IMG/VR virus record: IMGVR_UViG_3300024264_000034 | Span: 1 to 61,118 of that record | Length of the DNA: 61,118 bases | Origin: a virus | Reading direction: 5' to 3' (one strand) | Part shown: piece after piece, positions 1 through 61,118 of the stretch | Position numbering within the stretch: the stretch's first letter is position 1 | Layout: each line of letters opens with the position of its first letter | Notes under the pieces: generated by a model | Told to the model about the DNA's origin: nothing | Seen by the model: only the letters and a program-made list of their open reading frames with translations | Databases searched by the model: none | Program-made: the position numbers and the translations under genes

Positions 1-1063
1 GTCCTTGTGGGCCTTGAATACCAGTTGCACCTATTTCACCTTGTGGTCCTTGTGGACCATCAGCACCTTGTGGACCTTGTGGTCCTTGAATACCAGTTGC
101 ACCTATTTCACCTTGTGGTCCTTGAACACCAGTTGCACCTGTTTGACCTTGTGGTCCTTGAATACCAGTTGCACCTATTTCACCTTGTGGTCCTTGTGGA
201 CCATCAGCACCTTGTGGACCTTGAATACCAGTTGCACCTATTTCTCCTTGTGGACCTTGTGGACCATCAGCACCTTGTGGACCTTGTGGTCCTTGAATAC
301 CAGTTGCACCTATTTCACCTTGTGGTCCTTGAACACCAGTTGCACCAGTTTGACCTTGTGGGCCTTGAATACCAGTTGCACCTATTTCACCTTGTGGTCC
401 TTGTGGACCATCAGCACCTTGTGGACCTTGTGGACCTTGAATACCTGTTGCACCAGTTTCTCCTTGTGGTCCTTGTGGACCATCAGCACCTTGTGGACCT
501 TGTGGACCTTGAATACCAGTTGCACCTATTTCACCTTGTGGTCCTTGAACACCAGTTGCACCAGTTTCTCCTTGTGGTCCTTGTGGACCTTGAATACCTG
601 TTGCGCCAGTTTCTCCTTGTGGACCTTGTGGACCTTGAATACCTGTAGCTCCAGTATCTCCCATAACCCCTTGTGGACCTTGTGGTCCTTGTGGACCATC
701 AGCACCTTGTGGACCTTGAACACCAGTTGCACCAGTTTCTCCTTGTGGACCTTGTGGACCATCAGCACCTTGTGGACCTTGAATACCTGTTGATCCTGTT
801 TCTCCTTGTGGTCCTTGTGGACCATCAGCACCTTCTGGTCCTTGTGGACCTTGAATACCTGTTGATCCTGTTTCTCCTTGTGGACCTTGTGGACCATCAG
901 CACCTTGTGGTCCTTGTGGACCTTGAATACCTGTTGATCCTGTTTCTCCTTGTGGACCTTGTGGGCCATCAGCACCTTGCGGACCTTGAATACCTGTTGC
1001 ACCTTCAGTTCCTTGTGGTCCTTGTGGGCCGCCTGCTCCTTGCGGGCCTTGTGGTCCTTGAAC
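1..1063 (-). repeat. Collagen-coding DNA repeat array (left edge)
   Basis: About 118 Gly-X-Y codon triplets written in 9-bp words, arranged in higher-order units of roughly 36 bp encoding [10 protein letters not shown]-type strings. The same words recur at 4124-4311 and at the right edge (60372-61118). The array reaches base 1, so its full length is unknown. Confidence 0.9.
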
Positions 1064-1693
1064 ACCACCCCCACCACCGCCACCAGTAGCACCTACATAT
1101 TGAAATCCTGTTACATATAAATTAAAACCTCCTGGATAATTACCACCCGAATTTGTATTAATAGCAGAAACTAAATCATTAGCTAAAAATAACAATCCCA
1201 TATCATAGTTCCATACCCATGCTACATAACCAGGGGTAGCATCTTGCTCTGCTGTTGTAAGAATTTCTTGTCCTCCAGCACTTGGATTACCACTCCATAA
1301 TTTAATAGAATATCCTATAGATGCATTACCATTAGCTTGTGGTATAGAAGGTGGTTGAATCCAATTTTCTTCAACTCCACCAGATGGGGTGTTTAGTGTT
1401 GTATATGCAATCCATGTATTATCAGCACCTGCAGTTACTCTACTTAATTGTAATGGTGATGCTGTTGTAGTTTCTCTAATGTTAGTTGGATCAGCAGCTG
1501 CATTAGATTGTGCAGTTGCTATATTAGCCGCAACTGGGATAAGACTATAATTGGTTAATATTCTTGCTGGAATAACTTTAGGACTAAACGATAATTTAGA
1601 CTCATACCATCTTGCCCCTGAATCAGCGTCTATAACACCACCAGCCTGTACCTTAAAGGTTAACTTATTTACATCAGTTGTACTAAATCCCAT
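1..1693 (-). CDS. Collagen-like tail fibre protein, 3' end beyond window
   Basis: The reading frame opens at an ATG at 1693 and stays open to base 1, so at least 564 codons are present and the C-terminus is missing. Residues 1 to about 210 form a non-repetitive N-terminal domain, [19 protein letters not shown] onwards, ending in a run of glycines. Everything after is Gly-X-Y repeat, mainly [12 protein letters not shown] and GAD triplets, as in phage collagen-like fibres that form trimeric rods. It is the last of four consecutive fibre genes and its leader has the AATAAATATAAAAA element. The N-terminal domain probably attaches to the particle and the missing end probably binds the receptor; that split is inference. 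Fibre role is likely; receptor unknown. Confidence 0.85.
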
Positions 1694-1707
1694 TTATATT
1701 GATTTCT

Positions 1708-1720
1708 TTTTATATTTATT
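1708..1720 (-). promoter_or_regulatory. AATAAATATAAAA leader element of fibre gene
   Basis: On the minus strand AATAAATATAAAA lies about 15 nt before the ATG at 1693. The same string precedes the 1299-aa gene (36686-36697) and the 475-aa gene (52294-52306). It may be a variant late-promoter box or an A-rich ribosome-loading leader. Confidence 0.35.
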
Positions 1721-1732
1721 CATCTTCATATC

Positions 1733-4585
1733 TTATCCTGCCTCAGTTGTTCCGTTTGCATAAACTAATGTTACTATAGCGCTATCGATTCTTTGTGTAG
1801 TATCAATTAATTGTATTTCAATATAAAATCCTTCCAATGCATTAGATCCACCAAAAGTACCGGTTACTGTGTTACTCACTGTACTACCTGTTCTACATTG
1901 CCCTGAACCATCTGCATTATCTATTGAAGTTGGAGGATCAGTAAATACTCCACTATTAAAACCTACACCATGCATTGAATGTGGTACTGCTGCAAAACCA
2001 ATATTAGAAGATGTTGGCGAATTTTTCTTTCTTATATAAATTCTCATATTTGAATTTAGTAAAGAAGTAAATGCCGTTCCTCCAGTAAAAGATCCAGTAA
2101 ATGCTATTTCAAATGAAGCAATTACCAATGTAGGATTAGCAGTTGTTTCAAATAATCTATGATATACTCCTGGATTAATTAATGAAGTATAATTAGGATT
2201 AGCAGTGCCTAAATCTGGTTTATATCCTGAAACATTAGGTATTGTAGTATTATATCCACCGCTTGGGGTATTACCTGCAGAACCATTATCTCTAAAGAAT
2301 TTAAAAGGTGTAATAATATTACTTCCTACTGTACATGCATTAGTAAATGGGCCGGCTGAACCAGATCCATTTGGAGCTTGTGTAATGTCTGCTAAACTTA
2401 AATTAGAATTCCAAGCAGTGTATGCACCAACACCTCTAACTAATCTATATTCTTCATCTATAAATGTTTCTCTTAATGTTGGATTAGATCCATTATTACC
2501 AGTAGTATTATAAGTATCTATTAATATAGACTTTGCTGGTGTAGAAGTTTTTTGGGCTCCGTTGGTCCAAGGATCATACGGTCTAGCATTAATAGTTGCA
2601 GTTGCAGCTCTAAATCTCCAATTACTATTTCCAATTGCCCAAGAATCATATTCCCAGTCAATATTTTGATCATTATCTTCATCATTCCAACCGGTCCATG
2701 TTCCTAAATTACTTGAAAACGAATAAGGTGCCTGTTGTAATGTTGCCAAATTATAATTTGGACCCTGTGCTAATAAATTATATGTAGCACCACTACCAGA
2801 TCTCCCTTGTGTATTTGCATTCCAATTATCAATTTCATTTACATTTATTGTAAATTGAGAACCGTCTACGTAATATTCTATACCACTTAAATGTTTTGTT
2901 AAAATATTACCAACAGTTTCAGCTATTGTCACAGTTCCTGTTATAACTGATGAAGTTGGATTAGTATCAAAAAATACATCGTTGCTTTCTGCAACATATG
3001 AAGTTGACCCATTTCCATTAGGTCCGAAATAAGGATATACATTTCCAGTATCCGTAACTGCATCAGTTTTCATAGAAATTTCAACATGAAAACGCCCACC
3101 ATCATAACCTGCTGCTGTTAAAATATTATCTACTTGAACAGTAACAGATACCGATGCTTTAAATTTTGTAGTATCCGCTGCATAATTTGCAATAGTTACT
3201 GATATAAAACCGTTTCCTGTTGATTGAGTACCATTTGCACCTAGTGCACCAGTAGTAAATGCTTGTAATGTAGTTGTTCCATCAGCATCATAAACCCTTA
3301 CAGTAATTGTAGCTGCATCAGGTAAGGTTGTACTAGGATCACTAAATCCTGTACATACACCTGCTGTTGAAAATGTAAGATTACCATTTGCTGATGTATA
3401 TGAAGGTTTATTATTTGATGCCCATAATGTATTAGATCCACCACCAGTTCTATATGGACTACCTTCTCCACCATTAGGAATACTTATTCTAGGTGATGAT
3501 GGAAATGACTGTGTATCCATTTTTGCACTACCTTGAGCATTAGTCTTATTAAAATAAGGGGCAAATGTTGGAGTAGGAATATAAACATTTACTTGTCCAG
3601 GAGTTCCACTATCCTCTGCTAATACATCAACACCAATAAAATTCATGGTAGTATAATTTCCTATTGTTGTTCCTTCGTCTGCAACAGTAAGACTACCACC
3701 ACCACCTGCCGCTGAGATAGTTATATTATTATTACCATCATCAGTTAGAGTAATATTGGAACCTTCTTTTAAAAATACAGTATCTGTTGAACCAACATTA
3801 GGTACTAAGTTAATACTAGCTGTATCTGTTGTTACTGTTGCAATTACACCTGTCACATCAGTACCTGGACCGTCTACAGTAAATGTATCACCAGGAGCAT
3901 ATCCTGCACCAGCAGCAACTACAGTTATTTGATCGGCATCTATAATACCTCCACCTGAAACCGTTCCTACTAATACTGTTAAGTTTCCATCACCATTACC
4001 TGTAACTACTGTTGTTGATAATGTAGATCCTGCTACATATGAAGTTCCACCAGATGGATTAGTTAATGTTAATGCTGGGCCAGATTGAGAGCTTGTTAAA
4101 TCATAAGTATCACCTATTCCACTAGCACCCTGTGGTCCTTGTGGACCTTGTGGCCCTTGAATACCAGTTGCACCTATTTCACCTTGTGGTCCTTGTGGCC
4201 CTTGTGGTCCAATTTCTCCTTGTGGACCTTGTGGCCCTTGAATACCAGTTGCACCTATTTCACCTTGTGGTCCTTGTGGTCCTTGTGGTCCTTGTGGTCC
4301 TTGTACACCACTCCCTGAGCCTACAAATAACCAATTTGCTATGTTGGTATAATTAGCAGCATCTTGTAAAACATAAACTCCATTATTAGCAGGTGTAGCA
4401 TCATTCCATACAGTAACAGTTAAACCATTAAATACATAAATACCACCATCTAAAGCAGTCCATGTTGCTGTTAAAACTAAATCTGATTTAGAAGGTACAA
4501 CAATCCTAGCATCTAACGGTGCACCAACTTGTGGTTCAAAGTTATTACTGAATCCTATTCCTCCGCTTGGTCTATTTCCTGCCAT
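1733..4585 (-). CDS. Tail fibre protein with collagen-like stalk
   Basis: A 950-residue protein. Residues 1-90 (MAGNRPSGG..., with NNGVYVLQ and NWLFVGSGS) closely match the N-terminus of the next upstream gene (4595-5893), so both probably plug into the same site. Residues about 91-157 are collagen-like GPQ/GEI/GAT repeats. The rest is Ser/Thr/Gly/Asn-rich and beta-looking, ending in an unrelated C-terminal domain that is probably the adhesin. The order attachment module, collagen stalk, globular tip is typical of phage fibres. The receptor is not predictable. No enzymatic motif was seen. Confidence 0.75.
4124..4311 (-). repeat. Collagen-coding repeat inside fibre gene
   Basis: Gly-X-Y codons in the same 9-bp words used at both window edges, including the shared block coding [13 protein letters not shown]. 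It separates the attachment domain from the tip domain of the 950-aa fibre. Confidence 0.85.
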
Positions 4586-4594
4586 ATTGTATTA

Positions 4595-5893
4595 TTATGA
4601 TTTAAATCTATATTGTCCAGCACCTCTTGGATAACCTGCGTTATTTGTAAATCTAGTATAATTAATAAAATTACCAGATCCTGTAGGTACTTCGTGTGTT
4701 GTTGCTGATGTTGTCCAATCACTTAATGCCGAAGCTCCCCATTGATTACTAAATGTATTAAAAAATTGTACTATATTTATTGTACTCCAACCAGCCTGTC
4801 CGCCACCTGCAATAGGAATGTCTACTGTTTGCCTGTCAGCTGATGAAAATGATTCAGCTACTAATGATACTGTTGCATATCCTGACATACTTACTAATGA
4901 TTGTTTAGTCATTGTACTAATACTTGATGTAGTAGCAAATACAGGATATACTCCTGTTATAGTTCTAGATATAGTACTTGTTGTTCCTGCTGATAATGCC
5001 CCAGGTGGATCAAAATCACTACCTACACTATCTTTAGGCATTACTCCTGCATCAAATGAAACTGAATTTGTCCATGTATTTGCACCAGCTAAAATAGTAT
5101 AAGCTCCTGTTGTTGCGCTCTCAGCTAAAGATGTACTTACAACTGGAGAAACTCCAGTACCATTAAAGTTATATGTATTAGGTAATCCACTTCTTTTATT
5201 ACTCGCAGAAGTATATTGCGGGTTTATAAGTCCTTGGTTAAATGTTGCATTAAGAGTTACTGGTACATTTGCTCCAATTTCTTGATATGTTGCGCCTGGT
5301 GTAATTGTTAAAGTAGCAGATGGTGCTGTTAATGCTGGATTTAATGTAGGATATAACATTTTATTCATCATTGCTTCAAAGGTTTCATTTGAAAACGTTT
5401 CACCGCTTGGTATATTATCAAATGGTGAATTACCTGGAAATGGTTGAGGTGTTGGTGTAGCATTAGTATAAGAACCAAGGCCGCCTGAAATTGTAACTGT
5501 AATATTTTCATTATCAGTACCAGCACCTGTTACAGTAACACCTGTACCAACAAAATCAATATCTTTAACTTTAGTTGTTATAGATGTCCCACTATCTTTA
5601 ATTTCAATATCTTGGCCACTACCGCTACCTACAAATTTCCAATTATTAATATCTTGGTAACCTGCAATACTTAATAATATGTAAACACCGTTGTTAGCCG
5701 GAGTAGTATCTTCAGCAACCGTGACAGTCATACCTACATAAATATAAGAACCTCCATCATTAGCTACCCACGTGTTTGCTAAAAGCAAATCAGCTTGAGT
5801 AGGCACGATGGCTCTCGCATCAAGTGGTGAAGAAATTTGTGGTTCAAAATTTCCTGCAAAATTAAATAATCCGTTTGTTCTATTTCCTGCCAT
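4595..5893 (-). CDS. Mosaic tail fibre protein
   Basis: A 432-residue protein built of two shared modules. Residues 1-93 (MAGNRTNGLF..., NNGVYILL, NWKFVGSGSG) are homologous to the start of the 950-aa fibre downstream. From about residue 145 (YTNATPTPQPFPG, then MLYPTLNPAL and NPQYTSASNKRSGLPN) it is homologous to the 377-aa fibre upstream (5903-7036). It therefore bridges its two neighbours and looks like a product of domain shuffling. The likely role is a tail fibre or fibre tip. The leader lacks a Shine-Dalgarno sequence. Confidence 0.7.
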   Translation of the reverse strand: MAGNRTNGLFNFAGNFEPQISSPLDARAIVPTQADLLLANTWVANDGGSYIYVGMTVTVAEDTTPANNGVYILLSIAGYQDINNWKFVGSGSGQDIEIKDSGTSITTKVKDIDFVGTGVTVTGAGTDNENITVTISGGLGSYTNATPTPQPFPGNSPFDNIPSGETFSNETFEAMMNKMLYPTLNPALTAPSATLTITPGATYQEIGANVPVTLNATFNQGLINPQYTSASNKRSGLPNTYNFNGTGVSPVVSTSLAESATTGAYTILAGANTWTNSVSFDAGVMPKDSVGSDFDPPGALSAGTTSTISRTITGVYPVFATTSSISTMTKQSLVSMSGYATVSLVAESFSSADRQTVDIPIAGGGQAGWSTINIVQFFNTFSNQWGASALSDWTTSATTHEVPTGSGNFINYTRFTNNAGYPRGAGQYRFKS

Positions 5894-5902
5894 ATTATAT
5901 TA

Positions 5903-7036
5903 TTATGTTGTAAATTGTAATTGCCTAGCACCAATAGTATTACCATTATGTGTATAGAGTTTATAAGCTACTGACGTACCATCAGGAGAATTTCTATTTT
6001 CATTAGTTACAGTAAATGCAGCTAAGCCATTAGGAACAACTTCAAATTGATTTGTAAATGGACTAAATTGTTTTAATCCTGTAATTGTTGACCAAGCAGC
6101 AGGTATTGATATTGCTTGCTTAGGGCCACTTGGAACTTCAGCAACCATAGATACTTGTATTGTTGAGGTCATTGATTGTAAGCTCTGTGGTGAAAGTGTA
6201 CCGGCAGTAGCAGTTGTTGCAAAGACACGGTATACACCTGTTATAGTTCTAGTAATAGTACTTGTAGTTCCAGCAGGTAATGGGCTACCAAAATCGCCAC
6301 CGCCACTATCCTTAGGTTGAACACCAGCATCATAATCAACAGATCCTGTCCATGATTGTGGGCCTAGTAAAACTAAGTAATTTGAAATAGTTTGAGCATT
6401 TGATGTACTAGTACTTGGAACAGTAGCTGGTAGAGTCGTACCTGTATAATCATACGCATTTGGAAGGCCACTTCTAAATGGGCTTGCAGATGTGTATTGT
6501 GGATTTATAGATCCTCTGTTAAGTGTTGCATTAAAATTTAATGTTGCTAATGTTGCACCAGTTTCCTGGAGACCTTGTTGAGTTAATGTAAATGTTGAAG
6601 AAGGATTAGATAATGATGGGTCTAGTGTTGGATATAACATAGCATCCATCATCTCTGTAAATGTTTGATCTATAAATGTTGTACCTGCAGCAATGTTAGC
6701 AAATGCACCAGTTCCTGGAAAGGACTGTGGCATCGCTGTTGTATTTGTATAATTACCTCCCCCGCTATAAATAGGAATATTTAAAACACCGGCACCTGAT
6801 AATGTTGCAGGACCTGATGAACCTATTGTTGTTAATCCACCAAACGGTATTCCGCTTTGAGCATTAATTGTTACAGTAGTGCCTGATGGTGTTGTTACAG
6901 TATTAAGTGTAACACCGGTACCTGCCACAAGAACTGGGTTATATGTAGAGTCAATTAAATCTACTAACGAATCTTGTGTCATTAGATCTCCACTTTCAAA
7001 AAGTGCTTTTAATTGATACTTAAGTAATACGGACAT
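5903..7036 (-). CDS. Tail fibre-type protein
   Basis: A 377-residue protein. Residues 1-30 (MSVLLKYQLKALFESGDLM) differ from the other fibres. Residues 30-90 are rich in Thr, Val and Gly. The C-terminal two thirds (MPQSFPGTGAF, MLYPTLDPSL, NPQYTSASPFRSGLPN) is paralogous to the C-terminal part of the 432-aa fibre. It is first of the fibre set after the internal-protein cluster. The function as a fibre or adhesin is inferred from composition, paralogy and position. Confidence 0.6.
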   Translation of the reverse strand: MSVLLKYQLKALFESGDLMTQDSLVDLIDSTYNPVLVAGTGVTLNTVTTPSGTTVTINAQSGIPFGGLTTIGSSGPATLSGAGVLNIPIYSGGGNYTNTTAMPQSFPGTGAFANIAAGTTFIDQTFTEMMDAMLYPTLDPSLSNPSSTFTLTQQGLQETGATLATLNFNATLNRGSINPQYTSASPFRSGLPNAYDYTGTTLPATVPSTSTSNAQTISNYLVLLGPQSWTGSVDYDAGVQPKDSGGGDFGSPLPAGTTSTITRTITGVYRVFATTATAGTLSPQSLQSMTSTIQVSMVAEVPSGPKQAISIPAAWSTITGLKQFSPFTNQFEVVPNGLAAFTVTNENRNSPDGTSVAYKLYTHNGNTIGARQLQFTT

Positions 7037-7063
7037 AGCAGTTGATAGTATTTGTTTTATTTA

Positions 7064-7306
7064 TCAACCCTTCATGATATTTAAAAACTTATCAAATGAT
7101 ACTAGGTGCTTTTTCTTCTTTTTCTTTTTCTTCTTTTTAGTAGGCTCTAATAAATCACCGCTTCCGGTTTTTTGGCTACTAAAAGAATTCATAGAACCTG
7201 GGTCACCAGGAAGAGTAGCATTTCCCATACTCTGAACATTCATGTTAGGGTTGAGATTAACAGTACCTGCTTCGTTTTCTTTTATCTTTTTAGGTTGAGG
7301 TTGCAT
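7064..7306 (-). CDS. Small protein with ten-lysine run
   Basis: An 80-residue hypothetical protein. Residues 1-55 are polar and disordered-looking. Ten consecutive lysines follow, coded at 7109-7138 by mixed AAA and AAG codons. The C-terminus, HLVSFDKFLNIMKG, resembles the FxxF pattern of the capsid-targeting-like peptides in neighbouring proteins, but here it is at the wrong end of the protein. A DNA- or RNA-binding role is plausible from charge only. Its ATG lies next to the stop of the NMNAT-like gene, suggesting translational coupling. Confidence 0.6.
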   Translation of the reverse strand: MQPQPKKIKENEAGTVNLNPNMNVQSMGNATLPGDPGSMNSFSSQKTGSGDLLEPTKKKKKKKKKKHLVSFDKFLNIMKG

Positions 7307-7309
7307 TAT

Positions 7310-8878
7310 TTATTTAATGTTTTGTTTCATCCAACGAGTAATCCAGCCTTTAAGTTCTTTTGCTGCTGGTTTAATATCAGAAGGTTCTGTCATTGGTCCA
7401 TTTTTCCATCTGTCCCAATCAGATTGAATTATACCTAATGCATTTGCAATTTCTGGCATTAACTCAATATAATCTTCATTAATTGTAGATTCATATAATC
7501 CGATTATGCCTTCGTCATCAAGTTTTTTATATCCTTTTTTATCTAGCATAGTTAAAACATCATCTACCGTATCATATCCAAGTTCAGAGTCTAACTCATT
7601 GTTACCATCTCCCATAACAGTCCAATCATATATGAATTGCTCCCAGTCATCAGCAGTAACTTCATCTCTTTTATTATAAGTCTTCATAAACGCTTTAACT
7701 ATTGTCTTAGCATCGTTTTCATTAATTACAGATTCATTATAACTAACAATATCAGAATATTTAATTTCATGTTCTCCACCGTCTTGGTCTAATGCAAAAA
7801 TAGTTTTATCACCCCACATCGAATCATTATCATCATTACCATTGCCAAATGCATAAATGACATATTCTTCACCATTACCTAGTTGAATCATACCATCATC
7901 TTTTTTCATAGTCTTTATTAGACTCTTTTTATTAAATTTTGCTTCATTAATACTACTGAAGTCTGTTAGTGATTTTAAATTTTTCATATCTTTATTTTCT
8001 TTTATTGGTTGCATTATATCTTGTAACGGTTTATAAAACTTATGTATACTTTTTGGAGTCATTTTCTTAAAAGTCTTTTCATCATCTATCTTTAATGCAT
8101 TCCTAACTTTAGACGCCGAAATATTTTCTTCACCTCTTTTTATTTCAAAACCTTTAAAGCTTGGATCAACACCTAGATCATCTCTATATGATTGTTTATT
8201 AATCATAGCACCGTAAGATTTCTTTCTATCAGTACCATAACCCCACATCATAGGTTCGTATGTTGGTCTTGCTGCTGCAAACATTGTATCAATTGCACCA
8301 TTAGGAACTACAAAACTTGCTTCTAAAAATGGATATTGTTTTTTCATTTTAGCAAACATAGCTTGTTGCATATCTTCATCAAACGGTCTTTTCTCTGGAT
8401 CGGCTTTACCGCCTCTTACCATATAAACAACAACAGGTAAACCGTTTTCTTTATACATTTTTTCAAATACTTTAACATGACCTAATGTAAAAGGTTGAAA
8501 TCTACCAACAAACATATTTACTGGCTTTTTACCTTTTTCTTTATGGGGTACATTTAATGCTTCATTAAGTATTGTGGTTTTATTTTTTACTCTTAATCCA
8601 TAAGGAGAAAGGGAAAATGTTTTGATTCCTGCTTGATCTTCACTGATATTAAATAAAGTTTTATTTCTACCTAACCATCTTTTATTAGCTCTAAGCTCCG
8701 AAAGAATTTTAGACATTTCTTCTTCAGTAATATGACCGTCTGATATAGCATCTAAAATTACACTTCTGATTCTAGCATTTGTAGATACATTCTTAGCGGG
8801 GTATGCTTCTGTGTATCTTCTCTTTACTACTATCTTCTTTTCATTTAAGAAATTATTTAAATCATTTAAATTATCCAT
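7310..8878 (-). CDS. NMN-adenylyltransferase-like protein with processing-like sites
   Basis: A 522-residue protein. Residues 121-134 (FVGRFQPFTLGH) carry the (H/T)xGH nucleotide-binding signature in the GRFQPF context typical of NadM/NadR-type NMN adenylyltransferases. ISASKVR at 253-259 matches the second ATP-binding motif of that superfamily. The known family reaction is NMN + ATP to NAD+; another nucleotidyl transfer is possible. Outside this domain are an N-terminal peptide (DLNNFLNE), an embedded MKNLKSLTDFSSINE|A at 298-313, and further sites LNE106|A, INE387|N and INE468|D. These resemble T4 gp21 prohead-protease sites and fall between apparent domains. This suggests a packaged, processed protein; the packaging is inference. 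Confidence 0.7.
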   Translation of the reverse strand: MDNLNDLNNFLNEKKIVVKRRYTEAYPAKNVSTNARIRSVILDAISDGHITEEEMSKILSELRANKRWLGRNKTLFNISEDQAGIKTFSLSPYGLRVKNKTTILNEALNVPHKEKGKKPVNMFVGRFQPFTLGHVKVFEKMYKENGLPVVVYMVRGGKADPEKRPFDEDMQQAMFAKMKKQYPFLEASFVVPNGAIDTMFAAARPTYEPMMWGYGTDRKKSYGAMINKQSYRDDLGVDPSFKGFEIKRGEENISASKVRNALKIDDEKTFKKMTPKSIHKFYKPLQDIMQPIKENKDMKNLKSLTDFSSINEAKFNKKSLIKTMKKDDGMIQLGNGEEYVIYAFGNGNDDNDSMWGDKTIFALDQDGGEHEIKYSDIVSYNESVINENDAKTIVKAFMKTYNKRDEVTADDWEQFIYDWTVMGDGNNELDSELGYDTVDDVLTMLDKKGYKKLDDEGIIGLYESTINEDYIELMPEIANALGIIQSDWDRWKNGPMTEPSDIKPAAKELKGWITRWMKQNIK

Positions 8879-8881
8879 ACC

Positions 8882-11800
8882 TTATATATTTGATTCTTCA
8901 ACCTTTGTATTTTTAAACCTTGTTGGTACTGGATTAGATGGTCTTCCAGTTTTTGTAAATCCTATATTAAATTCAAATTTAAGTTTAGCTATAGAATTAA
9001 TACCATCAGTTGTATCTACAGTTGCCTTACCTGTCTTTTTATCAACACCCCAAACTTCATTTGTAAATAATTGTGATTTTACAGTTTCATTATAAGTGTT
9101 AGCATATGCTTTTCCTAAATCATAATAAGCTTCATATTTAGCTCTTAATTCATCTTCATCTAAATCTGGATCCTTTTTCTTTACATAAGCGATTGCGCTA
9201 TTAATAGATTTAGTTTTTCTCTCAACATATTCAGGATCTTCTAAATCAAAATCATACTTTTTAGCAAGATCCTTAATTTCATTAGCGGTCTTTTTAGTAT
9301 CTTCAGCTGTACCGTCAAAAATACCTGAATACATTTTAGTTTTATCTGACATTTTTGCAAGGTCATCTTTGGTTTCCTTTGGTGGAATTTTTTGACCTTT
9401 TGAATTAGTAAATTCTTTGTATTCACTTAACTGTGTTTTTTCACCAGACGCGGACGCGCCACCGGCACCTTTCTTAATTGACCTGGCTTCAACACTGGCC
9501 ATAATTAATTGTATCTTTTTCTGAATTTCTTCTGGTGAATCTTTTTCATAATCAATTTTTTCAGGTGAAATTGAGATAATGTCGCCTAGTGGATAATTAG
9601 AAGCAGCTGGCATATAAACATTATTTCCTTTATTTAATTCTCTCATATAAGAGACCATCTCTACTACATCAGCAGCACCAGTTTTCATATAAGGGTCTAA
9701 CATCATAGCACCAGTAGCAGACATTAACTTTTCATCATATTCTTTTGGGTCTTTAATATCTTTGAGTGATTTAAAATCATTCATTAATTTTTCTTGTGCT
9801 TTAGTAGGTTTCTTATCTCCAAATTGTTTCTTAAATCCGTCAGCTATAATATCAGCAGTGCCGTCTTTTAATTTAGTTCTATTTTCTGGTGTTGTTGGTG
9901 GAGTATCTGGAAATGCTGATAAGGTTTCCATTTCACCTTGGTCTTTAAAAGATTTTTGCGCTTGTTCTACAATGGCATTGTATTTGTTTAATGCAGCTTC
10001 TGCCTTTTCAGCTTCTTTTTTACTACCATATATCTTTTCTAATTTTTCAGTACTAGGTATTTCTTGCTTATCATAATTAACACCATCAAATGAAACTCCC
10101 TTTTCAGATACACCTACTTTAGTTTTAGATTTCTTATCACCGAATAATTTAGCACCAGTCATTTGCTTTTTACCAATACGATTAGCAGATTCTTTATCAA
10201 TATTATCTAAGCCATAATCTTTTGCCACATTAACTATTGAAGCAGGGGAGCTTTTATCACCTAACACTTTTCTATATAAACCAGTTTTTGCTGTATCTAC
10301 ATAAAACTTTGATCCGCTTTGATTTTTCTTAATAATTCCATCTTCTACTAATTCCCCAAATAATTTTTGTTTATCTTCATCAGATGCATTAGGATCATTT
10401 ATAGTTTCCATTGCGGTTAAAACTTTTTCTGCATTTTCTTTTTGGTCCGGATCTTTCACATCGTTTATCTGTTTCTGAATAACATCATTTATTCTAGAAA
10501 GACCTTTTAATTTTTTTGCATCTTCTTCAGGTTCTTTACCACCAACTATTTCTTTTGCCTTTTTATATGCTGGTGTATCTTTGTCATAACCAAGTGCAGA
10601 TGAAACTTTTACTTGTCTTCCTGTTTCTGGATTTTTAAATTTTTGATCTTCAGCATTAGCTTCTATAACTACTTTGCCTAAGTTAATAAATTTATTGTAA
10701 TTAAGAACTTTTTCTTCTACAACCAATTCTTCTAGATCTTTATGATTAACTTCTTCAGCTACTTTATTATTTAAGTATTCTCCGAATGTTGTAAATTCTT
10801 TAGAAGTTTCTTTATTAATGCTATCACTTATTTTAGAAACCATTTTATTAAAATCATCAATTACAGACGCTGTCATAACTGCACCTATTCTTTTAGGATT
10901 TCTTTTCTTTCTTAAAGATCCTAGCATTATTTTATATAAGTTCTTTAATGAATCTGATTTTTGTAAAATTTCTTTAGTCCTACTATTCTTAATTAAGTCT
11001 AAATTTACATCAAACTCAGGCCCTTTTGCAAAATCAGCTTTTTGGATATCTAATTTTTGTAAATCAGTTCCTCTCTTAGATGTATAATCATTAAATAAGT
11101 TATTCACTAATTCCACGTATCTTTCTTGTGGTGTGTTCGTTAGCAATTCACCTGCTCTTAAACCTCTTTCTTCTATAAAAGCTAAGATATCTAACAAAAG
11201 AATTTCATTAATATCCGCAGGAGCTCTTCTTAAATCTACAGGCTCCTTATCTTTCATTAACATTTGAGTATAAGGATCAATCATTTTAGCAGTAAACGTT
11301 TGATTAGTACCTGGTCTAAAAAATTTAAAGATAATTGAATCTATAGGTTTATTTAAATCATTTTGTAAAGTAGTTTTATCAATAGTAGGATTTAAACAAC
11401 CGATTAGATATTTAGCAAATGAGCCTGTACCAAACACTTCCATTTGGTCTTCTCTTGGTGTAGAAAGAAATTCTCTAATCTTTCTTTTTTGTTCTTCTTT
11501 TAAATATCCACTAAATATTGGAATAAGTGGAGTAACTTGAAACGCAGAAGCCCAGTCTCTTAATACCCTAGGATCTTCAATTACTTTAGCAATTTTACCT
11601 TTAGCATTTTTTACTTGGATATGAGTTAAGATTAAATTATTAGCAGGAAGATTATCATATTTAATAGCCCCTGGTTGGTTATGAACAAAATACTGAAAGC
11701 AAAATCTCCAATGATCTGGTAAATCTTGTATATGCCCTTCTGTTTGTTTAAGTATGTATTGGATTGCCGGTTCATAATACATCATTAGTGTTCGGTCCAC

Positions 11801-11971
11801 TATATTGATAGGCATTTTGCTATTGCCTTTAAAAAATTGTATTTGGTCTCCATGCTTCTCAAATGCAAAAGACGATCCGGATAGTTTTTCGGTCACTAGC
11901 AAATAATCTTTAAATAGATCATTTACGAATTGTTGCCCTACTTCTTTATATATGTTTGTTAACTCTTTCAT
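8882..11971 (-). CDS. Large protein with N-terminal ligase-like nucleotidyltransferase domain
   Basis: A 1029-residue protein. TEKLSGSS at 27-34 resembles motif I (KxxG, nucleophile K29) of covalent nucleotidyltransferases. WRFCFQYF (88-95) could be motif III, IDSIIFKFF (210-218) motif IV and TAKMIDP (227-233) motif V, in the right order and spacing for an ATP-dependent DNA/RNA ligase fold of about 240 residues. The remaining 780 residues are Lys/Glu/Asp-rich, largely helical or disordered, with no domain I recognise. The glutamate usual in motif IV is Asp, so activity is uncertain. It follows a terminator and its own promoter-like box and precedes the NMNAT-like gene by 3 nt. Confidence 0.6.
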   Translation of the reverse strand: MKELTNIYKEVGQQFVNDLFKDYLLVTEKLSGSSFAFEKHGDQIQFFKGNSKMPINIVDRTLMMYYEPAIQYILKQTEGHIQDLPDHWRFCFQYFVHNQPGAIKYDNLPANNLILTHIQVKNAKGKIAKVIEDPRVLRDWASAFQVTPLIPIFSGYLKEEQKRKIREFLSTPREDQMEVFGTGSFAKYLIGCLNPTIDKTTLQNDLNKPIDSIIFKFFRPGTNQTFTAKMIDPYTQMLMKDKEPVDLRRAPADINEILLLDILAFIEERGLRAGELLTNTPQERYVELVNNLFNDYTSKRGTDLQKLDIQKADFAKGPEFDVNLDLIKNSRTKEILQKSDSLKNLYKIMLGSLRKKRNPKRIGAVMTASVIDDFNKMVSKISDSINKETSKEFTTFGEYLNNKVAEEVNHKDLEELVVEEKVLNYNKFINLGKVVIEANAEDQKFKNPETGRQVKVSSALGYDKDTPAYKKAKEIVGGKEPEEDAKKLKGLSRINDVIQKQINDVKDPDQKENAEKVLTAMETINDPNASDEDKQKLFGELVEDGIIKKNQSGSKFYVDTAKTGLYRKVLGDKSSPASIVNVAKDYGLDNIDKESANRIGKKQMTGAKLFGDKKSKTKVGVSEKGVSFDGVNYDKQEIPSTEKLEKIYGSKKEAEKAEAALNKYNAIVEQAQKSFKDQGEMETLSAFPDTPPTTPENRTKLKDGTADIIADGFKKQFGDKKPTKAQEKLMNDFKSLKDIKDPKEYDEKLMSATGAMMLDPYMKTGAADVVEMVSYMRELNKGNNVYMPAASNYPLGDIISISPEKIDYEKDSPEEIQKKIQLIMASVEARSIKKGAGGASASGEKTQLSEYKEFTNSKGQKIPPKETKDDLAKMSDKTKMYSGIFDGTAEDTKKTANEIKDLAKKYDFDLEDPEYVERKTKSINSAIAYVKKKDPDLDEDELRAKYEAYYDLGKAYANTYNETVKSQLFTNEVWGVDKKTGKATVDTTDGINSIAKLKFEFNIGFTKTGRPSNPVPTRFKNTKVEESNI

Positions 11972-11990
11972 TATTAGTTTTTAGTTATAC

Positions 11991-12002
11991 TTATTATATA
12001 TT
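11991..12002 (-). promoter_or_regulatory. Late-promoter-like box (AATATATAATAA)
   Basis: AATATATAATAA on the minus strand, 19 nt upstream of the ATG at 11971 and just downstream of a terminator-like hairpin, which makes an independent transcription start here plausible. Confidence 0.5.
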
Positions 12003-12023
12003 AGAATTAGCAAATGTTTAAAA

Positions 12024-12052
12024 CAAAAAAGATGAGACATTATCTCACCTTT
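12024..12052 (-). terminator. Intrinsic terminator
   Basis: On the minus strand a 10-bp stem (AAAGGTGAGA / TCTCATCTTT, one G-T pair) closes a 5-nt loop and runs into a T-rich tract. It lies 40 nt past the stop at 12093 and before the promoter-like box of the next gene. Confidence 0.75.
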
Positions 12053-12092
12053 AACACACTTTTAATATTTTACAATAATTATTACATTATGA

Positions 12093-12416
12093 TTAAGATA
12101 CATCCATATAATCACCGTGGTCGCATGCTATACCCTTTCTAGTTAATTCTTTACAAATTTTATCTAGAGTACCATCTTCATAATACATAGGTAATGTTTC
12201 CTTTATCCCTAATGATGACAGTAGAGATTCAGTAGCATCATAACCTATCTTTGATCTTTTATTTACATTTGCAGTTTTCTTTACATCGTATAAAGAGGTT
12301 CCATAAAATCTACCTCGATCTGTATATACAAAGTTAATCCCTTTTATATTAAAAGGCTTGCCTGCTCTGTCAACATATCTACTACCTTCGTTTATAAATT
12401 CATTAAAGTTTTTCAT
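12093..12416 (-). CDS. Small protein with capsid-targeting-like N-terminus
   Basis: A 107-residue protein of unknown fold. It begins MKNFNEFINE|G, which closely resembles the ten-residue capsid-targeting sequence of T4 internal proteins (IPIII begins MKTYQEFIAE) and ends in a gp21-type cleavage context. The mature part would be a basic-to-neutral small protein (DRAGKPFNIKGINF...). It sits next to another small protein of this type, stop and start almost touching, and ends at a terminator. The likely role is an internal head protein; this is inference from the peptide. Confidence 0.65.
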   Translation of the reverse strand: MKNFNEFINEGSRYVDRAGKPFNIKGINFVYTDRGRFYGTSLYDVKKTANVNKRSKIGYDATESLLSSLGIKETLPMYYEDGTLDKICKELTRKGIACDHGDYMDVS

Positions 12417-12417
12417 A

Positions 12418-12786
12418 TTATGCTAATTTAGATTTACCATCCCAGACCTTTACAATATAATCTTTACCATCCTTTTCTAAATATCTTGGATCTTGTTTAG
12501 TAGGTCTCATTAATAATCCGTGCGATCTTTGGCCTCTCCCATGTTTACCTTTTCCCATATCATATCCTCTCTTTGCCATCCAATCAGATCCTCCAGAAAA
12601 GTAAGAAGCGAAATAACCTCGGTTTGATCTGTCATTAGGATCTAAACCTTTATGCTTAACTATTAAGTTTTGTAAATCTTTCCATTTAGATTTGCCATTC
12701 TTTTCAGCATAATCCAATACCATTTTTTTAATAGTGTCCATATCCTTTGATTCATTAAGGGATTCATAAGTATGTAAGTGTTCCAT
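12418..12786 (-). CDS. Small basic protein with processing-like N-terminus
   Basis: A 122-residue protein starting MEHLHTYESLNE|S, similar to the peptides of neighbouring genes. The rest is basic and rich in Gly, Lys and Arg (GKGKHGRGQRSHG near residue 80), as expected for something that contacts DNA. It is preceded by an 87-nt spacer with a TATATAAATA string and abuts the 107-aa gene. A DNA-associated internal head protein is plausible but unproven. Confidence 0.6.
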   Translation of the reverse strand: MEHLHTYESLNESKDMDTIKKMVLDYAEKNGKSKWKDLQNLIVKHKGLDPNDRSNRGYFASYFSGGSDWMAKRGYDMGKGKHGRGQRSHGLLMRPTKQDPRYLEKDGKDYIVKVWDGKSKLA

Positions 12787-12797
12787 ATTGTTGTTTA

Positions 12798-12812
12798 TTA
12801 TTTATATAAATA
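12798..12812 (-). promoter_or_regulatory. TTTATATAAATAATA promoter-like box
   Basis: Minus-strand TTTATATAAATAATA 12 nt before the ATG at 12786, within the 87-nt spacer. It contains TATAAATA, the T4 late-promoter core, exactly. No other structure was seen in the spacer. Confidence 0.5.
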
Positions 12813-12873
12813 TAATCAATTTTTTATTGTTGTGGCCATAATTCTCTAATTATTTTTAGAAAGTTATTAACAA

Positions 12874-14145
12874 TTATCTACCAAATTTAATTATACCCAT
12901 TAATTGATTAATTGCAGCAAAAGTACCAGTAAGCTTATAGATCTTACCTTTATATTTAAATACAATACCTTCCGTTGGAAATATTGATTCTATACCACCA
13001 ATACGACTTAGCCTTGCAAGCTCAGCTTCAACTTTTTTAACTTGTTCTACGCCGCCTGTCTTTTTAATCTTACTTGCTTGAGTTTCAATTTCTTTTCTTA
13101 GTCTTTGTGCTTCACCTGATGGATTAGCAGCTAAGAAGTTAGAAGCATTTTTCATAATGATAGAACCTAGCTCTAAAAACAGATCTTCAAATGGTCTAAT
13201 GTTTTCTTTATACTTTTTAGCAACATCTTCTTTATCAAACTTCTTAACTAGTGCAGCTTCATTAGGACCAACTTGTTTAGCTAAAGATCTCATGTTTAAA
13301 CTCTTCTTATCACCGTATGCCCATCTTCTAAGTAAACCTTCTTTAACGTCCTGAGATAGAGTTGGAAATTCTTTATCTATTAATTCTCTCCACCACATTT
13401 CATGATATCTTGAAACTTCATCACCGTCGTTTAAACCATATCTTTTTTCTAAAGCATTAACTTGATTAATAAACTTTTTCTTATTTGCAGTAAAATCTAA
13501 ATCTCTTTGTAATTGAATTACTTTAGGCGGTATAATTTTAAATGTTTTACCAATATCAGCCTTTACCTTTTGAAGTATATTTGTTATTTCTTTTGCAGGT
13601 TTATTATTTGTACCTATGATATTACCTTTACCATCTGTTTCTTTTATCCCATGAAATTGTATAACATCTCTATCATAATGAATAACGTTTGGATTCAATG
13701 AATAGATTAGTTCCATATTCATAAAATCTTTTCCATTCTTAAAATACTTTTCTTGATCTGCTGGTGAAAGTTTTCTTAATAGCTTATCTAAATCTCTAGC
13801 AGCCAAGATAAATGTTTCTTCAACTAGCTTTGATGCATGTCCTGTAAACATATCAATGGTACCATTAAGATCTAGAGGGTTTGCCATTTGACCTTTATTT
13901 CTAGCAAATTTTACTTTACCATCTTGGATAGTTACAAATAAGTTTTGCCCGTCAGTTTTTTCTGTAGGATCTTCTTCAAAGTTTAACTGTCCCCTAAGAC
14001 CAGCATCAACCATTGCTTTAAAATCACCAAAGGTTAACTCTTTATTATCAAATGGATGCTGCATATGACCAGCTGCACCACCTTCAAACAAAAATGGCTG
14101 ACTTTTGTCAGTCAGCCACTCTTCAAACAATTTTATATGTTTCAT
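12874..14145 (-). CDS. DNA/RNA ligase-like nucleotidyltransferase with capsid-targeting-like N-terminus
   Basis: A 423-residue protein. TEKTDGQN at 61-68 is a good motif I (KxDG, nucleophile K63). MNMELIY (E145) fits motif III, VIQFHG motif IIIa, EGIVFK (392-397) motif IV and KIYKL (401-405) motif V. This is the covalent nucleotidyltransferase core of ATP-dependent ligases and capping enzymes. About 180 mostly helical residues separate motifs IIIa and IV, which is unusual. The N-terminus MKHIKLFEEWL...PFLFE|G resembles T4 capsid-targeting/processing peptides. The substrate is unknown. It shares the TEK motif I context with the 1029-aa protein nearby, so the two may be paralogous. Confidence 0.7.
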   Translation of the reverse strand: MKHIKLFEEWLTDKSQPFLFEGGAAGHMQHPFDNKELTFGDFKAMVDAGLRGQLNFEEDPTEKTDGQNLFVTIQDGKVKFARNKGQMANPLDLNGTIDMFTGHASKLVEETFILAARDLDKLLRKLSPADQEKYFKNGKDFMNMELIYSLNPNVIHYDRDVIQFHGIKETDGKGNIIGTNNKPAKEITNILQKVKADIGKTFKIIPPKVIQLQRDLDFTANKKKFINQVNALEKRYGLNDGDEVSRYHEMWWRELIDKEFPTLSQDVKEGLLRRWAYGDKKSLNMRSLAKQVGPNEAALVKKFDKEDVAKKYKENIRPFEDLFLELGSIIMKNASNFLAANPSGEAQRLRKEIETQASKIKKTGGVEQVKKVEAELARLSRIGGIESIFPTEGIVFKYKGKIYKLTGTFAAINQLMGIIKFGR

Positions 14146-14159
14146 TTAGTTTGTTTTTA

Positions 14160-15701
14160 TTATGATCCCATAGTAGATTGTAAAGCTCCAACCATTGCTC
14201 CATAGTCTTCACCATACTTATCAATTAAACCATCAGCAGTTTCAGTTGCTTTAGTTTCATCAAAGTCATCTCCGAATGCATCTTTTAACATTTTCATTGC
14301 ATATTCTTTAAATTGATCAGCAGATTTAATTTCAGCTTCATTTACTTTACCTAATTTATTATTAGCAAGCTTTCTGAACTTTTCAGCAATTGAATCATCG
14401 GCTAATACTTCTTCCTCTTCTTTAACCAGTGGAATTTCGATACCGTCCTCAGATACATCGTTTGGTGAATCAGGAATTACTTCAGTAACCTTTTGATCTG
14501 GTGTAATTAATTCTTTACCTTTACCTTCAACATTTTTAGGTTTACCTCTTTCCATTGTATCTCCTGCAATACCTGCAGCAGTTTCTGGCCCGTCACCTTT
14601 AATTACAGGAATTGCAATTCCATCATCTCCGGCAATTTCATCAGCAATTTCATCACCTTCAACTTTAGTAATTACTTCGCCAATAGCTTCTTCTACAGAT
14701 TCTTCTTTCTTATCATCTTCATCTTCAAAATCTTCACCATCATGTGTTTTAGATTTGTCGCCTTTGTTTCCACCTAACACAACTCTGTCATAAGCCTCAT
14801 TTACAAAGGATGAGAAAGACATAATTTTAGATTCATTTTTATCTTCTTCTTCTTTGTCGTATTCAACATCTTTCTTTAGAGCATCTATTTCTTTATCATC
14901 AGATTTAACAGCCCCTTTATAATGGTCAGCTTTTTCTTTGTCATCTTCAGAATCAACTTTCTTATCTCCTTTATCTTCTAATTCATCACCTTCTTTTTCA
15001 TCTTCCATACCTTTGGCTTCTTCACCTTCAGCAAGAGGATCGGCAGAGGCTGCCATAGGAACAGCATAATCTTCAGGCTCCTCATCGTCATCATGATAAG
15101 AAATGTTTTTATTAATAGTTTCTTCTTTTTCTTTAATGAAATCTTCAAAGGCCATTATTCTTCTAGTAGCTTTTGGAGTTTCTTCTTCTTCTGAAGCAAC
15201 ATCAACACCGTCCTCATCCTCGACCTCATCGGCTTCAGCTGGAACTTCTGCTGTAATTTCTTGATCATCAGAAACTTCTTCACCTTCTTTATCTTCTAGA
15301 GATTTAGTAGCACCAATTTTATTTACTTCGTCTTCGATATCTTCAGCAGTATCTTCTTCAACTTCAGCAACTTCAGAATCAGTAGCAACAACTTCTTCAT
15401 CACCTTCTTTATCTTTGGTACCTTCTAGTGATTTAGCTTTACCTTTGACTTTCATTTCATCTTCAATATCTTCAGCTCTGTCTTCTTCAACACCATCCTC
15501 AGATATATCATTACTTTTAGCAAATGTCTTAGACATTGCTTCGAGTTTAGAAAGAAGATCTTTCTCCTTCTTTAACTCTTCTATACTGTCAAAACCAATC
15601 TTTTTGATCAATTCATCAACAGCTTCTTTTGTTACTTTTGCAGACTCATTGATCGGTTGATCTTTTGCAGTCATAGCAGAAAACTTTTTGATTGACTTCA
15701 T
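14160..15701 (-). CDS. Highly acidic repeat protein with several capsid-targeting-like peptides
   Basis: A 513-residue, very Glu/Asp/Lys-rich protein. It starts MKSIKKFSAM...QPINE|S. Comparable peptides recur internally: MAFEDFIKE at about 183-191 and MSFSSFVNE|A at about 294-303, plus VNE|A near 455. Residues about 73-105 and 117-145 are an imperfect duplication (both contain AEDIEDE and KSLE). The C-terminal 55 residues (from SADQFKEYAMKML) look like a compact helical domain. Charge and peptides fit a prohead-core or internal scaffold-type protein, but I cannot assign it to gp22 or gp67. It is the first gene of the internal-protein cluster. Confidence 0.6.
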   Translation of the reverse strand: MKSIKKFSAMTAKDQPINESAKVTKEAVDELIKKIGFDSIEELKKEKDLLSKLEAMSKTFAKSNDISEDGVEEDRAEDIEDEMKVKGKAKSLEGTKDKEGDEEVVATDSEVAEVEEDTAEDIEDEVNKIGATKSLEDKEGEEVSDDQEITAEVPAEADEVEDEDGVDVASEEEETPKATRRIMAFEDFIKEKEETINKNISYHDDDEEPEDYAVPMAASADPLAEGEEAKGMEDEKEGDELEDKGDKKVDSEDDKEKADHYKGAVKSDDKEIDALKKDVEYDKEEEDKNESKIMSFSSFVNEAYDRVVLGGNKGDKSKTHDGEDFEDEDDKKEESVEEAIGEVITKVEGDEIADEIAGDDGIAIPVIKGDGPETAAGIAGDTMERGKPKNVEGKGKELITPDQKVTEVIPDSPNDVSEDGIEIPLVKEEEEVLADDSIAEKFRKLANNKLGKVNEAEIKSADQFKEYAMKMLKDAFGDDFDETKATETADGLIDKYGEDYGAMVGALQSTMGS

Positions 15702-15719
15702 TTTAGTTATTTTATTTTT

Positions 15720-15730
15720 TTTATATATCC
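15720..15730 (-). promoter_or_regulatory. Late-promoter-like box (GATATATAAA)
   Basis: Minus-strand GGATATATAAA about 18 nt before the ATG at 15701, in the 55-nt gap after uvsW; it probably starts transcription of the internal-protein cluster. Confidence 0.5.
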
Positions 15731-15756
15731 ATGTCTTAGTGAAAAGATATTCTATA

Positions 15757-17262
15757 TTAGAATCTTATGTTCTGAACTTCAAATGGAAACTTTTCTTCTT
15801 TATATATTGTTCGCCTAGCAATACCGTGGCGGTAGATATAGTTAACCCAATCATGGTCTTCGGTCTTATATCTAAAATCATCTATAAAATCATAGATTTT
15901 AACTACGTCCTTAGATGAATGCTTTCTTAATCCTCTACCAATACTTTGTCTAATAATTACCTCAGACTTAAAGCTTTCAGTAAAAAAGATATTATGTATG
16001 TTTTTAATAGAAATACCAGTAGAAAAAGTACCATAAGATGCTACAATAATAACATCATCATTTTTTTCCATTCTACTTTTAAATTCTTCTCTTATATCTA
16101 CATTAACAGATCCGTCTACATAATAAACCTTTTTATCAGTTATATGTCTTAATTTATTATATAGTTTTTCACCGTATGCAATCTTATGGAATAATACTAA
16201 TGAATTTGATGTAGATTTTTTAATTACTTGGCAAACAAAATCTAACCTCTTTTCGCTTTGATTTATAAAGTTTTGTTCTAATCCAAATAATTTTTGCCTA
16301 TCTTGTGGATTTTTAGATAAAAAAGAAAAAGATTCTTTTTGTGCATCTGTTGCATAATCCATATGAAGTTGCATAACTTTACAGCTGGCTATATAGCCTT
16401 CCTCTTGTAATTGATTTGCTTTAACTTGTGTAACCAAAGGTCCCATAGCAGACATTAAGCTTAATCTATTAACAGTTCCTTTTTTAGGAATAGTTCCACT
16501 TAAACCAAATCTAAAATCACAATGCCAACATTTATCCATAATTTTTTGAATAGAGTTAGCTTTTGCTTTATGTGTTTCATCTACAAAAACAGCATCAAAT
16601 TGACTAAAATATTCCTCGTCTTTTTTAACTAAGGATTGATATGTCCCAATTACTAAATTAGAACTTTTTCTTATTTTTACCCCAGCATATATTTGTTGTG
16701 TCTTTAAAGGAATTCCTACTTTATTATATTCATCAAAATCACCTGTTGCTTGTAATACTAAATTTACATTAGGAACTATCATTAAGATTTTTTTCTTTCC
16801 TAATTTATCCATAAGATATGCAACGACCATAAAAGATATTAAGGTTTTACCCGCGGATGTTGCAAGTTCAGCCAAACATCTTCTATACTTTAAAATTTTA
16901 AATGCTGCATCTATTTGATATTCCCTAGGTTTAAAATCAGGTTGAGTTTTAAAAATTTCAGTTACCCATAATCTGAATTCATCTTCTTTAATTTCAGTAT
17001 CAAAAATATTAGTTATATTATTAAGAGAACACTGAAAATCGTAATCCTTACATATATCTAATATTTCTTTCCATAAACCAGCAGGGATCTTATTTCTTTT
17101 TACAAATGATACATTACCATCCCACACTCTCTTTTTAACCAAAGGGTGAAAGCGCCAACCTTCAATCTTTTTAGTTAAACTACTTTTTAGTTGTTCATAC
17201 TCTAATTCAGTACAAGCATCAATAACCAAAAACTTTTTATTTTCCGAGAGTGATAATTCCAT
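15757..17262 (-). CDS. uvsW: UvsW-like recombination helicase
   Basis: A 501-residue SF2 helicase, the length of T4 UvsW. Residues 1-95 form a UvsW-type N-terminal domain (GWRFHPLVKKRVWDG). Walker A is ATSAGKT (134-140), the DExH box is DETH (228-231) and motif III is SGT (255-257). The C-terminal RecA-like lobe ends with the arginine-finger motif QSIGRGLRK. The known role is unwinding recombination intermediates and R-loops and switching replication from origin- to recombination-dependent mode. Its start overlaps the uvsY stop by one base (TAATG), a translational coupling seen with its functional partner. Confidence 0.93.
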   Translation of the reverse strand: MELSLSENKKFLVIDACTELEYEQLKSSLTKKIEGWRFHPLVKKRVWDGNVSFVKRNKIPAGLWKEILDICKDYDFQCSLNNITNIFDTEIKEDEFRLWVTEIFKTQPDFKPREYQIDAAFKILKYRRCLAELATSAGKTLISFMVVAYLMDKLGKKKILMIVPNVNLVLQATGDFDEYNKVGIPLKTQQIYAGVKIRKSSNLVIGTYQSLVKKDEEYFSQFDAVFVDETHKAKANSIQKIMDKCWHCDFRFGLSGTIPKKGTVNRLSLMSAMGPLVTQVKANQLQEEGYIASCKVMQLHMDYATDAQKESFSFLSKNPQDRQKLFGLEQNFINQSEKRLDFVCQVIKKSTSNSLVLFHKIAYGEKLYNKLRHITDKKVYYVDGSVNVDIREEFKSRMEKNDDVIIVASYGTFSTGISIKNIHNIFFTESFKSEVIIRQSIGRGLRKHSSKDVVKIYDFIDDFRYKTEDHDWVNYIYRHGIARRTIYKEEKFPFEVQNIRF

Positions 17263-17711
17263 TAGTATTCTTTATCGTCTAAGCTAATTCTATTTCTTAT
17301 TGCAAATGCTAAATTATCACAAGTCTTTATACATTCTTGGTAATAATCCATATGAGATTGTAACATTTCCATTTGTGTTCTTAAATGAGATAAGTCAGCT
17401 TTAATAAAAGCAACCTTTTCTCCGCTTGTTAATTTAACATCATAGTCAATTGAATATTCCCTATACTTAATTTTATAGTATCTGTCATATGCACCTTGTC
17501 TTTTTTGTTTCGTTGTTTTAAAGTCTGTAATTTTATCTAATAAAATTTGTCTATAAGATAACATATTTACTTGACACTCAGCCAAATTACGAACTTCTTT
17601 TAATAAACTAACTAAATGACTTATCTTTATTTTCCAATCATCTCTATCTTTAGCTAATCTTTTTGCTAATTCCTCATTAGCCTCTCCTGTTGCAGTGTCA
17701 TTATATTCCAT
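17262..17711 (-). CDS. uvsY: UvsY-like recombination mediator
   Basis: A 149-residue helical protein, close to T4 UvsY in length. The central block (RYYKIKYREYSIDYDVKLT) and C-terminal helices (MDYYQECIKTCDNLAFAIRNRI) parallel the DYYSG and C-terminal helix region of UvsY. The known role is loading UvsX recombinase on gp32-coated ssDNA as a hexamer. It lies directly upstream of uvsW with a one-base overlap, the order conserved in T4-like phages. No uvsX lies in this window. Assignment rests on pattern plus context. Confidence 0.8.
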   Translation of the reverse strand: MEYNDTATGEANEELAKRLAKDRDDWKIKISHLVSLLKEVRNLAECQVNMLSYRQILLDKITDFKTTKQKRQGAYDRYYKIKYREYSIDYDVKLTSGEKVAFIKADLSHLRTQMEMLQSHMDYYQECIKTCDNLAFAIRNRISLDDKEY

Positions 17712-17936
17712 TTAAAATATACCTTTATCTTTATTAATCTTTTTATAACCCTTTACTTTAGGCTGAAACTTCTTTTTAGGTACTTCTGTAATAGAAAAAT
17801 TAGTTTTTACATCAGCTAATTCTGATTTATTAAAATTAGAAAATAACTTTAATTTTTTATTACTGTTTTCTAAATCTTTATAAAAGTCATCTACTTCTTC
17901 GCTCACAAAATTATTATAATTTTTTAAATTCATCAT
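17712..17936 (-). CDS. Small hypothetical protein
   Basis: A 74-residue lysine-rich protein starting MMNLKNYNNFVSE|E, which weakly resembles the capsid-targeting-like peptides of the later cluster. Two ATGs are adjacent; the first overlaps the primase stop (ATGA-type overlap). It is followed without a gap by uvsY. It has no recognised domain. It may be an internal head protein or a replication accessory protein. Confidence 0.55.
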   Translation of the reverse strand: MMNLKNYNNFVSEEVDDFYKDLENSNKKLKLFSNFNKSELADVKTNFSITEVPKKKFQPKVKGYKKINKDKGIF

Positions 17937-19006
17937 ATGTAAATAATATCTAATGAATCTTTTGTAAAATATTTATCAAGGTCTCCTAAGCACCCGGATC
18001 GATTAGTATACTCCCATTTTACTAAATCATTTAAATCTTTTACTTTTCTTTTAGGAATGTCAAAATCCTTTAACAACTTATCCCACATAAATACAGTTTG
18101 GCCGCCTTTTAATTTTTCTATCATTCTGCTTTTACCTTCCAAATCATTGTCAAAGAAATATCTTGCAGTAGGTATTTCATTAAATTCAATTATTTGTTTT
18201 TTAACTCCAGTTAATCCTATAGAATTATTCATAAACATTGCATCTATAGGACCTTCAAAAATAGAAAAGTCCCGTGACATATCAACTGTTAATATTCCAA
18301 ATAACATTGATATTTTATTTAAGTTATCCAGCTCTTCTTCTGTAACACCTAGCTTTAATTTTAACCTATCATATATTCTTTCAATATTCCACGTTTTATA
18401 TTTAGGACCACCATTACCACCTAAGTCTCTAGTTTGGAATCCTAATATTTTACCCTCAGGAGTTAAATTAAAAACATATAGTTCTCTACGTCTAGGATCA
18501 AATCCAAACCTTTCTGTCTTATGATGGAGTAATCTACTTTTTAAATAAGGGTACGCTTGGTATGTTAACGTGTTAATTGGATATACATTAAAACCTAATG
18601 CTATTTCATCAAAAGTTAATGCTAATTCTTTTGCTTTATCAAAAAGATAAAAATCTAGATTTTCACCTAATGAAAAATGTTTTCGGTTTTCTTTAATATA
18701 ATTAATAACATTAACTCTATCATCACCTTCAAAATTTTCATTATGTTCTGCCAAGAATACATCTAAAGATGCATGAGCAGAGCAATTATAACAATGAAAG
18801 AATAAATCATTCCAATAAATATTACCTCTCTTTTTTCTAGGAGTATCATGCGAATCACCACAATAAGGGCAGGCAAAATTTAGCCTACCTTTACTCTCCA
18901 GTATTCTTCTTTTCTCTGGATGAGTATGGTTAGTATGAAGAACTCGGACCACCTTATCAATGATCCGAGCTTTCATTTCAGAAGATATTATTACTTCTTC
19001 TGCCAT
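17933..19006 (-). CDS. 61: DNA primase, gp61-like
   Basis: A 357-residue primase. The zinc ribbon is C46-x2-C49 and C72-x2-C75 (CPYCGD, CYNC). The Toprim catalytic residues appear as FEGPID (E251) and FDND (D286, D288). This is the DnaG/gp61 layout without a helicase domain. It makes RNA primers for lagging-strand synthesis with a separate gp41-type helicase, which is not in the window. It lies 5 nt downstream of gene 32 and overlaps the next gene by 4 bases, so it is probably co-transcribed with the recombination genes. Confidence 0.9.
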   Translation of the reverse strand: MAEEVIISSEMKARIIDKVVRVLHTNHTHPEKRRILESKGRLNFACPYCGDSHDTPRKKRGNIYWNDLFFHCYNCSAHASLDVFLAEHNENFEGDDRVNVINYIKENRKHFSLGENLDFYLFDKAKELALTFDEIALGFNVYPINTLTYQAYPYLKSRLLHHKTERFGFDPRRRELYVFNLTPEGKILGFQTRDLGGNGGPKYKTWNIERIYDRLKLKLGVTEEELDNLNKISMLFGILTVDMSRDFSIFEGPIDAMFMNNSIGLTGVKKQIIEFNEIPTARYFFDNDLEGKSRMIEKLKGGQTVFMWDKLLKDFDIPKRKVKDLNDLVKWEYTNRSGCLGDLDKYFTKDSLDIIYI

Positions 19007-19011
19007 ACTTA

Positions 19012-19938
19012 TTAAAGATCTAAACCATTAATGAAATCATCAAAGTCATCTTTCTTTTCTTCACCTGCTGCAACAGGTTCAGCTTTAGGAGTTTCCTTTG
19101 TTTCAGTTGTTGCCTTCGTGGCAGCAGCTTCAGTAACTTTAGTATTTACTGGTGCTGGTTTTGATCTAGTGATATTTTGAATTGAATCACCAGGGGATGC
19201 GAATTGAGATAATACATTCATTACCTTTCCTCGTATTACATCATCCCATGCCTTGTAACCCCAAGATGTTAAATCCGGAGCATCCTTTAATAAATCCAAT
19301 ATTGCTTTACGACTAGCATCATCATCAGATACTGCTTCACCATTGATTGTCATTGGAGATTTATTACCGTGGAATTTACTTGAATCATAATTAGGGAATC
19401 CACCTTTCTTTGAAATTACTAATTCAAAATTCTTTCCTTCAAACGGATCAAATACTTGAGTAGGTTCATCAAATTGAGGATTAAGTTCTTCATCAATTTT
19501 TGTTTTGATTTTATAACCAAACTTCATGATTTTAACTTGTCCTTCAAGGTCTCTATTTTGTGGATCCTTTATGATTTGTACCAATGCATAGAATACTTCT
19601 CTACGCTTTAAACCTTCTGACATCTTTTTATCTACAGCAGATTCAGAGTTTCTTAGTTTAAAGAACATATCCTGTACAGGACATTTTTCTCCAACCGTTG
19701 AAGGGGAATCAGCGAAAAAGCCGTTTCCTTCTCTGTCTTCTAACCAATAGACATACTTTCTTTCAAATGGTTTTCTTGGGTTTTTTGCATTAGGTAGAAA
19801 CCTAATTAAAGAACGGTAAGTTCCGTCCTGTCCTTGATCTGGTTTAGGTGAATAAAGATCACTCCCTGCGGAAGATGGTCTTTCACCAGTGTCTAAATCT
19901 TTTACACTTACGTTAAAAATGTCAAATTCGTTTGCCAT
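19012..19938 (-). CDS. 32: Single-stranded DNA-binding protein gp32
   Basis: A 308-residue protein. The core carries the conserved YRSLIRFLPN, KYVYWLED and FFADSPSTVGEKCPVQDMFF blocks of T4-like gp32. A low-complexity Ala/Thr/Lys/Glu linker (about 255-295) leads to the acidic C-terminal tail DDFDDFINGLDL, which recruits replication proteins in this family. Only one cysteine (C86) is present, so the zinc site of T4 gp32 (His plus three Cys) is absent. The known role is coating ssDNA in replication and recombination. Its 163-nt leader carries a hairpin and repeats that suggest autoregulation. Confidence 0.92.
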   Translation of the reverse strand: MANEFDIFNVSVKDLDTGERPSSAGSDLYSPKPDQGQDGTYRSLIRFLPNAKNPRKPFERKYVYWLEDREGNGFFADSPSTVGEKCPVQDMFFKLRNSESAVDKKMSEGLKRREVFYALVQIIKDPQNRDLEGQVKIMKFGYKIKTKIDEELNPQFDEPTQVFDPFEGKNFELVISKKGGFPNYDSSKFHGNKSPMTINGEAVSDDDASRKAILDLLKDAPDLTSWGYKAWDDVIRGKVMNVLSQFASPGDSIQNITRSKPAPVNTKVTEAAATKATTETKETPKAEPVAAGEEKKDDFDDFINGLDL

Positions 19939-19943
19939 GTTAA

Positions 19944-20042
19944 TTGCCTTTTTTTGTTATTAATTTATGTTATGATAACAAACCTCCATATCTAAACGCC
20001 TTTTAATTTATTGCCTATTTACTTCGCCTTGTTATCGCCTTT
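19944..20042 (-). promoter_or_regulatory. Five AGGC repeats in gene 32 leader (candidate autogenous operator)
   Basis: In the minus-strand leader the motif (A)AGGC(G/A) occurs five times, at plus-strand GCCT positions 19946, 19998, 20013, 20026 and 20037. The last copy is directly upstream of the ATG. Four are spaced 11-15 nt apart in otherwise A/T-rich, unstructured RNA. T4 gp32 represses its own translation by cooperative binding to such a leader. The operator role here is inference. Confidence 0.5.
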
Positions 20043-20043
20043 T

Positions 20044-20070
20044 AAAAGTACCAAACTTTTTAGTACCTTT
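20044..20070 (-). promoter_or_regulatory. 5'-end hairpin of gene 32 mRNA
   Basis: Minus-strand AAAGGTACT, AAA, loop AAG, TTT, GGTACTTTT can fold into a 12-bp stem with two G-U pairs. It starts a few nt after the promoter-like box, so it would sit at the mRNA 5' end, comparable in position to the pseudoknot nucleation site of T4 gene 32 mRNA. A weak terminator for the GroES gene is the alternative. Confidence 0.5.
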
Positions 20071-20072
20071 GT

Positions 20073-20084
20073 TTATTATATATC
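20073..20084 (-). promoter_or_regulatory. Late-promoter-like box of gene 32
   Basis: Minus-strand GATATATAATAA, unusually far (135 nt) from its ATG at 19938; it implies a long 5' leader that contains the hairpin and the AGGC repeats. Confidence 0.5.
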
Positions 20085-20101
20085 TCACAAGATAGTTTGT
20101 T

Positions 20102-20386
20102 TCAGACTATTTGTACATTTTTATCTATTATTGCAGTAATATCTCTTTCTCTTAAACTTAATATAATTTCTTTATTGTATTTAATTTCCATGCCTGCTAA
20201 ATCATGAAAAAGAACTTTCATTCCTATTTTAAAATCAGTATCTTTAACAGATTCCCCTATTCCTATTATAGTACCTGCATAAGGTGGAGCAAACTGCCCG
20301 TCTTTTTTTAATAAAATTATACTACCTTTTTTGTCAGGTTGCTCATCCTGTTTTAAAAATATTCTATTTCCTAAAGGTTTTATCAT
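20102..20386 (-). CDS. GroES-like cochaperonin
   Basis: A 94-residue protein of the GroES family. It starts MIKPLGNRIFLKQDE, continues with a mobile-loop region (DKKGSIILLKKDG) and YAGTIIGIGE, then FKIGMKVLFHDLAGMEIKYN and a final strand ending TAIID. These match GroES block by block. In T4 the analogous gp31 replaces GroES to fold the major capsid protein with host GroEL; here the same role is inferred. This one is more GroES-like in sequence than gp31. It lies upstream of gene 32. Confidence 0.85.
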   Translation of the reverse strand: MIKPLGNRIFLKQDEQPDKKGSIILLKKDGQFAPPYAGTIIGIGESVKDTDFKIGMKVLFHDLAGMEIKYNKEIILSLRERDITAIIDKNVQIV

Positions 20387-20471
20387 TTTATTTTAATTTT
20401 TTTTATAGAAAGCTGAAACAAAATTACTAAGTTGCAATATAATTTTTAACTATTCAATGTTAGAAAAGTAT

Positions 20472-21131
20472 CTAGTTACTAGCTTTTAAGGCTTTAAGTA
20501 TAAAGTAGGCATCAACGATGTCATCAATGGGTTTAGGTATTTTTGTGCTGAAGTCTTTTCCTTGGCACCATTTCCAAAGTTTAGTGCTCCTTAAGCTCTT
20601 ATCATTAAGAACATCATTTTGAAATGCTTCAGCCATATAATGTTTATTAGCATTTCCTTTGCCTGCTAACTTTTTTACATGAGACGGTTGATACACTGAT
20701 AAATTTTCTATAGAGTACTTATCTATTAATGCCTTTCTTAAAAATGTATTATATTGAATGATATCTATAAATGAGTTACCTTTAGAACCATAAGAGAATC
20801 CTTCTAGCCCAACCGCTACTTTATCACCTTCAAATAGTGTAGAAAAAATTCCAACCATTAGTGAACTAATATTACCAGCATCTTCTAACTTCTGCCTCTC
20901 TCTCGGTAAAAATTCTTTACTTGTAACCTCTCTATTATATGGAAATCCTAATAGAGCATTACTATCTATTAATTCTTTATGCACACTAAACGCTTTAGGT
21001 ATTTTTCTACCTTCGTCGTCCCATATACGATTCCCGTAATTAAAAAAAGTTATAAAGTGATATTGCCCATCATTAGTTTCAACGCATGCGCCTGGGCTAT
21101 TTAAAGAAAAATCAATTCCTATTCGAATCAT
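20472..21131 (-). CDS. RuvC-like Holliday junction resolvase
   Basis: A 219-residue RNase H-fold nuclease. GIDFSLNSPG supplies D7, VGLEGFSYG supplies E110 and PIDDIVDAYF supplies D203/D204 and D207, the D-E-D-D order of RuvC. The segment QPSHVKKLAGKGNANKHYM matches the conserved RuvC helix region before the last aspartates. The expected role is cutting branched recombination or packaging intermediates, a job done by gp49 in T4. Its neighbours are gp32, primase and UvsY/UvsW, consistent with recombination-dependent replication. Confidence 0.8.
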   Translation of the reverse strand: MIRIGIDFSLNSPGACVETNDGQYHFITFFNYGNRIWDDEGRKIPKAFSVHKELIDSNALLGFPYNREVTSKEFLPRERQKLEDAGNISSLMVGIFSTLFEGDKVAVGLEGFSYGSKGNSFIDIIQYNTFLRKALIDKYSIENLSVYQPSHVKKLAGKGNANKHYMAEAFQNDVLNDKSLRSTKLWKWCQGKDFSTKIPKPIDDIVDAYFILKALKASN

Positions 21132-21136
21132 TATAA

Positions 21137-21493
21137 TTATATTCTCTTACCGATGACTGCACCTAATGCAGCACCAACAAGACGTGAGGTTAATAAATCA
21201 TAAAGAGCACCTTTAGTAACACCTAATACTTTAGCTACTGCTTTACCTATTGTTTTCCCTAATGCAAATCCAGTTAATCCACCAAATATACTTCCTAGGA
21301 TACCTTCATTAATTATTTCTTCAACACAATCTTCTAAGTTCTTACCTTCTTTTTGTGCTTCTAATATTCTATCAACTGTTGAATCTATTGCAGCTTCCTG
21401 TTCTTCAGTAAGGTCATGAGCTTCATTCATCAGCAGCATTACGTCAGTTGCCTCATTATGATTTTCGGTTAAGTAATCTTTAAAGGTTTTCAT
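21137..21493 (-). CDS. Glycine-zipper protein with capsid-targeting-like N-terminus
   Basis: A 118-residue protein in two parts. Residues 1-63 are acidic and helical, beginning MKTFKDYLTE, with candidate gp21-type sites LMNE24|A and IINE63|G. Residues 64-118 are hydrophobic with regular small-residue spacing (GILGSIFGGLTGFALGK, LVGAALGAVIGK), a glycine-zipper pattern typical of membrane-inserting or pore-forming helices. Cleavage at E63 would free exactly the hydrophobic part. A head-packaged, membrane-active peptide delivered on infection is an attractive inference. A structural core peptide is the alternative. Confidence 0.65.
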   Translation of the reverse strand: MKTFKDYLTENHNEATDVMLLMNEAHDLTEEQEAAIDSTVDRILEAQKEGKNLEDCVEEIINEGILGSIFGGLTGFALGKTIGKAVAKVLGVTKGALYDLLTSRLVGAALGAVIGKRI

Positions 21494-21508
21494 TTGTGTT
21501 CTTTATTT

Positions 21509-21520
21509 GTTTATATATTA
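21509..21520 (-). promoter_or_regulatory. Late-promoter-like box (TAATATATAAAC)
   Basis: Minus-strand TAATATATAAAC about 16 nt before the ATG at 21493. The block AATATATAAACAAAT is identical to that before the amidoligase gene (48378). Confidence 0.55.
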
Positions 21521-22072
21521 GGTTATGTTAACTACTACATCCAATATGTTATAACCGAATGTAACGTCAAAGGTTTGGAACTCTATAGTATTACTTGAGA
21601 AGTTTAGATCTAACGCACCTATTTCTGTAATAAACATATCTTTAAGTTGAACTGTTACAAATACAGTACCATCAGCATCTAACATTTGTACACCAACTCC
21701 TTCCGGTAAATAAGGGTGCTTTCCGCTTAATTTATAATAATAATCAAACATTTCTACAGCCATCCAATAATTAACATACCCGTCAAATGCTTGCATTGTA
21801 ACAGTCATAGTCTTATCAAATAATTGTTGCTTTGGTACACTAGACCTAAATGCTCTCTGATTACCTGGATAATCTACTTGTGTAACCGCATCAAACGAAG
21901 GCCCTGGTAAATTAAGAGATTGTATTCCATAATTCCAATAATCAATAGGTTCTTTAATTAGCCCACCTGGAATTCTTGTAAGAAACGGTTTATACTTACT
22001 AGCTATTTCTTTAGGTATAAAATTTCTAGGGAAGTCAAATTTAAACTGATTATTTCTTGCGCTTAATATCAT
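21518..22072 (-). CDS. gp19-like tail-tube-fold protein
   Basis: A 184-residue protein. The C-terminal segment ITEIGALDLNFSSNTIEFQTF plus DVTFGY parallels the end of T4 gp19 (VGELQLDW...NEIQTFEVTLALDY), and TMTVTMQAFDGYVNYWMA matches the middle of the tail-tube fold. Tail tube protein proper, or a baseplate or tube-initiator relative, are both possible because gp19, gp48 and gp54 share this fold. No sheath gene (gp18) is adjacent, as would be expected next to gp19 in T4, so a specialised tube-like protein is as likely. Confidence 0.65.
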   Translation of the reverse strand: MILSARNNQFKFDFPRNFIPKEIASKYKPFLTRIPGGLIKEPIDYWNYGIQSLNLPGPSFDAVTQVDYPGNQRAFRSSVPKQQLFDKTMTVTMQAFDGYVNYWMAVEMFDYYYKLSGKHPYLPEGVGVQMLDADGTVFVTVQLKDMFITEIGALDLNFSSNTIEFQTFDVTFGYNILDVVVNIT

Positions 22073-22078
22073 AATTTA

Positions 22079-23059
22079 TTAATATCTATCTCTGTCGTCA
22101 AATTCTCTACTATCCTTAATATAGGATGAGTATGAAACATCGTTATTTCCTACTGTATAGTTTTGTAAATTTTTTGAAGCTGATTTATAAAATGCAACTT
22201 TTTGCGATTTTGTTTGTGCAACTGTCGCTGCTTCACGTATGGCTCTAATTTGCTGTCTCTTTTTAATCTGTAACGTACTAATCCTTTGTGCTAATCTGGC
22301 CCTCTGTTGTATTAATCTTATTTTAGAAGATTTTAAATCTTTAGTAAGTTCAGCTATTTCATTTGTTAATTCTTCATTACTATTTTGTAAAGATTGTATA
22401 ACTACGGCATCTTCTGACGCGGAAGTTACTAATTCAGCATTCTCGGCTTTAAGTTTTGTAATCTCATCTTGTAATCTACCAAGCAATATACTATATTCAA
22501 CTCGCGCCTCTTCAATTTGTCTTGTTAAAGTTATTCTATTAGCATCGTCTACAGATAACCATATACCTTGATATAAAACCGATTCATCTGATGTTGACCC
22601 ATCAGACGAATCAATCATTTTTGTAGAAATATAAAAATTATTATTAGATAAAGCTAATATTTTTTTACTATCAGATCTAGTTATTCTAAAAAGAACTTCT
22701 CCTTGTGATAAATCCACTTCATCAACTTGTGTATGATTTAAAATATCAATATCATCTTTATCTCCAATAAAGTTTAAATATAAATTTCCAACATTACTTA
22801 GATCAATAGGTTTATCTTCACCGTCAACTTCATCATATAATGTAAAAAGATAATAATCATCAAACTGTGATATTCTTATCATACCATCACCTTGTGGTAA
22901 TGGTTCTTCATTAACTGATAAATTAACAAATCTTTGATAAAATTCCTTTTCAGTTTTAGTCAAAGATATATTAGTTCTTACACCACCGACTACCTGTTTA
23001 GTTGAGGCTTTCTTTTGTATTTGTTCAGCCTCCGATAATTTATTTTGTTTCGCTGCCAT
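22079..23059 (-). CDS. Virion-type protein with long coiled coil
   Basis: A 326-residue protein. Residues 30-175 are beta-rich (ISQFDDYYLFTLYDE, LYLNFIGDKDDIDIL). Residues about 178-275 form a strong coiled coil (EITKLKAENAELV, EELTNEIAELTKDLKSSKIR) followed by a basic tail. Its start lies 20 nt inside the end of the upstream 458-aa gene and its stop is 6 nt before the gp19-like gene, so it belongs to the tail operon. A baseplate-peripheral or tube-associated fibre is possible; no family was recognised. Confidence 0.6.
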   Translation of the reverse strand: MAAKQNKLSEAEQIQKKASTKQVVGGVRTNISLTKTEKEFYQRFVNLSVNEEPLPQGDGMIRISQFDDYYLFTLYDEVDGEDKPIDLSNVGNLYLNFIGDKDDIDILNHTQVDEVDLSQGEVLFRITRSDSKKILALSNNNFYISTKMIDSSDGSTSDESVLYQGIWLSVDDANRITLTRQIEEARVEYSILLGRLQDEITKLKAENAELVTSASEDAVVIQSLQNSNEELTNEIAELTKDLKSSKIRLIQQRARLAQRISTLQIKKRQQIRAIREAATVAQTKSQKVAFYKSASKNLQNYTVGNNDVSYSSYIKDSREFDDRDRY

Positions 23060-24416
23060 TATTCTGTGTTATTGTTTGTATTTTGACTGGGGAGATTGCA
23101 GCCTTAACTTTTATTCTATCCCTGAACGTTGTTACATAACTAGTTTTTACTACCAATTTTTCAACTATTTGTTCGGATGTGTCTGCTGATGTACTTGCCC
23201 CGCCAGTTCCTACTACTATCTGTTTTCCAGTATCATTATTAATTCTATTATATACATTGGCTACAGTTGGTACTACACCTAAATTAATTTGAATCATCTG
23301 TCTTCCATATTTCTGTGTATCAAATGAAGTTAATTTAGCATTTTTAATTATTTGTGTAGCATCAGCTTTATTGTATAATCTTAATACATAATTTATTGAA
23401 AAGGAAACTGCACTATTTGCATTTTTAATAATAGGCCTAAATAATACAGGTTCATCAAAGTCAGTGTCTTGTGATATCACTTGAAAACTAGTTTGTGTAA
23501 ATACCTGCCCTACTTGTTCAGTAACACTTATTTCATGAAATACCATATATTGCCCACCTGATGAATTTAATTGTGCAATAAAGTTACTAAATGAAGATCC
23601 TGTAACTTGCCCTGATAATTCAAAATAATCACCTGCTTCTGATTGAATTACTTGCGCATATAAATTATCATAGATATCTCTATTTAAAATTGATACAGAA
23701 TTAATTTCTTGCATTTCATAAAAACTATATGCATTTTCAACAATAGTTTCATAAATACCTGTAGCCTTGAGGGTAATAGGTGGAGTACCTAAAAATCCTT
23801 GCCCTTCAGTAATTTTATAAGCTACACCATTAGGCTGTGCTGCATCAAATAAATTATTCATAAAGAATAATGACGGGACTCTCCATTCAATATATGTAGC
23901 GTATAATTTATCAGCAATTAATAAAGGATCAGGATTAAATGTAGGTGTATCTGTTTTTAAAAAATTAATAGACGAAAGATTTAACATTACACCATCTCTC
24001 CTAGGTGCTAAAGTTTCAAATACAATCCCATCAAAACCTTCAAAACTAAATCCTGAAATAAAATGAATTCTTATTTTATCATAAGCAACGTCCAACTGAG
24101 GTGTGAATGTTTGTAAAAGATTTGCACTATCAGTTAGCTCCGGGCTATAATCATTATAAGGAACACCTATATCTGTATCTAATGAAACATACTGCGTTTT
24201 AGCTTCATTGTTAGATGCTGCCGAGATATCTCTATAGTTACCCATTATTGCTGAAACACTATCAGTATTAAAGAAATAAGTTCCTTTAGTATTAGCATCT
24301 CTCATAAGCTCAATAGGATACGTAGCAGTATTAAACGTAGTAGGTGTTGCCTGACTAGTATAAACATACTCTATAAGTATTTGCTCAGATATTTGTATAA
24401 ATCTTGATGATTCCAT
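23040..24416 (-). CDS. Predicted virion protein
   Basis: A 458-residue protein with no family I recognise. The start MESSRFIQISEQILIEYVYTS is followed by beta-rich, polar sequence and a Ser/Thr/Gly stretch near residue 405 (VVGTGGASTSADTSEQ). There are no transmembrane or catalytic motifs. Its 3' end overlaps the coiled-coil gene by 20 nt. Its place among baseplate-periphery genes and its composition suggest a structural role. It ends in a basic, beta-looking strand (DRIKVKAAISPVKIQTIT). Confidence 0.55.
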   Translation of the reverse strand: MESSRFIQISEQILIEYVYTSQATPTTFNTATYPIELMRDANTKGTYFFNTDSVSAIMGNYRDISAASNNEAKTQYVSLDTDIGVPYNDYSPELTDSANLLQTFTPQLDVAYDKIRIHFISGFSFEGFDGIVFETLAPRRDGVMLNLSSINFLKTDTPTFNPDPLLIADKLYATYIEWRVPSLFFMNNLFDAAQPNGVAYKITEGQGFLGTPPITLKATGIYETIVENAYSFYEMQEINSVSILNRDIYDNLYAQVIQSEAGDYFELSGQVTGSSFSNFIAQLNSSGGQYMVFHEISVTEQVGQVFTQTSFQVISQDTDFDEPVLFRPIIKNANSAVSFSINYVLRLYNKADATQIIKNAKLTSFDTQKYGRQMIQINLGVVPTVANVYNRINNDTGKQIVVGTGGASTSADTSEQIVEKLVVKTSYVTTFRDRIKVKAAISPVKIQTITQNNGSETK

Positions 24417-24430
24417 TCTATTCTATTTAT

Positions 24431-25204
24431 TTACCATTGTAAAAACTTTGGTGTGTAATTTAAACCAACCCCAACATAAGGAGTAACCCCGTTACCGCTT
24501 AATCCTACACCTAGCTGTAAACCTAATCCTAGTGTTTTTCTATTTTGGTATTGTAAATCTTTAAATGCTTTACTGCTTTGATCAATTAATATACCTTCAG
24601 CACTATTAAATGTAGTACCAGGATAATCTGTTGAAATATTAACAAATAATTCTTTTGTTTTATTATCCCTAGTTAAAGCAGCAGATAAAAATATATTCTG
24701 ATTTAAGTCTATTTTAGCATTACCAAAATCTATATAAGTACCGTCAATCTCATAAGGTACAAAAACACCAACCTTTCTAAAACTTTTGCCCCATGAAGCC
24801 GTATCTGAAAATGTTAAAGCAGAATTAAAATTACCTACAACAGTATCAAGCACAGTAACTGGTACTTCTACGATTACTTCCTTAATAACAGTTTCAGTCT
24901 TAATTATAGTTAAAGGTGGCTTTTCTTTTTCAAAATCTAATTTGTCTTCTACCTCTTCTAATGTTAAACTTAATGCCCTTATCTCCGCTGCCGCATTACC
25001 ATTTTTATCTATATAGTTTTCAATAGTATCTAATGAAGCTTTCCAATTATTTTCAATTCTACTTGCCTCACCTCTAGCGGCATCAGTAGCATTACATTGC
25101 CTAAGTAATAAAATAAAAAGCAAAACAATTCCACCAAATAAAAACATCCTAGTGTTTTTTGGATCTGTTAAAACGCCAAGAATATTTTTAATAATTAAAA
25201 TCAT
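24431..25204 (-). CDS. Membrane-anchored coiled-coil protein, possible spanin-like
   Basis: A 257-residue protein. Residues 20-35 are one strong transmembrane helix (FLFGGIVLLFILLL) with a short N-terminal cytoplasmic part. A coiled coil covers about 40-95, followed by Val/Thr-rich beta sequence and a C-terminal glycine-rich beta segment (GLGLQLGVGLSGNG, YVGVGLNYTPKF) that resembles an outer-membrane beta-hairpin. The inner-membrane anchor plus periplasmic coil plus outer-membrane-like end would fit an envelope-spanning lysis (unimolecular spanin-like) protein of a Gram-negative host. A tail-associated role is the alternative. It overlaps its upstream neighbour by 4 nt. Confidence 0.55.
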   Translation of the reverse strand: MILIIKNILGVLTDPKNTRMFLFGGIVLLFILLLRQCNATDAARGEASRIENNWKASLDTIENYIDKNGNAAAEIRALSLTLEEVEDKLDFEKEKPPLTIIKTETVIKEVIVEVPVTVLDTVVGNFNSALTFSDTASWGKSFRKVGVFVPYEIDGTYIDFGNAKIDLNQNIFLSAALTRDNKTKELFVNISTDYPGTTFNSAEGILIDQSSKAFKDLQYQNRKTLGLGLQLGVGLSGNGVTPYVGVGLNYTPKFLQW

Positions 25205-25434
25205 TTAATATACTTCATTAATTTATTAGGAGTTACTTCAGTAGCTCCATATTTTTTTGCAATTTTATCTATAAACCTTTTTTCTTTACCTTTCATTTGA
25301 TCTACTTCTTCAAATAAACCATCTCTTTTCTTAGCTAAACTTTGAATACTTTTTTGCATTAAGTCTAATGAAAGTTGAATTTCCCTATACCTACTAACAT
25401 ATCCATTAAGTTCTTTTATTTCTTTTTTTGTCAT
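25201..25434 (-). CDS. Small coiled-coil protein
   Basis: A 77-residue helical protein from the ATG at 25434 (MTKKEIKELNGYVSRY...). A longer reading begins at a TTG at 25461 inside the upstream gene, but the ATG is preferred because it avoids that overlap and has an A-rich leader. Heptad-like stretches (LDLMQKSIQSLAKKRDGLFEEVDQM) suggest a coiled coil. It overlaps the membrane protein gene by 4 nt, so the two are probably translated together; a lysis or chaperone partner is possible. The function is unknown. Confidence 0.55.
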   Translation of the reverse strand: MTKKEIKELNGYVSRYREIQLSLDLMQKSIQSLAKKRDGLFEEVDQMKGKEKRFIDKIAKKYGATEVTPNKLMKYIK

Positions 25435-25445
25435 TTTAAAAATAT

Positions 25446-27986
25446 TTAAATTGTTTCCCAACCGCTAACTCCTCCCTGTATTATAGGGCCGGAATCAGAT
25501 ACTATTACCCAACCCCATTGTGTTTTAGTTATCGCTTTATTCTCTTGTGTTGTTGAACTCAGATTCCTTCCTTCGTTGGTTGATGTTGCACCATCCCATA
25601 TTAAATCTAAAGTTCTTACCATTGAAGCACCGGCATTGGCGTGTGACGCAGTGGTAGTCGTATCTATTGTATGGAAACCATCATACATCAGAAAATTTCC
25701 AGTACTGAACCAGCTAGTATAAGGGGCTGTAGACGGTATAGCTATCCTATATCTAGGAAACATTATTCTTACTGTTCCAAAATATTCTAATGTCTCAAAG
25801 GTTCCTGGGATTCCTTTTGTTTCTTGAGTCCATTTTGTTGCTTGATTTTTAATTACTACAGTAAGTTTTTGTCCAGGATACAGTCCTGGGGCAAAATTAA
25901 AGTTACCTAAGTAACCCTGTTGCCCAAGACTACCACCACCTCCTAGATTATTATCATACCCTATCTTAACTCCGAAATTTAAGAAAAGCAAAGGCCTATT
26001 AAGTTCTGAAGTCAAAGGCATTGCTCCTGCTGTTGGATACGAGCTGGAAAATGTAGGTACCGCATTGATTAAATCCCATCCAAAATTATATGGTGCAACA
26101 GCAGAGCCATAATCATAAATCGGAGCATTATTTTGCGTACTATTTGTGTTATTATCTCTCTTATGTACCAATGTTCCTGCAATAGCAGTTTTATTTTCAC
26201 TAGCTGAAAAGTATTCGTTATACTCATTAAAAGATCTTACACTTATTCCTAATGAATTATCCCACGCGCCAAATCCATACGATCCAACTGGGCTTGTTGG
26301 TCCTTCATTCCCCAGTCCTATTCTAATCATTCCTGCAGATACTCCTGATATTGTTTGAGTACCACCTAACCATTCATGCATACTTGCTCCTGGTGCCATA
26401 TCTATTAAATTGGCATCTCCCGTTTTAACAAAAACAGAGGAACCGGTTGTCAATGCACCATCCACATTATTATATTGGTAAGTAGTAGCATTAGGAGGGA
26501 CTGTATCGCTGCCTAATCCTGACTTTGACCAAGTACTGTGTCCAACAAACCTAGTATGTGGTAAAAGTGGTTTAGTAGGATCGCCATTTGTATAATAATT
26601 ATAATCCATGACTATACTAGTATTAGCTAAGGCCGAAGATTGTTCATTCATTATTCTTATTTGACTATTTCCTCTAATATAAATATCACCACCTACATCT
26701 GGATTACCTGCTGGTGGAAGCTGCCTTAGATTTTCTATAAAAATATCTGCAGTGCCATCAATTTTACTTTGCTGTATTGTAATATTACCATCAGCTGATG
26801 TTGCTAATATTCCACCTGTAGCTGATCTTAATTGAATTTGTCCAGCAGGACTAGTTCCTTGTGTAGTATCTAATTTTAATTGCCCACCTGAATTTAATTG
26901 AATATTTTGATTTACAGATGATGTTAAATTAATTAAACCTGCCTGTAATTGTATAACACCAACTTGCGCGTTTTGTGCTAAGTTAACAGGAAAACCGCCA
27001 CCTGTCTGGAGAACCGTTGTGTTTACCGTACCTGCTGTAGTTAATACAAATTTGTTTCCTGCAGCATTTGAACCACTACCTACATCAATAAGAAAGTCTG
27101 AATTTTCACCACCAAAAGCTGCTGTATTTTCAATTCCTGTTTGGAATGTAATTGCTTTACCTGCAGTATATTGTTGAGATCTTTTTGGAACATTAACCTC
27201 AAAGCCTATTACTTGATTAAGATTTAGTGCACCTGTTGCTTGTTTTGTTGCTGATAAGACTAGTCTATCATCATTACTAATTCCAATGCTACTTAATTGG
27301 CTTATATCCACTTGTTCAAATCTCTCAGGATTACCTACCGTATAACCGCCATGAAATATTATTCCTCTGGCCGTTGCATCTTTCTGATGAATCATTAATG
27401 ATGCCGCTGGTGTATTCAACGTTGTGGCTATAGCATCAGGTATTATATAGGAAGAAGTTAAAGGTATACTGGGGTCAACAAACGGTGTATTAGAAACTGC
27501 ACCACCAATCATAACCGAAGGTACTCCTTCATTTGAAAGATCTGCACCGTTACCAAATCCGATAGTTCCATTATACACAGCAGTCTGTTTAGATATTTGG
27601 ATTGGTCCTCCAAAGTCTAATCCAAAACCACCACTCTGACCGTCAGGTCCAATAGGCCCCATTAGATCTATTGTTGTTATAGCCCATGTTAATCCAGTGT
27701 ATTCCCATACTTGCCCATTAAATTGCAAATAATAATCGCCTTCGAGTGGTGTGCTTGTAGGTGGTGCAACATTAGGACTAAGACCTGGTGCAATTATAGA
27801 AACATCTTCATACCAAGTAGTTCCTTTTGGTCCTCTACCTCCGAGAGGTCCTACAGGACCGATAGGGCCAGCTGGCCCTGCGGGCCCTCCACCATTAAGT
27901 AACAATTGATCAAAATTAAAATTAGTTTTATCGACCAGTTGTGAAATAGTATCCGATGCTATTATTTCTTGTATAGTGATTGGCAT
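25446..27986 (-). CDS. Baseplate-associated fibre with short collagen-like patch
   Basis: An 846-residue protein. The N-terminus (ITIQEIIASDTISQLVDKTN, then FNFDQLLLN) resembles the start of the 216-aa protein at 38830-39480 (VTEILGTDSLSG...NFNVL), so both may use the same docking peptide. A GPAGPIGPVGP collagen-like patch (about 35-50) is followed by long beta-helix-like Asn/Gln/Ser/Thr-rich sequence (NITIQQSKIDG, IYIRGNSQIRIMN) and a compact C-terminal domain. This suits a long, trimeric tail fibre or spike. The receptor is unknown. Confidence 0.7.
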   Translation of the reverse strand: MPITIQEIIASDTISQLVDKTNFNFDQLLLNGGGPAGPAGPIGPVGPLGGRGPKGTTWYEDVSIIAPGLSPNVAPPTSTPLEGDYYLQFNGQVWEYTGLTWAITTIDLMGPIGPDGQSGGFGLDFGGPIQISKQTAVYNGTIGFGNGADLSNEGVPSVMIGGAVSNTPFVDPSIPLTSSYIIPDAIATTLNTPAASLMIHQKDATARGIIFHGGYTVGNPERFEQVDISQLSSIGISNDDRLVLSATKQATGALNLNQVIGFEVNVPKRSQQYTAGKAITFQTGIENTAAFGGENSDFLIDVGSGSNAAGNKFVLTTAGTVNTTVLQTGGGFPVNLAQNAQVGVIQLQAGLINLTSSVNQNIQLNSGGQLKLDTTQGTSPAGQIQLRSATGGILATSADGNITIQQSKIDGTADIFIENLRQLPPAGNPDVGGDIYIRGNSQIRIMNEQSSALANTSIVMDYNYYTNGDPTKPLLPHTRFVGHSTWSKSGLGSDTVPPNATTYQYNNVDGALTTGSSVFVKTGDANLIDMAPGASMHEWLGGTQTISGVSAGMIRIGLGNEGPTSPVGSYGFGAWDNSLGISVRSFNEYNEYFSASENKTAIAGTLVHKRDNNTNSTQNNAPIYDYGSAVAPYNFGWDLINAVPTFSSSYPTAGAMPLTSELNRPLLFLNFGVKIGYDNNLGGGGSLGQQGYLGNFNFAPGLYPGQKLTVVIKNQATKWTQETKGIPGTFETLEYFGTVRIMFPRYRIAIPSTAPYTSWFSTGNFLMYDGFHTIDTTTTASHANAGASMVRTLDLIWDGATSTNEGRNLSSTTQENKAITKTQWGWVIVSDSGPIIQGGVSGWETI

Positions 27987-27996
27987 TTCTTTTCTA

Positions 27997-30900
27997 TTAT
28001 TTTTTAACTATTGTGACGCTGAACCCATACGATTCAGAGAAACCTGTTCTTTTATTATATATTAGCTTTAAATCAAATGGGTTTGTATTTAAAGTTTTTG
28101 ATGCTACATTATTGTTAATAGTTAAACCATTATTAATTTTTTCTGCATCAGTTAATTCAGCTGTGGTATAATTAGGTGGATTTTTAATTCTACTTGCTAA
28201 ACTATAAAATTCTACTTTTTCTATTTTATAAAGCTTTAGAATATTTTCTCTTATATATTGTTCTACATCATCATCCAAAGTTTCCAAATCACCCCAACCG
28301 TATAAAGGATTAATGTATTTTTGAAATTGTTCTTTTATTGGTGTAAATAAGTATTCTATTAATCTTTTTTCATTTAATAAGAAAAATGTTTCTATTGGAG
28401 ATGAAGGCTTTTTCTTAATAGCCTTAACTTGTTTTACTCCATTAGATTTAATAATTCTTTTATTTATCTTTACTGAAGGTTGATCAAGATACATAAAAGT
28501 ACCATCTATTAAGCTTGGTTGTTTTATTGCGCCTTTAACAAAAGGGCTCGGTTTAAATGTTTCTAATTTTATAGTTTCAGGAACTTTAAGATATTTAGAT
28601 CCAAAAAATGATTTACGCTCAAACATTGATCGTGTACCTATAATATTTTGTATCTGAGACTTGTCAATACTTTTTATAAAATATGAAGGTTCCCAGTTAG
28701 ATGAAAATATATAAAAATCTTTATAATCAATACCTATTTCATTAATAAGAGGATATAAACTTGAAAATGCACTTTCACTAGATAACTCTAAAATAGTTGA
28801 AGGATCTTCTTCATTTACTTTATGATAAAAGAAATTTTGAATTTGCCCAAATTCTGGATCTGAACTGTTAAACTGTGAATTTTTAAATTTACATAATTCC
28901 ATTACTTTTATTTTATATGCTGCATCTGGAATAAGTACACTACCAGTCCCACCCGTTACTTCTTCAAAATCTAAGTTTTGATAAGGGTCTCTAAATGATA
29001 GTAAAGGTAATGCATAAGGTTCATAATACCCCGCATGCCTAGCTATAGGAGTTATTCTCGGAGTCTTTTGTAAAGATAAGTCATATCCTACAACATCAGT
29101 TAAATTAAACGCTGTTGGTTTTACTGGGTCAGGTAATATACCTACATAAATAGATTTTAATATATCAGCCTGTGCTCTTAATTCAATACTAAATGTTTGT
29201 GCTAATGTACCATCAGTATTTCTAACCTGAGTACCATCTTCTGTTATTGTTTCATATACAATAGCAGGATTACCTTCATTAACTGAGTCAAAAATTTCAC
29301 CAAAAGAAATATTATTTAATGAATTAGAAAATTGTTGATAACCACCGTTTTGGATTGTATAGGTAGCACTTCTTAATACTGCATCACCAGGTGATGATGA
29401 AGGTAGTGCCATAGGAAACCCATTCTGTGTAAACGTAGATGCTTTAAATGTATCAGAATCTAAAACATCTACAATTCCTGTAATTTGATATACATTAGTC
29501 CCAATTCCAAATTTAATATTTCCAAATGTACCATCTTCCAAAACTCTAATATCATTTACAAAGTTTGTAGGAATTCCATTTATATCAGGTTGCCCTTTTA
29601 TTATATAAATTCCATTTGAGTCGATTGAAGATGAATTCAGCGAAAGAGCACCACTTATATTTAGAGATTTGTATAAATAACCGCTAGCAGAATTGTATTG
29701 TGGTGAACAATCTGAGTTTAAATCAAAATTACTATTTAAAGAATATAGGCTTGTCCTATCTATTATTGGTGCACCTGCGTTAAGACATTCTACATCATAC
29801 TGAATAGACACTAACATTACTATAGTTTTCCATTTTTCATTTTTTATAAACTTAATTTCTAATTCAGGCTTGTCTGGTAGATTAGGAACTAACATTACAG
29901 AAAATCTATAATCATTAATTGAACCATCTTGTACATATGATAGTGAAGATGCATTAAAATTAGGTTTTTGTGACCCTATTGCTTTAGGTTTTGCTATAAT
30001 TCTAACCCCTCTTAAAAATGTTTCAGAAAAATTGTTTTCATTTCCGCCAGCAAACCTACCGTATCTAAGCTGTCTATCAATTTCATTTATAGTACCACCT
30101 GCAGTGAATCTTTGTACAATAAAATAATCATTAAAATAATTAGTATTTATATCTTGAAAGGTACCAGGTACATAAACTTGACCAGTAACTGGGTTAGCAT
30201 TAATACTATCAGTAGCCGCTTTATCAACATAACTCCAGGAGCTTTTAATTGCAGCATTGTTAGTTAAAAAATATTTTGGAAACTCAGATAAGTAATACCA
30301 TTCATGAGTAAACCCACTAGATTCTTGAACTTTGTCCCATTTAGAAGGGGCGAAATTATTTATACCAAATGCTTCATTAACATCTAACCTATATGGATGA
30401 TTTCTTACATCTTTACCATTATTAACCCAAGCCCATTTATTTATATAAGGTGCAATTCTAGACGCAGCTGCCTGCGAAGTTATAAAATTTTCTTCGAGCC
30501 TATTGTATTCACTCTTTATATACTCATCATTAGGATTCTGGTCTTCGGCATCATTTAATAAACCAATAAGATTATAAAAGCCACCATTATCATAAAAATT
30601 TCTAATATTTGGATTCTTACTTACACCAGTGTAATCAACAAACGGTGGTGTAGTACTATAAGGTTGGACCGCATTAGCAACAAGTTGGTTGTATTCTGCT
30701 AATTCAAAATTAAGTTCGCCTTCTTCGCTATATAAAGTACTATAAAAATCAAAATCAAAATCCTTAACCTCAAAAAATGAAAATCTACCAAACGAAGGTT
30801 TATAATCTGAATACAGAGCTACTTGGTTAGACCTAGTAACCATTATTTGATTATCGTTGCATGTAATTATTGCATACTTATCAATATCCGTATATCCAAT

Positions 30901-32724
30901 TATTTGATCTAAGCCATCATAAATAGGTTCATCGGTATAAGGAACCCAATCACCTATTTCAGTATACCCACCAGTAGTCTGTACAAAATTACCTTTCACA
31001 AATCTTTCTTGGTCTCCTAATGTAACTTTAAGTAAACTATTCTTCGTGTCGTTGCCTCCTACAAAGTTTTTATCTGGTAGGGCTAATGATGTGGCAGGAT
31101 ATGTTTCCAATTGTTGAAATTGTTCTGGAAATGAAATATCCATCTTAAAATTTAACCGATTAAATCTAGTTCCACTAAACCTTGATTTTACATAAACTGT
31201 TGTATCATTATAGGATGCTACAAAAAATCTATCATTTTCATTTATTCCTTTATTAATAGCTGATGTTATCGATTGAGTAACTTCCTGTAATGTTCCGTTA
31301 GGATTAAAAAATCTTTCAAAAGATTTACCGGGAATAGTGGCCATTGTGCTATCTGCAAATATCTCTCCAGTAAAATTAACCCCATCATAAAATGATATCT
31401 TACTTCCTTCTTCAACATTATCTAATACTTTAATATACATTTGGGAAATCCCGGCTCTGTTTAGGATACTTGCATTTGCAAATGTATCCGGGTCTTTATA
31501 TCCAGTAAATAAAGATATGTCTACTTTTGTATCAAATAATCTTATTTGATCCTTATTCCATGTAGATCCTTTTTTAATTGTGTGAAAGTCATCTTCTTTA
31601 TCTTTAACATAAAAAATAGATTCTACTTCATCAACTCTTTGCGGTGTGGGCAAGCCTGTAATTGTTTCAGTTTTTAAAGGATCTAAATATAGTAATATGC
31701 CATTTTTATTTGTTAGCTCCAATGGTGTATTTAAAAATTGGGAAACTTCGGTTATGCTTGTTATTACAGGCTGTTGGGTTTTTTCTGTTGATGTTCCTTT
31801 ATAAAATGCTTCTCCCGATATATCAAACTTTCCTTCTTCAATATCATTAACATACATACCAAAATATCTATTAATAGAATAATCATCAGCAGTAGGATCA
31901 TCAAACAAAAATTCCATATTTAATAAGTTAGCTAAGATAATACCATTATTCTGAAAACCCTGTGTAAATAGATACTCATCTTGCATAATAGTAGAATCTT
32001 TAACCACCATATCTTTATACGCAAAGTTACCAGAACTTGTAAATCCACCACTCTTGTAAGATATACCATTCCATAAAATAGGTTCATCTTTTCTCCATGT
32101 CATATTAAGAGGAACTTCTGGAAAGTTTTCTTGGTTTCTATAATTTCTAATATAAGAACCTAGTACAGTTCCTTCTGTTAAATCAAAAGTTTTAATTGCA
32201 GTACAATTCTCTAAAACATTTTTATTAAAATCAACTGAAGTTTGTGCACTTGCAGTATTTTCATTTTGACTAGGAGCTCTAAAATTATTAACTGCTGCTG
32301 GGTTATCTAATCTAAAAACTACGAAATAGTTTGGAATTTGTTCATTTAACCATAACGGGGCAAGAGTACCTAAACTTTGCGGATAACTAGTAGATGCTAC
32401 AGATCTAGTCCCTGCACAGTAAAACATTTCATATTGATTACCATACTTAGATAAAACTGAAGTATCTTCATATTCTTGAAATATTTCATATGCAGCCTCA
32501 ATAGGAAATTTACCAAAATCAAAAAATCTAAAAACATCTTGATCATAGGTACTAGTACCATCAACTTTAAATGCTTTAAATTTTTGTGAAGATAGTCTTG
32601 TATTTGCACTAAAAGATTCTAGGTAAATATCTGTGCCATCAGACACAACCTTTACATTAGCAGTCAATTTAGGATTAGTTCTAACTAAACTGTATGATGC
32701 TTTATCGAATAAGTTTTCAGCCAT
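27997..32724 (-). CDS. Giant baseplate-periphery protein
   Basis: A 1575-residue protein, the largest in the window and larger than any T4 baseplate protein. It starts MAENLFDKASYSLVRTNPKL and is aromatic- and Asn-rich throughout, with no transmembrane or enzyme motif recognised. The last 150 residues contain a helical segment (FFLLNEKRLIEYLFTPIKEQF). It sits between the 1299-aa protein and the collagen-patch fibre, so it probably belongs to the baseplate rim or fibre network. It has its own promoter-like box. Homology would need profile searching. Confidence 0.65.
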   Translation of the reverse strand: MAENLFDKASYSLVRTNPKLTANVKVVSDGTDIYLESFSANTRLSSQKFKAFKVDGTSTYDQDVFRFFDFGKFPIEAAYEIFQEYEDTSVLSKYGNQYEMFYCAGTRSVASTSYPQSLGTLAPLWLNEQIPNYFVVFRLDNPAAVNNFRAPSQNENTASAQTSVDFNKNVLENCTAIKTFDLTEGTVLGSYIRNYRNQENFPEVPLNMTWRKDEPILWNGISYKSGGFTSSGNFAYKDMVVKDSTIMQDEYLFTQGFQNNGIILANLLNMEFLFDDPTADDYSINRYFGMYVNDIEEGKFDISGEAFYKGTSTEKTQQPVITSITEVSQFLNTPLELTNKNGILLYLDPLKTETITGLPTPQRVDEVESIFYVKDKEDDFHTIKKGSTWNKDQIRLFDTKVDISLFTGYKDPDTFANASILNRAGISQMYIKVLDNVEEGSKISFYDGVNFTGEIFADSTMATIPGKSFERFFNPNGTLQEVTQSITSAINKGINENDRFFVASYNDTTVYVKSRFSGTRFNRLNFKMDISFPEQFQQLETYPATSLALPDKNFVGGNDTKNSLLKVTLGDQERFVKGNFVQTTGGYTEIGDWVPYTDEPIYDGLDQIIGYTDIDKYAIITCNDNQIMVTRSNQVALYSDYKPSFGRFSFFEVKDFDFDFYSTLYSEEGELNFELAEYNQLVANAVQPYSTTPPFVDYTGVSKNPNIRNFYDNGGFYNLIGLLNDAEDQNPNDEYIKSEYNRLEENFITSQAAASRIAPYINKWAWVNNGKDVRNHPYRLDVNEAFGINNFAPSKWDKVQESSGFTHEWYYLSEFPKYFLTNNAAIKSSWSYVDKAATDSINANPVTGQVYVPGTFQDINTNYFNDYFIVQRFTAGGTINEIDRQLRYGRFAGGNENNFSETFLRGVRIIAKPKAIGSQKPNFNASSLSYVQDGSINDYRFSVMLVPNLPDKPELEIKFIKNEKWKTIVMLVSIQYDVECLNAGAPIIDRTSLYSLNSNFDLNSDCSPQYNSASGYLYKSLNISGALSLNSSSIDSNGIYIIKGQPDINGIPTNFVNDIRVLEDGTFGNIKFGIGTNVYQITGIVDVLDSDTFKASTFTQNGFPMALPSSSPGDAVLRSATYTIQNGGYQQFSNSLNNISFGEIFDSVNEGNPAIVYETITEDGTQVRNTDGTLAQTFSIELRAQADILKSIYVGILPDPVKPTAFNLTDVVGYDLSLQKTPRITPIARHAGYYEPYALPLLSFRDPYQNLDFEEVTGGTGSVLIPDAAYKIKVMELCKFKNSQFNSSDPEFGQIQNFFYHKVNEEDPSTILELSSESAFSSLYPLINEIGIDYKDFYIFSSNWEPSYFIKSIDKSQIQNIIGTRSMFERKSFFGSKYLKVPETIKLETFKPSPFVKGAIKQPSLIDGTFMYLDQPSVKINKRIIKSNGVKQVKAIKKKPSSPIETFFLLNEKRLIEYLFTPIKEQFQKYINPLYGWGDLETLDDDVEQYIRENILKLYKIEKVEFYSLASRIKNPPNYTTAELTDAEKINNGLTINNNVASKTLNTNPFDLKLIYNKRTGFSESYGFSVTIVKK

Positions 32725-32738
32725 TTATCTTTCACTTT

Positions 32739-32750
32739 TTTTATATATTC
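32739..32750 (-). promoter_or_regulatory. Late-promoter-like box (GAATATATAAAA)
   Basis: Minus-strand GAATATATAAAA 15 nt upstream of the ATG at 32724, in a 46-nt gap. Confidence 0.55.
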
Positions 32751-32770
32751 ACTAAAAGACATGGTTAAAT

Positions 32771-35700
32771 TTATAAGTTAGCTGTACCAATAAAAGTTTG
32801 AGTGCCACGACCACCGCCACCACCGCCACCACCGCCAGATACTGTGGTTTGTGTTATTGATGGTCTTAGTCCTGCAACAACCTTCTCTAAATCATTTAAT
32901 CCTTTGGTTACTGTTGCTTTAGGGAATACATCTAAAGTCAACCTATCAGATCTATATTTTGCACTAACTTCAATATCAAATTGTATAACATCTGAATTAT
33001 TAGGTAGTAAATCAAATCCTATTCTTTTTGCATAAGTAAGATTAACAGTAGATCCAGTTGAATCTCCACCAACATTACCTAAACCGCTACCTGAAACCGT
33101 ACCAAAATAATCAGTCATTCTATATTGAAACACTAGAGGAATACTAATTGCATTTTGCTGTCCGAATTGCACAATTTCTCTAGATTGTATAGAATCTCCA
33201 TCTACTTGGATATTTAAATGATTATCTGAAGATATAAATAAGTAAGACCCACAGCTCTGTTTTCCTAATGTATATTGATCAAAACCTTCAAATGAAGTTT
33301 TAGCATTCCTAGCATAACCACCAGTAATATAACCCGCAGCAGATACATCCCAAAGATTAGCTAAAGCAGGTGTTGTAATTGAAGGGCTAGCTTGTAAGTT
33401 TTGTCCACTATCAAACGGAACTGTTAATTGTGAAACACCACCAGACCCAGTTGCTAAATTATATAAATCAGTAACATTTTCATTTAAATAAATTGCTTGT
33501 TGCTTACCGTAAGGTTGATCTATCTTTAACGGTGAAAATTTTGATTGTCTAAATAATACACTACCTGTACCATTACCTCCTGCACTACAATCTAGCCCAC
33601 CTGCTGGAACCGTTGCAGGTAAAGTATTAGTATCGCCAGTAAAAGATTCATAAGCTTCTCTGTATGCAGTATAATTTACTAAGTATGGATGGGCGATTGA
33701 AACTTGTACCACATCATCATTTACTGGATAAGATGTAGACGTTGTTGGTAAACCTGATGGTAAAAAACCACCACCCCAAATAAATTCAGTAGTAGGATTT
33801 CCTGAACCAGAGTTACTTGCTGCATTATAAAAGTTTTCTACAGTATCTAAATTAAAAGTATAATCTGATGCTGGGTTAACATAACTATAAAAATCACCTT
33901 CGGCTGATACATCAGAATATCTACTATAAATAAATTGATTTTTATTTTGTGTAGACTGGAATGGTGGTATTGAAACAGTTTGTTCATACTGGGTACTCGC
34001 AGTCACATCTGGGTTAGTTAAGATAATAGGAGTTAAATCATATTTTCTAACTGTGTTGTAATCTGTATCATCAGCTCTAAATGTTGCTCTATTATTAGAC
34101 TGATTGGCTTGGCTATTATCTAACCATGAATATGTTGCCGGTAGAATAGTAGATCCATTTATAAGAGTACCTACGCCCGGAGCACCAGTAGCACTATAGT
34201 CAGCAGGATTTTCTGATTGTTTTACCATCCTACTTCTATTACCTGTAACTCTAGCTAATAATTGTAAAGCAGTTTGAGATTCATTTGCAATATTAATAAA
34301 ATAAGTTTTGGAAACAACAGCTCCTCTTGGATCATCTAAGCTTTTAACTTCTTGTCCATAAAATCCTGCAAATATTTTAGTAGTAGCATTTCGTCTTAAA
34401 TTAAATGTATTACCAGTATCATCAACTAATGTTGTTTTTAATTCACCTTGTGCAGAGCTTAATATTTCAGAAAATAAATCTAATTGATTTTGCATTTCTG
34501 TTAATTTTGTAAAAAGATCAATGGGTGTTTGATTTTCTGATAAAAATCCTGATGCAATTACAGGAGATGAGTGTGCAAAATAAGTTTCGTTTGCAGTAAA
34601 AGAACTGCTTAAATGGGTTGGTAATCCAATAGATTCTAAATTTTCATTTAATGCCACTAATGCCAAATCTTCTTGATTTTGGGCAAGTATTGATTCTATT
34701 GCACTATCAGAACTTAGATCAGCAGGAAATTCTACTCTTATTGCTGTGCTATATTCACTTTCTAGTGGATTGGATGGCCAACCTGCCTCAGATATAGATT
34801 TTACTTGTATTTCAACCTGTTCTCCTTTCCTAATAGGAATATCTAATTGATTTATATTTACCGAATCAGCATTATCATCATCTATTGGAGACCATTCATA
34901 TAATCCTGTTATAGAATTTTTTGTTCTAGGTCTTAATACACTATCTACTATTACATAATTAGAAAATGCACCTTGGCTAGTACCACTCCCATCAGTATAT
35001 GTAAATTGATTAACTGGATTAGCGGCACCGTCAGACGAAAGATATCTATAACGGTATTTAAATTTTATAATATCCTGTACCCCAGTTGCAGGTGTAGATT
35101 TTTCTTCAGGCATTGACCAAAAACCTCTTACTCTATACTTAGGTGTTATACTACTTACTGAATTATCTGAAGCAAAAGAATTAATTTCAGTTACAACAGA
35201 TGCATATAGTTTTGCCGATGCAGCTCTTTCAGTAATTAACCCTTGTAATGCGTTTCTATCTGCATCTCGCTCTACTTCAGTTGTATAATTAGTTGTCTGT
35301 ATTTTAGTTCTGCTCTGTCCAATTGCTACATCTAATTCTGATAGTGTAGATTGAATAGTATTTTTTTGATTATTTAAATCTTTAAGTTGAACAATAGCAT
35401 CTGAATTACTTACTTGGCCATTAATTAAAGATACAGTAAAATCATCTGGTGATAATACTGGAGCATTTGGTGTAACACCTTCTCTACTCGTTGGCATCTT
35501 ATCTTGTGCAAATGATAATAGATACCTTCCAAAATCAACTGCATTTTGTTGATAATAATCAGCTAGGGTTTGCGCTTCTCCAGCAGAATTAATAGTTGAC
35601 AAAGAATTTGTGTAAAATCCACTACCAGGAGACCAATTAACTGCTGGTATTTTAGAATCTGGATCTATTGGTTTAATAAATGTTATACATCTTTCATTAA

Positions 35701-36670
35701 ATCCTACAGTGACGTCAACCTCTAATGTATCACTTAAAGAAGATCCTATTTTTAAAACATCAGCACCAATACTTATAGTTCTTTGGCCTTCTTGTAATCT
35801 TACAGTAACTGAATTAGTACTAGAATCAATTTGAGTAACAGTATATCTTGTATCAATAGGTGTAGATACTACTTCTAAACTATCACCTACCTTTAGTTGA
35901 ACAGTATCTGCAAAATCCGCCTCAGAATCAGTATAAAATATTTTATTAAGTTTGTATAGTTTTTGAACAGTTGTTTGTTCTACACCGTTAACTGTTTCAG
36001 TAACGCTTTCCTCTCCTATTCTTATAACACTAAACTTACCAGAATATCTCTTATCTCTTGGTGGTAAATCAACAACAGCTTCATCTAATACATAAGAAAT
36101 ATTTTTCTCTACTATTTCTTGTAAAAAAGTATTATAATCTATATTAGCATTTCCATTATATTGATTTTCAAAGAAATTAATTTTACTTTGACTATTAGTA
36201 TCTAAAATATATCTCTGTACAATGGCGCGCTCAGTATCAATAGGAGCTTGGCCTGTAATATCAAATGCTACATATAATAAAGGATTAATTAATTCTTCAA
36301 AAAACCAATTAGGCTTAACATCGAACTCATTAATAGAATTTAATGATGTCAAGTCTTGTGCTTCAGTTGGTAATTTTGCTAAAACTAATTTCCTAAAGGT
36401 TCCATCAGCTAATCTTATTGAACTATTTCCATCATTAAAATTAGTAATTGTATTAATATTGGTATTTAACCTATCAACAGAATTTTTTAGAAATCCAAAA
36501 CTAGGAATAGTAATCCTAGAGTTAGTACCATCATTATTCTGTATATTAACAGTTACTGAATCTCGGCTTGATGTAATTGCTTGATTAACTTTCTCAAAGC
36601 CCTCCAAAGAGTTATTAAAAAGTCTAAGTAACTCCGGTAGCAAAGTTTGTATTGAATTATTTTCAGCCAT
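32771..36670 (-). CDS. Large baseplate-periphery protein with FnIII-like segment
   Basis: A 1299-residue protein. Residues 1-90 are helical (LLPELLRLFNNSLEGFEKV). A middle region (about 530-650) contains GFWSMPEEK, FKYRYRYLSSDG and VEIQVKSISEAGWPSNPLES, which resembles a fibronectin type III-like domain. Helical coil (about 690-760) and beta regions follow. The C-terminus has nine consecutive glycines before RGTQTFIGTANL. Position between wedge genes and fibres suggests a baseplate-rim or fibre-network protein. No T4 counterpart was recognised. Confidence 0.65.
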   Translation of the reverse strand: MAENNSIQTLLPELLRLFNNSLEGFEKVNQAITSSRDSVTVNIQNNDGTNSRITIPSFGFLKNSVDRLNTNINTITNFNDGNSSIRLADGTFRKLVLAKLPTEAQDLTSLNSINEFDVKPNWFFEELINPLLYVAFDITGQAPIDTERAIVQRYILDTNSQSKINFFENQYNGNANIDYNTFLQEIVEKNISYVLDEAVVDLPPRDKRYSGKFSVIRIGEESVTETVNGVEQTTVQKLYKLNKIFYTDSEADFADTVQLKVGDSLEVVSTPIDTRYTVTQIDSSTNSVTVRLQEGQRTISIGADVLKIGSSLSDTLEVDVTVGFNERCITFIKPIDPDSKIPAVNWSPGSGFYTNSLSTINSAGEAQTLADYYQQNAVDFGRYLLSFAQDKMPTSREGVTPNAPVLSPDDFTVSLINGQVSNSDAIVQLKDLNNQKNTIQSTLSELDVAIGQSRTKIQTTNYTTEVERDADRNALQGLITERAASAKLYASVVTEINSFASDNSVSSITPKYRVRGFWSMPEEKSTPATGVQDIIKFKYRYRYLSSDGAANPVNQFTYTDGSGTSQGAFSNYVIVDSVLRPRTKNSITGLYEWSPIDDDNADSVNINQLDIPIRKGEQVEIQVKSISEAGWPSNPLESEYSTAIRVEFPADLSSDSAIESILAQNQEDLALVALNENLESIGLPTHLSSSFTANETYFAHSSPVIASGFLSENQTPIDLFTKLTEMQNQLDLFSEILSSAQGELKTTLVDDTGNTFNLRRNATTKIFAGFYGQEVKSLDDPRGAVVSKTYFINIANESQTALQLLARVTGNRSRMVKQSENPADYSATGAPGVGTLINGSTILPATYSWLDNSQANQSNNRATFRADDTDYNTVRKYDLTPIILTNPDVTASTQYEQTVSIPPFQSTQNKNQFIYSRYSDVSAEGDFYSYVNPASDYTFNLDTVENFYNAASNSGSGNPTTEFIWGGGFLPSGLPTTSTSYPVNDDVVQVSIAHPYLVNYTAYREAYESFTGDTNTLPATVPAGGLDCSAGGNGTGSVLFRQSKFSPLKIDQPYGKQQAIYLNENVTDLYNLATGSGGVSQLTVPFDSGQNLQASPSITTPALANLWDVSAAGYITGGYARNAKTSFEGFDQYTLGKQSCGSYLFISSDNHLNIQVDGDSIQSREIVQFGQQNAISIPLVFQYRMTDYFGTVSGSGLGNVGGDSTGSTVNLTYAKRIGFDLLPNNSDVIQFDIEVSAKYRSDRLTLDVFPKATVTKGLNDLEKVVAGLRPSITQTTVSGGGGGGGGGRGTQTFIGTANL

Positions 36671-36685
36671 TATCTATTTTTACTT

Positions 36686-36697
36686 TTTATATTTATT
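36686..36697 (-). promoter_or_regulatory. AATAAATATAAA leader element
   Basis: Minus-strand AATAAATATAAAAAG about 16 nt before the ATG at 36670, matching the elements before 1693 and 52279. Confidence 0.35.
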
Positions 36698-38807
36698 TGA
36701 TACAATCATATACAAATGTTAATACACCTCTCTCTGTACAAATTAAATCAATAATAGGTAAAGAGCTTATTTGTGAATTAGGTATTGTCGCTGCTAATTT
36801 ACCAAACGATCCATTATTAAGTCTGCTTGGTGCATCAGTGTATATTTTTATATCTCTTGATCCTAAAAGCGGAACATTATTAAATGTTAATCTAATAGTT
36901 TGTCCTGTTCTCCATTGAACAGCGGTATCATCAATATAAATAGAAAGATCGCCATTTGCTTGATTAATCGTATCTAATCTTAGCATATTAGTATATGTTC
37001 CTAGTGTTGTAAATACCTCTGGGTTAACAACATTAAGATTCAGTGGAGCTGCTGTTGTAATTTGAACATCGCTGCTATCAAAAGGAACCATAAAGTTATA
37101 TGCTTGGACATTATTTGATATTTGAATTTGGTTAGGAGTATTAGTATTTACTGCTATACCTTCACCTTGTCTAACCACATCAGTATTATATTGTAAAGTT
37201 TGGGAAACGTCTCCATTAGCTAATGCCTGAATTTCATCGGAATTTTTAGCAATTAAATCTAATAAGGTAGTACTACTTGCAAATGCCAATGATGCATTAT
37301 CAATTTGTATTTGTAAATTATTAATTTGTGATTGTAAAAAAGCAGATGTACTAACTGAATTTAATGTATTTTCAACTGCATTTAATCTAGTCTGTATATC
37401 AGTTAATTCTACTTGTTGTGTTTGGAAAATTTGAGCAGACGCTTGAAGTTGAGCAGATGCATCTGAAAATAGCCCCATTGAAAAAGTATTGTAATCATTT
37501 ACAATTGTATCAATACCTGCACTACCAGGAGAAGCATCAAATCTTAAATTTATTTTAAATCCATAGCTATTACCATTTTGCCCAGTTACTAAATTAGGTT
37601 TATATTTTGGGTATCTTTGAATATATCCACCGTCGGTAGTTGGTGTCACATTATCTAATAATAAAATACCGTATAAATTAGTTTTTGTTTTAGATGAATC
37701 ACTTAAGTCCACCATATCATAATAAACAGCTACTGCATTAAATTCAAAAGATTCAGCTAAATCAGTCCCATTAAATTGTGGTATTGTACTTATCGTAGCA
37801 TCCTTTACAATTTGCTCATAATCATTAGGATTAAAATCTACACTAATTCCATCTAACTCACTCCTTACATATGCTGAACCAGAAAACCCTGACGGGTTAT
37901 TATAATCAGCTGGATATTTTCTAATATTTGCATTAAGAACGCTAGTAAATGTATTAGGTTCTGTAAAATATGAATCAACCGTATTTGGTGGTGTAGCCTC
38001 GTCCATCCAATTAGCATCTGGGTCCGTATAACCTGCAGGCCCTGCACCTTGTAATGGTTGATCATAATCATACCAAGCTAAAATATCTAAACCTTGTGGG
38101 TGGACTGTTGCTGTATTTCTACCCATTATATACTCGCTTGTACCTTGTATTTTTAATGATGGTTGATAGTTATTATCAGATACTGAATCAAAGAGGATTG
38201 TAGGTGTTCTACCCACTTCTGTCGGTACATTAATATATAATTCTGTATAAGCTTCTCCGGCTTTATCTACATTATTTACAATATCAATTTCACCAATATA
38301 TCTAACAACCCTTCTATACTGTCTAGTTCCAGACGTTACCTCATCCTCCTCGACAAATCTCGGTGTAGTAATACCGTTGGCTTTTTCTAGTGGTGTGGCT
38401 TCTCTAAACCTCATTGCACCAGTTTCTTTTAACCATTTAAAAAATACTCTCTCAGTAACAGTTAAATTTGTAGTATTATCATATGATGAGTCGCTAATAA
38501 TGAGTTCTTCTAAATTCAGCGCGTAATTTTGAAGACTCTCAGTAAAGTTAACATTAGGATCACCTTTTAATCCACCGCTCCAAATTGCACCATCTATAGT
38601 ATCAAACTGCATATAGTTTTGGTATTGGCTAAATGTTGTTGGATCTAATCTATCCATATCTGGAAGATTAAGAAGCACAAACTTAGAAAAGACTAATTTA
38701 AGCTCGTCATTATTAAGAGTTCTAGATAAGTCTTTAGCAGAAGAAGAGAACGTATAAAACGATCCCCCATCTGCTTGTGGAGTTCTGATTAAGGGCGTTG
38801 TTGCCAT
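36693..38807 (-). CDS. Baseplate/tail structural protein
   Basis: A 704-residue protein. The N-terminal third is mixed (LNNDELKLVFSKFVLLNLPD, YRRVVRYIGEIDI). Residues about 445-540 are helical with coiled-coil character (QLQASAQIFQTQQVELTDIQ, LQSQINNLQIQIDN). The C-terminal 130 residues are beta-rich. This head, coil, beta-tip layout is common in trimeric baseplate or short-fibre proteins. The family is not recognised. It follows the 216-aa small fibre-like gene in the operon. Confidence 0.6.
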   Translation of the reverse strand: MATTPLIRTPQADGGSFYTFSSSAKDLSRTLNNDELKLVFSKFVLLNLPDMDRLDPTTFSQYQNYMQFDTIDGAIWSGGLKGDPNVNFTESLQNYALNLEELIISDSSYDNTTNLTVTERVFFKWLKETGAMRFREATPLEKANGITTPRFVEEDEVTSGTRQYRRVVRYIGEIDIVNNVDKAGEAYTELYINVPTEVGRTPTILFDSVSDNNYQPSLKIQGTSEYIMGRNTATVHPQGLDILAWYDYDQPLQGAGPAGYTDPDANWMDEATPPNTVDSYFTEPNTFTSVLNANIRKYPADYNNPSGFSGSAYVRSELDGISVDFNPNDYEQIVKDATISTIPQFNGTDLAESFEFNAVAVYYDMVDLSDSSKTKTNLYGILLLDNVTPTTDGGYIQRYPKYKPNLVTGQNGNSYGFKINLRFDASPGSAGIDTIVNDYNTFSMGLFSDASAQLQASAQIFQTQQVELTDIQTRLNAVENTLNSVSTSAFLQSQINNLQIQIDNASLAFASSTTLLDLIAKNSDEIQALANGDVSQTLQYNTDVVRQGEGIAVNTNTPNQIQISNNVQAYNFMVPFDSSDVQITTAAPLNLNVVNPEVFTTLGTYTNMLRLDTINQANGDLSIYIDDTAVQWRTGQTIRLTFNNVPLLGSRDIKIYTDAPSRLNNGSFGKLAATIPNSQISSLPIIDLICTERGVLTFVYDCIK

Positions 38808-38829
38808 GTATAGTTTCTTTCTTTAATTA

Positions 38830-39480
38830 TTATGATAATGTATACCCTTCTCCACCGACTATAAACCAGACTGGAATGCCTGATCCATTATCAATAGCTA
38901 AAAGATGTACACTTTCGCCTACCTCATCTAAAGTAATAGTATTAGTTGCACCAGTAGTTACTATATAGTTTAAACCTGTTGGTGAAGCTATATTAACAGT
39001 ACCACTACCTTCAGTGCAAATAAAGAATATTTCTTGTCCTATACTTCCTTGGTATAATGATAATGATAAAGGGTTTGTAATATCAGTATTTCCACACCTA
39101 TTCATTGTGAAAGGTGGTATTGCTGTACTAGTTCCAACATTAATCGCCATACCTGCACCTGCTGTAGTATCATTAAGAGGTGTTGGGTTTGTATCATTTC
39201 TAAATACACCACCACCTGACATATTTAAATTACCTGTCATCTTAACATTCGTTAGAATATCAAAAGTACTAGCATTAATGTCAAGTAGTATAGTACTTAA
39301 ACCAACTCTTAATGCTTCAGATGAAAGATTATTTAGATTAGTAAGTGTACCTGCAGCAGGGGCAAAATATACCTCCATTGCATTAATCTCACTAGCAAGA
39401 ACATTAAAGTTATCATTAATAACTAACCTTGATCCGGATAAGGAATCGGTTCCTAAAATTTCTGTTACGCTGATTGCCAT
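38830..39480 (-). CDS. Small fibre/baseplate protein with shared docking N-terminus
   Basis: A 216-residue protein. Residues 4-28 (VTEILGTDSLSGSRLVINDN, then FNVL) resemble residues 4-28 of the 846-aa fibre. The rest is beta-rich and Gly/Thr/Ser-rich, with the MTGNLNMSGGGVF pattern typical of phage fibre shafts. Its C-terminus (ESVHLLAIDNGSGIPVWFIVG) looks like a small capping or adhesin domain. It lies directly downstream of the large wedge protein. It is probably a short fibre or adaptor. Confidence 0.6.
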   Translation of the reverse strand: MAISVTEILGTDSLSGSRLVINDNFNVLASEINAMEVYFAPAAGTLTNLNNLSSEALRVGLSTILLDINASTFDILTNVKMTGNLNMSGGGVFRNDTNPTPLNDTTAGAGMAINVGTSTAIPPFTMNRCGNTDITNPLSLSLYQGSIGQEIFFICTEGSGTVNIASPTGLNYIVTTGATNTITLDEVGESVHLLAIDNGSGIPVWFIVGGEGYTLS

Positions 39481-39495
39481 TTTGTTTTATTTGTT

Positions 39496-42400
39496 TTAAA
39501 TTTGTTGAGATCTTTCAATCTCTTTTATATTTAAGATATTTCTATCTTTTTTATATTTATTCCCATTCGTATCTGTAAGTTCTAATGAAATCATATACTT
39601 TCCTGGGTCTTTAAAAAGATATGTTAGATACTTGCTTTCAAAATATATATCAGCCACTGATGAGTTAGTAGTATTAGATATGATCCACTTAGGAGCATCT
39701 TTGCCAACTATTCTACATTTATCATAGACAAACATAGCCCATGTCATCGGTGGTAATACTTTACCATCATTAATAAATTTAGCAGTTCCCCAAGTAGGAT
39801 TGCTAGTTATACTTTGGCTAGATCGGTAAATTATACTTAAACAATCTACGTTCCCGCCCGATGGGTCTATTTCAAAAGGTACATAACCTGATAAGTTACT
39901 TGGTAATGCAAATATTGAATCTAATACAGTAGTATCAGGTTTTACTAATAATTTACTTATAAAATTAGTATATAGTGCATGGCCTAATGGGTTGTTAGTT
40001 GCAACATCAGAAGGATTATTTGCAGTCCATTCAGGTGATAGTGTCCCACCACTTATATACGTGGTAATAAGATTCCATTCAGCATATATTAATAAGTATA
40101 AATATTCTCTCATTAATAAAGCTCTAAATTCACCTAATGTTTGGCCAGGCTGTTGTGAATATCCTGATGTATCAAACACACCATTATTAATTGCTTCAGA
40201 CATTGCAGCATATGTTGGGCCAGATGGTGATGTTTGATTAAATACATTTGGATATGCACCAGGTAAACCAAATGTTGTTATAGTATGGAGTAAATGTTCT
40301 AATACCTCTGTAATTTGTGCCTGTGGAGTAAGACTGTCATCTTGCCAAATAAAATCAACATTTGCATTATCATCACTAGTTTGGTCCCATCCTGGTAAAG
40401 TATCTAAAGCAGGAGTATACGAACCCATACCAATAAATCCAATCTTCTGAATAGTTTTTAATGATTGCATTGATTGTAATACGGCGGCTTGCTTATCATA
40501 TATTATTCCAGTGGCACTTGGGTCTAATATCATTTCAATACATCTTGCAACTTTTTCTACAAAATTAGATTTAACAGCTGGTGCTCCACTTATTGCACCA
40601 ACCGAAACTAGTGTCATTCCATTTATTGGTAATGCTTTTTCAAACGGTGGGTAAAGATTAGTTAGTTCTATTGGCCCCCCAAAATAATCAGTACTATTAC
40701 CAGTACCTGTTGCGCAAATTCTAATTCCATTTACATCTACTATATCTACTGATTGAAAATCTCCATGCTTTCCAAAATATCTAGATACTGCCTGTACAAA
40801 CATTTCACTATTAGCAGAATTTAATACTAAGTTATAAACGTATTTATTAATAATAGGATTAGTGCTAACATTAAGCTGACTAACAGCATCTCCTAATGTA
40901 ACGGTTGCAGCATCAAAGAAATGAGTTCCTGTAACACCGTCTTTATCAACAATCTTTAAATATGTATTAGGTTTTATTTCACTGAACTGAAAAAATGCAG
41001 GCGTATCCCCAGATGTAGATGTCATATCCCACCATAAGTGGTATGCATTATTCCATGTGCATGATCTGTCATTTAAATTTTTCCATTGATAAGGGCCGCT
41101 AAAGCTAGCTTTACCATTATCCTGGTAATTTAATAATTGAAAATCTGTAGGTGTTCCAATTCCAAATGTAGCTAATATTGCATTAATTCTATCAAGTGAT
41201 TCATATAAACTAGGAGTCTCCTCTTCCCATGTTATAGAAGGTGTTATAGGCAAATCCCAAAGAGACCCATAATCTTTCCAAGTATATTTAGCTTCACTAC
41301 TCCATGTATATTTTAATTTTCTTGATTGATACCAGCCAGAATATTCGACCTCTCTTCCTTCAACACAAATAGCATCATGCTTTACTGATGATGAAATATT
41401 ATTATATAAATCAAATAATTTCATTTCAACATTATAAACACCAACATAAGGTAATGTCATAGGTAAAGTACCATACTGACCTACCGATCCTCTTATCTGA
41501 AAATAATAAGCAGGTGAAATATCAGATGCATCTTTATAAACAGTCCATTCTATTTCTGTAAAGTTGCCAGATTCTAAACCATCCCACGTAAATAATGTTT
41601 CACCAGGTAATTGTATAGTTGTAAACTGTCCTCCGCTCGCAGGGTTAGCCAATGTAAAACTTGTTCTAAATCTATTAACATCATTACCATAACCTCTAAT
41701 ACAAGGTCCTATGTCATTAGTAACCTGTGACCAATCAAACCATAACCAAGGATCTACTTGTGCAGTCTTAAATGCAGCCACCTGATTAAATATTGAAGTT
41801 GTAATTGTTTGTATAGTATCTCCTGCAATAACTGTATGTGTTGCAGACGTACCTGAAGCAGGATCACTTAAAGTATAAACATCACCAACATTTGCTCCTT
41901 GAATATTAAAATCAAAAGTAAAGAAATCATTAGCATTTGTTAATTGATCCCATGTACTATCAATATTATTCCATGTTAAATTATTAAAACTATCATTGGT
42001 TAGCGTAATTAAAGCTCCGCTCGGTACATTAGGTTGGTCTGGTAAATATTCAGATGAATAACCATCTTTATAATCTAACCCAGCCACTTTATTTAAATTA
42101 GGAGCGTATCTAGCAAAGTATGCAGCATATACACCAGCAACATCTTTTATTTGAACTGCTTGGCCAGTTTGTAATGCACCAAGCACGCTGTTTGGGTCAG
42201 GACCAATAGGAGGAGGAGGTAAAATTTGGCCAGGTACATAATTCATTATCATATTTTGTCCAACAGCAGCCCCACCACCTGCACCAGATAAAGGCGCAAC
42301 AAATGCATTACAATAATTAACTATTGCTTGTCCAACCACAGCAGCTTCATCTAAGCAAAAGGAATCAAATCTTCTTAAGTCTTCTAAATAAGTACATGTC

Positions 42401-43644
42401 GCTGGTGCAATTTTAAAATCAGTATTAATACCAGCTTTAATGGTGTTTGTATCATTCCTGCTTATTGTATTTGTAACCTCTAATAAACCAAAATAATCAG
42501 CCTCAGCCGTAATACCTTGTATATGCGCATTAAGTGGAAGATACTCGTTTTCTAGTTTTCTTTTTAAACCAAATAGCTTAATTAAAATTTCTTCAATAGT
42601 AAAATCTTGTAATTCTTCAGTTATTGGTAAATCTTCTTCTGTAAATCTATCAGGAACAATTCTGTTAATTCTATAGATGAGCTCAAACATACTTGTCTTC
42701 CTAAAGTTTTTATTAGGTAAAGTAATTTTCTTGTCATCAAATTGTGCAGTAGGAGAAAACAAATCTACTGCATTGCTTTGGATAAGCTTTCCAAATTGTG
42801 GAGAATTTGCATTTACATTTTTCCAGAATTCTCTAAGTTTTAAATTATCATATCCAAAAAATTTAATAGCATTAATTAAACCTTTATAAGATCCTATGAA
42901 TGGGTATATATTACTACCCTCCATCATAATTTCTTTACGCTTAAGATTAATCTCTACAAAATCAGGCAATGCTTCTTTTAGATTTGTATCTCTAAAAATT
43001 GTACTATCAGATGCAATAACATTATAACCCATATTTTGAGTCATAGTTCTTAATCTCTCGTCTTCATCAATACTTTCAGCGTAAACTGTAAATTCACCTA
43101 TGATAGTATTTGTACATTCATCTGTTATAATTAAAGTTCTTCTGTATGTATTTTCATCTGGTGAAGAAAATGCTATATCTACTTGAAGAGCCTCAGATTT
43201 AATTTGATCAGTTATAATAAAACCTTCAGTATCTATAGTCTGATTATTATCATATTGTAAAGGTACATTTAATTTATCTACCTTTATAAGTGGAGGTCCA
43301 TCAGGTTCCTGTACTAACGCAGACTGTGTACCAGTATTAAATTCTTTATTAAATTGAAAAAGAAATATTTCATTAGGTTGAGTTGTTTCCCAACTTATAT
43401 CCCAGTCACAATTATCCCCAGTAGCAATCTGTTCATACCCATGTGGATAACCAAACATAAATGTACCACTAGCGCTATCAATCATTTTTTGTAAAATGAA
43501 TAGCTGACCTACTTCAAATAAATCAATAGAAACCTGTGGCAAGAAAATATCACCAGTCCACTTATCAGTTGAACTGTCATATGCCATATTGTAATTCTTC
43601 CCATGCTTATCAAAGAAGTATAAATGTTGCCAATTTTTGGTCAC
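39496..43644 (-). CDS. Large baseplate wedge protein (gp7 position)
   Basis: A 1382-residue protein starting with GTG (MTKNWQHLYFF). It follows gp25, gp6 and one small gene, the place gp7 holds in T4, and like gp7 it is very large (T4 gp7 is 1032 residues). The block KRKLENEYLPLNAHIQGITAE (about 360-385) fits wedge-type proteins of T4-like phages as I remember them. The C-terminal part holds Ig/PKD-like sequence (FESKYLTYLFKDPGKYMISLE). The gp7 equivalence rests mainly on position and size. Confidence 0.6.
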   Translation of the reverse strand: MTKNWQHLYFFDKHGKNYNMAYDSSTDKWTGDIFLPQVSIDLFEVGQLFILQKMIDSASGTFMFGYPHGYEQIATGDNCDWDISWETTQPNEIFLFQFNKEFNTGTQSALVQEPDGPPLIKVDKLNVPLQYDNNQTIDTEGFIITDQIKSEALQVDIAFSSPDENTYRRTLIITDECTNTIIGEFTVYAESIDEDERLRTMTQNMGYNVIASDSTIFRDTNLKEALPDFVEINLKRKEIMMEGSNIYPFIGSYKGLINAIKFFGYDNLKLREFWKNVNANSPQFGKLIQSNAVDLFSPTAQFDDKKITLPNKNFRKTSMFELIYRINRIVPDRFTEEDLPITEELQDFTIEEILIKLFGLKRKLENEYLPLNAHIQGITAEADYFGLLEVTNTISRNDTNTIKAGINTDFKIAPATCTYLEDLRRFDSFCLDEAAVVGQAIVNYCNAFVAPLSGAGGGAAVGQNMIMNYVPGQILPPPPIGPDPNSVLGALQTGQAVQIKDVAGVYAAYFARYAPNLNKVAGLDYKDGYSSEYLPDQPNVPSGALITLTNDSFNNLTWNNIDSTWDQLTNANDFFTFDFNIQGANVGDVYTLSDPASGTSATHTVIAGDTIQTITTSIFNQVAAFKTAQVDPWLWFDWSQVTNDIGPCIRGYGNDVNRFRTSFTLANPASGGQFTTIQLPGETLFTWDGLESGNFTEIEWTVYKDASDISPAYYFQIRGSVGQYGTLPMTLPYVGVYNVEMKLFDLYNNISSSVKHDAICVEGREVEYSGWYQSRKLKYTWSSEAKYTWKDYGSLWDLPITPSITWEEETPSLYESLDRINAILATFGIGTPTDFQLLNYQDNGKASFSGPYQWKNLNDRSCTWNNAYHLWWDMTSTSGDTPAFFQFSEIKPNTYLKIVDKDGVTGTHFFDAATVTLGDAVSQLNVSTNPIINKYVYNLVLNSANSEMFVQAVSRYFGKHGDFQSVDIVDVNGIRICATGTGNSTDYFGGPIELTNLYPPFEKALPINGMTLVSVGAISGAPAVKSNFVEKVARCIEMILDPSATGIIYDKQAAVLQSMQSLKTIQKIGFIGMGSYTPALDTLPGWDQTSDDNANVDFIWQDDSLTPQAQITEVLEHLLHTITTFGLPGAYPNVFNQTSPSGPTYAAMSEAINNGVFDTSGYSQQPGQTLGEFRALLMREYLYLLIYAEWNLITTYISGGTLSPEWTANNPSDVATNNPLGHALYTNFISKLLVKPDTTVLDSIFALPSNLSGYVPFEIDPSGGNVDCLSIIYRSSQSITSNPTWGTAKFINDGKVLPPMTWAMFVYDKCRIVGKDAPKWIISNTTNSSVADIYFESKYLTYLFKDPGKYMISLELTDTNGNKYKKDRNILNIKEIERSQQI

Positions 43645-43651
43645 TGTGCTT

Positions 43652-43921
43652 TTAATTTATTTTTTGATACCATTTAGGAACTGCAAAATTAAAATAAATT
43701 CTTAGGTATTTAACTCTATTAATGTATAAAACCATTATAGGATTTAAGTAATCTTTTAGAAATGTTTTTAAATGTATATTTCTAAACATATACTTAGACA
43801 TACTGTTTTGTAATAATACTTTAGAATAATCAAATCCTGTATTTTTTAATTCCCAACCTTCTTCATATGTAGCTCTATATAAACTAGGGAATCCTGTTCT
43901 ATTATTTTTTACTGTTGCCAT
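43652..43921 (-). CDS. Small hypothetical protein between gp6 and gp7-like genes
   Basis: An 89-residue basic, aromatic-rich protein (YRATYEEGWELKN, YLRIYFNFAVPKWYQKIN). Its start sits 1 nt after the gp6 stop and its stop is 7 nt before the GTG of the wedge gene, so it is part of the wedge operon. It is unrecognised. A small wedge component or assembly factor is the simplest idea. Confidence 0.6.
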   Translation of the reverse strand: MATVKNNRTGFPSLYRATYEEGWELKNTGFDYSKVLLQNSMSKYMFRNIHLKTFLKDYLNPIMVLYINRVKYLRIYFNFAVPKWYQKIN

Positions 43922-43922
43922 T

Positions 43923-45779
43923 TTATTTTCCTTTTAATGCTTTTAGTGTTGGGTTATTTTGTAACCTTCCAGTGTTTAATCCTGCTGAGTTTGCACCAGT
44001 AGCAATTGTAGTTCCTCTGTTTCTTTTAGTGTTATTATATTTTTCTTGTTGTATTTTATTATAAAGATTATTTGCAATTGCTTCTTTATAGAATACATTA
44101 AGGGAACTTATTTTATTAGCTTCAGGTATAGGCTCATAGTAAGTACCACTTCTATCTTTCCAACCACCTCTTATAATTGCTATATCATTATTTTCAATAA
44201 TCACATCCCCAAAACTGTCTAATCCTAATTGCGGATCTTCGCCTTTCTTTAATACAATTTTTTTATTCTCAATTAGAACTCTTTGGTCAGTCACAGGATC
44301 TGTTCCATACACAGGTATAAAGTAAAAACCATCTCTTATTGCCTGCTCATTAACTTCTGATATAAAAAATACGTTTACAGAATCAATACCTTCAACGTTT
44401 TCAATTATTGAAATAATATCTGATCTAGGTATTCTATCTCTCCTATTTACATTTAAGAAGTATTCATCTAAATTTTTTCGTATTTCAATTCTTATAGAAT
44501 CTTTATCATAATTATCAAACCATCTTATTACTATATTAAGAGCATACCTTTTAATAGTCGGATCCACTATTCGAGTTTCAGCAGTAACTACTTGCCTTCC
44601 ACTTTTATTTAATATTTCATAAGTCATTTCTTTCTCTTGTGTACTCATTGTAAATTCTACCTCAGGTACACTAAAATAATCTAAATCACTTGTTAATTTT
44701 TTCTTAATGTCTGGAATTAGGAAAAGGTAAATAATATTATCATCATCTAAATATTCATCATTCTTTGTATTGTAAGCATCTATAAAAGACCAGAAATCAT
44801 ACTTACTTAAATAGTAAATATAATTATTAGGATTAGCTAACACAAATGAATTACTTGCATACGGTGCAATTAATCTAGTAAACTGAGGGTCTTCTGAATC
44901 AGAACCAAACATAGGATTTCTTGTAATATTCATTGCAAGTATTTCATTTAAATCTACCTGCTCACCTGATGAATCTGTTCCAGGGTCTATAAATTTTATA
45001 TCTAATTGCTTTCCTCCAATATTACCTGCCGAACCTCTAGTTTTAATATAAGTAACTTTTATTCTGGAACCTAGTGGTGGTGGATATCCAAATTGATTAT
45101 TTCCAAAAAATACACTTAATCCTCCATTAACGCTTGATTTAACCATTGCAGCCTTATCTCCATTATTCATATCATATATAGAATCTTCTAATTTCCATAA
45201 TTCACCATCTACAAAAACCTCTACTAAATATTCATCGGTTGGTTCTTTTGTGCTTAGATTATAACTTTGTAATGGGTTGCCGCTTCCTGTAAAGGATTGA
45301 TCCTCTTTTTCCCCTTGTATAACTTCAACATTAACAAAAGACTTATTAGTTTTATCTAATCTAATAAAGTCACTATTAAATCTTAAAAAATATTGTAATC
45401 CGTTTTGTCCAATTTGAAAAGGTAAACCGTTCATAATTTGTACGTAATCACCATTAAGAAGAGTAGCAGCACTTGTATTTAATCTTAATCCGATAATACC
45501 TCTTGCTGATATACCTCTTGTTGGGTCATGGCCAGTTAACCTAGATAAGCCATAGATAGATTCAATGTTTCTTGCCCTAGATATATTCATTTCTGTAGCA
45601 ACGGCTTCTATATAAAAGAATATCATTTCACCTAAGTTAGAAACAACAGTTAGTATTTGTCCAAACGGTGAAGCCGGCGTAAACACCTCAACTGATTGAT
45701 CATATGTACGCTGGAGATAATCAAATGAATCTTGAAATAACTCCGTGGCTTTTAATCTTGTTTTACTAAAAAATGACAT
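43923..45779 (-). CDS. 6: Baseplate wedge protein gp6 (baseplate J-like)
   Basis: A 618-residue protein, close to T4 gp6 (660). The start (FFSKTRLKATELFQDSFDYL), the segment RARNIESIYGLSRLTGHDPTR and the later IEIRKNLDEYFLNVNRRDRI and IPRSDIISIIENVEGIDSV match the baseplate-J/gp6 pattern. gp6 forms the dimeric ring that links wedges around the hub and changes shape when the sheath contracts. It lies immediately after gp25, the conserved order. The C-terminal 60 residues are basic and disordered. Confidence 0.88.
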   Translation of the reverse strand: MSFFSKTRLKATELFQDSFDYLQRTYDQSVEVFTPASPFGQILTVVSNLGEMIFFYIEAVATEMNISRARNIESIYGLSRLTGHDPTRGISARGIIGLRLNTSAATLLNGDYVQIMNGLPFQIGQNGLQYFLRFNSDFIRLDKTNKSFVNVEVIQGEKEDQSFTGSGNPLQSYNLSTKEPTDEYLVEVFVDGELWKLEDSIYDMNNGDKAAMVKSSVNGGLSVFFGNNQFGYPPPLGSRIKVTYIKTRGSAGNIGGKQLDIKFIDPGTDSSGEQVDLNEILAMNITRNPMFGSDSEDPQFTRLIAPYASNSFVLANPNNYIYYLSKYDFWSFIDAYNTKNDEYLDDDNIIYLFLIPDIKKKLTSDLDYFSVPEVEFTMSTQEKEMTYEILNKSGRQVVTAETRIVDPTIKRYALNIVIRWFDNYDKDSIRIEIRKNLDEYFLNVNRRDRIPRSDIISIIENVEGIDSVNVFFISEVNEQAIRDGFYFIPVYGTDPVTDQRVLIENKKIVLKKGEDPQLGLDSFGDVIIENNDIAIIRGGWKDRSGTYYEPIPEANKISSLNVFYKEAIANNLYNKIQQEKYNNTKRNRGTTIATGANSAGLNTGRLQNNPTLKALKGK

Positions 45780-45792
45780 TTACATTATTATT

Positions 45793-46155
45793 TTAAAAAA
45801 GAGCACCTAATACTCTCTGTTCATTTACAAATATATCAACAAGACAGCCATCCCTCTCTAATGTAGAAAAGAATGAAACTTTAGTATCTATATCAAACCC
45901 AGCCATTTGTGGTAAACAGTATGCAGTGATTTGACTATTGATATTATTTTGTATAGTGTTTTCATTTAATACTAATGAAAAAATTAATTCATCTAAATTT
46001 GCACCTATACCAGGTACTCCTAATACATCTCCTTTATTAGTAAACAGGCAGTTTTCTATTTTAAGAATTAATTGAGATAACGTATCACTAACCTCTAAAG
46101 TTTGCTCATTATACTTTGGGGCTAATGCATCTCTACTATAAATGTCTCTAATCAT
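45793..46155 (-). CDS. 25: Baseplate wedge protein gp25 (GPW/gp25 family)
   Basis: A 120-residue protein, near T4 gp25 (132). LSQLILKIENCLFTNKGDVLG and VPGIGANLDELIFS match the family's conserved helix and the turn that precedes the sheath-attachment handshake region, and NSQITAYCLPQMAGFDIDT matches the next helix-strand. gp25 anchors the first sheath ring to the wedge. A late-promoter-like box lies upstream and gp6 follows after 13 nt. Confidence 0.88.
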   Translation of the reverse strand: MIRDIYSRDALAPKYNEQTLEVSDTLSQLILKIENCLFTNKGDVLGVPGIGANLDELIFSLVLNENTIQNNINSQITAYCLPQMAGFDIDTKVSFFSTLERDGCLVDIFVNEQRVLGALF

Positions 46156-46172
46156 TGAAGAACACTAATTTT

Positions 46173-46184
46173 TTATTATATATT
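46173..46184 (-). promoter_or_regulatory. Late-promoter-like box (AATATATAATAA)
   Basis: Minus-strand AATATATAATAA 17 nt upstream of the gp25 ATG, identical to the box at 11991-12002. Confidence 0.55.
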
Positions 46185-46215
46185 CTCTTTTTATTTAATA
46201 GCTTTCAGATTATAA

Positions 46216-47079
46216 TTATCCTGTGAAAAAGTAATCAACACCTTCATCACCTTTAATTTCTTCTACAACTCTGTCAACTTCTTCTCTACCTTCAGATGAA
46301 ATCATATCATAATTAATTGTAATATTACCTGGAAGATTAAAAGAAAAAGTTCCTAAGATTCTAGAGAGTTGAATTTTAGCCATTCCTATAACATATCTTT
46401 GGAATGCTTCATCTTCAAATAAAGCACAATCAGGAATTGTAGAAAATATTTCAAATATAACTGCATTCTTAGGTAATTCTCCTTGAAATCTAAACTTTTT
46501 TGTAAGCCTATTATAAGTATATGATATTTGTGGTAATAAAACTTGTCTTGCATTATCCATAAATAATGAGTTAACAACATAGTACATTAAATTTTCACTT
46601 CCAATACCAGCACCATAAACATCATCATAAATAAATTTATCAATTGAAAAATCTACATCGTCTGCATTAAAGCTCATACTACCAAATCCACCATCTTCTC
46701 CGCTAAATCCACCAATCTCAAATACATCATTCACAGAATATACTCTAGATGGCATTTGTACTATACCTCTTGGGTTAGCCAACTGATTTTTATTTGTTAT
46801 AGTTTCATTATCTACACCAGTAGCATGTGGTACTCCTTGTTTAAAATCTGGTTTTCTTAATGCCCCTGCTGGCAATGCAATATACATTTGCTCTACACTA
46901 TCCTCGTATATTTTATAAAAATAATTCTTTGCCCTATTTATAATATTAGCCAATTCTTTTTTTGGAACTGTAAATGGAATTTGGCAAGCAATAGTTAAGT
47001 CATCGTTAATTATTTTAATTAATTCATCTAAACACGCAGCTTCTTCTGGATCATTACAATAAGTATTCTTGTTAGCCAT
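46216..47079 (-). CDS. Neck-type structural protein (gp13/gp14-like)
   Basis: A 287-residue protein. The C-terminal half (FQRYVIGMAKIQLSRILGTF, FNLPGNITINYDMISSEGREE, then VDRVVEEIKGDEGVDYFF) resembles the end of neck proteins in T4-like marine phages as I remember them, where a long helix, a LPGG-like loop and an acidic tail ending DFF/YFF recur. The N-terminal half starts with a Cys-containing helix (EEAACLDELIKIIND). The expected role is closing the head after packaging and joining it to the tail. Confidence is moderate because it rests on pattern memory. Confidence 0.55.
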   Translation of the reverse strand: MANKNTYCNDPEEAACLDELIKIINDDLTIACQIPFTVPKKELANIINRAKNYFYKIYEDSVEQMYIALPAGALRKPDFKQGVPHATGVDNETITNKNQLANPRGIVQMPSRVYSVNDVFEIGGFSGEDGGFGSMSFNADDVDFSIDKFIYDDVYGAGIGSENLMYYVVNSLFMDNARQVLLPQISYTYNRLTKKFRFQGELPKNAVIFEIFSTIPDCALFEDEAFQRYVIGMAKIQLSRILGTFSFNLPGNITINYDMISSEGREEVDRVVEEIKGDEGVDYFFTG

Positions 47080-47085
47080 ACTTTT

Positions 47086-48378
47086 TTATATTTTTTCTAT
47101 TTCAATTATTTCAGCATTTTCAAATCTAGCCATTTTAGTAGCCCTACCTTTTCTAAATATTCCACCGTCCATTTCTCCACTGAATACGCCCTTAGTACCA
47201 AAGACATAAGAATCTTTAACCATGACATTTTTGCTAACATAAGAATCTTCTATCTTACAATCAGCAGCATCAGTTGCACCAAATAAGTTACTTTCAAATA
47301 AAGATGAATTTACTAGTTCTGAACTAAAGATATCACAATTTAAAATATTACCTTGAATTTTACAGTCTACAATATCAATGCCTCTTATCTCAAAGCATTG
47401 CATTAATTCAGCATTCTTTAATTGGATTCTTCCAGTATCAGCATCATAATTAATTAATCCCTCCTTTAATCCTGCTAAAGTTAAAAGTTTAAAAACTTCT
47501 TCCCTCATCTTAGGATAAAATGTTTCTACAATTTGGTCATATGTTTGTAGATCAACCATTAATTTAACCTTAGGAAATTTTTTCTTAAATGCTTGGTAGT
47601 CTTTATAAGATTCAACTATACCACTATGTTTTTCTAAAACAGCATCTAATTTTTTTATATCTTCTTTAGTATATTTAGGATACATTAAAGATTCATATAA
47701 TGATATAACAAAATGTTCTGTTAAATTCATTATAGTATTATACTTCTTTTCATAATCCTTTCCACCTAAATACCTAAACTCTATATAGTTCTTAGGTAAT
47801 TTAGAAAAGTTTACCCCATAATACTTTTCAGACACAAACATATAATTTCTCCAAGAAATTTTTTCTGGTGAAGGTTGTGTCATTCCACTCAAAGGGACCA
47901 CAAATTTTATTGATTTTGCGTAAACTGAATTTTTTCTATTAGGGAATGCTTCATAAATTTTATCTTCATTAAAGTTCAAAACAAATTTACCAATATCCAA
48001 ACTAGATACATTAGTAGGGGTTCCTAATTTCTTTCCATCAAAAGCTACATTAACATGAATGCTACATCGCTCATTAGTGGATCCATTTTCACGAATCCAC
48101 TTTAGAGTTTTTGCAATAATAAGTTTTGATTCAACGAACGGCATTGGCCCAGTGACCAATTCAATCATGCCAGTTCCACCTGAATTATCAGGTTCTAATT
48201 TAAATACTTCATCACTAGGAGTAAATTCGCTATGAGCTTTTTCTTCTATTTGTATTCTTTTATTTAAAGTATTAGAAAGGCTTCTTTTAACCTCATCTAA
48301 TCCTTCATTTGCAAAGAATTCAAATTCTAATCCAATCTTTGATGCATATATAGCATTCAGCTGTTCGTTAGTGTACAT
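47086..48378 (-). CDS. Amidoligase-like enzyme with beta-helical C-terminus
   Basis: A 430-residue protein. IGLEFEFFANEG (E18, E20), EPDNS (62-66), MIELVTGPM (E73) and CSIHVNV (H108) follow the GxExE, D-S, E-hydrophobic-T/S-P and HV(H/N) motif order of the amidoligase/glutamate-cysteine-ligase fold, which joins an amine to a carboxylate using ATP. Residues about 315-425 have pentapeptide-repeat or beta-helix character (CKIQGNILNCDIFSSELVNS). The substrate is unknown; a peptide, protein side chain or wall component are options. It lies between the S1-like and neck-like genes and has its own promoter-like box. Confidence 0.65.
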   Translation of the reverse strand: MYTNEQLNAIYASKIGLEFEFFANEGLDEVKRSLSNTLNKRIQIEEKAHSEFTPSDEVFKLEPDNSGGTGMIELVTGPMPFVESKLIIAKTLKWIRENGSTNERCSIHVNVAFDGKKLGTPTNVSSLDIGKFVLNFNEDKIYEAFPNRKNSVYAKSIKFVVPLSGMTQPSPEKISWRNYMFVSEKYYGVNFSKLPKNYIEFRYLGGKDYEKKYNTIMNLTEHFVISLYESLMYPKYTKEDIKKLDAVLEKHSGIVESYKDYQAFKKKFPKVKLMVDLQTYDQIVETFYPKMREEVFKLLTLAGLKEGLINYDADTGRIQLKNAELMQCFEIRGIDIVDCKIQGNILNCDIFSSELVNSSLFESNLFGATDAADCKIEDSYVSKNVMVKDSYVFGTKGVFSGEMDGGIFRKGRATKMARFENAEIIEIEKI

Positions 48379-48392
48379 GTAGTTCCTGATTT

Positions 48393-48404
48393 GTTTATAT
48401 ATTC
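48393..48404 (-). promoter_or_regulatory. Late-promoter-like box (GAATATATAAAC)
   Basis: Minus-strand GAATATATAAAC, 15 nt upstream of the ATG at 48378. Confidence 0.55.
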
Positions 48405-48418
48405 AAACCAGGAATAGG

Positions 48419-49561
48419 TTATGCTATGTTCATTGTAATCTTACGATCACTAACATTTACACTACCAATTTTTACATTTACAGAATCACCTTTAGATAAA
48501 TCAGCACCTTTTAATTTAGATTTATGTATTAATCCACTAATTCCTTTTTCTAATTCAACAAAGGCACCGTATGAAGTCATCTTAGTTACTTTACCTTCAG
48601 TAATCATCATAGGCTTATATTTATCGTCTACGCCATCCCATAAATCAATTTTAGGACCAAGCTGACTCAATATAATTTTTCTATCTGATATAACTTCTTT
48701 AGCCCAAAAAGTTATTTCATCACCTGGCTTAATACTCCTGTCGTCTAATGATTTTTGTAATTCTTCGGTCAATTCAGCTTTAGGAATTAAACCAGTTAAG
48801 CATTCATCAAATTCTGCAAACACCCCAAATTTTGTAGTTCCAGTTACAAACCCAGTTCTTGGTTCTTTAATAGTTTCATTTAATTTTTCTACTGTTGTTG
48901 GAATCATTGTTCTTAAATATTCTCTGTGAGATACTACAACAGTATCTTTTTCTCTTGAGAATGTTATTGGCATAACAACTATTTCTTTTCCAACGATAGC
49001 TTCAAAATTATGTAATTTATTTAAACCTGCTAATGAACCTGGCATAAAGCATTTAATACCTGCTACATCTACCCAATAACCACCATGAATTAATTCTTTA
49101 ACTTTAGCAGTAAATCCTATTGTAGAATTACCAATGGATTCTTTAATTTCTTTTAACTTAACTTCTCTTATTGCATCAGAAATAGAAGCAATAACATCTC
49201 CAGTTTTTTGATTAGTTTTAATCTTAACATCGATCTCCATACCAACTTCTAATTGTTCTACGATATAATCAGGTTCTTTTGTTAGAGTACAATATGCAGT
49301 ATATTTAGATTGAATATCAATAAGGGCTCTTTCTTTATCTTTAGATATAAAGGTAACCTCCCCTCTTGTGGTATAAGCCACATTGTCTTCTATCAGTTGT
49401 GTTTTTTGTAAAGTAGGATCTGAAACTCCATACATCGAGAGTACATCTGCTGCATAAGCTTCATTACACATTAATTTTGTTCCCTCAGGAACTTGAACTT
49501 TTACTGTCTTTGTATCAAATGGATCATCACTTAATTGAATTGTGATTTCTTGTTCGGTCAT
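48419..49561 (-). CDS. Ribosomal protein S1-like protein with four S1 domains
   Basis: A 380-residue protein made mostly of S1 (OB-fold) RNA-binding domains at about 62-132, 146-212, 234-300 and 319-380. Domains 3 and 4 are clearest: GFVTGTTKFGVFAEFDECLTG plus LIP, and GKVTKMTSYGAFVELEKGIS followed by GLIHKSKL and GDSVNVKI. The architecture matches bacterial ribosomal protein S1 shortened at both ends, not RNase E or PNPase (one S1 each). S1 brings mRNA to the 30S subunit, important where mRNAs lack Shine-Dalgarno sequences, as here. The role in redirecting host translation is inference. It is flanked by tail and amidoligase genes. Confidence 0.85.
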   Translation of the reverse strand: MTEQEITIQLSDDPFDTKTVKVQVPEGTKLMCNEAYAADVLSMYGVSDPTLQKTQLIEDNVAYTTRGEVTFISKDKERALIDIQSKYTAYCTLTKEPDYIVEQLEVGMEIDVKIKTNQKTGDVIASISDAIREVKLKEIKESIGNSTIGFTAKVKELIHGGYWVDVAGIKCFMPGSLAGLNKLHNFEAIVGKEIVVMPITFSREKDTVVVSHREYLRTMIPTTVEKLNETIKEPRTGFVTGTTKFGVFAEFDECLTGLIPKAELTEELQKSLDDRSIKPGDEITFWAKEVISDRKIILSQLGPKIDLWDGVDDKYKPMMITEGKVTKMTSYGAFVELEKGISGLIHKSKLKGADLSKGDSVNVKIGSVNVSDRKITMNIA

Positions 49562-49587
49562 TTTTTATTTTTTACGAGGTTATTATA

Positions 49588-49599
49588 GATTATATATTT
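49588..49599 (-). promoter_or_regulatory. Late-promoter-like box (AAATATATAATC)
   Basis: Minus-strand AAATATATAATC, 26 nt upstream of the S1-like ATG at 49561, in the 83-nt gap. Confidence 0.5.
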
Positions 49600-49644
49600 G
49601 TACATCTAGTATTAGTTATACATATGAGTTAGTAGATTGTTTCA

Positions 49645-49929
49645 TTAGGTAATTGCACCTGCACCTGCACCTGTACCAGTTCCAGGACCACCTGTGGTTG
49701 CTACAACAGTTGTAACAGCAGTAGTTACCAATCCTGATTTTATATAAGCATCTATAGCCGGCGCTGCAATTTCAGCAAATGCCTTACCGCCTGCATTCTT
49801 TATATCAGTATTAGATACCGTTGCTTTTGCATCTTTAATATTTTCTTTTGCCTTATTTTCCATTGCAGTTTCACCCGCAATAAATGCAGCTTTCAGAGCT
49901 TGTGTTAAAATACTTGGTACTAATGGCAT
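49645..49929 (-). CDS. Small Ala/Gly-rich virion-type protein
   Basis: A 94-residue protein. Residues 1-65 are alanine-rich helical (MPLVPSILTQALKAAFIAGE), followed by Val/Thr-rich sequence and a glycine tail (GGPGTGTGAGAGAIT). There is no signal peptide. It follows the gp5-like spike gene after 26 nt and its own promoter-like box. Position suggests a spike-tip, hub-filling or tail-lumen protein, but no family was recognised. Confidence 0.5.
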   Translation of the reverse strand: MPLVPSILTQALKAAFIAGETAMENKAKENIKDAKATVSNTDIKNAGGKAFAEIAAPAIDAYIKSGLVTTAVTTVVATTGGPGTGTGAGAGAIT

Positions 49930-49945
49930 AATTTAAAATTTTATA

Positions 49946-49957
49946 ATTTATATATTT
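49946..49957 (-). promoter_or_regulatory. Late-promoter-like box (AAATATATAAAT)
   Basis: Minus-strand AAATATATAAAT, 16 nt before the ATG at 49929, overlapping the last two bases of the spike gene. Confidence 0.5.
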
Positions 49958-50852
49958 AAAGAGTTTTGACTTGCTTTTGGCTCAATTCAGCAGGCGTCAT
50001 TGGTTTCATAGGCGGACTTGTTGGCGAACCTCTATCTCCAATATGAGTATGACTATTAAATAAAGACAAAAATTTATTTCCTAATACTAATGGCTCACTT
50101 GCGCCTTGGCCTAATTCAATGGATGATGAATGATTAATAATAGTATTTTTACAATTAATTATTGCATCTTCGCAATTAATCTCAGTATTTGCTCCACTGT
50201 TAATTGTAACTTGAGCAGAATGAGTAAATGTTAAATTACCATCATTAAGCATTACAATAGTATCACCGTTAGCATTTATTATTTCAACAGAATTATCAGG
50301 TTTTATATTCACTGTAGTTGGACCTTCGGTTGTAGTATAGTCCATCATTAACCCCTTTTCTTCTGTAAAGAAAACTTTAATATGTTCACCTTCTCTTTCA
50401 TTAGTTACTTCAGATACACCATCTTGCAATTCTCCAGTTAAACCAAATGCAGTATCATAAATTAATACATGAGAATTTTGGTATGAAGGTTCTACCTCAG
50501 CTTTAGTTTCATCTGAAGGGTAAATGTTTTCATGATAAACAGGTTGATAAAAATTTCCGTTATCAAAAGTAAGTCTTACAATAGAACCTAATTTAGGAAT
50601 TTCAAATTTACCACTTCCTGTATTACTTCCACCATACATTAACTGATGCGGTCTTGACCATGGGAGAGCAGCGGTTGGAATCTTATATGCACTTTCTGGA
50701 TCTCCAGGATCTACACGATCATCCATTTTACCATATACTCTAATCTTACATCGGCCTTCAAATATATCATCATTAGTATCTTCGACAATTCCTACCCATT
50801 GTGTAGATCTTAAATCATCTGAATTAAAATTTATTGGATTTACTTTTCCCAT
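49956..50852 (-). CDS. gp5-like central spike without lysozyme domain
   Basis: A 298-residue protein. Residues 18-110 form an OB-fold-like N-terminus (QWVGIVEDTNDDIFEGRCKI, LPWSRPHQLMYGG, PKLGSIVRLTFDNG). Residues about 180-255 are beta-helical repeats (VEIINANGDTIVML, INCEDAIINCKNTIIN) and the end carries FNSHTHIGDRGSPTSPP, a motif frequent in spike proteins of the gp5/VgrG/gpV type. T4 gp5 (575 residues) has a lysozyme between OB and helix domains; none is present here. It trimerises under the gp27-like hub to pierce the outer membrane. Its start overlaps the stop of the 475-aa gene. Confidence 0.8.
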   Translation of the reverse strand: MGKVNPINFNSDDLRSTQWVGIVEDTNDDIFEGRCKIRVYGKMDDRVDPGDPESAYKIPTAALPWSRPHQLMYGGSNTGSGKFEIPKLGSIVRLTFDNGNFYQPVYHENIYPSDETKAEVEPSYQNSHVLIYDTAFGLTGELQDGVSEVTNEREGEHIKVFFTEEKGLMMDYTTTEGPTTVNIKPDNSVEIINANGDTIVMLNDGNLTFTHSAQVTINSGANTEINCEDAIINCKNTIINHSSSIELGQGASEPLVLGNKFLSLFNSHTHIGDRGSPTSPPMKPMTPAELSQKQVKTL

Positions 50853-52279
50853 TAATCAAATATATTTTCTTTTGTTATAGTAGAATTAGGCGGTGGCCCA
50901 GATGGACCAAAAACATTAGTAGAATCTAGCCCGTCATTAACAGGAGTAGCCGGGTCATAAACTTGGGAGGCAGCAAATGGGGCAGCATCTGGTGCAACCC
51001 CTAGCGGATTATCACCTATGTTTGTAATTGCTGTATCATTTCCAAATGTATCTAATTCACCGTCTGTGCCTGGTATAATTGCGCCGGCAGCTGCATTTGC
51101 TAATGCTTGTGGATTGGATATAGCACCAAGTATTTGATTTCTTAATCCAAATACATTTCCTAATGTTAAACCTTGTATGGCACTAGATGCAAATCTTCCT
51201 GCTAAATTAACCGCCCCATTTACTTGGTTCATTAATTGGTCTTTACCAAATTGTTTTAATTTTCCTGCAAAGCTAGGATCAGTATTCCCTTGTGTTTTAC
51301 CTGCATCTAATTTATCATTATAACCAGAATATTGCGATGTATCTTCCATGTTCCCATACGACCATTTTATTTCTGTGGATGCTATATTACCTCCGGTGTT
51401 AGTGACACCTTCAAATACTTTACCACTTGCAGCAGGATCCCACATACATTCCATAAATCTCATTCCTACTTGTGAAGTATTTTCATTTACAAATTCCTTA
51501 GTATCAGCTGTTGCATCACTAGGATTTAGTGCACCTAACCAATTTCTTACAGTTTTAAATTTTCTTATTTCCTGTACATAAACATAGACATCAAATTTTA
51601 ATAAATTTTTAGGAACGACATATCTTTTATAACGATTATCATAAATAGCCATTTTATATAAATTAAATAGAGCAGTAATTTTTAAATCAATTGCCTCAAG
51701 GCAGCCTATAGTTATACCTTCTTCTCCAGTTGTACCTGTATAAGGATCTATGGAGAATGAAGAATTCTTTTCCCATGCTTCTTTTATGCCTGCAATTGTT
51801 TGAAAATAATATGGTCTTGTTTGATTAACTTCCTGAATACCTTGAATAAATGCTTTTAAATATTCAGCTCTATTTGCTTCTCCTATTTTATTTAAGTATG
51901 CTACTGCTGATGGTGTTGAAGGATAATTATTATTTGAATCAGATGGTGTACTAATAAGTCCACCTTGTGTAGATACCTGACCATCTCCAGGTGCAGGTGT
52001 TAGAGCAGCAGGAGGAATTCCATTTGAGCCAACCGTGGCACCATTAAATAATGGCGATGTAATATCAAACATTAAACTAAAACCAAGATACGTAGGATCA
52101 TCTAATGAGGTTACAGCATTAGATCCAGATCCGTTAGCTGTCTTTGCATTATTTACAAACCTTTTTGCAAATTCGTAACTAGATGGAAATGAACTTCCAC
52201 CTAAATAAGAACCAAAAGGTCCAGCTAATTGCGCCAATCCTTGGCTACCTGCTGGATTTGCTAAATCTATTAAAGGCAT
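50852..52279 (-). CDS. Tail/baseplate structural protein of unknown family
   Basis: A 475-residue protein between the gp27-like hub and the gp5-like spike. Residues 60-260 look conserved and folded (DDPTYLGFSLMFDI, YYFQTIAGIKEAWEKN, GCLEAIDLKITALFNLYKMA, LLKFDVYVYVQEIRKFK); the C-terminal third is low-complexity Ala/Gly/Asn/Asp. The beta strand LLKFDVYVYVQE suggests a tail-tube-like fold, so a tube initiator, gp54-type or hub-adaptor role is plausible. The 1-base overlap with the spike gene supports coordinated expression. Confidence 0.55.
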   Translation of the reverse strand: MPLIDLANPAGSQGLAQLAGPFGSYLGGSSFPSSYEFAKRFVNNAKTANGSGSNAVTSLDDPTYLGFSLMFDITSPLFNGATVGSNGIPPAALTPAPGDGQVSTQGGLISTPSDSNNNYPSTPSAVAYLNKIGEANRAEYLKAFIQGIQEVNQTRPYYFQTIAGIKEAWEKNSSFSIDPYTGTTGEEGITIGCLEAIDLKITALFNLYKMAIYDNRYKRYVVPKNLLKFDVYVYVQEIRKFKTVRNWLGALNPSDATADTKEFVNENTSQVGMRFMECMWDPAASGKVFEGVTNTGGNIASTEIKWSYGNMEDTSQYSGYNDKLDAGKTQGNTDPSFAGKLKQFGKDQLMNQVNGAVNLAGRFASSAIQGLTLGNVFGLRNQILGAISNPQALANAAAGAIIPGTDGELDTFGNDTAITNIGDNPLGVAPDAAPFAASQVYDPATPVNDGLDSTNVFGPSGPPPNSTITKENIFD

Positions 52280-52293
52280 AATCTAATCATGTT

Positions 52294-52306
52294 TTTATAT
52301 TTATTT
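52294..52306 (-). promoter_or_regulatory. AATAAATATAAAA leader element
   Basis: Minus-strand AATAAATATAAAA about 15 nt before the ATG at 52279. Confidence 0.35.
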
Positions 52307-53789
52307 ATGTAGACGGAGTAAACTCTCGTCGCTGTAATTTTAATTTCATTCTTATTGGCCCAGGTTCAGTATATAACCACTCTACACCAGTTATAACATA
52401 AAATCCCGTTAAGTATTCATTCACTATACCATTCTGTGAAGCTGCATCATTTTCTACATCATCACCTGATCTAGTTTGTGGTGCATCTTCACCTTCAATC
52501 TCATCATTATTTGGTCCAAGTAAAGTACTTTTTATTGGGCTAGCATATTCTAAAATTTGAACATATATTCTACTATATCTTACAAGAGCAGGGTTAACTG
52601 TATCTAATTCTATAATCATTCCCATTTTATTAATCTCAACATTATTCTGATAGTTTTGAACTACTGCGTGTTGAAATTCAGGGTGAACGTTGTCTCCTTG
52701 TGTTCCTAGATATTTATATTTAACTTGGTCATTTCTAGGTCCTTCTGGTTCGCCGTCTATAATTCTACCTTTTGTTGCTGGTATCATTCCTGGTGTATCA
52801 TTTGTTAAAGGATCTACAAATTCACTTATCCATTCTTTGGCTTCTAAATCCCAATACTGAGTATATCTTTTATAACCGTTAGCTTTACTAATCTCACCAC
52901 TCTTATTAACCATTTCATATTTAGAAACATATCTTGCACCACCTTGCATTTGAACCATGTTACTTAAATAATTTGGAATATTGCCTTCTTGCCCCTCAGC
53001 ACCTTCAGCACCAATAGTATCTCCAGCGTTTTGGCTAAAATCTTGGCTTGCTTCAATTTCACCTTCTTGGCTAAATAATCTATTAACATCAACCATAGTT
53101 AAATAATAGTAAGGGTCAATATAAGATGTAAAAAAAGTTTCATCACTTAAGTAACTATTTGCAACAATATCTTGGATCCAAGTTTCGGTAGTATCATTAG
53201 GATTAGTCCATGTCATAGTATCCGCAGTTTCCTCAACGTTAGAGGCATAGCCTAATTGTAATCTTTCTGCAATATTTAATAAAGCATCCCAACTAGTAAC
53301 CTCTTCTTCATATTCTACATTTTCTGTAAAAAGGTTTGGAATAAACATTCTACCTGTTACGAGATATTCACTAGCCGAAACTCCACCACCACCCCCAACA
53401 GGTTTACAATCAACAACGGTAAAATCTATTCTTATAGGTTTAAATGTAGTCTCATCACCCTGAGATCTGATATTAACCTGTATTAAGTCACCATCTTTAG
53501 GATAAAATCTTGCAGTAAACATTCCATCCACGTCTGCAAATTGAATTCTACATGTAGGATAAAAAGCATTATTTTTTAGTGTGAATAGATTTAACCTATC
53601 CATTTGAACATCATAACCATTTATTCTAATAACAGGAACTACCTGTGAAAATTTGGAAGGTCTTTCCTTCATCGTACTATTATCCGAATTTTCACTACCG
53701 CTTTCTATATCCAATATTTCTAAAGGATCTAATTTAATAGCAGGTTCTATGACTGTTAATATATTTCTTTCAACTATGCTTTCAGACAT
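52305..53789 (-). CDS. 27: Baseplate hub protein, gp27-like
   Basis: A 494-residue protein. A disordered N-terminus of about 45 residues precedes a beta-rich core (VVPVIRINGYDVQMDRLNLF, FYPTCRIQFADVDGMF, RFYPKDGDLIQVNIRS) that suits the gpD/gp27 hub fold. Acidic low-complexity stretches interrupt it near 250-270 and 435-460. The C-terminal part, FYVITGVEWLYTEPGPIRMK, is typical of hub proteins that contact the spike. It lies between gp53-like and spike-associated genes. The gp27 assignment is by fold pattern and context. Confidence 0.7.
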   Translation of the reverse strand: MSESIVERNILTVIEPAIKLDPLEILDIESGSENSDNSTMKERPSKFSQVVPVIRINGYDVQMDRLNLFTLKNNAFYPTCRIQFADVDGMFTARFYPKDGDLIQVNIRSQGDETTFKPIRIDFTVVDCKPVGGGGGVSASEYLVTGRMFIPNLFTENVEYEEEVTSWDALLNIAERLQLGYASNVEETADTMTWTNPNDTTETWIQDIVANSYLSDETFFTSYIDPYYYLTMVDVNRLFSQEGEIEASQDFSQNAGDTIGAEGAEGQEGNIPNYLSNMVQMQGGARYVSKYEMVNKSGEISKANGYKRYTQYWDLEAKEWISEFVDPLTNDTPGMIPATKGRIIDGEPEGPRNDQVKYKYLGTQGDNVHPEFQHAVVQNYQNNVEINKMGMIIELDTVNPALVRYSRIYVQILEYASPIKSTLLGPNNDEIEGEDAPQTRSGDDVENDAASQNGIVNEYLTGFYVITGVEWLYTEPGPIRMKLKLQRREFTPST

Positions 53790-53798
53790 ATCCTATAA

Positions 53799-54338
53799 TT
53801 ATGTGTTTGTGTTATTCCTAGTAGGTAAGTTAGCACCTAATTTTATTTTTCCTCCTTCATATACTTTGGCATCTTGCCCTTGTTGAAGCATGTTAGGTGG
53901 AATAGGCGCTTTTACTCCAGCCTTTTTGGTTTTGGCTTTTTGTATCAATCGCTGTATTCTTGATTGATCCATTTCGCTCTGTCTACCAGTATCAACATAT
54001 TGTGATAATGCTGCACTTGGTCTAGATGCTGCATTAGGTCTCCTATAAACTAGCTCTTCTTCTTTAAGTTGAGGTATAGCTAAAACATCACCTTCTTGTA
54101 AACTAAAAGGATTAAAAATATTATTAACAACACAGATGGCATCAATGTACTTCCCTGACCCAAAATACTTTTGTGATATTTTATCAACTCGACCTGCCTC
54201 ATCAGCTGTTACGTAGTGTAATGCTTTAACACCAAGCTCTCTTTTATATTTAAATGAAGGGGCTGTTAAGTCATAATACTGTTCTCCAGTTTTATCATCA
54301 GATATTTTATTCTTTAATGTAAGAGATTTAATATTCAT
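53799..54338 (-). CDS. 53: LysM baseplate protein, gp53-like
   Basis: A 179-residue protein. Residues 39-89 form a LysM-type domain (HYVTADEAGRVDKISQKYFG, AICVVNNIFNPFSLQEGDVL, then AIP). T4 gp53 (196 residues) is a baseplate wedge protein with such a domain, used there to hold adjacent wedges. The C-terminal half is Arg/Lys/Gln-rich and probably flexible. It precedes the gp27-like gene. A general LysM tail protein of the type found next to hubs in other contractile systems is the alternative. Confidence 0.72.
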   Translation of the reverse strand: MNIKSLTLKNKISDDKTGEQYYDLTAPSFKYKRELGVKALHYVTADEAGRVDKISQKYFGSGKYIDAICVVNNIFNPFSLQEGDVLAIPQLKEEELVYRRPNAASRPSAALSQYVDTGRQSEMDQSRIQRLIQKAKTKKAGVKAPIPPNMLQQGQDAKVYEGGKIKLGANLPTRNNTNT

Positions 54339-54352
54339 TTTTAATTATTCTT

Positions 54353-56152
54353 TTATGAATCAATTAGCATTTGTGTTGTATTACTAACTGCTTCGGCTGT
54401 TGCTGTTAAACCTAAGTTACCTTTCGCAGACTTATTAGATTTAATATTACTAATCTGTTCATTATTAAAATCAGATGCTGCTGCTTGATTAGTACTAGGT
54501 TTTAATGATTGTGTTCCAATGTCTGGTATAGAGCCATAAGTAGCAACTTCTTTACCTGCTAAATTTAATACATCTTCAACACCGGCGGCAGATGCGTATA
54601 TTCTACCCTTTCCAGCATTAAACATATTTTCTATATCACCTTTATCACGAGGCTTTGCATGTTTCATATCTATTTCAAATTTTACCTCCATAGGAAAATC
54701 ATCATAACCTAAACCTTGGCCTAATGTCATTGTAGAGTTATCACAAATCATATTACCCATCATAACGATAGGGTTCAGTGGATTACCAACAGTTATATGC
54801 CAGTCACCAGTAGGTTCACCACTAATAAAAGCTTTTGTTGCTTGTGTACCTGTTTGCCCACCTACTTGGCTACCTAAAAATCCTCCTAACATATTACCTA
54901 GTAAATTCTTACCAACCTTTTTTAATCCATCTACAAAACTGTTTGCAGAAAAACCGCCTTCCTGATCGCCAAATAATCCTTTGAATCCATTCTCAACATC
55001 ATTAACTACACTTCCCATATACCCAGAAAAATTACCACCTCTTAATAAATTAGGATCTCCAAATTGACTAGCTACATAACCTGCACTACCATAATACCTA
55101 TGCCCACCACCAAAGAATTGAGCATTATTAGTAGACATGGTTAACATATTACTAATAATATCAATCATTGCTATTTTAGGATTAATATAGCTTAACGATT
55201 TTAATTCATATTCAAATGTTAGTTTCATATCATTTGAAAACTTTAATCCTCTATCTCTAATTTGTGTAGTATCAATTACGTTAACAGGACCTAAAACAAA
55301 ATTTGCATAAGTAGTACCTAACCTATCTGCTGTACTGCTACCTGCACCATTTTGTGCTCTAAACTTAGCTCCAGAACTAACATCCTTTGCAGAATCAGCT
55401 ATTGCCCTACCTACACCTCCAATTTTATTGTAAAAAGGTTGCTGAGTATAACCTCCTCCAGCACCACCTTGGTCAATAGCTTCAAAATCAGCTTTAAGTT
55501 CTTTGTAATTTAATCCAAAAGACATTTTTAATAATTCTTCTAATGTATTACCTGCGGTTTCACCTAAATAAGTTATAGCAGTTACACCAGCAATCTGAGT
55601 TGCATCAACTTCATCATTCTCAGAATCCTTAGGCCTAACACTATACTTATAAATATTATCAGGAATAGGTGTTGGAAATCTTCTTAATGTAATTAAATGA
55701 TTTACCGGAATCTTTTTGTAATATTTAGAATATAAAAAATCTGATGGCTTATAACCTATCTTAGGATACTTTTCTTCAAAGTAATTAATTATCTTTGGCA
55801 ATGAAACTTGATTAGCTTGTGTACCACCCATTAATGGATTATCTGCCTGGTCAATAAAATTATTACTTTGTGAAGATTCTAGGTTTCCATAAAATCCTTG
55901 AAAATTAAAAAGAGCATACTTATTAGCAATAGATGATGGAATTGGGGTATCAGACATACCTTTTGCCACGGTTAGAGAATCCGCTACTGCTGAATTAGTA
56001 TAAAAGTTTTTTGAATATAAGTCACTTACACCTTTAGCAAAACCTGTAGATTCACCACCAAAAGGTCCTAACCTATCGTTGTTTAACTTATTAGGTCCAG
56101 GATACATTGCATCATTAAGACTGCCTATTTTCTCACTTAAATTAAATCCCAT
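54353..56152 (-). CDS. Tail-tube cap/initiator, gp48/gp54-like
   Basis: A 599-residue protein. The central block LKLTFEYELKSLSYINPKIA, MIDIISNMLTMSTNNAQFFG and GGHRYYG, and the C-terminal block WHITVGNPLNPIVMMGNM, MTLGQGLGYDDFPMEVKFEI, DMKHAKPRDKGDIENMF, are the patterns of baseplate proteins with a tail-tube fold that start tube growth on the hub. The N-terminal 120 residues are low-complexity. T4 has two such proteins (gp48, gp54); this one is larger than either, so it could combine both roles. It starts the hub operon from a late-promoter-like box. Confidence 0.65.
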   Translation of the reverse strand: MGFNLSEKIGSLNDAMYPGPNKLNNDRLGPFGGESTGFAKGVSDLYSKNFYTNSAVADSLTVAKGMSDTPIPSSIANKYALFNFQGFYGNLESSQSNNFIDQADNPLMGGTQANQVSLPKIINYFEEKYPKIGYKPSDFLYSKYYKKIPVNHLITLRRFPTPIPDNIYKYSVRPKDSENDEVDATQIAGVTAITYLGETAGNTLEELLKMSFGLNYKELKADFEAIDQGGAGGGYTQQPFYNKIGGVGRAIADSAKDVSSGAKFRAQNGAGSSTADRLGTTYANFVLGPVNVIDTTQIRDRGLKFSNDMKLTFEYELKSLSYINPKIAMIDIISNMLTMSTNNAQFFGGGHRYYGSAGYVASQFGDPNLLRGGNFSGYMGSVVNDVENGFKGLFGDQEGGFSANSFVDGLKKVGKNLLGNMLGGFLGSQVGGQTGTQATKAFISGEPTGDWHITVGNPLNPIVMMGNMICDNSTMTLGQGLGYDDFPMEVKFEIDMKHAKPRDKGDIENMFNAGKGRIYASAAGVEDVLNLAGKEVATYGSIPDIGTQSLKPSTNQAAASDFNNEQISNIKSNKSAKGNLGLTATAEAVSNTTQMLIDS

Positions 56153-56166
56153 AAAATACAGTTATT

Positions 56167-56178
56167 TTATTATATATT
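56167..56178 (-). promoter_or_regulatory. Late-promoter-like box (AATATATAATAA)
   Basis: Minus-strand AATATATAATAA 14 nt upstream of the ATG at 56152. Confidence 0.55.
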
Positions 56179-56741
56179 TAACCTAAGCTGTTGAGGTACT
56201 TGTCGATGCTTAAGTTACTTTTTTCAAATTTGTCAGCCCAGCCTATTTTGTATCTAGCATCAAATTCTCTTACACTATCTAATGATAGGGGGCCTTTGAA
56301 AAATGGCCTGGATGATATGTCTCTAATCTCTTTTAAGTTTTTAGAAATCATATAAAGTTGAACCTTTTCAAATAATTCAGATAATCCAACTTTTGTTTTT
56401 GTACACATGACTGATTCTATAACTACATAAAATCTTTCTCTATCTTTTTCATTTAATCTATCTTCTAAAACTTTAACAGTTTTAAAGTCTTCAGCTTTGA
56501 GAATCATTTTCCTTGCTCTGTTTTCAAACATATGTCTAAAATTCATATCAAAGAAATGTTGTTTAAGAAATCTCATATTATCATAAAACTTAATAATACG
56601 AATTTGATAAAGTGGATTTACTGGATCCCATTTGGAATCTAAGATTTTGCCCTTAACGGGTAAAAGTATATTAGGATTAGTATGAGATGCTAATAAACAG
56701 TATACGTTCTGTCCTTTATTAAATATTCTATGTGTCTTCAT
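56178..56741 (-). CDS. Conserved-looking protein of unknown function
   Basis: A 187-residue protein, basic and rich in Phe, Met and Arg (FYDNMRFLKQHFFDMNFRHM, FENRARKMILK). It has a folded look with an N-terminal beta domain (GQNVYCLLASHTNP, LPVKGKILDSKW). It overlaps the next upstream gene by 4 nt in a four-gene compact operon. The position before the hub genes suggests a tail assembly or baseplate factor; I do not recognise the family. Confidence 0.6.
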   Translation of the reverse strand: MKTHRIFNKGQNVYCLLASHTNPNILLPVKGKILDSKWDPVNPLYQIRIIKFYDNMRFLKQHFFDMNFRHMFENRARKMILKAEDFKTVKVLEDRLNEKDRERFYVVIESVMCTKTKVGLSELFEKVQLYMISKNLKEIRDISSRPFFKGPLSLDSVREFDARYKIGWADKFEKSNLSIDKYLNSLG

Positions 56742-57130
56742 TCAAATTCTATTATGTCATCGAATAGCTCAGCAGTACCGTTGACAGTAATATCAGGTGA
56801 ATGATAAATTTTATAAGTAATAGGTTTATCAGATAATGTTTCTACATATGTTTGTATTCCGCCAACTGTTTCTTTATTAAGATTTCCTAAAACATAAAAT
56901 ATTGTTGTAGAAATGTTACGCCCTATTGCATTCTGTAACTGTCTCATTAAATAAGATGATACTACTGCATCAGATGGTTCATATTGATAAAAATCATTCT
57001 TTGTAAGTTTGTTAAATATATCCATATAATTTATACACTCTATACTCCTAGGAACGTTTCCAAGAAATGTTTTAACGCGTAGCGCATCATTAGAGTATAT
57101 GAAATTAAATTCTATATGTTCTTCTTCCAT
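56738..57130 (-). CDS. Hypothetical protein
   Basis: A 130-residue acidic protein (MEEEHIEFNFIYSNDALRVK, then IFYVLGNLNKETVGGIQTYV) without recognised motifs. It overlaps its neighbours on both sides (19 nt upstream, 4 nt downstream), which signals translational coupling. Unknown function within the pre-hub operon. Confidence 0.55.
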   Translation of the reverse strand: MEEEHIEFNFIYSNDALRVKTFLGNVPRSIECINYMDIFNKLTKNDFYQYEPSDAVVSSYLMRQLQNAIGRNISTTIFYVLGNLNKETVGGIQTYVETLSDKPITYKIYHSPDITVNGTAELFDDIIEFE

Positions 57131-57444
57131 TCTTCTAGTTCCTTAAGCTCACTCTTAAGTTTCTTTATTTTAAATTCAATATCTTTTGCCGAAGGTTCAT
57201 AGTGAGTACCCCACTGTGTATTAATATCTAATACAGTTTTATCAAATTTACTACCGACCTCTAACCCAAGGTCATCGCACAAATCAAAAAAGAATCTTTT
57301 TACATAACTGTATTGATTCTTATCATTTTCATTTGACTCATAAACATCCGTTGAGGTAAAATGTTCTCTACCTCCACCATGATTGTCATCAATGACTTTT
57401 TTGATTACACCATTTCTAGCCGGTTCTAAAACTATCTTAATCAT
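57112..57444 (-). CDS. Hypothetical protein
   Basis: A 110-residue protein. The N-terminal half is beta-like (MIKIVLEPARNGVIKKVIDD); the C-terminal 25 residues form a charged helix (IEFKIKKLKSELKELEEWKK), probably a coiled coil. It starts directly after the stop of the 128-aa gene. No domain was recognised. Confidence 0.55.
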   Translation of the reverse strand: MIKIVLEPARNGVIKKVIDDNHGGGREHFTSTDVYESNENDKNQYSYVKRFFFDLCDDLGLEVGSKFDKTVLDINTQWGTHYEPSAKDIEFKIKKLKSELKELEEWKKNI

Positions 57445-57831
57445 TTATGATTTTCTTGAGTTTAGTTTTTCCCTTAATTCTTTAAAGGTTTTCCTTGCAA
57501 CTTTTTTGTCTTTATGCCAAGTAGATTTATCTTTAATTGTAATCAGAGCTAATGCATCTCTTAATTTTTCTATTTCTTTATCTGTATAACCTTCTTCTTT
57601 CCATCTATTTATATGAATAAGTTCAGCTGCCTCCAACGAAGCATATATAGATTTTTCAGCAGCTTCAACATTAGCAGCATGTATTTCATTTCCTTTTTCT
57701 CTAGTTTGTTTACAGATTTCTAACCATTCTTTTAATGATAATTTACTTTTCATTTTTAGAATTCCTTGGTAATTCATAGCCGCTCTTCTTTGGCGACGAT
57801 TAGGTATAGTTTGATTTGCAGTCTCGCTCAT
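57445..57831 (-). CDS. Small basic helical protein
   Basis: A 128-residue protein with an N-terminal basic motif (NRRQRRAAMNYQGILKMKSK) and otherwise charged helices, one rich in Ala/Glu (HAANVEAAEKSIYASLEAAE). A nucleic-acid-binding or scaffold-like role is possible from charge. It is preceded by a late-promoter-like box and starts the small-gene operon. Confidence 0.55.
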   Translation of the reverse strand: MSETANQTIPNRRQRRAAMNYQGILKMKSKLSLKEWLEICKQTREKGNEIHAANVEAAEKSIYASLEAAELIHINRWKEEGYTDKEIEKLRDALALITIKDKSTWHKDKKVARKTFKELREKLNSRKS

Positions 57832-57841
57832 ATGATTAATT

Positions 57842-57853
57842 TTATTATATATT
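57842..57853 (-). promoter_or_regulatory. Late-promoter-like box (AATATATAATAA)
   Basis: Minus-strand AATATATAATAA 10 nt upstream of the ATG at 57831. Confidence 0.55.
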
Positions 57854-57870
57854 ACTAGTTATAAAGTGTG

Positions 57871-58407
57871 CTATTCGCCTTTGTACTTACTCTCGATTAA
57901 TGATTGTACACTACCGTGTAAGCAGTCTAATATTTCATCTTCAGATAATTGGTCTAAGATAAATGATTCTAATACATCATCAACTTCATTCTTATCAAAA
58001 GAACTACTCATTAATTCGTAAACAGCTTTTTGTGGAATATTTACAGGAAATTCTAGAATAAGTTTTACTTTATTGTTTTTCTTTTGTTTATTAAATAAAA
58101 CTCTAATAGGGTTTGGCGTAGTATTTAAAGCAGGAATTGAAACATCAGTTGGTGTCTTTTGTGGTGCTGATACATTTAGTGGATCTTTTCCAGCAGATGT
58201 AGGTTGTACAAATTCTCCAGCTATATCTTCGTTCAATGCTTGTATGTATTCAGACTTTAAACCTTTGGCTAATCTACCACCATTTTCAAAGTTTATCCAT
58301 TTGTCATCTTCGCTTTTGATAGTAACTACTAAACCAATATCATCACCCTTAATCCACTGCCAATGTTTAACTTCTGGTGAAGCTTCATCAATATTATCTT
58401 TTTGCAT
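57871..58407 (-). CDS. Protein of unknown function
   Basis: A 178-residue protein. Residues 10-60 (VKHWQWIKGDDIGLVVTIKS) and 105-178 (VKLILEFPVNIPQKAVYELM, DVLESFILDQLSEDEILDCL) look folded; the middle is a Pro/Thr/Ser linker. The C-terminal helical part resembles baseplate-assembly chaperone-type proteins in shape only. It is a single gene ahead of a promoter-like box. Unassigned. Confidence 0.55.
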   Translation of the reverse strand: MQKDNIDEASPEVKHWQWIKGDDIGLVVTIKSEDDKWINFENGGRLAKGLKSEYIQALNEDIAGEFVQPTSAGKDPLNVSAPQKTPTDVSIPALNTTPNPIRVLFNKQKKNNKVKLILEFPVNIPQKAVYELMSSSFDKNEVDDVLESFILDQLSEDEILDCLHGSVQSLIESKYKGE

Positions 58408-58459
58408 TTGTTGTCTATTTATTATTATACATTAAATATAATAATTGTTTAAGAATCTA

Positions 58460-58750
58460 TTATGTACAGTTTCCATCATTATCTTGATTACATTCTTTAG
58501 CAGGATCATCCTCTATATACGGATCCCATGTCATAGCAGGTTGTCCAGCAGCAATTAATCCATTATTAAAAGCTTCAAAATTTGAAAATGTATTTATATT
58601 GGCAAGAGGATATTTAACAGTAGCTTCTCTTACACCTCCTTTACCAGATCTATTAATGCCCGTAAGAAATGCTATAAGATATGAAGTTTTCTTAGCATCT
58701 TCATATACAATATAAAAATCATCTCCAGTTGGTGTTATATCTTGTACCAT
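58460..58750 (-). CDS. Small hypothetical protein
   Basis: A 96-residue protein with an N-terminal beta domain (DDFYIVYEDAKKTSYLIAFL) and an acidic, Cys-containing C-terminus (DDPAKECNQDNDGNCT). Its start is 13 nt from the stop of the PKD/DUF285 gene. It may be a small fibre-associated or chaperone-type protein. No family was recognised. Confidence 0.5.
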   Translation of the reverse strand: MVQDITPTGDDFYIVYEDAKKTSYLIAFLTGINRSGKGGVREATVKYPLANINTFSNFEAFNNGLIAAGQPAMTWDPYIEDDPAKECNQDNDGNCT

Positions 58751-58763
58751 AATTTATTATTTT

Positions 58764-60071
58764 TTAAATTCCTCCTCCGTCATTAAGTATTCCCCATTTA
58801 GTAGCAAGACTTGAGCGCGCAGATACTACCGAAGGATTTCCTAAGCTATATTGACTATTACCAAAGTCTACAGTACCACCCGGCCAAGATGCAAAATTAT
58901 AAGCATCCCATGCAATTAATAATGCATCATAATTAACAGTAGATAATGTGAAGGTAGATGATGCATTAGTTAAAGGAGTGTTACCAACGGTGTATACATT
59001 CCATGCGTCTACGTTCCAATTTCCGATAGGTTGATCAAAAGCGCTAGTATCTTTAAACATATTTCTCATATCAACCACATTTGCAGTATCCCAACCACTA
59101 ATATCCTGGTTAAAACTTAGGGCATTTTCAAACATACTGAACATGGTTGTAACTCTCTGAGTATCCCACGCTGTTATATCATCGTCAAAGATTGCACAGT
59201 TTTCAAACATCTGCCTCATATTTGTAGCGCGATCCATAATCCAACCATTCATGGATCCACTATTAACATTATCAAAAACATCGCAATTATAAAACATTCG
59301 TTCAAAATCAAGAGAACTAGTTCCAGTGTTTGCCCCTACATTAGTAAACATCTTAGCATTCATGACTGAACACCCGTTAAACATTCGTTCAAATCTAAAA
59401 CAATTACTTACATCCCATTGTGAAAAAGCTAACGGACCAAGAGCATTTGTTCCATACTGCAATTTTGAACACCCACTAAACATTATTTCTAAAGTATCAC
59501 AAGTACCTACATTCCAATTTCCAATATTATTAATTGTAGAAAGACTACTACAACCACTAAATGTTCCTCTCCCACCTTTAGAATTAAGGCTATTAAATTG
59601 AACATCAAGAGGAAACCACGGCGTATCAGGTGCTGATATTTGCACCAAGTTACTACACTGCCTAAAGATTTGCCCAGCTGTTCCAAACTCACCTCCTGTT
59701 AATTTTAGATCTCCCCATTGTGTTATTTCCAATAGTTTCTTACCATCATCTTTACCTGGCGTATTTACATTCCAAAAACAAAATCCTGCAATATTACCTT
59801 CTGCTGAAACTGTATATGTCCCAGGATTTAGATATGTATGCAAACATTCAGTAGCATAATTAGAGGAATCAACATTAGAAGTTTGACCATCACCCCAGTC
59901 TATAGTAAAAGAAATAGTATATCCTTGGCTATCTGTTCCATCAACAATAGGAAAATAAAACTGATTAGTTGCAGATGGTGTGTTTTTATATTGAGTTTGT
60001 ATAGCAGTATTAACTACCATTTGAAATCTCCCTCGGCCTGAGCCTCGTCTACCTGATAAAATTTTTCTCAT
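58764..60071 (-). CDS. PKD and DUF285 repeat surface-type protein
   Basis: A 435-residue protein. Residues about 45-95 form a PKD-like domain (FTIDWGDGQTSNVDS, HTYLNPGTYTVSAEG). Residues about 130-360 are DUF285/BspA-type repeats with the MF-x-x-x-x-x-F-N/D-x-x-I-x-x-W pattern (MFENALSFNQDISGWDT, MRNMFKDTSAFDQPIGNW). Such repeats are frequent in surface proteins of Bacteroidota and mollicutes. There is no secretion signal, and it lies next to a collagen-like fibre gene, so it is probably a virion adhesin. The N-terminus, MRKILSGRRGSGRGRFQ, is unusually basic. Confidence 0.72.
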   Translation of the reverse strand: MRKILSGRRGSGRGRFQMVVNTAIQTQYKNTPSATNQFYFPIVDGTDSQGYTISFTIDWGDGQTSNVDSSNYATECLHTYLNPGTYTVSAEGNIAGFCFWNVNTPGKDDGKKLLEITQWGDLKLTGGEFGTAGQIFRQCSNLVQISAPDTPWFPLDVQFNSLNSKGGRGTFSGCSSLSTINNIGNWNVGTCDTLEIMFSGCSKLQYGTNALGPLAFSQWDVSNCFRFERMFNGCSVMNAKMFTNVGANTGTSSLDFERMFYNCDVFDNVNSGSMNGWIMDRATNMRQMFENCAIFDDDITAWDTQRVTTMFSMFENALSFNQDISGWDTANVVDMRNMFKDTSAFDQPIGNWNVDAWNVYTVGNTPLTNASSTFTLSTVNYDALLIAWDAYNFASWPGGTVDFGNSQYSLGNPSVVSARSSLATKWGILNDGGGI

Positions 60072-60075
60072 AAGC

Positions 60076-61118
60076 TTATGGTGCTATTTGTTCTAACCAA
60101 TATTCATTACGGTTACCATTAAATTGTATAGTTAAATACATGTTAGTGTTAGGTATAAATCCATCACCTTTAATCTCCGTAGCCGCCGCGACAATTGGTT
60201 GTGTGGCCGTGTTTGTTAATACTCTAGCAAACCCACCTACTTCAGATGATGCCGGGCTTATGGTGTAAGATGTAATGTTAGCAGCCGAAGACATATTATA
60301 ATAAGTACCTAATACATTATCAGTTGTAACTGATCCTGTTGAAACAGATTCATCTGCTGCTATAACTGGGCCGGTTGCGCCAGTTGCACCTATTTCTCCT
60401 TGTGGTCCTTGAATACCAGTTGCACCTGTTTGACCTTGTGGTCCTTGAATACCAGTTGCACCTGTTTGACCTTGTGGTCCTTGAATACCAGTTGCACCTA
60501 TCGGTCCTTGAATACCAGTTGCACCTATTTCACCTTGTGGTCCTTGAATACCAGTTGCACCAGTTTGACCTTGTGGTCCTTGAACACCAGTTGCACCTGT
60601 TTGACCTTGTGGTCCTTGAATACCAGTTGCACCTATCGGTCCTTGAATACCAGTTGCACCTATTTGACCTTGAGGTCCTTGAATACCAGTTGCACCTATT
60701 TCTCCTTGTGGTCCTTGAATACCAGTTGCACCTGTTTGACCTTGTGGTCCTTGAACACCAGTTGCACCTGTTTGACCTTGTGGTCCTTGAATACCAGTTG
60801 CACCTATCGGTCCTTGAATACCAGTTGCACCTGTTTGACCTTGTGGTCCTTGAATACCAGTTGCTCCAGTTTCACCAGACCCCTGTGGACCTTGAATACC
60901 TTGCGGTCCTTGTGGACCTTGGATACCAGTTGCTCCAGTTTCACCAGAACCTTGTGGACCTTGTGGACCTTGTGGACCTTGAATACCAGTTGCACCAGTT
61001 TCACCAGACCCCTGTGGACCTTGAATACCTTGCGGTCCTTGTGGACCTTGGATACCAGTTGCTCCAGTTTCACCAGAACCTTGTGGACCTTGTGGACCTT
61101 GTGGACCTTGAATACCAG
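60076..61118 (-). CDS. Collagen-like fibre protein, 5' end beyond window
   Basis: The frame is open from the right edge to a stop at 60076; about 347 codons are visible. The first 250 are Gly-X-Y repeats ([12 protein letters not shown] units), after which [20 protein letters not shown] leads into a roughly 100-residue C-terminal domain ([40 protein letters not shown]). An internal ATG at 60294 would give only 72 residues and ignores the in-frame collagen part. The C-terminal domain is probably a trimerisation or receptor-binding tip. The missing N-terminus lies outside the window. Confidence 0.82.
60372..61118 (-). repeat. Collagen-coding DNA repeat array (right edge)
   Basis: About 83 Gly-X-Y triplets in 36-bp units. 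At 60873-61118 two copies of a 129-bp unit follow one another, the second cut by the window edge. Each unit has two GSGET spots where one residue of the Gly-X-Y rhythm is missing. Confidence 0.9.

What the first reader, a model, noticed from the sequence alone, without database searches (positions are those of the whole stretch)
7310..21493. A set of proteins with T4-type capsid-targeting peptides: candidate injected head-cargo module
Several proteins begin with a peptide of the form MKxxxxFxxFxxE or end such a peptide with (I/L/V)xE followed by A, G or S: MKTFKDYLTE (21493), MKSIKKFSAM...PINE|S (15701), MKHIKLFEEWL...LFE|G (14145), MEHLHTYESLNE|S (12786), MKNFNEFINE|G (12416), plus weaker ones at 17936 and 8878. 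T4 internal proteins carry MKTYQEFIAE and are cut by gp21 after (I/L)xE. What is new is the cargo: ligase-like and NMNAT-like enzymes and a glycine-zipper peptide instead of small basic proteins. Packaging and injection are inference.
Basis: partly seen in the sequence, partly recalled or inferred. Interest (0 to 1): 0.85.

Follow-up and report, generated by a model that had tools for sequence, protein, structure and literature searches.

The report
Phage head-cargo tags and effector polyproteins
A large group of mostly marine T4-like phages puts the same short address tag on dozens of unrelated proteins, and strings several of them together with cut sites, apparently so that they are loaded into the virus head, cut apart there by the phage's own protease and probably injected into the bacterium.

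Summary
A profile of the peptide built from three relatives and tested on held-out sequence (window and closest long relative) found 12 N-termini and none of 1332 internal methionines. Applied to T4, its three best ORFs are IPIII, IPII and IPI, the known injected internal proteins. The window fragment lacks the prohead protease, but the four longest relatives I fetched encode gp21 and gp23, and 13 of 14 other long tag-bearing contigs encode gp21. The 13-residue tag occurs in at least 120 IMG/VR stretches, but never in permuted form or in 257 Gb of bacterial genomes. It follows ATG in 60 of 60 cases, precedes about 50 unrelated cargo families, and its synonymous sites are saturated, so the peptide itself is under selection. 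Best reading: an expanded T4-type capsid-targeting system whose cargo includes enzymes and gp21-cut effector polyproteins. Targeting and cleavage are strongly supported by comparison; virion presence and injection are inferred. Two listed proteins (15701, 21493) may be core components. New variant of a known kind.

The parts
21137..21493 (-). 118-aa protein MKTFKDYLTE|..LMNE|A..EEIINE|G + glycine-zipper segment (residues 64-118, about 21140-21304); capsid-targeting-like peptide at 21464-21493; possibly a conserved head-core component
   Evidence: PSSM 12.2 bits; leader and both internal sites conserved in relatives; distant homologues in LR756500 and Prevotella Lak phages
17712..17936 (-). 74-aa protein with N-terminal peptide MMNLKNYNNFVSE (17898-17936)
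   Evidence: PSSM 10.4 bits; relatives MIKTYEQFINE|S, MIEIKKYESFVNE
14160..15701 (-). 513-aa highly acidic protein, leader MKSIKKFSAMTAKDQPINE|S (15645-15701); probable core/scaffold-like protein or acidic cargo
   Evidence: leader ..(I/L)(N/T)E|S conserved, acidic middle variable in length, C-terminal about 60 aa conserved; homologues carry the GTRGQFG cassette after an IIE| site
12874..14145 (-). 423-aa ligase-like nucleotidyltransferase, leader MKHIKLFEEWLTDKSQPFLFE|GG (14083-14145), predicted mature start GGAAGHMxHPFD
   Evidence: PSSM 29.6; E21|G22G23 invariant; IIAE|GGLGGHMNHPF at a fusion junction in Microcystis phage Mel-JY01 and LILE|GGSYGHLNHPF in LR756500; invariant KTDG, EGxVF, KLTG motifs; RNA/DNA ligases fill nearly all of the top VIA rows, best Z 7.3
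12418..12786 (-). 122-aa protein, leader MEHLHTYESLNE|S (12751-12786)
   Evidence: leader pattern conserved in relatives
12093..12416 (-). 107-aa protein, leader MKNFNEFINE|G (12387-12416)
   Evidence: PSSM 20.9; one relative carries the same cargo behind a different leader, MKYVKPLNE|A
8882..11971 (-). 1029-aa protein with ligase-like motif EKLSGSS, no clear targeting peptide
   Evidence: sequence; conserved N-terminal 436 aa in relatives
7310..8878 (-). 522-aa polyprotein: leader MDNLNDLNNFLNE|K (8840-8878), KRRYTE module, NMNAT-like nucleotidyltransferase, three further cassettes
   Evidence: PF01467 29.9 bits, above cut-off; TIGR00125 above cut-off; cassette gain/loss among relatives
8561..8563 (-). 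predicted cleavage after Glu106: TTILNE|ALNVPHK, KRRYTE module / NMNAT module junction
   Evidence: E106|A107 invariant in 27 sequences with a variable-length linker before it; homology breakpoint exactly here; pLDDT below 50
7943..7987 (-). internal leader-like peptide MKNLKSLTDFSSINE|A (residues 298-312)
   Evidence: conserved MKNLKSL in relatives; pLDDT below 50
7718..7720 (-). predicted cleavage after Glu387, YNESVINE|N, cassette boundary
   Evidence: cassette [NDAKT..] present or absent in relatives with this boundary
7475..7477 (-). predicted cleavage after Glu468, YESTINE|D, cassette boundary
   Evidence: last cassette starts right after xNE in all 15 contexts listed
7064..7306 (-). 80-aa ORF copying the gp23 N-terminal arm (NLNPNMNVQSMGNATLPGDPGSMNSF..TGSGD), then poly-Lys and a C-terminal HLVSFDKFLNIMKG
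   Evidence: 73% identity to G001 gp23 residues 44-87; in relatives fused behind a DUF3008-like domain

Best explanation
These are precursors of phage head cargo. A peptide of about 10-20 residues at the start of each protein (consensus MKH(I/L/V)KLFE(E/Q)F(L/I/V)NE|A, with degenerate forms) docks the protein on the prohead core. The gp21-type prohead protease encoded elsewhere in the genome then cuts after the Glu of (I/L/V/F)xE, removes the tag and leaves the mature protein in the head with the DNA. In this group the same kind of cut site also joins cassettes within one reading frame, so one tag can carry several small domains and enzymes (here an NMNAT-like nucleotidyltransferase plus four other modules), which are separated during head maturation. 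On infection the cargo most likely enters the cell with the DNA and acts before phage genes are expressed, on NAD or nucleic-acid ends in the case of the NMNAT-like and ligase-like enzymes, plausibly against host defence. Shown by comparison: tag, tag/cargo modularity, co-occurrence with gp21, cassette boundaries at cut-type sites. Inferred: docking on the core, actual cleavage, injection, biochemical role.
For: Held-out profile test: 12 N-termini at 12 bits or more against 0 of 1332 internal Met. The same profile's top three T4 ORFs are IPIII, IPII, IPI; 50 kb of crAss001, a Bacteroides phage with a different head type, has none at 12 bits. Exact tag in at least 120 IMG/VR stretches, permuted tag 0, bacterial genomes 0, preceded by ATG in 60/60. 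80 distinct proteins fall into 50 cargo families once the tag is removed. Synonymous positions saturated (0.680 against 0.683 expected from codon usage) while residues are fixed. Residue after the Glu is mostly A, S, K, G, as in T4 FIAE|A. gp21 Peptidase_S77 in 4 of 4 of the longest relatives and 13 of 14 other long tag-bearing contigs. A tagged acidic protein sits between gp20 and gp21, the T4 gp67/68 position. Homology breakpoints fall within 8 aa of (I/L/V/M/F/Y)NE in 13.3% against 4.5 +/- 1.4% of random positions; four control motifs not enriched. The KRRYTE module is joined at xNE-like sites to about ten different second modules. The last cassette follows xNE in all 15 listed contexts, and one protein carries a tandem module whose copies both begin after GEDVNE|. 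All five (F/I/L/V)NE sites of the window NMNAT protein lie in segments with pLDDT below 50.
Against: No virion proteomics or cleavage data for any of these phages. The window itself contains no gp21 or gp23 (it is a fragment). The NMNAT model is weak overall (mean pLDDT 57), so low confidence at the sites is only mild support. Only a minority of homology breakpoints lie at such sites, and they are not all independent (related proteins). The 14 tag-bearing contigs include three near-identical ones. Site density in tagged proteins is raised only modestly (2.0 against 0.8 per 1000 aa, 8 sites). About a fifth of strict tags are followed by K or E rather than A/S/G. The 1029-aa neighbour has no clear tag. 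T4-type late promoters could not be recognised.
Confidence: 0.77

Rival explanations
1. The tagged proteins are prohead core or internal structural components: they are recruited and cut by gp21 as T4 gp67, gp68 and gp22 are, but act in head assembly or DNA condensation and are not delivered as effectors.
For: The acidic 513-aa protein looks core-like; the 118-aa glycine-zipper protein is conserved to Lak phages; tagged proteins also sit between gp20 and gp21 and right after gp23.
Against: Most tagged proteins are variable and accessory, and many are enzymes or enzyme-like (ATP-grasp, AAA_33/Zeta-like kinase, GNAT, NMNAT, ligase-like), which scaffolding does not need; about 50 unrelated families share the tag.
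Confidence: 0.17
2. The N-terminal peptide is a docking tag for some other partner (chaperonin, replisome, transcription or degradation machinery) and the xNE sequences are not protease sites.
For: Several window genes with the peptide lie among replication genes (gp32, primase, UvsY, helicase), near a Cpn10 gene.
Against: The profile retrieves exactly the T4 internal proteins; conserved Glu followed mostly by A/S/G; cassette boundaries at the same kind of site.
Confidence: 0.05
3. The shared 5' ends are relics of recombination or recent gene conversion without function.
For: Many genes in one genome share nearly the same first 13 codons' translation.
Against: Third positions are randomised to the codon-usage expectation while the residues are kept, and the 60 bases upstream are not alike (34.5% identity).
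Confidence: 0.01

Closest known systems
T4 internal proteins IPI, IPII, IPIII and their capsid-targeting sequence (CTS)
   Same: N-terminal MK..(F/Y)..F..E peptide with cleavage Glu followed by Ala; unrelated cargo behind one leader; phage encodes gp21; found by the same profile. The IPs are packaged and injected and block GmrSD type IV restriction enzymes (PMC12373910, PMC3012670).
   Different: Here the cargo includes enzymes and multi-cassette polyproteins; an almost invariant 13-residue form of the tag is spread over about 50 families; packaging and injection not shown.
Polyvalent proteins (Iyer et al. 2017, PMC5512222)
   Same: Several predicted effector domains in one polypeptide, shuffled between phages, predicted to be carried in heads.
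   Different: There processing is attributed to zincin-like peptidases inside the same protein; here no such peptidase was seen and modules are joined by prohead-protease-type sites behind a T4-type tag.
T4 Alt and other head-packaged NAD/ADP-ribose enzymes (PMC9503650)
   Same: Head-carried enzymes acting on NAD metabolism or host proteins.
   Different: Cargo here is a nucleotidyltransferase of the NMNAT/cytidylyltransferase superfamily and a ligase-like enzyme; no ADP-ribosyltransferase was found among the window proteins scanned.
Ejection proteins of giant phages such as SPN3US, matured by a phage prohead protease (PMC7411985, PMC10052503)
   Same: Many head proteins cut by a prohead protease and sent into the cell (abstracts).
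   Different: I found no report there of a short common T4-type N-terminal tag or of cassette polyproteins (abstracts only read); this group belongs to the gp23/T4-type lineage.

Membership tests
T4-type CTS cargo (internal proteins) | N-terminal capsid-targeting peptide | tested here: met
   held-out profile on the window; the same profile ranks T4 IPIII, IPII, IPI first
T4-type CTS cargo (internal proteins) | (I/L)xE cleavage site directly behind the tag | tested here: met
   conserved Glu and following residues by sequence; cleavage itself not assayed
T4-type CTS cargo (internal proteins) | phage encodes a gp21 (S77) prohead protease and gp23 | tested here: met
   gp21 and gp23 in the 4 longest relatives; gp21 in 13 of 14 other tag-bearing contigs. 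Not present in the window fragment itself
T4-type CTS cargo (internal proteins) | same leader on unrelated cargoes | tested here: met
   50 families among 80 proteins
T4-type CTS cargo (internal proteins) | presence in virions, injection into host | not testable with these tools
   needs proteomics of purified virions and infected cells
Polyvalent proteins (Iyer et al. 2017) | several distinct domains in one polypeptide, shuffled between phages | tested here: met
   most domains are uncharacterised
Polyvalent proteins (Iyer et al. 2017) | built-in zincin-like processing peptidase | tested here: inconclusive
   none found by Pfam in the polyproteins scanned, but most cassettes match no family
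NMNAT/cytidylyltransferase-like nucleotidyltransferases (7310-8878) | CTP_transf_like domain with GRFQPFTLGH signature | tested here: met
   PF01467 29.9 bits against cut-off 21; TIGR00125 above cut-off; invariant GRFQPFTLGH; PPAT/NMNAT folds in Foldseek. Substrate unknown; NMNAT equivalog cut-offs not reached
ATP-dependent nucleic-acid ligases (12874-14145) | nucleotidyltransferase motifs I (KxDG), IV (EGxV), V (K) | tested here: met
   K63-T-D-G66, E392-G393-x-V395, K404 invariant
ATP-dependent nucleic-acid ligases (12874-14145) | ligase fold | tested here: inconclusive
   Foldseek best E 0.03 and VIA Z up to 7.3, nearly all top rows ligases, but below the level of a clear match
ATP-dependent nucleic-acid ligases (12874-14145) | ligase activity | not testable with these tools
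   needs an assay

The most novel reading that the evidence does not exclude
A widespread, combinatorial effector-delivery system in T4-like phages: one nearly invariant 13-residue head-address tag carries about 50 or more unrelated cargoes, and prohead-protease sites serve as cassette joints, so that effector polyproteins are assembled by shuffling and released by the phage's own head-maturation protease before injection.
Probability: 0.6. Interest if true: 0.87.

Novelty: new variant of a known kind. Interest (0 to 1): 0.75.

Why it matters
Which phage proteins enter the cell with the DNA is mostly unknown outside a few models. A sequence tag that ranks the T4 internal proteins first and marks roughly 6-13 genes in each long genome of this lineage turns that question into a genome-wide prediction, testable by one virion proteomics run. 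It would give a large catalogue of candidate early effectors and anti-defence proteins, explain why so many proteins of this lineage are modular, and add prohead-protease-cut polyproteins as a way to deliver several effectors behind one tag.

Tried and rejected
gp21 search in the window itself: none, uninformative because the record is a fragment. DNA-level search of annotated phages with the region: no match. T4 late-promoter TATAAATA: 35 copies on the non-coding strand against 19 on the coding strand in G001, so not informative; one copy lies 20 bases before the 12786 start. A simple regex of the peptide gave weaker enrichment (3-10 observed against 1-5 expected per genome) and was replaced by the held-out profile. 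One G001 cassette region searched in annotated phages: no match. Recombination relic rejected by saturated synonymous sites. The NMNAT AlphaFold model is too weak for domain-by-domain claims; only the superfamily of its second module is used. The literature searches found no description of gp21-cut polyproteins in this lineage, but only open-licence papers are held.
Full report
WHAT THE WINDOW IS. The window is an entire 61,118-base IMG/VR record, a linear fragment, 33% G+C, with nearly all genes on the minus strand. It carries T4-type replication genes (gp32-like 19012-19938, primase 17933-19006, UvsY-like 17262-17711, helicase 15757-17262), a Cpn10 gene (20102-20386) and baseplate genes. No capsid, portal or protease gene was found in it. 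Its closest records are other IMG/VR contigs: 322 of 326 candidate stretches encode a relative of the ligase-like protein. Among annotated phages the gp23 of a relative (G004) is nearest to the 462-kb uncultured phage LR756500 and the Prevotella Lak megaphages, which points to a Bacteroidota-type host (inference).

THE OBSERVATION. All peptides are there. I built a position matrix from 15 clear cases in three relatives (G002-G004) and tested it on the window and on G001, a 181,663-base relative at 96% identity in the ligase-like protein. At 12 bits it marks 12 N-termini and none of 1332 internal methionines; at 8 bits it marks 22 N-termini, against 1.4 (maximum 5) in 200 shuffles. Applied unchanged to 49 kb of T4, its three best ORFs of 158 are IPIII, IPII and IPI; none of 97 crAss001 ORFs reaches 12 bits; the P-SSM2 region gives MKSFKQFLEE|A at 21 bits. 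The IPs are the known injected proteins of T4 and share nothing but this leader (PMC12373910, PMC3012670).

THE PROTEASE. The window has no gp21, but G001-G004 all have Peptidase_S77 (gp21) above cut-off and gp23. The gp21 frames are 573-820 aa long, gp21 fused to a long gp22-like part. The gp23 precursors have a short leader that I propose ends at ..HNLNE|SVYN (G001) or ..HKLYE|DANM (G004), by position. In G004 a tagged acidic protein (MKYVKLFEQFIKE) lies between gp20 and gp21, where T4 has gp67 and gp68; in G001 MAKLKTYSEFLNE|G follows gp23.

ONE TAG, MANY CARGOES. The same codons in permuted order give 0, and 257 Gb of bacterial and archaeal genomes give 0. Searched without the ATG and with an Ala after the Glu, the peptide is preceded by ATG in 60 of 60 cases. 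After removing the 13 residues, 80 distinct proteins fall into 50 unrelated families. The residue after the Glu is A 60, S 24, K 23, G 12, E 11, D 9, N 7. Of 14 tag-bearing contigs of at least 100 kb, 13 encode gp21, though three of these are near-identical in length and probably one phage. Third codon positions of the fixed residues are as different as codon usage allows (0.680 against 0.683), so the peptide has been kept at the protein level and was not recently copied. Tagged proteins in G001-G004 include ATP-grasp, AAA_33/Zeta-like kinase, GNAT-like and SnoaL/CaMKII_AD-like domains.

POLYPROTEINS. The window NMNAT-like protein reads: leader MDNLNDLNNFLNE|; KRRYTE module ..TTILNE|; nucleotidyltransferase (PF01467) then MKNLKSLTDFSSINE|; cassette ..YNESVINE|; cassette ..YESTINE|; last cassette. 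Relatives lack or replace exactly these cassettes: L003 lacks the one starting NDAKT, L059 has it but lacks the one starting AKFNK, L024 and L036 have neither, L027 has another. The last cassette follows an xNE in all 15 listed contexts. E106 and A107 are invariant although the linker before them varies. In 295 tagged representatives, homology breakpoints lie within 8 residues of (I/L/V/M/F/Y)NE in 13.3% against 4.5 +/- 1.4% of random positions (maximum 8.7% in 300 trials); control motifs (EN, ND, KE/DE, NK/ND) are not enriched. The KRRYTE module is joined to about ten different second modules, nearly always at such a site. One 956-aa protein (L254) carries two tandem copies of one module, both beginning after GEDVNE|. 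In Microcystis phage Mel-JY01 the nucleotidyltransferase and the ligase-like protein are one ORF, and the join reads IIAE|GGLGGHMNHPF, the same place where the separate ligase-like proteins have L(F/L)E|GGAAGHM. All five (F/I/L/V)NE sites of the window protein fall in segments with pLDDT below 50, which make up a third of the chain; the model is weak overall, so this is minor support.

THE ENZYMES. The 423-aa protein has invariant KTDG, EGxVF and KLTG motifs. Structure comparison returns almost only RNA and DNA ligases in its top rows, at moderate scores. The NMNAT-like protein is above cut-off for the cytidylyltransferase-like superfamily. A cyanophage, S-RIM12, has a comparable pair side by side, the cytidylyltransferase with leader MKKFSAFLTE|A and a neighbour with KWDG. 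My inference is that the pair acts on nucleotide or RNA ends or on NAD early in infection.

CAPSID-ARM COPY. ORF 7064-7306 repeats 44 residues of the gp23 N-terminal arm (73% identity), then poly-Lys and a C-terminal SFDKFL peptide; in relatives it follows a DUF3008-like domain (just under the Pfam cut-off). It may be another way to anchor a protein in the head (speculation).

WHAT IS AND IS NOT SHOWN. Shown by comparison: the tag, its confinement to N-termini, its sharing by unrelated proteins, selection on the peptide, co-occurrence with gp21, and cassette borders at cut-type sites. Not shown: packaging, cleavage, injection, function. I consider targeting about 0.9 likely, cleavage about 0.85, and delivery into the host of at least some of the enzymes about 0.65.

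Noticed in passing
window 7064-7306; L052 16358-16750: Small ORF with a copy of the gp23 N-terminal arm, poly-Lys and a C-terminal SFDKFL peptide; relatives have a DUF3008-like domain in front that the window copy lacks.
   Followed up: partly
G001 18182-19903, G004 93458-95458, G003 87606-89921, G002 147160-149622: gp21-type protease fused in one frame with a long gp22-like scaffold part, unlike T4 where genes 21 and 22 are separate.
   Followed up: partly
window 8882-11971: 1029-aa protein with a second ligase-like motif (EKLSGSS) and no clear targeting peptide; in relatives related N-terminal domains are fused to the NMNAT domain.
   Followed up: no
G004 19114-20076; G004 4466-5410; G002 41838-43798; G002 45799-46143; G001 95079-95831: Tagged cargo with recognisable enzyme or domain types: AAA_33/Zeta-like kinase, ATP-grasp, GNAT, SnoaL/CaMKII_AD.
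   Followed up: partly
window 21137-21493; Lak phages MK250015-MK250029: The glycine-zipper protein has homologues in Prevotella Lak megaphages; its predicted mature 55-aa zipper could be membrane-active or a head-core peptide.
   Followed up: partly
window 1733-4585 and 60804-61073: Collagen-like GPQGPQ repeats in a tail/fibre-type protein; the ORF at 60804-61073 may be another reading of similar repeats.
   Followed up: no
window 58764-60071: Protein with repeated surface-protein-type motifs matching phrog_17273 and phrog_22899 (unknown function), possibly receptor-binding.
   Followed up: no
contigs G012, G014, G015: A second, shorter Peptidase_S77 frame of 132 aa besides gp21.
   Followed up: no

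Follow-up and report, generated by a model that had tools for sequence, protein, structure and literature searches.

Can a single viral gene deliver an enzyme and several small proteins into a phage head as one chain? This question is raised by an open reading frame (ORF) encoding 522 aa at 7310-8878(-) of the viral record IMGVR_UViG_3300024264_000034, from which the whole stretch of 61,118 nt analysed here, called the window, was taken. Our findings favour, with a probability of about 0.68, a modular internal-head polyprotein of a marine T4-like phage that would be recruited by capsid-targeting sequences (CTS) and cut by an S77 protease, and whose enzyme would be kept and injected.

Architecture of the 522-residue protein

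The protein was divided into the following segments.

8840..8878 (-): residues 1-13, N-terminal capsid-targeting-like peptide MDNLNDLNNFLNE|K
8561..8839 (-): residues 14-106, module N, mobile, with the C-terminal end LNE106|A
7988..8560 (-): residues 107-297, predicted NMNAT-like/cytidylyltransferase-fold nucleotidyltransferase core (PF01467, phrog_3041, TIGR00125)
7943..7987 (-): residues 298-312, embedded capsid-targeting-like peptide MKNLKSLTDFSSINE|A, kept in relatives
7718..7942 (-): residues 313-387, module A, beta-rich, also seen in numerous further phage proteins
7475..7717 (-): residues 388-468, module B, without counterpart in the close relatives L001-L008
7313..7474 (-): residues 469-522, module C, helical (DYIELMPEIANALG...), a free gene elsewhere

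Five L/I-N-E sites were found, namely LNE13|K, LNE106|A, M298KNLKSLTDFSSINE312|A, INE387|N, and INE468|D. The initial annotation had described an NMNAT-like enzyme arranged like a processed polyprotein, and the nucleotidyltransferase motifs GRFQPFTLGH (125-134) and ISASKVR (253-259) as well as the sites 106, 312, 387, and 468 all lie at the positions that it gave. Its four sites and the joints of modules A, B, and C were retained, whereas LNE13 at the end of the N-terminal targeting-like peptide, the mobile module N (14-106), and an RNA-ligase-fold partner gene had been overlooked.

The N-terminal peptide resembles the T4 CTS, and the embedded peptide at 298-312 shares its M-K/D-N-L style. In T4, ten-residue CTS peptides target proteins to the head, and gp21 cuts after L/I-X-E (PMC9026906). 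The ORF carries an N-terminal peptide ending L/I-x-E of the kind found in T4-type internal head proteins, a likeness that is one of sequence. As with T4 IPI-III and Alt, which have a CTS and are processed by gp21, there is a short MK-x-x-F-type peptide ending L/I-x-E and an S77 protease, and entry into the prohead core would be expected. The T4 proteins are one cargo each, whereas here one chain combines an enzyme with at least three exchangeable modules and a second targeting peptide inside.

Exchange of modules and their link to the prohead core

Scanning IMG/VR yielded 33 relatives; when the scan was repeated with the alignment, a set of 50 loci was obtained that overlaps with these 33. Close relatives were constant from residue 1 to about 300 and variable in the tail. 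Its composition was as follows.

Window: A-B-C
L001-L008: A-C
L061: B-C
L009, L014-L017, L019, L021: a different module, then C
L010-L012, L020, L022, L026-L029: C directly
L024, L171/L176-L179: further modules
L025, L030: tail absent, ending after the embedded peptide
L187: tail absent, ending after the core

Across about 50 related viral loci, nearly all of the tail exchanges were located at [LIV]NE|. In L061, module B stands directly behind the CTS as ..SVINE|NDAKTIV.., and the truncated L062 ends within module B. Furthermore, modules A, C, and N each recur in unrelated phage proteins; a free module N, a 116-aa protein that has a targeting-like peptide of its own, was observed in L048, and L064, L077, L078, L082, and L098 have the module as part of other polyproteins. 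A search of the phage collection gave no match for modules A and N.

Other cargo domains follow module N in place of the NMNAT-like core in L077 (10380-11978), L078 (3036-5810), and L082 (4092-5810); in L077, this combination sits at the same place behind the ligase-like gene.

The genes upstream of the polyprotein gene in the window include the following candidates, of which the last four are assigned from sequence and synteny in relatives.

10661..11971 (-): RNA-ligase-fold domain (TEKLSGSSF motif), residues 1-437 of ORF 8882-11971, with the end VVIE437|A followed by a variable tail
12093..12416 (-): small protein with a CTS-like start, MKNFNEFINE|G
12418..12786 (-): small protein with a CTS-like start, MEHLHTYESLNE|S
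12874..14145 (-): second ligase-like candidate (KTDGQNLF) with an N-terminal CTS-like peptide, MKHIKLFEEWLTD
14160..15701 (-): acidic prohead-core (gp22-like) candidate with three [LIV]NE sites

The last module of about 60 aa of the prohead-core candidate recurs at the end of polyproteins of 684-891 aa. No recognised head gene (protease or capsid) was found in the 61-kb window fragment. A related contig of 181 kb (G001) holds a 90%-identical, truncated copy of the gene (L031) together with an S77 prohead protease and gp23 in the same virus. This protease and a long scaffold-like tail form a fusion, and both INE|A and LNE|S lie close to the start of the gp23 precursor.

An S77 protease fused to a long C-terminal part that is repetitive and scaffold-like was also seen in L122 (1438-3156), L123 (1432-3180), and L124 (1429-3342), at 573 to more than 638 aa; judging from this fusion, protease and core scaffold are therefore one polypeptide in that lineage. 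On the other side of the polyprotein gene, a small protein at 7064-7306(-) has a segment, NPNMNVQSMGNATLPGxPGSMN..TGSGD, in common with the N-terminal part of gp23, the G001 major capsid protein; for close relatives, the match covers 46 aa at about 70% identity (E 3e-13). It ends with poly-lysine and the CTS-like LVSFDKFLN, and its full form in relatives begins with MPAQSKAQRRFFALAL.

In the Flavobacterium phage immuto, module C is the small gene gp069 (76-aa class) between the prohead protease and the gp22-like/gp23 genes. L055 and L057 have a free module C about 1 kb after S77, and in L103, L106, and L107 one ORF of 775-872 aa directly upstream of this protease contains both A and C. Because A and C adjoin or sit near the S77 protease in relatives, the modules are tied to the prohead core. 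The polyprotein-like architecture that had been proposed for the gene is thus well supported: the sites coincide with module joints, modules are swapped there and occur free, the protease is present in the same virus group, and modules lie in the prohead-core cluster.

We infer from this architecture cleavage, retention, and injection in the following order. The targeting peptides 1-13 and 298-312 would bring the entire chain to the prohead core. Cutting by the S77 (gp21-type) protease after [LIV]-x-E at 13, 106, 312, 387, and 468 would follow, and the head would then contain module N, the NMNAT-like nucleotidyltransferase, and modules A, B, and C as free proteins. Like T4 Alt and the IP proteins, the enzyme would remain with the DNA and be injected into the host, perhaps together with some of the small modules. 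The enzyme would probably work alongside the neighbouring RNA-ligase-fold protein, its fusion partner in relatives.

As for the small modules, they may serve as cargo or be sacrificial parts of the core. Because they are linked to the prohead core, it is a serious rival reading that N, A, B, and C are prohead-core segments like T4 gp22/gp67/gp68, which are cut and expelled, only the enzyme core or nothing being retained. The position of the module C gene in immuto, adjoining the protease and the gp22-like gene, and the large prohead-core ORFs with A and C next to S77 are in line with such a role, and in T4 the core proteins are fragmented and for the most part removed (PMC9026906). However, the modules are 54-93 aa long, conserved, and have few internal sites, unlike the multiply cut gp22, and they are joined to enzymes, which scaffold segments need not be. 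We consider a purely sacrificial role possible but somewhat doubtful.

Under the favoured reading of a polyprotein with an injected enzyme, each ingredient has a known parallel. Searches of open-access papers on jumbo-phage NAD enzymes, capsid-targeting sequences, and polyproteins of phage heads gave no description of strings of exchangeable modules at prohead-protease sites. We see about even chances that a group of marine T4-like phages has a general head-loading cassette system, in which small modules and enzymes are strung behind a CTS and swapped at prohead-protease sites, one protease thereby serving a changing injected payload. If this holds, the loading of heads with enzymes by genuine polyprotein processing, with cassette joints that can evolve at protease sites, would be shown for DNA phages, and a sequence rule of a CTS plus [LIV]xE joints would predict injected phage proteins. 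It would also represent a natural design for bringing several cargoes into a capsid from one gene, and the cyanophage virion NMNAT-like proteins, long noted but unexplained, would gain a targeting mechanism.

The nucleotidyltransferase core and its RNA-ligase-fold partner

The core scored above the cut-off against PF01467 (7e-7, 29.9 bits vs gathering 21) and TIGR00125 (29.4 vs 27.7 bits), and it matched phrog_3041 (2e-14) and phrog_395, both named 'cytidyltransferase'. These profiles assign it to the HxGH/cytidylyltransferase-like nucleotidyltransferase superfamily. Archaeal NMNAT models were the best among the named enzyme families in 21/21 aligned members, all below the cut-off; the curated NMNAT cut-offs (TIGR01527, PRK01153, and TIGR00482) were missed, with 23.3 vs 127 and 17.8 vs 181.2 bits for the window protein. 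GRFQP is the archaeal NMNAT form of the motif, and an alignment with 1f9a showed the correspondence. In a structural ranking on a low-confidence model, PPAT (Z 8.9), NMNAT (Z 8.2), and NadD (Z 8.2) were tied, and Foldseek and VIA-align did not separate NMNAT from PPAT on this weak core model. The enzyme had initially been taken for an NMNAT; NMNAT models do match best, but far below their cut-offs and with a structural tie with PPAT, so that NMNAT-like is a best guess and not a membership.

The partner gene, ORF 8882-11971, was constant to about residue 436 and variable beyond VVIE437|A. Its ligase-like domain was modelled by AlphaFold2 with a pLDDT of 69.8, and Foldseek matched the model to T4 Rnl2 (2hvr, E 3e-6) and Rnl1 (3e-4). 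The KxxG nucleotidyl-lysine motif is present as EKLSGSSF, with K29 invariant, and a profile search of PDB and Pfam gave no sequence-level ligase match. The model thus points to a ligase fold for the N-terminal domain, a candidate RNA ligase.

In LR756500, L184, L186, and L188, the core is preceded by the RNA-ligase-fold domain and not by module N. The ligase-core joints have the form xE|AL[TRN], being VSE|ALT, VSE|ALT, and ITE|ALR in L184, L186, and L188 and a divergent TFE|ALN in LR756500. The E|AL boundary of the core is kept with either upstream partner, module N in the window group or the RNA-ligase-fold domain; the NMNAT-like core moves as a unit.

The proteins of L184 (2693-5533), L186 (2684-5644), and L188 (2720-5545) are single chains of 942-987 aa consisting of the RNA-ligase-fold domain, the NMNAT-like core, and a third domain. 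A Pfam search gave no match for this third domain of about 330 aa (GIGRGEIMLAYI..GGGSQDIDL), which may be nuclease-like.

Polyvalent proteins (Iyer et al. 2017, PMC5512222) are phage chains of several disparate biochemical domains, conflict-related enzymes among them, for which injection and release by proteolysis are assumed. RNA-ligase-fold and NMNAT-like domains stand in one chain in L184, L186, L188, and LR756500, which may be a comparable case. A built-in metallopeptidase, seen in some of them, was proposed as the processing enzyme of the polyvalent proteins (PMC5512222), whereas a separate prohead protease and short boundary motifs would serve here; no Pfam peptidase was matched in the window protein or in L184, L186, and L188.

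Homologues of the core are known from cyanophage virions. T4-GC190, a homologous cyanophage cytidylyltransferase (phrog_3041/395), was detected by mass spectrometry in purified S-SM1 virions (PMC3037559), and NMNAT/cytidylyltransferase-like proteins occur in the virions of S-SCSM1, S-CBWM1, and S-CREM2 (PMC9602691 and PMC10665884). We found that the S-SM1 gene product starts with the capsid-targeting-like MKKFSAFLNE|AERS, the peptide ending LNE|A, and the homologues of S-SSM5, S-SM2, P-SSM2, and S-CREM1 have similar starts with F-L-[TS]-E. The available portions of the virion literature on S-SM1, S-SCSM1, S-CBWM1, and S-CREM2 do not report this targeting peptide. T4-GC190 thus shares with our protein the homologous core, and its start L-N/T/S-E|A is CTS-like; however, it is about 27% identical, has other N- and C-terminal domains, and is not called a polyprotein in the portions of the literature available. 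By analogy, virion carriage of the protein of this phage is likely.

What the enzyme would do in the host was considered next to its partner. We infer NMN/NaMN as the substrate, and NAD+ rescue at injection, to which the initial annotation had given a role against NAD+-depleting defences, would be plausible. The phage NAD+ salvage pathway NARP2 (NAMPT + NMNAT) shares the NMNAT-like fold with our candidate, and a NAMPT gene was found in 1/13 records searched, the distant LR756500, the 12 other related records being fragments. NARP2 is expressed, whereas the candidate here would be virion-borne. The NAMPT-family protein (PF04095, 6e-60) is encoded at 45016-45591(-) of LR756500.1, a 462-kb uncultured distant relative with the ligase-NMNAT fusion.

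The nucleotidyltransferase may instead be a virion enzyme other than NMNAT whose role, together with the RNA-ligase-fold partner, would be RNA repair or other adenylylation and not NAD+ synthesis. RNA repair or adenylylation has to be entertained because of the steady partnership with the RNA-ligase-fold protein, both conserved neighbour and fusion partner and similar in fold to T4 Rnl2, and because the cyanophage homologues adjoin KWDG proteins of DUF6267. The missed equivalog cut-offs and the tie of PPAT, NMNAT, and NadD agree with this assignment, but the archaeal NMNAT models as best matches in every aligned member and the GRFQP form of the motif speak for NMNAT; we hold the alternative as a tentative one.

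Proposed cutting at the module joints

In LR756500, the NMNAT-like gene stops ahead of the embedded peptide, and an independent targeting-like peptide, MEFVKTYLEFINE|Q, opens the gene that follows. Given this gene split, the embedded MKNLKSLTDFSSINE is most readily explained as what was once the start of a separate small head protein, now joined in frame. The same split gene would also fit separate production of the small tail proteins from an internal start at Met298, which would make the locus two overlapping in-frame genes and not a pure polyprotein. A Shine-Dalgarno sequence was seen in only 2/42 window genes, and the A-rich leader of Met298, kept in most of 18 relatives, resembles real starts. 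However, relatives have an uninterrupted frame across the joint even with indels, which are 3-nt multiples, and L025 and L030, which have no module after site 312, yet retain the peptide in frame; an additional internal start is unlikely.

The rarity of Shine-Dalgarno-like sequences at gene starts of the window, together with the A-rich leaders, suggests a Bacteroidota host.

Returning to the polyprotein that we favour, five [LIV]NE motifs were observed in the 522-aa protein vs 0.49 expected from shuffles of the same protein, an enrichment of about tenfold (P about 5e-5). The tail ORF 27997-32724 is likewise enriched (8 vs 1.5), and because of this the motif count by itself is weak evidence; we rejected motif counting alone as proof of processing. 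Conservation and module boundaries are far stronger evidence. In the alignment of 21 relatives, E13, N105-E106-A107, E312, and N467-E468 were invariant amid variable linkers, as was F10 of the N-terminal peptide. P3 was I, L, or V at the sites. The hydrophobic P3 of site 312 was missing only in L025 and L030, in which no module follows to be released; these two are closely related, so that this loss counts as one observation. Furthermore, [LIV]xE, sought within six residues, was present at the module start in 67/71 distinct contexts (A 21/23, C 23/25, N 23/23) vs 11-15% expected from random windows of the same proteins; close relatives are included, and the figure is therefore descriptive rather than a count of independent cases.

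The motif is insufficient for cutting because conserved copies sit in apparently folded parts, namely ITE52 of ORF 7310-8878 and INE256 of ORF 8882-11971, both probably uncut. Indeed, automatic splitting of all polyproteins at every [LIV][NT]E over-splits folded domains and gives only a rough view. In the full-length AlphaFold2 model (pLDDT 45.5), all five sites are in weak segments, from which exposure is not readable. It is nevertheless very improbable that the chain remains whole as an ordinary multidomain fusion, in which [LIV]NE would be a mere linker habit, since high motif counts in unrelated ORFs such as 27997-32724 would allow this but the motif at 67 of 71 module joints, the T4-type protease and CTS context, and the modules found free behind the same motif contradict it.

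Collagen-like GPQGPQG or GPAGPIG repeats were observed in the tail-region ORFs 60076-61116(-) and 25446-27986(-).

Processing of many inner head proteins is known from phiKZ and SPN3US, where a gp21-related protease cuts after x-x-E, as proposed here. In contrast, the available portions of that literature describe long propeptides and not exchangeable module strings, give A/S-x-E as the motif, and report no NMNAT-like core. In another lineage, the Methylophilales phage Melnitz-1 encodes a cytidylyltransferase with a C-terminal module (L040, 4944-6896) that is a separate gene in the Pelagibacter phage HTVC008M (L137, 5740-6141); the joints are MME|S and LEE|A, and the same fuse-or-split pattern was thus observed.
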